Under the pieces are notes generated by a model. That model saw only the letters and a list, made by a program, of their open reading frames with translations, ran no database searches and was not told the DNA's origin. DNA of 25,403 nucleotides from a virus: IMG/VR virus record IMGVR_UViG_3300028844_002793, positions 1 to 25,403 of that record, one strand, 5' to 3'. The translations under genes were made by a program, and so were the position numbers. Shown here piece after piece: positions 1 to 25,403 of this stretch (positions are counted from its first letter, which is position 1; each line of letters starts with the position of its first letter).

Positions 1-91
1 CTTATTTATCCTTCCGTATTTATTAGGGGGTGAGACGTTGGATTCTGTTTGGTCCTATTCCGGGATTACTTTAGAAACAATATACTATGTC

Positions 92-143
92 AAAGAAAAA
101 AGGTTAAACGTTTTGTATAGCGACATACTACCGTTTAACCTTT
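92..143 (-). terminator. Candidate terminator of the leftward transcript
   Basis: The sequence shows a perfect 12-bp inverted repeat, AAAGGTTAAACG at 99-110 and CGTTTAACCTTT at 132-143. The 21-base interior can form a small extra helix (GTAT 115-118 with ATAC 125-128). Read on the - strand, the hairpin runs directly into TTTTTTCTTTG, the layout of an intrinsic terminator for the genes ending at 333. The loop is longer than usual, and the neighbouring repeats (144-192) suggest the element may do more than terminate. Confidence 0.5.
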
Positions 144-192
144 CATACGTTGAGAAATAAATTCTCTTAAAGTTTTCGTATGTAGATGTCGC
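99..192. repeat. Nested inverted-repeat cluster, possible structured RNA or DNA site
   Basis: Three structures are packed into 94 bases. The first is the 12-bp perfect repeat 99-110/132-143. The second is CATACG 144-149 with CGTATG 177-182, enclosing GAGAA 152-156 and TTCTC 162-166. In the third, the interior of the first hairpin, GCGACATACTAC (120-131), is complementary to GTAGATGTCGC (182-192) with one bulged A. The third pairing would make a pseudoknot or an alternative fold competing with the second. Such an arrangement could be a regulatory RNA, a protein-binding site or a replication or packaging element; the sequence alone does not decide. Confidence 0.5.
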
Positions 193-332
193 GTTACAAA
201 TGTAGTAATAAATATTAGACTACCAAATATACATCCAATAAAAATCCCCCAATAGAAATTCTAATGAGGGATAATTACAAAACCTAAAACTTAAACTAAG
301 AATGAATCATTTAAGCTTGATAAAGGTATGCA

Positions 333-590
333 TTATTTTGTTAGTAGCAACATGTTCTTTCTAATTTTAGAGAATGGCCACCAATACCATCTGAATAGTT
401 TCGTTACTGCTTTGTGTGCTCTTTTATCTTCTTCTGGAGTAAGTCCGGTAGATTGATGAGATTTAGGTAATCTAGGTGAGCATTGAGCAGCATTAAGTTC
501 TTTAATACCGCTTTGTTTTTGCATTTGAGATAGTCTATCGATTTCAGCGATGTCCTCTCCCATGTTTTGAATTGTGTACCAATTTTTCAT
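333..590 (-). CDS. Unknown 85-residue protein, last gene of the leftward group
   Basis: I do not recognise this protein. It starts at ATG 590 and has a polar N-terminal half (GEDIAEIDRLSQMQKQ near residues 11-26, likely helical), a Pro/Ser-rich middle, and a basic aromatic C-terminus around LFRWYWWPFSKIRK. The last 20 or so residues could form an amphipathic or membrane-touching helix, but no clear transmembrane segment is present. It lies 76 bases downstream of the nuclease gene in the same orientation, separated by a GC-rich hairpin (626-660). It may be cotranscribed with that gene. The frame is open without competing frames, but its short length keeps confidence moderate. Confidence 0.5.
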   Translation of the reverse strand: MKNWYTIQNMGEDIAEIDRLSQMQKQSGIKELNAAQCSPRLPKSHQSTGLTPEEDKRAHKAVTKLFRWYWWPFSKIRKNMLLLTK

Positions 591-625
591 CTTGATTTAT
601 GTTTAGTTGTTAATTACTTATTAGT

Positions 626-664
626 GTCCGTCCATTTTATTCTTAGGGTTTTGGACGGACGGAC
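626..664 (-). repeat. GC-rich hairpin between nuclease gene and 85-residue gene
   Basis: GTCCGTCC at 626-633 pairs perfectly with GGACGGAC at 653-660, and a third GGAC copy at 661-664 lets the helix slide by one unit. The loop is 19 bases. Read in the direction of the leftward genes, it starts a few bases after the nuclease stop codon. No T-tract follows, so a simple intrinsic terminator is unlikely; an mRNA 3'-stabilising hairpin or a protein-binding site is possible. Confidence 0.45.
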
Positions 665-666
665 AG

Positions 667-1077
667 TTATGGTTTTTTATTCTCTCCGTACTTCTTAGCG
701 TATCCATTGTCTAGCATATAATCAGATATATTGATTTGACCATCTGATGTATAGACCTCACATATAGCTCTACCATACTTACCTCTTCCTTTGTATATAA
801 GATAGCAGTTACCTGATGCTAGAAGTTTGACTAGGAAATCTTTAGACTTGTACCCCTCTTCTTTCTCTTTCCCTCTAAGCTCGGGGGTATCTATTCTGGC
901 AATACGTATAGTTTCTAATTTGTAGGTTTCAAAACCTAGTTCTATCATTACAGTAAATGTATCTCCATCATATATAGAAGTGATCTCTGCAAAATAATGT
1001 TTCTCGTTTTCTTGTGCTTGACAGTTAAATACTGTGATAAGCATGATGCTCAGAATGAGCGCTTTGATTGTTTTCAT
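667..1077 (-). CDS. Exported staphylococcal-nuclease-fold (SNase/TNase) protein
   Basis: This is a 136-residue thermonuclease-family protein predicted to cleave DNA or RNA phosphodiesters with Ca2+. Residues 1-22 form a signal peptide (MKTIK, hydrophobic core ALILSIMLITVF, then NCQAQ), so it should leave the cytoplasm; Cys19 does not sit in a canonical lipobox. The SNase core follows: YDGDT at 36-40 (metal ligand Asp39), IRIARIDTPE at 57-66 (Arg58, Asp63, Glu66, matching Arg35, Asp40 and Glu43 of the staphylococcal enzyme) and KYGR at 100-103 (Arg103, matching Arg87). All catalytic positions are therefore present. The length is normal for a single-domain SNase. It is preceded by an A-rich leader and overlaps the end of the upstream frame by 53 bases. 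An exported nuclease in a phage could degrade extracellular or periplasmic DNA, but that role is inference. Confidence 0.88.
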   Translation of the reverse strand: MKTIKALILSIMLITVFNCQAQENEKHYFAEITSIYDGDTFTVMIELGFETYKLETIRIARIDTPELRGKEKEEGYKSKDFLVKLLASGNCYLIYKGRGKYGRAICEVYTSDGQINISDYMLDNGYAKKYGENKKP

Positions 1078-1225
1078 TTGATTTTATTTTTTTGTTGTTT
1101 AATTGAATAATTCTATAATTACCCCTAGTGAATATAATAGGCGTAGGACTTTCGTTTAACATTTTTAAGATTTCATCTCTTACTTCAACACGAAAGTCAA
1201 GGGGTTTAGATAATGTAAAACTCAT
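1025..1225 (-). CDS. Unknown 66-residue protein
   Basis: I do not recognise this protein. The first ~45 residues look like a genuine small domain (helix DEILKMLNES followed by PTPIIFTRGNYRIIQL, helix then strands). The last 20 residues are His/Ser/Asn-rich and lie in the A-rich leader and start of the nuclease gene, so the tail may be of little importance. Its ATG overlaps the TGA stop of the upstream gene as ATGA, which suggests translational coupling and is the main argument that it is real. The 53-base overlap with the nuclease gene is unusually long and lowers confidence. Confidence 0.5.
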   Translation of the reverse strand: MSFTLSKPLDFRVEVRDEILKMLNESPTPIIFTRGNYRIIQLNNKKIKSNENNQSAHSEHHAYHSI

Positions 1226-1536
1226 ATTAATTTAGTTTTTGATATTTGTTTATGGATATGCACTTTGCTTATCCAGTATGTTCTTTTGTTGTGGTCTTTT
1301 GGTATATAGGTTGATAGCTTTCTATCGTGTGTTGCTTTGTTGGGAAATAGATTCTCCTGGTCTAATAGCTGAACAGTATTCTCTACGGTTTGCGTTTTAG
1401 ATTTTTTAGATAACAGACTTGGGTTCTTTCTAACCTTTGATATGTCTGTGTTTAGAATTGAGCTTATTTCTATTGTAGCGTATACAATATTAAACTCATA
1501 TCCATTAGCATATTCATTCTTATTAATTAGGTTCAT
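1222..1536 (-). CDS. Unknown basic protein, first gene of the leftward group
   Basis: I do not recognise this protein. I place the start at ATG 1536, giving 104 residues; an upstream in-frame TTG at 1545 falls inside a promoter-like sequence and is less likely. The protein is Lys/Asn-rich with a basic middle (SLLSKKSKTQT) and a basic C-terminal third (YIPKDHNKRTYWISKVHIHK). No signal peptide or membrane segment is seen. It heads a leftward group and is coupled by an ATGA overlap to the 66-residue gene downstream. A small DNA-binding or host-interaction role would fit its position and charge but is not shown. Confidence 0.55.
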   Translation of the reverse strand: MNLINKNEYANGYEFNIVYATIEISSILNTDISKVRKNPSLLSKKSKTQTVENTVQLLDQENLFPNKATHDRKLSTYIPKDHNKRTYWISKVHIHKQISKTKLI

Positions 1537-1542
1537 TGGTAG

Positions 1543-1550
1543 CAAATATA
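1543..1550 (-). promoter_or_regulatory. Candidate Bacteroidota -7 element for leftward genes
   Basis: The - strand reads TATATTTG, an exact match to the Bacteroidota -7 consensus TAnnTTTG, seven bases before ATG 1536. I see no well-spaced -33 TTTG. If active, transcription would begin almost at the start codon, giving a very short leader or none. The match is short and could be chance in AT-rich DNA. Confidence 0.3.
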
Positions 1551-1595
1551 AAAATTATTCCTATATTAGCGATATAAACCTAAAAAACCTAGAAT

Positions 1596-1862
1596 ATGAA
1601 TACAGATATAAACATGCACATAGTTAGAACATCAAGCACTTCTATACATATTAACAATAAGATTGTTAATGCGGTAGAGTCTAGTGACGGAAAAGGACTT
1701 AAATATGTTCCTGCACATAAAGATTATAAAATAAGTCTTGACGAGTGGGATGCTTTAATGAATTTTTTAATCTCAGAAAGAGAGCTTCAAATGTTTTTAG
1801 CTGAAAGCGCTGTAAATGTAATGTTAAAAGAATTAGGCATTCCAAAATTTTATGAGAGTTAA
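1596..1862 (+). CDS. Unknown 88-residue protein, first gene of the rightward operon
   Basis: I do not recognise this protein. It begins with polar strands (IVRTSSTSIHINNKIVNAVES), continues with KYVPAHKDYKISLDEWDALMNF near residues 37-58, and ends in a helical region ERELQMFLAESAVNVMLKEL. No signal peptide is visible. It is the first gene on the + strand after the divergent intergenic region, and its end overlaps the next small gene by 11 bases, so it probably belongs to the packaging operon. Alternative ATG starts exist inside (for example residue 7), but the 1596 ATG gives the longest frame without crossing the leftward gene. Confidence 0.6.
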   Translation: MNTDINMHIVRTSSTSIHINNKIVNAVESSDGKGLKYVPAHKDYKISLDEWDALMNFLISERELQMFLAESAVNVMLKELGIPKFYES

Positions 1863-1968
1863 TAAGCGGGAATACGAGAAAAGAGAAGTTAAGAGAAAAG
1901 AAAAGAAGGGTAGAAAAAGCTTACAGAGTAAAGATAGTAAGCAGCGCCCTAAGAAAATGAAGTACTAA
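1852..1968 (+). CDS. Very basic 38-residue peptide
   Basis: This short gene starts at ATG 1852 inside the end of the preceding gene and stops at TAA 1966-1968, whose final A is the first base of the next ATG (TAATG). Nearly half of the residues are Lys or Arg (for example KREYEKREVKRKEKKGRK), with almost no hydrophobic residues, so it is likely unstructured and nucleic-acid binding. Exact stop-start coupling on its downstream side and a continuous frame through the otherwise empty 106-base gap support it being translated. I do not recognise a family. DNA condensation or an accessory packaging role is possible but only inferred. Confidence 0.6.
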   Translation: MRVNKREYEKREVKRKEKKGRKSLQSKDSKQRPKKMKY

Positions 1969-2510
1969 TGTATAATCAACTTGTCGATATAGATAAAGAG
2001 GGTAATGCTTTCCTGCAGGACCACTCTATAGCCTTAATGCCTAATATGTGGAAAGTGTATAAGCACAAGCGTATGGGCAGTAAGATGGTTCGTTGGATAG
2101 TTTCAATGTTCGATTACAAATCTCCTTACCGTAGAGTTCCACAGAAAGAGCGTAGAAGAGAAGTTACCTATAACATATTCGGAAAAGCTAATCATGCTTT
2201 ATGTAATGATGTCTTAGTTCTTGGTGCAATTAAAGAGTATGACAGACTTCAATTTGACCCATTAATACATCAGTACAATGCGATGATAGATAAGTCTTAT
2301 GAGCTTACTGAGTTGTATCAAGGCATAGAAGCTGACGAGGATAATATGAGTAAGATTACTAAGATGCAGAAAGATATGAAGGAAGCTGCAGAGTCAAGAG
2401 AAAAGATTAAGGAGTTAATCCTTAAAAACCAAGAAGATGAGATTAAGATACATGGTGGTACTCTTAACGATATGTCTTTCATTGAAGAATCGCTTAGTCG
2501 TAAGGATTGA
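1968..2510 (+). CDS. Packaging-region protein, possible small terminase subunit
   Basis: The gene encodes 180 residues directly upstream of the large terminase and overlaps its TTG start by four bases. The N-terminal half carries a motif around MVRWIVSMFDYKSPYRRVP (about residues 40-58) followed by a basic stretch QKERRR, a combination I associate with conserved proteins next to TerL in Bacteroidota phages. Residues about 105-160 are strongly helical and charged, consistent with a coiled coil. Small terminase subunits are often helical proteins of this size and position, so TerS is the leading guess, but no helix-turn-helix is evident and the assignment remains tentative. Confidence 0.45.
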   Translation: MYNQLVDIDKEGNAFLQDHSIALMPNMWKVYKHKRMGSKMVRWIVSMFDYKSPYRRVPQKERRREVTYNIFGKANHALCNDVLVLGAIKEYDRLQFDPLIHQYNAMIDKSYELTELYQGIEADEDNMSKITKMQKDMKEAAESREKIKELILKNQEDEIKIHGGTLNDMSFIEESLSRKD

Positions 2511-4393
2511 TTAGTTCAAGTAAATACAGTCCGGTTCTTCACGATAAAACTATCGCCAAATTAAGAAAGAACTCTATTGAGTATAGGCATTGGTGGCACG
2601 AGCAAATCAAAAGATGTAAGGAGGGCTATAAGCCTAATGGTGGTAGGAGAATAACTGGACCATATTATTTCTATTTAAACTTCTGTAAGATAGAAGGTTA
2701 TTCAGCTAAAACAAATCGTAAAGGAATGATACCTCCAAAGTATCGTGACCAAGATCATGAATATTATGATGAGATTGAGTTAGCGGAAGAAGAAGGTAGG
2801 GGTATTATAGTTTTAAAAGCTAGACGTAAGGGGTTCTCTTATATGAACGCGAATCTACTGCTTCACGATTGGACGTTTTACTCTAATAGTGAGAGTGGTA
2901 TTGGAGCGCAGCAAGCGCATTACGTGGAAGATTTCCGTAGAAAGTTATTGCTTACATACAATTCATTACCTAGTGAGCTTAGAAACAAAACGCTTCACGC
3001 GAATGAAGACATATTAGTTTCTGGCTTTAAAGAAAAGCTAGATGGTGTATGGGTAGAGAAAGGTCTTAACTCTAAGTTACACTTTAGAACAATGGATAAG
3101 CCTGATGCTTTTCGTGGTACTTCGTTAAAGTATATGGTGTTTGAGGAGTCGGGAGAGTTCAAGAAACTAAAGAAAGTATATTTCGCTAATGAAGAATGTT
3201 TTAGAGAGGGAAAGGTTCAATACGGTATTCCCGTTATTGGTGGTACATCAAATCAGTTAGGTAACGAGTCAGAAGATTATATGGAAATGTATTACGATGC
3301 AGAGAAGTATAATCTAAAAGCATTATTCATTCCTGCGAACAAAGTCTATTATCCTTTCTTTGATGAGAAAACTGGTGTGTCTGATACAGAGGGCGCGAAG
3401 GAAGATATAATGAAGCGTAGGGCCGACAAGAAGAAAGCTAAAGATAAATCGCTTTACTACGCGTTCCTACAAGAGATGCCTTTGAAACCGGAAGATGCTT
3501 TTATGAATACAGGTGCTACGCCATTTGATATTGATAAGATTAATAAGCAGAAAGCCGAGATACTTACAAATACTGATTTACAGATAGTTAACAAAGGTAG
3601 ATTAGAATGGGGTAAGAATCCGCAAGGTAAAAGGGTGTTTGGATTATCTCCAGAATTTGTTCCTGATGATGAGGGTAAATTTAATATAGTTCATGAGCCA
3701 TTAAAAGATTTTAAAAATGCACACGTTTCAGGAGTCGATCCCTATCACGTTGATGATGATTTAGATGAAGGCTATGTAGAGAGGGAGTCTAAAGGTTGTA
3801 TGGTTGTTCATAGGAAATTCATTAATATGGAGATACCTGGAGAAATGCCTGTTGCTATGTATACGGATAGACCTTACAAGAAATCAGAGTTCTATGAGAA
3901 TTGTTTAAAGTTAGCGGTGTATTATGACAGTCAGATACTTGTTGAGTATAATGATGATGCTTTCTTAAAGTACTTCATTGATAATAAGATGGTTAAGTAC
4001 TTAAAGGAAAGACCTCGTTCTGCTGATAGCCCTTGGAGTACGGTAGCCAATAGATATGGTATTAGTATGAAGTCGTATCAGAAGTCTTTAGCTACAGAAC
4101 TTGTTGATGAATACATAAAAGAACATTCAGAACAAATTTTCTTTGTTGACTTATTAACAGAGATGTCGGTGTTTGGTTCTAAGAATACGGATAGGGTTAT
4201 GGCTTTCGGTATAGCTTTAATACATAATAGTGATAACGCTAGGCTAGTAAAAAAGGTAGAAGAAGAAAGTGGAGATAAAGACTTTATCCCTCATTTTAAA
4301 AATGTGAACGGAAGGATAGTTCCTGTAACTTCTCACGATAATGATTTTGGAAATCCAAATAAAAGGGTTACTTTTGGAAAATATGGTTTATGA
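2507..4393 (+). CDS. terL: Large terminase subunit (ATPase-nuclease)
   Basis: This 628-residue protein is the DNA-packaging motor and cutting enzyme, docking on the portal. The ATPase half shows a non-canonical P-loop KARRKGFS (104-111) and a Walker B-like strand YMVFEES (209-215) with Glu213/Glu214. The C-terminal RNase H-type nuclease shows the expected acidic triad: Asp411 in SGVDPYH, Glu480 with Asp483/484 in LVEYNDD, and Asp562 in TDRVMAFG. The length is typical of a complete TerL. The start is a TTG at 2507 overlapping the stop of the upstream gene; the first internal ATG (residue 74) would remove conserved-looking N-terminal sequence, so TTG is preferred. It is followed by tandem TGA stops and 16 bases later by the portal gene. 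Confidence 0.92.
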   Translation: MISSSKYSPVLHDKTIAKLRKNSIEYRHWWHEQIKRCKEGYKPNGGRRITGPYYFYLNFCKIEGYSAKTNRKGMIPPKYRDQDHEYYDEIELAEEEGRGIIVLKARRKGFSYMNANLLLHDWTFYSNSESGIGAQQAHYVEDFRRKLLLTYNSLPSELRNKTLHANEDILVSGFKEKLDGVWVEKGLNSKLHFRTMDKPDAFRGTSLKYMVFEESGEFKKLKKVYFANEECFREGKVQYGIPVIGGTSNQLGNESEDYMEMYYDAEKYNLKALFIPANKVYYPFFDEKTGVSDTEGAKEDIMKRRADKKKAKDKSLYYAFLQEMPLKPEDAFMNTGATPFDIDKINKQKAEILTNTDLQIVNKGRLEWGKNPQGKRVFGLSPEFVPDDEGKFNIVHEPLKDFKNAHVSGVDPYHVDDDLDEGYVERESKGCMVVHRKFINMEIPGEMPVAMYTDRPYKKSEFYENCLKLAVYYDSQILVEYNDDAFLKYFIDNKMVKYLKERPRSADSPWSTVANRYGISMKSYQKSLATELVDEYIKEHSEQIFFVDLLTEMSVFGSKNTDRVMAFGIALIHNSDNARLVKKVEEESGDKDFIPHFKNVNGRIVPVTSHDNDFGNPNKRVTFGKYGL

Positions 4394-4395
4394 TG

Positions 4396-4411
4396 ATTAA
4401 TGCGCATTAAT
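4396..4411. repeat. Perfect 16-bp palindrome over the portal start
   Basis: ATTAATGCGCATTAAT is identical to its reverse complement. It fills the gap between the terminase stop and the portal gene and includes the first two bases of the portal ATG (4410-4412). As DNA it resembles a dimer-binding operator. As RNA it could form a weak six-pair AT stem with a GCGC loop across the start codon, which might modulate portal translation. Confidence 0.6.
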
Positions 4412-6611
4412 GGAATTTCCAAAACAGAACATTCCCGATAGGGAAAAAACTAAAGACTGGCACTTAAAGTGTCTTAATGCTCTTTATTCTAGCAATAGAG
4501 AACATCGAAGATATACTGACGAAAAAAAGAAAGACCACGATAATTATTTATTGTATGGAGGTCATTTTGACCCTAAGAGTTTTACTTATGTAACTGATGC
4601 TTACGGTTTAACGTCTCCTGCTAGATTTGTCAATTATCCAATGATTAAACCTAAGATTGATTTACTTGTCGGTGAATTAATCTCTCAACCATTACAATTC
4701 ACAGCACATGTTATTAATCGTTCTGCTATACGTAGAAAGAATGAAAAGAAAATAACTGTTGCTGCAGAAGTTGCTTTACGTCCTATACGTAGAGAGATGG
4801 AGAAAGCTTTAGGAATGGAGTTTCCTGATGAGGAATTAGGAGAAGAGATTCCAGAAGATATTGAAAAGTTCAAAGAGTTTAAGTTTAGAGATGCTATTGA
4901 GGACCAAGTTCATACTGGTCTTAGTTTCTTAATTCAGAAGCAGGATTTAAAGTCTGTATTTAAACGAGGTATGTATGACCTTACTATTACAGCAAAAGAA
5001 TTTTATAAGGTGTCTATTAAAAATGGAGATCCTTTCGTTGAGAGGAAAGACCCTCGCGCAATGATATATGATATTGACTCTGATAAAGAAAACATCAAGG
5101 ACAGTAGATATGCAGGAGATGAGAATTGGTACACCGTTAATGAGATATTAGATTTCTGGGGAGACCAACTAGAGATTTCAGAAGTTGAAAAGTTAGAAAA
5201 GCTTTCTCAAAATTCTAAAGCACTTAATGGAGACGACTTAGGTAATTTCAATAATTACCATTTAGACAATGATGATAAGCATTTAAAGATTCGTGTTGTT
5301 TGTATGCAATGGAAATCTATTAAAATGTTAAGGTATAAGGTTAGTGAAAACAAATACGATCCGGAAGTTCCTTATTATAAAATGGTTAAGGACAACTATA
5401 AAGCTAAGAAAGGCGAAAAGGTTGTTAAGAAGCCAATTACATTTATACATCAAGCTACTAGAATAGGCGAAGATATAATTGTAGATTGGGGGCCGAAACC
5501 AAATCAAATACGTTTTGAAGAGAATTATGCTAATGCGCAATTAGATTATTTTGGTATTGTAAAAGATAACATTAACAATACGACCATATCTGTTGTAGAT
5601 AGTTTAAAGAATATTCAGATGTTGTATAACATTACTATCTATCAGATAGAGTTAGCGATGTCGAGAGCAGGTGGTAAATCATTAATATATGATACTGCTC
5701 AAAAGCCAAAAAACATTCCGTTAGACGATGTAATGTATCACGCTAAAAACTCTGGGCTTATACTTATTAACAGTAAGCAAGAGGGTGGTCAAAATCATAC
5801 GTTTAATCAATTCCAAAATGTAGATTTCACATTATCACAATCAGTTGGTCAGTTGATTAACTTAAAGATGATGTTGGAAGATACTGCTGATAAGCTAACA
5901 GGTATTAGCGCTTCTCGTAGTGGTGTTCAGAAGTCAGGAGATTTAGTTGGGGTTACTCAACAAAACATTATGCAATCATCATTAATTACTGCTCCATTAT
6001 TTGATATTCATTACAAGATAGTTGGAGAAGTCTTTAATGGGTTAGCAAACCTTATGCGTATAGCTTGGGCTAACGAAGGAAGAATGGCGAACATCTATGG
6101 CGATATAGGAATGGAAACATTCAAAATAGATAAAGCTATATCATTAGATGAGTACGGTATCTTCTTAGCTAATAGCGGTAAAGAGGTTCAAGATAAGCAA
6201 ACTATGATGCAGCTTATGGAAAGATATTCTTCTACTGGAGAGTTAGACCCTATGACTGCGGTTAAAGCAGTAAGAGCAGATAGTGCTGTTGAGGTTGAAG
6301 CTATTATCAGTCAAGGTATTAGTGAGTTACGTGCTCAACAAGTAGAAATGGAAGAGAGACAAATTGCTGCTACTGAACAAGCTAATGAAATTAACGCTCA
6401 GAAAATTCAAGTTCCTATTGAGGTTGCTAAGATTAATACAGAGGGAGATATTGCTGTTGCTCAAATTAATGCACAAGCAAGGTCGGAGCAAGAGGGTATG
6501 AAGCAAGAGCATGCTAAGGATATGCACACTGCAAATCGTAGAGCAGGATTAGACGAGAAGTTAATGGATGCTGCGAATAAAGAGGAAGAACAAGTTATTG
6601 AAAAAGAATAA
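4410..6611 (+). CDS. Portal protein
   Basis: This 733-residue protein is assigned as the dodecameric portal at the capsid vertex through which DNA enters and leaves. Evidence: position directly after terL and two genes before the capsid protein; portal-type length; an N-terminal helix and strand NYPMIKPKIDLLVGELIS (75-92); and a motif DPRAMIYDIDSDKENIKDSR (214-233) like the D-P-R...D...E-D-x-R stretch of portals from Bacteroidota podoviruses. The last ~110 residues are Glu/Gln/Ala-rich and helical (for example EEAIAVAQ-like repeats of INAQ and EQEG), probably a coiled coil, a common portal C-terminus. The start codon lies in a perfect palindrome. The reading frame is intact. Confidence 0.85.
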   Translation: MEFPKQNIPDREKTKDWHLKCLNALYSSNREHRRYTDEKKKDHDNYLLYGGHFDPKSFTYVTDAYGLTSPARFVNYPMIKPKIDLLVGELISQPLQFTAHVINRSAIRRKNEKKITVAAEVALRPIRREMEKALGMEFPDEELGEEIPEDIEKFKEFKFRDAIEDQVHTGLSFLIQKQDLKSVFKRGMYDLTITAKEFYKVSIKNGDPFVERKDPRAMIYDIDSDKENIKDSRYAGDENWYTVNEILDFWGDQLEISEVEKLEKLSQNSKALNGDDLGNFNNYHLDNDDKHLKIRVVCMQWKSIKMLRYKVSENKYDPEVPYYKMVKDNYKAKKGEKVVKKPITFIHQATRIGEDIIVDWGPKPNQIRFEENYANAQLDYFGIVKDNINNTTISVVDSLKNIQMLYNITIYQIELAMSRAGGKSLIYDTAQKPKNIPLDDVMYHAKNSGLILINSKQEGGQNHTFNQFQNVDFTLSQSVGQLINLKMMLEDTADKLTGISASRSGVQKSGDLVGVTQQNIMQSSLITAPLFDIHYKIVGEVFNGLANLMRIAWANEGRMANIYGDIGMETFKIDKAISLDEYGIFLANSGKEVQDKQTMMQLMERYSSTGELDPMTAVKAVRADSAVEVEAIISQGISELRAQQVEMEERQIAATEQANEINAQKIQVPIEVAKINTEGDIAVAQINAQARSEQEGMKQEHAKDMHTANRRAGLDEKLMDAANKEEEQVIEKE

Positions 6612-6624
6612 TTTTTTATATTTG
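6598..6624 (+). promoter_or_regulatory. Candidate Bacteroidota-type promoter before scaffold and capsid genes
   Basis: A TTG at 6598-6600 and an exact -7 match TATATTTG at 6617-6624 (consensus TAnnTTTG) are separated by 16 bases, slightly short of the usual 17-23. The -7 element lies in the 27-base gap between portal and scaffold-like genes. Transcription would begin near 6630, about nine bases before ATG 6639. It would give extra expression of scaffold and major capsid protein, which are needed in high copy. Confidence 0.42.
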
Positions 6625-6638
6625 TAAAAAGATAAGTT

Positions 6639-7670
6639 ATGGAAAGAGAAGAGAATACAGGTGGATTAGCAGAAGAAACTGTTGAAACACAAACACAAGA
6701 AACTGCGGAAACGTCTGCAGATGTTACATTTGACAACAATGCTTTTATGGATGTTCAAGAGTCTAATGATTCTGAAACTGAAACTACCGAAGCTAGTTCT
6801 GAAACTAATACAGAGGAATCTGATGAGGGTTTAGAAATAGAATGGGAACTTCCTGATAATGGAGAAACTTCTACTGAGGAAACAACTGAAACAGAGAACA
6901 CCGAAGCACAAGAAGAAAGCACTACTGAACAACCTGCTAATGTTGATTTTAATTATGAAGCTATTAGCGATAAGATTGGTGTAGAGGTTAAGTCTGAGGA
7001 GGACTTCTTAAATTATATCCAAGAAAAGGATAAGAAGATTGAGGAGTTGCAACAAATGACTAAGGGCAATGTAACAAACGAAAGAATTGAAAACTTAAAG
7101 AGCTATGTCTCTTTAGATGATAAAGAACTATTAAAAGCAGATTTTAAAGCACAAGGCTTTACTGATGCTGAAATAGACGAAGCGGTTGACACTTACGTTG
7201 ATAACGGAACTGTAAAAATCGAAGCGAAGAAAATCAGAAACACTCTTAATCGAACTATGGATGGAGAGCGTAACAAGATGATCGAAGAACAGAAAGCTGG
7301 CGCAAAGCGTGAAGAGCAAGAAGTTCAAAGGCTACGAGACAACATCAAAAAGCACATTAATGAAAGCGAAACAATGTTTGGCTTTAAAATGGCTAAAGAT
7401 GAAGAGTCACTACAGAAAGTTAGAGACAGTCATTACAAGTACACTACTGAGAACTTCTATAAGGAGATTACAGAAAGTGAACAAACAATGTCGGAAGCTG
7501 CTTGGCTATGGAAGAACAGAAATACTTTGCTTAACGCTGCTAAGAATAGAGGAACGCAAACAGGAAAAAAGGCAATACTGGATGTAATCACTGTTCCTGA
7601 CACTTCTACTACCACAAGGATTAGGGAAGAGTCTACAGGTGAGTTTAATCCTAACAAGTTTGCCGGTTAA
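6639..7670 (+). CDS. Acidic scaffold-like head morphogenesis protein
   Basis: The 343-residue product sits between portal and major capsid protein, the usual place of the scaffolding protein that guides procapsid assembly inside the head. Residues 1-105 are extremely acidic and Thr/Glu/Ser-rich with low complexity and few hydrophobics. Residues about 125-260 are charged and helical (IQEKDKKIEELQQMT, later KREEQEVQRLRDNIKKHI), consistent with coiled coil. The C-terminus is basic and ends in EFNPNKFAG. No protease motif is evident. The acidic disordered N-terminus with helical core and basic tail fits scaffolds generally, but sequence identity to a known family was not recognised. Confidence 0.65.
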   Translation: MEREENTGGLAEETVETQTQETAETSADVTFDNNAFMDVQESNDSETETTEASSETNTEESDEGLEIEWELPDNGETSTEETTETENTEAQEESTTEQPANVDFNYEAISDKIGVEVKSEEDFLNYIQEKDKKIEELQQMTKGNVTNERIENLKSYVSLDDKELLKADFKAQGFTDAEIDEAVDTYVDNGTVKIEAKKIRNTLNRTMDGERNKMIEEQKAGAKREEQEVQRLRDNIKKHINESETMFGFKMAKDEESLQKVRDSHYKYTTENFYKEITESEQTMSEAAWLWKNRNTLLNAAKNRGTQTGKKAILDVITVPDTSTTTRIREESTGEFNPNKFAG

Positions 7671-7672
7671 AT

Positions 7673-7694
7673 ATAAATTAAAAATAAATTAAAA
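7673..7694 (+). promoter_or_regulatory. A-rich tandem-repeat leader of the major capsid gene
   Basis: ATAAATTAAAA occurs twice in perfect tandem (7673-7683 and 7684-7694), the last A being the first base of the capsid ATG. There is no Shine-Dalgarno sequence. A-rich unstructured leaders favour translation in Bacteroidota, so this is probably a strong translation-initiation region for the most abundant virion protein. Confidence 0.5.
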
Positions 7695-9079
7695 TGGCTA
7701 AAATTAGTTCAGGTACATATGGAAAAGATACTATTGAAAGTAATTCATTGGTAACTAACCTATTAAAGTACCCAGAGATTGCTAAGACAATCATCAAACA
7801 ATTCCCTCAATACTCTATGACTTATTTCGTAGATGGTACTTCGAGGTTCGCAAAAGAAGACTTAATTGGAGACAATAAGTTTCAATGGTCAATCTTAGGT
7901 CGTCTTAACAGACCATCTACTTTGACAGGAACATTTAGTGGTGGTGGTACACCAGGTATAGGAAATTCTGCTTTCACAGTAGAGTTTGAAGAAAACTACT
8001 TCAATCCTAACGATACTATTCGTTTAAGAGACAAGACGTTATTAATTTTAATTGGAGAGCCAACTCAAACTGCAGGTGGATATACTTTTCAAGCTAAAAT
8101 TCAAACAGCAGATGCTGCTAAATTTGTAGACCCAACTGCATTAGCTGCAGGTAACACAGCAGGTAAAGTTGGTACAGGTTTTACAGAGTCTTCTGAAAGA
8201 GGTTACGAAAATCACGTATACCCAGACTGGTATGTAAATCACTTGTCTATCTGTAGAAAGTCTAAATCTATTTCAGGTTCTGCTTTAACAGATGTTACTT
8301 GGATTGAGAACAACGGTCAAAGGTTATGGTATTTTACTGACCAAGTACACCAAATGGAAGAGTTCTTATACGAGCTTGAAAAGGATTCTTGGTATTCTGA
8401 AACTACAATGGATGTTAACGGTAATTCTACTGTTTTCGATTCTAACGGTAAGCCGGTAGTTAAAGGAGATGGTATCCTTAGACAAATTGATGCATCTAAC
8501 GTAGATACATACAATGGTCTTTTGACAGAAAAAAGAATTACTGATTTCTTAGCTCAGTTACAATTAAACACTGGTTCGAGAGGACAAGAGTGGATAGTTT
8601 ACACAGGTACTGCAGGTAAAGTTGCGTTCCACGAAGCTATGAAGGATTTAGTAATGCCTGGTGGTAACTTGGTATACGATGCAAAAGTAGGAGGAAAACA
8701 AGAGATTGGTGTAGATTTCACATCTTACAATGCTATTGGTTCTAAGATTACTTTAGCTCACAACCCTATTTTCGATGATCCGAATTTACATGGTGGTGAT
8801 ATTGATGCAAGAACAGGTTTCTTAAATGAATCATTCAGAATGGTATTCATGAACATGGGTCAAACTAACGGAGTTTCTAATGTAGAAAGAAAAGTTAAAG
8901 GCGCAGGTGGTGTAAATCGTTCAATGGTAATGAAGTACATCGAGGGTATGGTTAATCCATTTGACCAAAAATCTATGAGTGCTGCTAACTCTCGTGATAG
9001 TTTCACATGTGAAATGTTATCTGAGTCTGGTATCATTGTAAGAAACCCATTATCGTGTGGTCAATTATTAAAAGCATAA
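7694..9079 (+). CDS. Major capsid protein, probable HK97 fold
   Basis: The 461-residue product is assigned as the major capsid subunit from its place after portal and scaffold, its size and its well-folded composition (Gly, Thr and aromatic residues evenly spread, no low complexity). Features include an N-terminal helix-rich arm (residues ~15-45, NLLKYPEIAKTIIKQFPQY), a long helix near 210-235 (DQVHQMEEFLYELEKDSWY), a likely spine helix around 285-300 (EKRITDFLAQLQL), and a C-terminal GIIVRNPLSCGQLL. I see resemblance to capsid proteins of Bacteroidota podoviruses, but the HK97 fold is inferred, not shown by a signature motif. There is no delta-domain or protease site evident. It is preceded by an A-rich tandem-repeat leader suited to high expression. 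Confidence 0.78.
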   Translation: MAKISSGTYGKDTIESNSLVTNLLKYPEIAKTIIKQFPQYSMTYFVDGTSRFAKEDLIGDNKFQWSILGRLNRPSTLTGTFSGGGTPGIGNSAFTVEFEENYFNPNDTIRLRDKTLLILIGEPTQTAGGYTFQAKIQTADAAKFVDPTALAAGNTAGKVGTGFTESSERGYENHVYPDWYVNHLSICRKSKSISGSALTDVTWIENNGQRLWYFTDQVHQMEEFLYELEKDSWYSETTMDVNGNSTVFDSNGKPVVKGDGILRQIDASNVDTYNGLLTEKRITDFLAQLQLNTGSRGQEWIVYTGTAGKVAFHEAMKDLVMPGGNLVYDAKVGGKQEIGVDFTSYNAIGSKITLAHNPIFDDPNLHGGDIDARTGFLNESFRMVFMNMGQTNGVSNVERKVKGAGGVNRSMVMKYIEGMVNPFDQKSMSAANSRDSFTCEMLSESGIIVRNPLSCGQLLKA

Positions 9080-9099
9080 TTAAACTAAAAAGATAAAAC

Positions 9100-9798
9100 A
9101 TGGCGTATAAAGGCGAAGTTAAGGAAAGATTAGAAGGTTTACCTACTACTGGTGTAGGTGAAGTAAGGTTGCGTGATGCACAAAGAGCAGGTACAATTAC
9201 AATTAGAGAATATTGGGATGAAAGCTTAGGGAGGGAGTTATCGCTTCTTTCCAAAGCTGGATCTCCTCGTGTATCTAAGATTACTAAAAACAAGAAATTT
9301 GACTTGTCAGATGTAGAGCAAAGATTGGAATATTTCCACATTAAAAATCATCCTATTTATTCTAAAGGTGGTGATGCAATATTTGAGTGCGTTAACCTAG
9401 ATGAGATGGCGAAAGATAATGTGAGAGATAGAGATTTATTTGCAGATGCGATTGGCATTATTAGAAATCTTGAAGGAAGTGAACTTAGAGATTTTGCGAG
9501 ATTACTGTTAGTTAATAAAAGAATAGCGTTTGGAGATAAGACTTCTGAATACGTTTTAAAGGAACATATGTATGATATTGCAGACATGAATCCTGAACGT
9601 GTTATAGAGGACTTTGAAGATGAAAACAAAGAGTATAAGGTTCTTATTAGAAAAGGATTAGAGCAAAATGTTTTCACTAATACAAATGGTATTTATAAGA
9701 TGGGTGCTCAAATTGTTGGGAACTCGTTTGATGCAGCAGTATTATATTTACAAGAGAACGAAGATTTAATACCTTCATTACGTAAAGACATAGAATAA
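9100..9798 (+). CDS. Conserved head-region protein of unknown function
   Basis: This is a 232-residue soluble, mostly helical protein between the capsid gene and the first connector. The N-terminus (residues 10-35) has a Gly/Arg-rich segment; residues ~70-110 contain FHIKNHPIYSKGG and NLDEMAKDNV; the middle holds helical FADAIGIIRNLEGSELRDFARLL; and the C-terminus ends with GIYKMGAQIVGNSFDAAVLYLQ. No enzyme motif is visible. The stop overlaps the next start (TAATG), so it is translationally coupled to the connector. In this position it might be a minor capsid, cement or head-completion protein. I do not recognise a named family. Confidence 0.65.
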   Translation: MAYKGEVKERLEGLPTTGVGEVRLRDAQRAGTITIREYWDESLGRELSLLSKAGSPRVSKITKNKKFDLSDVEQRLEYFHIKNHPIYSKGGDAIFECVNLDEMAKDNVRDRDLFADAIGIIRNLEGSELRDFARLLLVNKRIAFGDKTSEYVLKEHMYDIADMNPERVIEDFEDENKEYKVLIRKGLEQNVFTNTNGIYKMGAQIVGNSFDAAVLYLQENEDLIPSLRKDIE

Positions 9799-10415
9799 TG
9801 ACAATAGCAGAGATGCATACAAGAATAGATGAGGTGCTTGATAAGAGTAATTCCCCTTGGTTTAACGCTACGGAGAAGGATAACTTTTTGAATGAAGCTC
9901 AGATAGAATTTGTAGACACTCGCTATGGTCAATTTGAGTTCAATGAAAAACGTAAAGAAGAGTTAAATGTTTTAGTTCGTAAGCAAAATTATACAGATGT
10001 AAGTATAATATCTCTAAGTGATATCGAAGACTTTGTGTATGTTATTAGTTTAGGTGCTACAGTCACAATTTGTGGCGTAAGCTATAAACGTAAGGTTAGT
10101 CCTGAGCAACATGACGATGAGTTTGAAAATGATGTAGACCCTTTTAATAAAGCTACTAATAATAATTTAAAGTACTTACAATATAACAATGGTACGAGTA
10201 ACATTATCGAGGTTAAATCTGATAGTGTTCCTAACGAGTTGTATTTGACGTATTTAAAATATCCTATTAAAGTTTCTTTATCAGGTAATATAAATTGTGA
10301 GTTGAACGAGGTTGCTCATAAACAAATAGTTGATATAGCTATTCGTATGATGATGGAACCTTCTGAAGATCAGAATTATCAAATTCAAATAAATGAAATC
10401 AATAATCAAGAATAA
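9798..10415 (+). CDS. Head-tail connector / ring-type protein
   Basis: The 205-residue product opens with a helical region (EMHTRIDEVLDK, then NATEKDNFLNEAQIEFVDTRYG at ~23-44), the layout of small connector proteins that stack on the portal. The second half is beta-rich and ends with ELYLTYLKYPIKV (148-160) and CELNEVAHKQIVDIAIRM (167-184). This combination of a strand with a Y-x-x-x-P motif followed by a helix beginning near a conserved C-E-L is one I associate with adaptor/ring proteins of crAss-like and related Bacteroidota phages. It is coupled by TAATG to the preceding gene. Which ring it forms cannot be told from sequence alone. Confidence 0.6.
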   Translation: MTIAEMHTRIDEVLDKSNSPWFNATEKDNFLNEAQIEFVDTRYGQFEFNEKRKEELNVLVRKQNYTDVSIISLSDIEDFVYVISLGATVTICGVSYKRKVSPEQHDDEFENDVDPFNKATNNNLKYLQYNNGTSNIIEVKSDSVPNELYLTYLKYPIKVSLSGNINCELNEVAHKQIVDIAIRMMMEPSEDQNYQIQINEINNQE

Positions 10416-10424
10416 TTAAATGTT

Positions 10425-10646
10425 ATGGCAACAAAAAAAGAAAAAAAAGAACAATTAAACAGCTTAAAGTTAAACGAACTAAAGGCATTATGTAAGTCTA
10501 GGGGTTACGAGAAATTTAGTAGTATGAGTAAATCTGCAATCGTTGATTTTATTATCAAGATGGAAGATGAAGCTCCAGCTAAAAAAGATGCTCACAAACC
10601 TTTAAGACAATTCAGAAAGCTTAATAAAAGTTTCGGTAGACGTTAA
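10425..10646 (+). CDS. Small Rho-N / SAP-like (HeH) domain protein
   Basis: The 73-residue protein begins with a Lys-rich stretch encoded by A-runs, then has a compact helix-extended-helix pattern LKLNELKALCKSRGYEKFSSMSKSAIVDFIIKM (residues ~15-47; L-x-E-L-K then K-S-x-I-V-D-x-I), resembling Rho N-terminal, SAP and HeH/LEM folds that bind nucleic acid. The C-terminal tail is basic (FRKLNKSFGRR). It lies between a connector gene and a beta-rich structural gene, so it could bind DNA or RNA in the assembling head, or act in regulation. The fold assignment is pattern-based. Confidence 0.55.
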   Translation: MATKKEKKEQLNSLKLNELKALCKSRGYEKFSSMSKSAIVDFIIKMEDEAPAKKDAHKPLRQFRKLNKSFGRR

Positions 10647-10678
10647 GTTATTAAACAATAAAATTAAAAATTAAAATT
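10647..10678 (+). promoter_or_regulatory. A-rich leader of the putative decoration gene
   Basis: The 32 bases before the 10679 ATG consist almost wholly of A and T with repeated AAATTAAA-type units, resembling the leader before the capsid gene. No Shine-Dalgarno sequence is present. It is likely an efficient initiation region for an abundant virion protein. Confidence 0.4.
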
Positions 10679-11389
10679 ATGAAAGTAGGTAGAGATTATT
10701 TTTCACTTGTAAACAATGCTGCAGCAGGTGCTTGGGCTGCAGATGCGGACGGAAACGTTGCGTTAACTCCAGGCTTTTTAGTTCCTTTGGTTGATTTACA
10801 ATCATCAGTATATACTGCTCCGGTAGTAGGAGTTGCAGGTTATAACACTGTTACTCTTGCTAGTACTTATGTAGCAGGAGATGAGGTAACACTAACAGTA
10901 GTTAGTAATGACACTTCAAGACAATTATGGAGAAAGACATACAGACATACTGCACAAGCAGGAGCTGTAACTGTAACTGATATTGCTACTGCGTTAACTG
11001 CGTTAATTGCAAAAGATGGAGAGGCTAACGAAACTCCTTATACAGCAACTAACGTTGCAGGTGTAATTACAATTACTCAAAAGAATGACGATAAGAACTC
11101 GTTACAGGTAGAGGTTTATACAACTTCTGTAGCAGGAACTATTGTTGCTGTTGCAACTGCAACAGTTATTTCTGAGGGTTATCCTGATGATTTAGTTGAT
11201 AGAGGTATAGATGCAGCAGATATTACTTCTGCAACATTTGATACAGTTCGTATCGTATACACTCCTTCAGTAGCTCAACCATTTATTAATAGTGTTGGTT
11301 CTAATTCTGTTGAAATCTTTTGGTTTGGAACAGAAGGAGATGGTGCAACAACTGGTGGTTTTGCATTAGATGCTTTAATTAACGCATAA
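10679..11389 (+). CDS. Beta-rich virion protein, possible capsid decoration or head-fibre base
   Basis: The 236-residue product is rich in Ala, Thr, Val and Gly with few charges, typical of exposed beta-structured virion proteins. An N-terminal segment (1-45) resembles an anchoring domain. Residues ~55-165 form a module with the order VTLTVVSND, YRHTAQAGAVTVTDIATAL, PYTATNVAGVITIT and VEVYTTSVAGTI, and a related module occurs in the protein encoded at 12670-13869. The C-terminal 165-236 has VRIVYTP and EIFWFGTEGDG. A strong candidate terminator follows, and its leader looks like that of the capsid gene, suggesting high expression in the head transcript. Tail-tube or decoration roles are both possible. 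Confidence 0.55.
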   Translation: MKVGRDYFSLVNNAAAGAWAADADGNVALTPGFLVPLVDLQSSVYTAPVVGVAGYNTVTLASTYVAGDEVTLTVVSNDTSRQLWRKTYRHTAQAGAVTVTDIATALTALIAKDGEANETPYTATNVAGVITITQKNDDKNSLQVEVYTTSVAGTIVAVATATVISEGYPDDLVDRGIDAADITSATFDTVRIVYTPSVAQPFINSVGSNSVEIFWFGTEGDGATTGGFALDALINA

Positions 11390-11420
11390 GATAGTTAATT
11401 AAAAAATTAGTTGTAATTTT

Positions 11421-11450
11421 ATGGGGAGGTAGCAACCGTTACTTCCCCAT
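11421..11450 (+). terminator. Candidate intrinsic terminator after the head genes
   Basis: A 12-pair stem, ATGGGGAGGTAG (11421-11432) with TTACTTCCCCAT (11439-11450) including two G-U pairs, closes a six-base loop CAACCG and is followed by the T-rich TATTATATTT. It lies 31 bases after the stop of the beta-rich head gene and 14 bases before the next start. It would separate a highly expressed head transcript from neck and tail genes, or attenuate read-through. Confidence 0.7.
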
Positions 11451-11464
11451 TATTATATTTAGGT

Positions 11465-12166
11465 ATGGCTACATTAGACGAACACGCATATAATATTAGA
11501 AATATCATTAGAGCCAATCAAGGTAATTCAGATGATGAGAGGTTAAATATATCTCAAATAAAGTTTTGGATAAGTGCTTATAGAGCTAAAGGTGTTTTCG
11601 ATATAACTCAATACGGAAAACAAATAGATCCTCAGTTAGTTCAAGATATGGGGGTGTTAAAACTAAAGACTGTTGATAAAGCAGATAGTGAATGTCCTAA
11701 AGTGGAATGGGGCTGTACAGTAAAGTACGTTGATATTCCAAAGATAGTAGACCTACCTCATAATAGAGCGTTGGTCTTTGTTGGTTTAATAGACAAACAA
11801 ACTCCTATCATTATTGATAATGCTGATGTTCATATCTTCAAGAGAGCAACTAAGTTTGGTAATCTATTTAATCGATGCTACTTTATAAACAATAGGTTGT
11901 ACATTGTAACCAAGCAGGGAGATGAGTCAGTTAAGTATATTAACATAAGAGCTGTATTTGAAGACCCTACTGATGTAACTGTTTATACAGAAGATAATCC
12001 TAAAGGAAGATGTTTTGATGAAGCTAACGATGAGTACCCTATGCCAATGAGATTATACGAATATGTATTAACCTCTATTTTAAGAAACGAATTTCAAGTA
12101 AGTGCTCAGACGATTAACGATGAGTTAAATAACGGTAGACAGGATAATGAAAAGCTTAGACCTTAA
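11465..12166 (+). CDS. Neck / connector (ring-type) protein
   Basis: The 233-residue product starts with helices (MATLDEHAYNIRNIIRANQG, then DDERLNISQIKFWISAYRA at ~23-41), has a central beta-rich region containing a Cys-rich patch SECPKVEWGC (~74-83) and KYVDIPKIVDLP (~87-98), and ends in helices around MRLYEYVLTSILRNEF. The pattern of an N-terminal helical pair with I-x-x-W/L-x-x-x-R-A followed by a strand with I-P-x-x-x-x-L-P is one I recognise from ring proteins near the muzzle gene of crAss-like phages. It overlaps the next gene by 20 bases. The fold is inferred. Confidence 0.55.
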   Translation: MATLDEHAYNIRNIIRANQGNSDDERLNISQIKFWISAYRAKGVFDITQYGKQIDPQLVQDMGVLKLKTVDKADSECPKVEWGCTVKYVDIPKIVDLPHNRALVFVGLIDKQTPIIIDNADVHIFKRATKFGNLFNRCYFINNRLYIVTKQGDESVKYINIRAVFEDPTDVTVYTEDNPKGRCFDEANDEYPMPMRLYEYVLTSILRNEFQVSAQTINDELNNGRQDNEKLRP

Positions 12167-12668
12167 AGGTAGATATACATTACTTGGTGTTTACAATGAG
12201 TGTAGTGAACTATTAGATAGTAGGCTTAATAAAGTCAACTACGGTAAAGGTAAAAACATTAAGCACGTAAACTATAAAGTCTTTAAGACTATTGTTATGG
12301 CTTATATGAGAATATTATTATCGAGTACTGTTAATGGAAAGATAAATTCATTGTACAATAGGTTTGGAGATATATATGCAGTAAAAGCAAAAGCTATTAG
12401 GTATAACCCTATGAGATGGGTGTTTACTAAAGAGAATGGAAAGGTTGTTAGAAAGCAAGAGAAAGTAGATTTGAATAAGACTAATGGGTATGTATATTTT
12501 ATCTTTTGGAATAATCCTAAAATATATAGACATTACAAATTGAAACTATCAAGGACTTGGATTAAAGAACTTTTGAATAATGTATTTAGAGGTATGGACG
12601 TATTAGATGTTAGCTTAAACAAGTACGGAAACAACGCTAGTCCAACTTACATACATAAAATTAAATAA
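12147..12668 (+). CDS. Conserved unknown protein of the neck region
   Basis: The 173-residue, strongly basic protein has an N-terminal helix-turn region (LLGVYNECSELLDSRLNKV), a Lys/Tyr-rich middle, and a second half with aromatic residues (NGYVYFIFWNNPKIYRHYKLKLSRTWIKELL). Similar basic proteins with a YxYFxxWxx motif occur between ring and adaptor genes in Bacteroidota podoviruses, but I know of no assigned function. No signal peptide or membrane helix is seen. It starts within the end of the preceding gene and is followed immediately by the next connector gene, so it is probably coexpressed with neck proteins. It might contact DNA or act as an assembly factor. Confidence 0.55.
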   Translation: MKSLDLKGRYTLLGVYNECSELLDSRLNKVNYGKGKNIKHVNYKVFKTIVMAYMRILLSSTVNGKINSLYNRFGDIYAVKAKAIRYNPMRWVFTKENGKVVRKQEKVDLNKTNGYVYFIFWNNPKIYRHYKLKLSRTWIKELLNNVFRGMDVLDVSLNKYGNNASPTYIHKIK

Positions 12669-12669
12669 T

Positions 12670-13869
12670 ATGTCATTTATAAATAGAATATCGCTATATG
12701 AGATTATAGGTAATTTCGCTGGTAATACAGGAATAAACAATGTTAATGATATGATAGATGATTTAGCTCGATGGGCTAGTGAAGCTGAAAATCATATTGG
12801 TTCTAAACATTCTTACGAAAGACATGAGTGTGAGATAGATGTAGAGAACTACAAAGCTTGTTTACCTAAAAACTTTGCGTACTTAAATGCTTTAAATATA
12901 GGTGGAGAAATATTAGACAAAACTAACAGAGAGTTTAGAATGTTTGATAAAGCTCCTAAGAATGGGATTGTTGAGAAGCAAGAACAGAAGTACAACAACA
13001 ATCAATTAGTAATAGAGTCTCCTGGTGTAGCGTTAACAATGCAAATGAAGTTGTGTGGTTTGTTTGCTGAAAGCGATATGGTTACAATTAATATTCAAGC
13101 AAATGATTGTGGCTCTTTAAATTCTAATAGCTTTAACTATACTGTTCAGGCAGGAGATACAACACAAGATATTCTAATAGCTTTAGTAACAAGTATTAAT
13201 GCTATTAATAATTTACCTTATACTGCAAGTAATAACGCAGACACTTTGTTCATAACGGGAAGAACTCCTGATGTGATATTTACAATAACCACTTATACTG
13301 ATAGTATTCAAGGAACAATAGAACTAACCACATTAGTTCCAAGAGTACCGCCAAAGAAAGCGGAGTCTAGTCCTAAAGGAAGTCAATCTTCCCCAATACA
13401 GACAACATCTCCTAATTTAGCTAACAGAAGTGCTGCTGAATTAAATACAGGTCTTACAGCTAGTAATAGAGATGGTTTTGCTAATGGTGGGTATGGTGGT
13501 TATAATTATCCTTTTGCAAGTTCTAGTAGTAAGTTCACTATAGAGAATGGTTTTATCTATTTTAATCAAATAGAGAAAGGGAAAGTTGGTATATCTTATA
13601 TGGGTATAATGATAGATGAGAATGGGTGGCCGATGATTTCAGAAGACCACGCTGATGCTGTTTCAGCATACTTAATCTATATGTGGACTAAGAAGCGTTT
13701 TATAATGGGTAAGATAGGTGTAGGTAATTATCAATTACTTAAACAAGAATGGGAATGGAAATGTGGTCAAACTAGAGGTAATGATGAGCTGCCTGACCAA
13801 GCTGAAATGAGATACTTAGCTAATCAATGGATGCAATTAATGCCTTTACCTAATAAATCATTGTTTTAA
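12670..13869 (+). CDS. Neck adaptor protein with an inserted beta module
   Basis: The 399-residue protein has three parts. Residues 1-125 form a connector-like N-terminus (LYEIIGNFAGNTG, helix DLARWASEAENHIG, then CLPKNFAYLNALNI). Residues ~135-222 carry a beta module (VTINIQAND, FNYTVQAGDTTQDILIALV, PYTASNNADTLFIT, TTYTDSIQGTIELT) related to that of the 10679-11389 product. A Pro/Ser/Asn linker (225-285) leads to a C-terminal part with KFTIENGFIYFNQIEKGKV and YMGIMIDENGWPMI (288-323), a D-E-x-G-x-P motif typical of crAss-like neck proteins. The module looks inserted into an otherwise continuous adaptor. The stop overlaps the next start (TAATG). Confidence 0.6.
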   Translation: MSFINRISLYEIIGNFAGNTGINNVNDMIDDLARWASEAENHIGSKHSYERHECEIDVENYKACLPKNFAYLNALNIGGEILDKTNREFRMFDKAPKNGIVEKQEQKYNNNQLVIESPGVALTMQMKLCGLFAESDMVTINIQANDCGSLNSNSFNYTVQAGDTTQDILIALVTSINAINNLPYTASNNADTLFITGRTPDVIFTITTYTDSIQGTIELTTLVPRVPPKKAESSPKGSQSSPIQTTSPNLANRSAAELNTGLTASNRDGFANGGYGGYNYPFASSSSKFTIENGFIYFNQIEKGKVGISYMGIMIDENGWPMISEDHADAVSAYLIYMWTKKRFIMGKIGVGNYQLLKQEWEWKCGQTRGNDELPDQAEMRYLANQWMQLMPLPNKSLF

Positions 13870-16800
13870 TGGGAACAACAAGAACTATAAATACGTTTAA
13901 TGAGGGTATGGCGCAAGACGTTGATAAATTAAATCAACCTAATGCTGCATATCGTTATAGTAAGAATGGTAAGCTTATCTTTAATGAAGATGGAACTTAC
14001 TCTTGGGAGAATGAAGAAGGTACTCAATTAAGTTTCGTAATCAATCCAAATAGCACAATCGTTGGAGGGGGAGAAGCGTTTACTCCTTTAGGGTACGCAT
14101 CTGGTCCGAACTATATAATACTGTTCTCTAAGAATACTACAAGCGGAAATAGTGAGATAGGAATGATTACTCTTGATGAGAATGGAGCGGGTAAGTATAA
14201 AACCTTATTTAATGATGCGAATGATCCTAATGGAGACTTATTTAATTTTGATGTAGAGATTGAAGCAACACTTCTTCCGGAAGTAGATGAAATTATTAGA
14301 GTGTATTGGCACGATGGAGTTCTTACCAACAGTAATAGACCTGGTGCTTTTACTTTTTCTTATGATGGTGTTGGACCAAAGAATGATGTAGACTCTTATA
14401 GTCCTGTAACATTGTCTGTTCATAATGCTAAAATGCAAGCTGAACATCAAATGGGTATTATCAAATATCAGAAAAATATTAACGGTAATTTAGTTTCCGG
14501 TGTTTATCAACATACTTATAGGTTAGGTACTGTAGATGGCTATAGGACTCCTTGGATTCCACTAACAAGACCTTTGTTCTTAACAGTAGATGCGGTAAGC
14601 AGTTCTAATTGGCATGATTATGAAATGGAAGGAACTGGTCTTGAAACTTCTAAAGGTTTTAGGTTTGAAGTAAAGGGTATAGATGAGAGGTTTCAAATAT
14701 TAGAAGTTGCTTATGCTTACATAACTTCTAGCGAAGCAATTACTTCTTCGGGTATATTTCTTTCAGCAGATATTACTGGAAGCACAATGACTGTAGACCA
14801 TATAACTAATAATGGTGCTATACCTATATTGGATTCTTCTGCTTTTGCTCAAAGGTATTCTAATATAGAAAGGGTTAAGACTTCTAATATTAAGGACAAT
14901 ACGATGTACTTCGGAAATATTAAAGAAGCCACATTAGATTTTGATATAGAGCCTGTGTTAAACAATCTATCTGTCAAGCCTATATTTGAGTCTATGTTGG
15001 ATGATGAAAAGACTCCTAAAGAGTTTATTAAACATGATGAAACGACTACTCCATCCCAAGATTATGATTTGCCTTTAACTCATCAAGCTCCAAGAACAGG
15101 AACTACTACTATTCAAATGCACGACCAAGCAGGAGGGGAAGAGGTTTATACAATAGATAATGATTACGTTAACTATAAGGGAACACAAGTTGCTCATTTA
15201 AAGACTGGTTATCGTAGAGGGGAAACATATCGTTTTGGTATTGTGTTTTTCGATAAATTAGGTCAGCCTACGTTCACGTATCATTTAGCTGACATTAAGT
15301 TCCCGGAATTATACTCTGGACTTTACGAAGCTACAAGAGTTAGAGAAGATGGTTCGTTAGATTACCCTGCTAAACAAACTATAAGCGCAGCTTATATAAC
15401 AAATAATTTTGGTGCTTTATCAACTAGTAATGTTGTTCTTGATGGAACAGACCCTGATTTAGATGATACTTGTCATATCAGAATAATGGGAATAAGATTT
15501 GATGGGATTGACTTAACAACTATTAGAGAGGATATTGTTGGGTATGAGATAGTTAGAGCTGAATTAGATAATACTATTTTATATCAAGGCTTAGCTATGC
15601 CTTGTTTAATACAGAACTCAGCTACAAGACTTCAAGTTGGTCCTACTCAAAAATGGAAAGGTTGGGATGGAGATACCTTAGTTGCTCCTACTCCTAGCGC
15701 AGATGATATAGGTTATTTCTCATACAATATGTGGGAAGACAATAACACTACAAATACACAGCCTAATAATGCAGGAAAAACAGTAGATCAATATAGGTTA
15801 AGACCTTATTATACAGCTATGCTATATCCGGAACTTGCTTTTGCTATTAGAGATACAGCTAATGGACCAAGCATATTTCCCAACGATAGATTAAAAATTG
15901 TCGGAACATATTTTGCGGAAGTAAACCCTAGCGATACTACACAAGGAACAGGACAATTTTACACATTACACGCAAATTTTGATACAACAGTAAATGATGG
16001 TAAGGTAGACCAGCATACTATACAAAAATTATATTATACTGCTCAATATAATGATGCTGATGGTGGAAATTCAATATTTGCTAGTTACGGTTCTAAGGCG
16101 CAGCCTGTATATAAGCATAGACACTCGGGTTATTATAATATAGCAGAAGGTGTTCTTGGAGATACCACTACTGATTTAATTCAAGACGTTAGTTTTAGAT
16201 TTCATGTTGCAAATGCTTACCTTGAAAACCCTTGGTTCTCAGACAATAAAGAATACTACGGTATGGCTAGTCATAATGTTATTTACTATAAGACAGATGG
16301 TTATTTTGGAGGAAACAATCCTGCTGATTTAGCTACTACTCCTGCTGTAGGCTTTTATATTGGCTCTGGAAATGCTTTGTCAAGAGGTCTTTCAAATGAC
16401 AGTGGCGCTACCTATAATCAAATAGACTCTAGCCATAACTCTTTTAATATTGTAAATTATGTAAGAGAAAATAGCTCTCCTTATGGGGGTCCTTCTAATA
16501 CATCTGTGCAAGGAACAGTATATAAAGGAACAGGTCATTTTCAGCCAGTAAATAATTCTGAATTTACTTGTCCTGATATAATTAACGGAATGAAAGTTTG
16601 GGGTGGAGATACGTATATTACATTTATAGATATTGCTAGAATAATTCCTAACTTCACCAAGAAGAATGACCAAGAAGAGCAAAGCATAAATACAACTCCT
16701 TATCCTGTTGGTCAAGGGGTAGTGTTACCTATTGAAAGTTCAATTAATATGTCTTTACGTCAGAGAGCATCAGAACAAAATCCAAGTTACGCTAACAATG

Positions 16801-18131
16801 GATTTAGAAGTCAAGGTGCTTATGATGGAGATTCTGATTGGACTGGAGAGATTAGTTATCCTGATGGGATATATTGGTTTGATAGTAGCAATAGATTGAC
16901 AGAAGAATGGAATTATCAGAGTGCTTTATTGTTTGATGAGGCAACAAACTTCTATGCTCAAAAACCATTTAATGCAAATGTAACAACAAGGTTTCCGGTA
17001 AGATGGAGATATAGTGATCAGAAGTTTTACGGAGATGATGTAGATGCCTTTAGAACATTTTTAGTTAATGACTTTAGGGATATGGATGGTCGTTATGGAG
17101 AGATAATGGCGAGTTCATATTTGTTTGACCAAATATACGTTCTACAAGAAGAAGCTTTGTCTAGGCTTCGCGCTTATGAAAGAGCGTTAGTTCAATCTTC
17201 TAACTTAGGAAGTTTAGCAACGGGTACAGGAGAGCGTTTGGCAGGGCAAGATTACATATCTACAGTTTACGGTACTCAGCATCAAATGAGTTTAGTTAAT
17301 AGTGGAAAAGCTATTTATTGGATTGATAGTAAAAAACGTAAGTTCTGTAGGTTTGCGCAAAATGGTGTAGAGTTGTTGAGCGATATTAGAGGTATGCATC
17401 AATTCTTTGATAAGATGTTAGTTCAATATGATAATGCTGATAGCCCTATTAATCAGAAAGGTATTGCATCAGGATATGATTATACTAATAATACTGTTTA
17501 TGTTTCATTTACAGGAGCAGGAAAATATGATACTGGGCTAGAAACTCCTCCGGATGAATTTCCTATACTTAGAGTGCATCCTCCTGAAGATGAATACACT
17601 ACAATAAGTTTTAATGAGAACTTAAATGCCTTTATTAGTTTCCATGATTTTATTCCTAATATGTATATGTCGCATAAAGGGTTCTTATTAAGTGTAGATA
17701 CTTACTTACCTGCAAATACAAGGTTAGAGAAAATATTTAGGAGAGGTTCTTTTTATGTTCACGAGAAAGGTAATAGAGGTTTTTATTATGTTAATTCTTT
17801 TGATTCAGAAGTAGATGTTATAACAAAAGAGAATATGATGTACCATAAGACTTTTGATAACATTAGAATGAATATAAATGATGCTTCTGCAAGTATATTT
17901 ACAGAGCTTATAATGACTACTGAAAATCAAACAGAAACACTTGATATTCAAAATGATGATAGAGCTATTTTGAAAGAAAACATTTTTAGATTACCTTTAC
18001 GTGGTGTAGAACAAGCAGGTAGAATGAGAGGTAAACATATTACTAATAAGTTCATTTTTGATAATGAAAATGATGTATTAGTTAGGTTTACGAGTTTAGA
18101 AACTTTATTTAGATTATCTAATAGATTGTAA
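13869..18131 (+). CDS. Large tail protein, muzzle / stabilisation-protein type
   Basis: At 1,420 residues this is the largest intact gene here. The N-terminus (residues ~5-50) has NEGMAQDVDKLNQPNAAYRY followed by NGKLIF and WENEEGTQL, a signature resembling the start of the 'stabilisation'/muzzle proteins that cap the short tail of crAss-like phages. The rest is mixed beta-rich sequence with many aromatic and Asn/Gly residues and no membrane segments, as expected for a tail nozzle. No hydrolase motif is evident. It follows the neck proteins and precedes internal-protein genes, exactly where that protein lies. The C-terminal ~150 residues (HEKGNRGFYYVNSF onward) look like a compact closing domain. 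A receptor-binding function is possible but not shown. Confidence 0.68.
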   Translation: MGTTRTINTFNEGMAQDVDKLNQPNAAYRYSKNGKLIFNEDGTYSWENEEGTQLSFVINPNSTIVGGGEAFTPLGYASGPNYIILFSKNTTSGNSEIGMITLDENGAGKYKTLFNDANDPNGDLFNFDVEIEATLLPEVDEIIRVYWHDGVLTNSNRPGAFTFSYDGVGPKNDVDSYSPVTLSVHNAKMQAEHQMGIIKYQKNINGNLVSGVYQHTYRLGTVDGYRTPWIPLTRPLFLTVDAVSSSNWHDYEMEGTGLETSKGFRFEVKGIDERFQILEVAYAYITSSEAITSSGIFLSADITGSTMTVDHITNNGAIPILDSSAFAQRYSNIERVKTSNIKDNTMYFGNIKEATLDFDIEPVLNNLSVKPIFESMLDDEKTPKEFIKHDETTTPSQDYDLPLTHQAPRTGTTTIQMHDQAGGEEVYTIDNDYVNYKGTQVAHLKTGYRRGETYRFGIVFFDKLGQPTFTYHLADIKFPELYSGLYEATRVREDGSLDYPAKQTISAAYITNNFGALSTSNVVLDGTDPDLDDTCHIRIMGIRFDGIDLTTIREDIVGYEIVRAELDNTILYQGLAMPCLIQNSATRLQVGPTQKWKGWDGDTLVAPTPSADDIGYFSYNMWEDNNTTNTQPNNAGKTVDQYRLRPYYTAMLYPELAFAIRDTANGPSIFPNDRLKIVGTYFAEVNPSDTTQGTGQFYTLHANFDTTVNDGKVDQHTIQKLYYTAQYNDADGGNSIFASYGSKAQPVYKHRHSGYYNIAEGVLGDTTTDLIQDVSFRFHVANAYLENPWFSDNKEYYGMASHNVIYYKTDGYFGGNNPADLATTPAVGFYIGSGNALSRGLSNDSGATYNQIDSSHNSFNIVNYVRENSSPYGGPSNTSVQGTVYKGTGHFQPVNNSEFTCPDIINGMKVWGGDTYITFIDIARIIPNFTKKNDQEEQSINTTPYPVGQGVVLPIESSINMSLRQRASEQNPSYANNGFRSQGAYDGDSDWTGEISYPDGIYWFDSSNRLTEEWNYQSALLFDEATNFYAQKPFNANVTTRFPVRWRYSDQKFYGDDVDAFRTFLVNDFRDMDGRYGEIMASSYLFDQIYVLQEEALSRLRAYERALVQSSNLGSLATGTGERLAGQDYISTVYGTQHQMSLVNSGKAIYWIDSKKRKFCRFAQNGVELLSDIRGMHQFFDKMLVQYDNADSPINQKGIASGYDYTNNTVYVSFTGAGKYDTGLETPPDEFPILRVHPPEDEYTTISFNENLNAFISFHDFIPNMYMSHKGFLLSVDTYLPANTRLEKIFRRGSFYVHEKGNRGFYYVNSFDSEVDVITKENMMYHKTFDNIRMNINDASASIFTELIMTTENQTETLDIQNDDRAILKENIFRLPLRGVEQAGRMRGKHITNKFIFDNENDVLVRFTSLETLFRLSNRL

Positions 18132-18132
18132 T

Positions 18133-18993
18133 ATGGCGGTATTTAATAAGAACGAAGAATTAGCAAGACAACAAGTTCGTATTGCACCTGAACGAGCTAA
18201 GGGGTTAAAAAAAATAGGCATGGCTGCTACTGGTTTCAGCGATGATGGAACAAGAAATACATGGGGTAAAATTTCTAATTACATTCCCGGTATGACAGCA
18301 GGTCAGCAACTTTGGGGGAGAGCAATAGCAGGTAAGGCTAGTAAGAGTGATTATGCAGCAACAATGAAAGCAGGAGATAAAGATGCTGCAAATAAATTAG
18401 TTCAAGATGTTAAGCTTGCTGTTGAGGTTGGTAAAACAGTAGCTACTGCAGGAGCAGGTGGTGGCGGTGGCATTAGCGGTGGAGCAGGTGGAGCAGGTGG
18501 AGCTTTAGGTGGTGGTTCTGATATAGCATCGAAAGCTATGGGTGGCTCAGGAGAAATACCGAGTATGTCTACAGGAGGTATTAGTGGAGGTATTAGTGGA
18601 GAAGAGGCCTTAAAACAATTTCAAGAGAGTGGTGGGAATATGGAGAATCTTGAAGCTTTTAAAGATTTTGATAAAGGAGCTAAGGAGACTAAATATAAAA
18701 ACACTAGAGATGCGGTAGATGGAGAGGTTGGTGATCTTCTAAGTAAAGGGTCTGATATGTCTAAAGATAATCTTCAGTCAAGCCCTACGGAGGGTGGTAA
18801 ATATGATAAAGCTATAAATACTACTGAGAAGATAGGAGAGTTGGGCGGCAATGTTCCTGTTGCTGGAGGTATCATTGAAGCGGGAGCAGGAAGTGTTGCT
18901 GCAGGTATTGCTTACGATTCTTCAATAGAAGAAAAATCAAAAGAATTTCAAAACAAAAAGAAGGCATTATCGCAAGATAGTCTTTGGATGTAA
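18133..18993 (+). CDS. Gly-rich internal or tail-associated virion protein
   Basis: The 286-residue product has a basic, helical N-terminus (NKNEELARQQVRIAPERAKGLKKIG), a region SNYIPGMTAGQQLWGRAIAG, then a Gly-rich low-complexity stretch (residues ~107-157) encoded by short tandem DNA repeats: GGAGCAGGT twice at 18481-18498 and GGAGGTATTAGT twice at 18574-18597. A charged linker and a second Gly/Ala-rich segment near the C-terminus (GGNVPVAGGIIEAGAGSVAAG) follow; the latter could insert in membranes. Such composition is common in small ejection proteins of podoviruses. It is placed between the tail protein and larger internal proteins. The function is inferred from position. Confidence 0.55.
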   Translation: MAVFNKNEELARQQVRIAPERAKGLKKIGMAATGFSDDGTRNTWGKISNYIPGMTAGQQLWGRAIAGKASKSDYAATMKAGDKDAANKLVQDVKLAVEVGKTVATAGAGGGGGISGGAGGAGGALGGGSDIASKAMGGSGEIPSMSTGGISGGISGEEALKQFQESGGNMENLEAFKDFDKGAKETKYKNTRDAVDGEVGDLLSKGSDMSKDNLQSSPTEGGKYDKAINTTEKIGELGGNVPVAGGIIEAGAGSVAAGIAYDSSIEEKSKEFQNKKKALSQDSLWM

Positions 18994-19004
18994 TAAATAG
19001 TACT

Positions 19005-20474
19005 ATGGCAAATAAGAATAACGGAGACCCAGAAAAGGATAAGAAATCGGAAAGCACTGGTTTTGATAAAGTTTTAGATGATTTAAAAAGCGGAATAACT
19101 ACAACGGTTGAGGAAGGAACAAGGTTTGACGAATACAGTCCTGCCTATGTAAGAGAATTAAAAGCTGATATTGAATTAGCTAAGATTAACAATGCTTCTG
19201 TTGATGAAATAAAAGAAATTCAAAATAAAATCAACGAACACTATCGGGGTGCTTTTTATAATAGAGCAAACGACCAAAGGGATAGTTATAATAATGCTAA
19301 GGCAGGTCTTAATCATAGAATAGAAAAATCAAAAGACTCTAAGGAAAGAGCTAGGTTAAAAAATCAGTTATTGTCATTAGAAAAATCTCGTAAAGAAGTT
19401 GTTGCTGAGTATGAGAAGTTAGCGAAACCTAGAACAAAGATGGCTCCATTAGATGAAAAGCAATCTGAGGATATTGCTAAAATGGGTGGATGGGTTCATT
19501 TAAATACAGAGTCAGTTACAGATTATGACTATGAGGCTATGGGGAAAGCTTTAATAAGCGAGATTCCTGATAGTGAACTATCTAAAGAAGATAATCCAGA
19601 TGAATATACTGAAGAAGGGTATCGTAAAGATTACGGCTTTAAAAAAATAAGTGGTGTTGGTTATAAAGGTATGCCTGAAAAAGCAAACCCTTTTAATATG
19701 ACTTTTGAAATTGCTGAAACAACTCAAAGAGATAGAGAGGATGAGGCAGAAGACGATAAGTTAAATACCGATGTTGATTATGAAAAGTTTGAATACGAAG
19801 ATAACGCAACAGACGGAATAGGTTTAGAAGATTATTTGCTTCCTGCAGGGCAAGCAATAGTTGGAGCTATTGGTGCAAATGAGCCTTTGTCCGATCCTAC
19901 TATGAGTCCTGAAATGCGTACTATTATCGATGAAGATATGGCGCGTAGAAATCAAGGTTTATCTCCTGCTGAATTAGATTACAGAAATGCTATGGCAGGA
20001 AGAAATTACTCTGCTGATGTATCTATGATTAAAGGTAAGGCAGGAGGAAGCGCAGGTGCGTATCTTGGTGCTTTAGGTCAAGCAGGACAAAGACTTCAAG
20101 ATACAAGTATGAGAACTGCTGCTGAGGACGAAATGATGCGTAGACAGAATAGACAAGTTGCAAGGGGTGCTGCAACTAATGCAGAGAATTTTGAGCGTTA
20201 TGCTTTTGGTTATCAGAATCAAGAAGAAATGTTAAACGCACAAGCTGCAGGTCAGTTGATGAATACAGGTTTTCAAGAAATAAAAGACACAAGGGCTTTC
20301 GAGAGAAACTACGGAGAGGGAAGTGCTGTTTGGGATTATATGAAAACATTAAGAAAAGACAAGGCTTTGTCCGTTCACGAAAGAGAACAAGGAATGGAAA
20401 ACATAGAGCATTTATTACAAATGAGAGCTGACAAAACAGCTCTAGTTGATGAGAATAACAAAACAGAAGAATAA
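19005..20474 (+). CDS. Putative internal virion / ejection protein
   Basis: I choose ATG 19005 (489 residues, beginning MANKNNGDPEKD); an in-frame TTG at 18984 overlaps the previous gene and gives an unlikely extension. Residues 50-150 are highly charged and helical (ELKADIELAKINNASVDEIKE, then SKERARLKNQLLSLEKSRKEV), probably coiled coil. The middle is acidic. Residues about 342-395 have a Gly/Ala-rich segment GKAGGSAGAYLGALGQAGQR followed by a Met/Arg/Gln-rich helix (AAEDEMMRRQNRQVARGAA), a pattern seen in internal virion proteins of short-tailed phages. It sits 11 bases after the preceding gene and 17 before the next. It may be packaged in the head or tail and delivered with the DNA. Confidence 0.58.
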   Translation: MANKNNGDPEKDKKSESTGFDKVLDDLKSGITTTVEEGTRFDEYSPAYVRELKADIELAKINNASVDEIKEIQNKINEHYRGAFYNRANDQRDSYNNAKAGLNHRIEKSKDSKERARLKNQLLSLEKSRKEVVAEYEKLAKPRTKMAPLDEKQSEDIAKMGGWVHLNTESVTDYDYEAMGKALISEIPDSELSKEDNPDEYTEEGYRKDYGFKKISGVGYKGMPEKANPFNMTFEIAETTQRDREDEAEDDKLNTDVDYEKFEYEDNATDGIGLEDYLLPAGQAIVGAIGANEPLSDPTMSPEMRTIIDEDMARRNQGLSPAELDYRNAMAGRNYSADVSMIKGKAGGSAGAYLGALGQAGQRLQDTSMRTAAEDEMMRRQNRQVARGAATNAENFERYAFGYQNQEEMLNAQAAGQLMNTGFQEIKDTRAFERNYGEGSAVWDYMKTLRKDKALSVHEREQGMENIEHLLQMRADKTALVDENNKTEE

Positions 20475-20491
20475 GTTAATAAAAAAGAATT

Positions 20492-22096
20492 ATGCCAAAT
20501 TTTGCAGTATATCAAGGTTTAATGTCTCGTAACGATTGGGATAGAGAAAGACAAGACAAAGCTATGAATTTAGCTGCTTTAGAAAAGCATTCGGCTTTAG
20601 AGCAGGCTAAAACACAACGAGAGATTGCGCTTCAAGAAGAGATTGGAGGTTATTTGCAATTAGTTAATAGTTTAGATTACGAACCAGAAGACGTTGAAAG
20701 GTTAAAAGGTTTAGAAAAAGAAGAGCGTAAAAACATTATTAAAGGTATTGGAAAGCATGAAGGTAATTTAAGTTCATACATTTCTTCTGGTGGAGCTTTA
20801 GCTTTAAAGAATTATCAAAATAATATTATAAATTCAAAAGAAGCTCAAAACGCTAAAGAAACTAAAGAGTCTATGACTGCATACATTAAAGACAGGCAAG
20901 ATGATAAGTTTGTTAATGGAGGGATTGTTAGTGTTCCTGTTGTCGATAAGAATGGCAAAAAAAAATGGGATGATAAATTCATGACAATGAATGAACAAAT
21001 TGCTTTATTTAAAGCTGGTGAAATAGATAAAATTAATTACTTTGGCTCAGAACCAAAAGTTGAAGTCAATATGATGGACTTTAAGAAAGCTATGAAAGAC
21101 GATTTAGATCCTTATGGAGACAACAGGGTTACTCAATCAGACGTTATGACAATGGCTTTAAGTAAGAACGCTAGTCAAGCGCAAGCAGAAGCGATTACTA
21201 AGAAGATATCTAAAGTATGGGCTGATAGCGGAGAGGGTTGGAATTGGAAAGCTGGAGATGTTGCAGGATATAATATGGATGCGGCTAGGTTAAATCAAAA
21301 CGCTGAAAGAATAAATAACGAACAAAGACGTTGGGAGTATGAGCAAACTCAATCAGGAAGCGCTAATGTTGAAGAGTATTATCTTAACGAAATAGAGGGT
21401 AATTTAAAAGAATTGCAGAGAGATAATCAAGGGAATGTTGTTGGTTCGTATGATTCTCCTGAATTTAAGTTTGATGATGGTCATATAGGTGGTGTAGTTT
21501 ATACTACTCCTTTGACTTCGCAAGGTCAAAAAATAACAGAAGAAAATGGATTCGGAATAACTGACGGGTCTGCCGAAGGTAGTTTTGTAAATATGTTTGA
21601 AAAAGATGATGGAGAAACGGGAGAAGATATTGACATAGATAGGTTTAATCAATATAAGACTAGAACAAATAGTACTCTTTATATTAGCCCAAGGACAGGT
21701 AAGACTATAGAGCTTCAAAGCACTAATTACGGTGTTACTTCAATGGATAATAAAATGACTCATTTGGTTTCTCCTACAAATCAAAAAACTGACGTTATGG
21801 AGCAAAAGGTAATGATGCCTCTTTCTGATTATGAAAAACTAAACGAACAGTATAAATTAAATGATGATTTTGACGGTGGAAATATGAAGGAATACAGTGT
21901 TGCAGGTTGGAATGGTAGCATGGTTGAGTTAACTTTATTTCAAAAACCAGCTACCGACAGAAGAACATTTATGCAGGCAAATAAGCAGTATTACGATTCT
22001 CAACCTAAAGAGGGGGCTGCTTCAACAACAGCAAATCAAGTAGAAGCAAATAAGTTTATGCAGTATAATATTATAAGGTCTAAAACTAATAAATAA
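20492..22096 (+). CDS. Putative cargo / internal virion protein
   Basis: The 534-residue product has a charged helical N-terminal third (RNDWDRERQDKAMNLAALEKH, QAKTQREIALQEEIG, RLKGLEKEERKNIIKGI), a mixed central region with VVDKNGKKKWDDKFMTMNEQ (~160-180), another helical section rich in Asn/Gln near 260-300, and a beta-leaning C-terminal third (STLYISPRTGKTIELQST). No enzyme motif or membrane segment is evident. It lies between an ejection-type protein and the giant terminal protein and is separated from the latter by two bases. Proteins here in crAss-like phages are packaged in the tail as cargo; that role is inferred only from position and composition. Confidence 0.55.
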   Translation: MPNFAVYQGLMSRNDWDRERQDKAMNLAALEKHSALEQAKTQREIALQEEIGGYLQLVNSLDYEPEDVERLKGLEKEERKNIIKGIGKHEGNLSSYISSGGALALKNYQNNIINSKEAQNAKETKESMTAYIKDRQDDKFVNGGIVSVPVVDKNGKKKWDDKFMTMNEQIALFKAGEIDKINYFGSEPKVEVNMMDFKKAMKDDLDPYGDNRVTQSDVMTMALSKNASQAQAEAITKKISKVWADSGEGWNWKAGDVAGYNMDAARLNQNAERINNEQRRWEYEQTQSGSANVEEYYLNEIEGNLKELQRDNQGNVVGSYDSPEFKFDDGHIGGVVYTTPLTSQGQKITEENGFGITDGSAEGSFVNMFEKDDGETGEDIDIDRFNQYKTRTNSTLYISPRTGKTIELQSTNYGVTSMDNKMTHLVSPTNQKTDVMEQKVMMPLSDYEKLNEQYKLNDDFDGGNMKEYSVAGWNGSMVELTLFQKPATDRRTFMQANKQYYDSQPKEGAASTTANQVEANKFMQYNIIRSKTNK

Positions 22097-22098
22097 GA

Positions 22099-22785
22099 AT
22101 GAGAGAACTTGACATAACTAAGAAAGGGGATAATCAAAAAAAGGGAAAAGGAGATGGTAGCTTATTGATGCGACCAAAACATATGACCTACGAAGATAGT
22201 CCTCTTGAAAAAGAAAGCAATCCAAATCTCGTTAAGTCTGCTGCTAATCTAAGAAATTTAGATGATGAAAGAATATTAAGGTATTACAATGATAGAGATA
22301 ATCCTGAATATTTTGATGTAGAGCAAAGCATTATAGATGGCGGTATGACCATTCAAGATTTTGCTAATGAATTTAAGAAAGATTTAGATAGGCGTGTACC
22401 TCTTGGTATTAAGCAATCTAACCCAATGGAATTAAACTTCAATGAAGAAATTCCTTCTATGTATGATTTTAAAAATAGTGCGTTTGATGATTTCACAACT
22501 TCTTTTAGTAATGGTTTAAAGCGTGTTCAAAAAGGTATCAAGATGTTACCTACTATGGCTACCGCTATAACTGCTGATGATGCTTGGGCTGATGAATGGG
22601 CCGAAGAAGTGGCTGATTGGTACGAAGCTTCTTCGCATAGGGTTAGTGATTTAGCAGGACAATCGTTTTTTGATACAGGTTCGTTACGTTCTTTTGCAGG
22701 TGGAATGGGAAGTGGTTTAGCTTCCTTCAATGCAAGGTTTGTTAGTTGGGCTACCTGTTGCTATGATAGAGAAACTTGCTTTTGA
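22099..22785 (+). CDS. N-terminal piece of a giant internal virion protein (frame broken)
   Basis: The frame gives 228 residues, but only about the first 210 look native. The start is polar and basic (ELDITKKGDNQKKGKG), followed by DDERILRYYNDRDNPEYFDV (~55-74), GGMTIQDFANEFKKDLDRRV, and a helix-rich region YDFKNSAFDDFTTSFSNGL (~122-140) with Trp-rich DAWADEWAEEVADWY. After Phe210 the frame gives NARFVSWATCCYDRETCF, with three Cys unlike its neighbours, and then stops. The frame starting at 22721-22730 (+1) continues the natural sequence. This is therefore best read as the N-terminus of a protein continuing at 22730. The break could be an assembly indel, a real mutation or frameshifting; without it the protein would exceed 1,100 residues. 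Confidence 0.6.
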   Translation: MRELDITKKGDNQKKGKGDGSLLMRPKHMTYEDSPLEKESNPNLVKSAANLRNLDDERILRYYNDRDNPEYFDVEQSIIDGGMTIQDFANEFKKDLDRRVPLGIKQSNPMELNFNEEIPSMYDFKNSAFDDFTTSFSNGLKRVQKGIKMLPTMATAITADDAWADEWAEEVADWYEASSHRVSDLAGQSFFDTGSLRSFAGGMGSGLASFNARFVSWATCCYDRETCF

Positions 22786-24139
22786 AAAACTTTTAGCTCA
22801 ATCAATGGCTACTAATTTAAGCGGTGGTTTCACTAAAGAGTTTCTTGCAAACTCTATTAAAGAAATATCTAAGAATGGAGTAACTAAAGAAACTTTAAAA
22901 ACTTTTATTAAAAAAGGAACAAAAGATTTAGGATTAAAACAATTTGCTAAAAGTAAAGCTATAGGAGTTGGAAAAGGCTTTGTTAGAGGTGCTTTGCCGG
23001 AAGGTGTTTCAGAGGGTATACAGTCTTTTATAGAGAATGTTGGAGAGATAGCTTACGATAACTTAAATAAGCACGATAAAACTTTTTATGGTACGGACAT
23101 AAAGAGTAAAGATTTTTGGAAAGGTGTAGGAGAGGAAGCTTTCTATGGTGCTATTATAGGTGGAGGTATGTCGGCTTCAACAAACCTACCGGGTAAAGTA
23201 AAACATGAAAGTGCTTATCATTATGTTAGGTCGTCTGTTGCTAGTGGAGATATGTCTAAAATAGATCAGATAAAAAACTTTAGTCAAAAAGCGGAAGCCT
23301 CTGGAGATATAACTGCAAAAGAAAGAGTTAATTTTGAGAGGACTATTGATGAGATGGTTGAACTTGAAAAAGATATTTGGCATAATGTTTCTGATTCTAA
23401 GGCTAGATATCAGAGTTACAATATGAACAAAACCAATAAAGATTTAGATGCTGTAATGTCTTCTGAAGTTTATGGTAAAATGAAAACATCAAACCCAGAG
23501 TCTACTCAGGAATTAACTGAGAAAATTAAGTCTGTAAGAGAAAAAATATCAAATGTAATTAGTTCTATATCTAAGACTAATTCTGTTCAAACGCTTTCTG
23601 ATGATTCAAGTTCTATTATAAATGAAATCGATGCTATAAATAAAGATTTGCCTGATAGTCAAAAGATAGATAAGATGGCTATACAAGAAGCTTTCAGAGA
23701 AGCTAGTAGCTTAAAGAATAAAGAGTTAAAAATAAAGAAAAAATTATTTAAAAAGCAACAACATTCAAAAGCTAAAGGAAAGAAAGTTAAAAACCCTATT
23801 AAGGAGGAAGATTTAAAAGAGGAAGAGAAAGCGTTTCAAAACTTACTGAGAAATAGTGTTGGTTTAAAGGAGCTTGTCTATTATGACAATAATGGCTCTA
23901 AAGTTACTAATGCTGCTATAGAGGGTATTAGAATTGTAGAAGATGTTGTAAGCACGTACAATGATGGTAAACGAACCGATAAACAGAAAAAATCTATAGA
24001 ACTTTTAGCTAAGACTCAATACGGAATGACTTTATCTGAATTAGAAGAACTCGTTGTAAATAAAGATGAGCTTTTAGAAAAGTATGAAAAAGAGGAGTTA
24101 GAGTCTGGAGACGAAATAGTTAAAGAACAAGAGGTTTAA
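22730..24139 (+). CDS. Second piece of the giant internal virion protein
   Basis: This piece has 469 residues if read from its first ATG, though it is probably not an independent gene, since its first residues complete a hydrophobic stretch begun in the upstream piece (GSGLASF then MQGLLVGLPVAMIEKLAF). It continues with Lys-rich helices, GVGKGFVRGALPEGVSEGIQSFIENVG (~79-105) and FYGAIIGGGMSASTN (~138-152), an arrangement of amphipathic and Gly-rich helices common near the N-terminus of very large ejection proteins and virion RNA polymerases. The remainder is charged, helical and low in aromatics. It ends at TAA 24137-24139, where the +1 frame continues in the same composition. The next gene has no start nearby, supporting a second break. 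Confidence 0.6.
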   Translation: MQGLLVGLPVAMIEKLAFEKLLAQSMATNLSGGFTKEFLANSIKEISKNGVTKETLKTFIKKGTKDLGLKQFAKSKAIGVGKGFVRGALPEGVSEGIQSFIENVGEIAYDNLNKHDKTFYGTDIKSKDFWKGVGEEAFYGAIIGGGMSASTNLPGKVKHESAYHYVRSSVASGDMSKIDQIKNFSQKAEASGDITAKERVNFERTIDEMVELEKDIWHNVSDSKARYQSYNMNKTNKDLDAVMSSEVYGKMKTSNPESTQELTEKIKSVREKISNVISSISKTNSVQTLSDDSSSIINEIDAINKDLPDSQKIDKMAIQEAFREASSLKNKELKIKKKLFKKQQHSKAKGKKVKNPIKEEDLKEEEKAFQNLLRNSVGLKELVYYDNNGSKVTNAAIEGIRIVEDVVSTYNDGKRTDKQKKSIELLAKTQYGMTLSELEELVVNKDELLEKYEKEELESGDEIVKEQEV

Positions 24140-25403
24140 AGAGGATTATGATGTAGACGTAGATAAACCTAAAGCTAAAAAGACAACAGTTAAGGGTAAG
24201 CCTAAGACAGTTGTTTCGGATGCAGTAAAACCATTTGTTAAATTAGCAGAAGATGAGGTAACTGATAAGGGCTTTGATATGATTCAGAAGAAGATAGATG
24301 ATAGTGATTTATCTCCCGAAGATAAGATTACTGCTACTGATGAACTTATTAAGCTAAGAGAAGATAAAGTTTCTAAGTCTATTGATGCTAAAGACAGCAC
24401 TACCGAAAGCACCAAAGAACCCGAAGACGTTGTTAGTGGAGAAAGAGTAGTAGAGGATAAGGAATCTAGCAAGGAAGACCCTTTGACTAAAAAATTAAAA
24501 GCTGATGAAATTAAAGAAATTTCTTCTATAGAGAAAGGTACTGATATGTTTGGAGCTGTAGAATATGCATCATCTAGCGGAATTTTCTCTGATAATTATG
24601 AAGATACTTTGTCTCAGGTCAAAAAAAAATATTCAGATAAAATAGCAAAATCGAAAGAAGAGATCACAAAAAAAGATATTAAAGAATTTAAAGATCTGCT
24701 TAATGCAGAAGAAAAAGTTGATTTAATAGAAGGTGGATATGCATTAGAAGTTCGTCCATACAGTGCTCTTGAAAACAGTAGAGAAGATGCTAAATCTGTT
24801 TTGTTTAAATTATTAGAATATTTTTCCGAAAATAAAAATGCTAAGAAATATTTTGAAGGCGGTATACTTAGGAATATAGAAGGCTCGTCTGTTTTTAGCT
24901 CAATTAATATATACAAAGATATATTAAAAGGTAGTGGTTATTATAATTCGGAATCTATAATAGATGGAGGAATATACACATCGTTGGAGGAGAAAATAAT
25001 AAGAGGTGTAATAAATGATAATAAAACGATTGATGAAATTTTATCTGCTTTAGAATCAACAACACAACAAACTAGTGAGGCTGAAGCTACGCCTACTTCT
25101 ATTGAAGTGAATAATAAAGGCGAGGTAAAAAAGAATTACGAAGTTGAAAATGCGACTACTCCTAAAGCAGAAGATACACGTACACAAGAACAAATAGACC
25201 AAGATGAATATGATGCGATAGCAGCATTACATGGTAAAGACCAAAGGGTTTCTCCAATAGAAAATACTAACGATGCTTTAGCTAGTCAAACGATTTCATC
25301 TAACCCTTACTTGTATAGTCAGATAAAGGCTTGGGCTAAGAAAGTGTTTCCTAATCTATCTATCGAAGAGGTAAATGATTTAGGAAAGAAGTATGGTGCT
25401 GAT
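24138..25403 (+). CDS. Third piece of the giant protein, cut by the window edge
   Basis: The frame is open for 422 codons to the last base with no stop, so the gene is partial. There is no ATG, GTG or TTG for the first 47 codons (first ATG 24279), although coding-like charged sequence (KEDYDVDVDKPKAKKT) begins immediately, so an independent start is unlikely. The region is Lys/Glu/Asp-rich with disordered segments (DSTTESTKEPEDVVSG) and short folded parts (YALEVRPYSALENSREDAK, NPYLYSQIKAWAKKVFPNLS near the right edge). No catalytic motif is seen here. In crAss-like and N4-like phages a protein of this size and place can be a virion RNA polymerase or an ejection protein; the window ends before any diagnostic motif. 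Confidence 0.55.

Follow-up and report, generated by a model that had tools for sequence, protein, structure and literature searches.

Two frame changes in one giant gene of a crAss-like phage record look like local damage

Three described systems bear on a giant phage gene that is interrupted by changes of reading frame. The +1 frameshift of prfB, as described in PMC12421855, combines a CTTT slippery sequence, an AGGGGG three nucleotides upstream and a weak stop context, TGAC. In the zeta group of crAss-like phages, disrupted RNA polymerase genes have been reported, for which an unknown mechanism of expression was proposed (PMC7886860). The cargo proteins gp45, gp46, gp47, gp49 and gp50 of phi-crAss001 are described in PMC10172136 as large proteins that the virion carries and presumably ejects into the host. 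Here we describe a gene that probably belongs with the last of these, whose reading frame changes twice and which a first-pass annotation had likened to the first.

A giant gene next to the structural block of a crAss-like phage

The window analyzed here is a complete IMG/VR record of 25,403 bases, within which PHROG profiles identify the structural block of a crAss-like phage: the terminase large subunit, the portal, the major capsid protein and a stabilisation-type structural protein. Membership of the Crassvirales goes by a related terminase, portal, major capsid protein and tail stabilisation protein, and all four have a PHROG match; the terminase, portal and stabilisation-type protein also match named Crassvirales in tblastn, at 20-28% identity among the matches listed. 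Judged by these matches, the source of the window is a crAss-like phage. The other end of the record encodes, on the minus strand at 667-1077, a homologue of staphylococcal nuclease (Pfam PF00565, 3e-10) with what appears by eye to be a signal peptide. The features on which the analysis rests are as follows.

2507-4393, plus strand: terminase large subunit, used for finding relatives and as the control for the background rate of frame breaks
20492-22096, plus strand: intact gene directly upstream of the giant gene, a synteny anchor with a homologue at the same position in relatives
22099-22785, plus strand: first piece (N) of the broken gene, 228 aa, frame 1; homology to relatives ends at ...GMGSGLAS (22725)
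22719-22738, plus strand: first break, the junction of a deletion as judged against relatives, with 13 nt between the conserved ends at 22725 and 22739
22730-24139, plus strand: second piece (M), in frame 2 and 469 aa long, which stops at GTT TAA and corresponds by homology to residues 251-722 of the giant protein of relative G021
24118-24139, plus strand: second break, where frame 2 gives way to frame 3 within a linker that is acidic and of low complexity
24120-25403, plus strand: third piece (C), 428 codons, frame 3, cut off by the end of the record; a stretch conserved among relatives (NPYLYSQIKAWAKKVFPNLSIEEVNDLGKKYGA) is matched at its end

A terminase profile scan of viral contigs gave 496 relatives, of which the best 80 (L006-L085) were retained; the closest of these best 80 of 496 has 68% terminase identity. 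The search with the M piece (query 22730-24136) covered 44 of the 80 records, the 36 others being mostly short, and gave matches in seven, each time inside one unbroken frame (963, 3171, 2799, 3605, 3477, 4347 and 4482 aa, of which the frames of 963 and 3477 aa are cut by the contig). The N piece matched eight of the 44, namely the same seven and G013. A scan of all viral contigs with the M region added one more relative, L103, whose open frame extends for 1854 aa up to the edge of its locus; a further locus, L104, looks like a different protein and was dropped. The family of records with this giant gene thus comprises G020, G021, G025, G030, G031, G037, G038, G013 and the L103 contig. The upstream gene and the order of the structural block are shared with the relatives, the upstream neighbor being read in six of the nine.

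The broken gene begins at 22099, and its counterpart in these environmental crAss-like phages, by both sequence and position, is a single giant gene of 2799-4482 aa. The N, M and C pieces align in order with one open frame of the relatives, and conserved stretches are common to both. On the single L094 protein the alignment is collinear (N 57-217 with 50-211, M 4-466 with 251-722, C 78-427 with 697-1019), the placement of C being loose in the linker, where it overlaps that of M. Within this family, the relatives have one open frame where the window gene has two frame changes. The gene can also be naturally divided: G037 encodes it as a single gene (3726-16766, 4347 aa) whereas G021 has two adjoining genes (13116-16487; 3171 and 1124 aa), and in G025 and G031 the giant protein is likewise encoded in two adjoining genes.

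In the same region cr118_1 has a gene of 4946 aa, and phi14:2 has gp077-gp079, annotated as structural by mass spectrometry. From this synteny we infer that the product of the giant gene is probably a virion cargo protein, grouping it with the phi-crAss001 proteins, which are virion-borne by the finding of PMC10172136. That the gene matters for infection, as the first-pass annotation assumed, is plausible given the virion proteins in syntenic position. Searches of Pfam, NCBIfam and PDB gave no name for the giant protein, and those run with the giant proteins of two relatives turned up no sequence connection to a solved structure. With PHROGs, L094 residues 2893-3040 weakly matched a DprA-like family, outside the part present in the window. 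A Pfam Ntox15 match in the C piece (24120-25403) stays below the curated cut-off (16.8 against 22.5 bits) and is probably due to chance. The M and C pieces had no tblastn match among annotated phages; single-protein scans with the M piece, the stabilisation-type protein and the upstream gene found no close relatives; a scan of bacterial and archaeal genomes found no relative, and screening viral sequences once more with the N region yielded no new record.

Two frame changes of different kinds

Using a codon model trained on 15 intact genes from this record, whose 6559 codons include no internal stop, we found a coding signal that runs without a gap from 22099 to 25403, passing from frame 1 to frame 2 to frame 3. 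The second of these changes was mapped to 24118-24137, with most of the weight on 24133-24137. As the first-pass annotation had stated, GTT TAA at 24134-24139 terminates frame 2, and frame 3 runs without a stop from 24120 to the edge of the window (428 codons, the last stop lying at 24117-24119) with no start for 47 codons past the stop, the first ATG, GTG or TTG being the ATG at 24279. The longest off-frame open run within the 15 intact genes is 101 codons, compared with 472 and 428 at the broken gene, so that chance is no explanation. An alternative reading of the stop at 24139 is ruled out by four further frame-2 stops within 40 bases (24149, 24164, 24170 and 24176). The second frame change is thus confirmed as genuine sequence.

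The first break had been described as a +1 frame break in the same direction; this holds for the net frame only. The last conserved residue in frame 1 lies at 22725 and the first in frame 2 at 22739, leaving about four residues in the window, where eight measured relatives have 47, 63, 79, 79, 62, 84, 51 and 47. A ninth, G020, has the same sequence here as G021. The segment absent from the window is thus kept in all nine relatives (47-84 residues), or in seven lineages when near-identical pairs are counted once, which shows a deletion together with a frame change rather than a slip by one base. Since the two closest relatives both have 47 residues, about 43 codons or more have been lost, and by this comparison roughly 130 nt or more are deleted at the first break. 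No copy of the lost stretch was found elsewhere in the window, which rules out its transposition to another part of it. The true junction lies upstream of the TTT TGA (22780-22785) that ends the frame-1 reading, by about 40 nt or more, so that this TTT TGA is incidental, and the last 19 residues of the N piece are out of frame.

At the second break no segment is visibly missing: in the alignments, by eye, the window has a longer linker than G021 and G025 do. The two breaks are therefore different kinds of event and not one recurring shift; the first being a deletion, reads shorter by one base at both sites, proposed earlier as the sign of an assembly error, could not account for it. As to whether relatives keep the same break, a check proposed earlier, all eight relatives (six lineages) read straight through the second site.

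The likeness to the CTT TGA of prfB does not extend beyond a net +1 change at an NTT-stop. The second site has GTTT at 24134-24137 and no CTTT, lacks a Shine-Dalgarno-like AGGGGG three nucleotides upstream, and carries a strong stop context, TAAA, in place of the weak TGAC described in PMC12421855; every prfB hallmark that was tested is absent there. The shared motif means little, as NTTTRA occurs 154 times on the plus strand of the window. The RNA that follows the second site folds slightly better than shuffled sequences (z -1.69, with 13 of 200 shuffles as good), which we count as weak, and that at the first site folds no better than shuffles (z 0.30).

A defective record or a mutated gene

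We consider the two changes best read as private lesions, most likely arising from a local defect of the record, a misjoin or a poorly supported consensus, a reading to which we give about an even chance. In the first lesion about 43 or more codons are lost and the frame changes; the second is a frame change in a flexible acidic linker from which no segment is visibly missing. The two lie 2.7 and 1.3 kb before the record end, and the defect would reside in these final 2.7 kb of the assembled record and not in the virus, which itself would carry the giant gene whole. The background rate of such breaks is very low: the terminase genes of the 80 relatives (147,624 bases) contain no same-strand break, although it should be noted that these are the best 80 of 496 and as controls are biased toward intact genes. 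Against this background, two breaks within 1.4 kb call for a local cause. The coding signal past each break is undiminished, indicating that the lesions are either recent or not real.

Faults at contig ends also occur in sister records, which supports the reading as a record defect. In L030, the terminase reading turns onto the opposite strand over the last ~180 bases, an inverted chimera, and in L113 (G013) a stop stands two codons before the contig end, within the last 9 bases, in the giant gene, where the relatives have none. It should be noted that the lesions of the window are not at the very end of the record, and that a deletion of more than 100 nt is atypical of read error; both points speak against a defect. 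A simple homopolymer error is not supported as the cause, as longer A runs in the same gene (nine at 24621, and seven each at 24668 and 22136) stay in frame. The stabilisation-type protein (13869-18131) shows at 17511-17595 an in-frame shortfall of ~90 residues compared with near relatives; the stretch varies in length among relatives, and we do not regard it as another lesion.

A possible but less probable reading is that the mutations are real and recent, the record representing a variant, defective or in decay, in which a segment of the giant cargo gene is gone and a second frame change has been added. The very low background rate fits such a gene-specific mutation as well: two breaks fall in one gene while the 15 others used for training are all intact, no same-strand break is seen in the 147,624 bases of the best 80 of 496 terminases, and the first lesion is a deletion and not a read-type error. 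However, the gene is whole in all relatives examined and the neighboring virion genes are clean, so that a dead genome should not persist, and the coding signal does not decay past the breaks. It is this evident coding constraint, together with the clean virion genes nearby, that leads us to favor the record defect over mutation. Of the causes named by the first-pass annotation, assembly errors and a decaying gene therefore remain the likely ones.

It is unlikely that the gene is truly split, into N (22099-22785), M from the ATG at 22730 and a third protein from the ATG at 24279. A new-frame ATG does stand at the first junction, within four codons of the resumption of homology, and the two genes of 3171 and 1124 aa in G021 that correspond to one protein of 4347 aa in G037 provide a precedent within the group. 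However, the 20 bases before the ATG at 22730 contain only four A, compared with a mean of 9.6 (sd 2.9), fewer than at all 16 gene starts of the window; N and M would overlap by 56 bases; a strong frame-3 coding signal sets in right after 24139, well ahead of the ATG at 24279; and no relative is divided in this part of the giant gene. More broadly, we regard as improbable a giant virion cargo protein made in pieces, whether by splitting or by recoding at 24120-24139 after the loss of a short segment.

The zeta-group RNA polymerase genes (PMC7886860), likewise giant crAss-like genes with frame changes, differ from the case as described there: the window gene has only two breaks, no intron was found, and the relatives of its own group are unbroken, for which reasons we do not assign it to that case. 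A gene interrupted by an intron or intein can be dismissed, since sequence is missing and not inserted at the first break, and an Rfam search found nothing in 21500-25403 at E 0.1, nor in the window when the gathering score was applied. Very unlikely is a full protein produced by prfB-type programmed +1 shifting at one or both sites: although both net changes are +1, both upstream frames end in NTT T(A/G)A, the RNA past the second site has its slight folding advantage, and the zeta-group genes offer published, unexplained frameshifts (PMC7886860), homology at the first site is already in the new frame ~40 nt before TTT TGA with a segment missing, its RNA folds no better than shuffles, and the second site has neither the prfB features nor a broken counterpart in any of the eight relatives. 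The recurring programmed shift at N-TT-T(A/G)A that had been proposed is thus unsupported by relatives and by site features, the first change lying near 22719-22738, off the motif.

Implications for giant genes of crAss-like phages

Compared with its relatives, the gene looks as though it has suffered local damage, in the record or in one genome, and does not seem to reveal a new way of reading genes. The value of the case is as a caution: what looked like a one-base slip at the first site was revealed by alignment with relatives as a deletion, and the relatives share neither break. If recoding were nevertheless at work, the making of a very large virion protein in an abundant order of phages would hinge on shifts of frame, and the gene would form a second case beside the published broken polymerase genes of the zeta group, in an environmental group of these phages.
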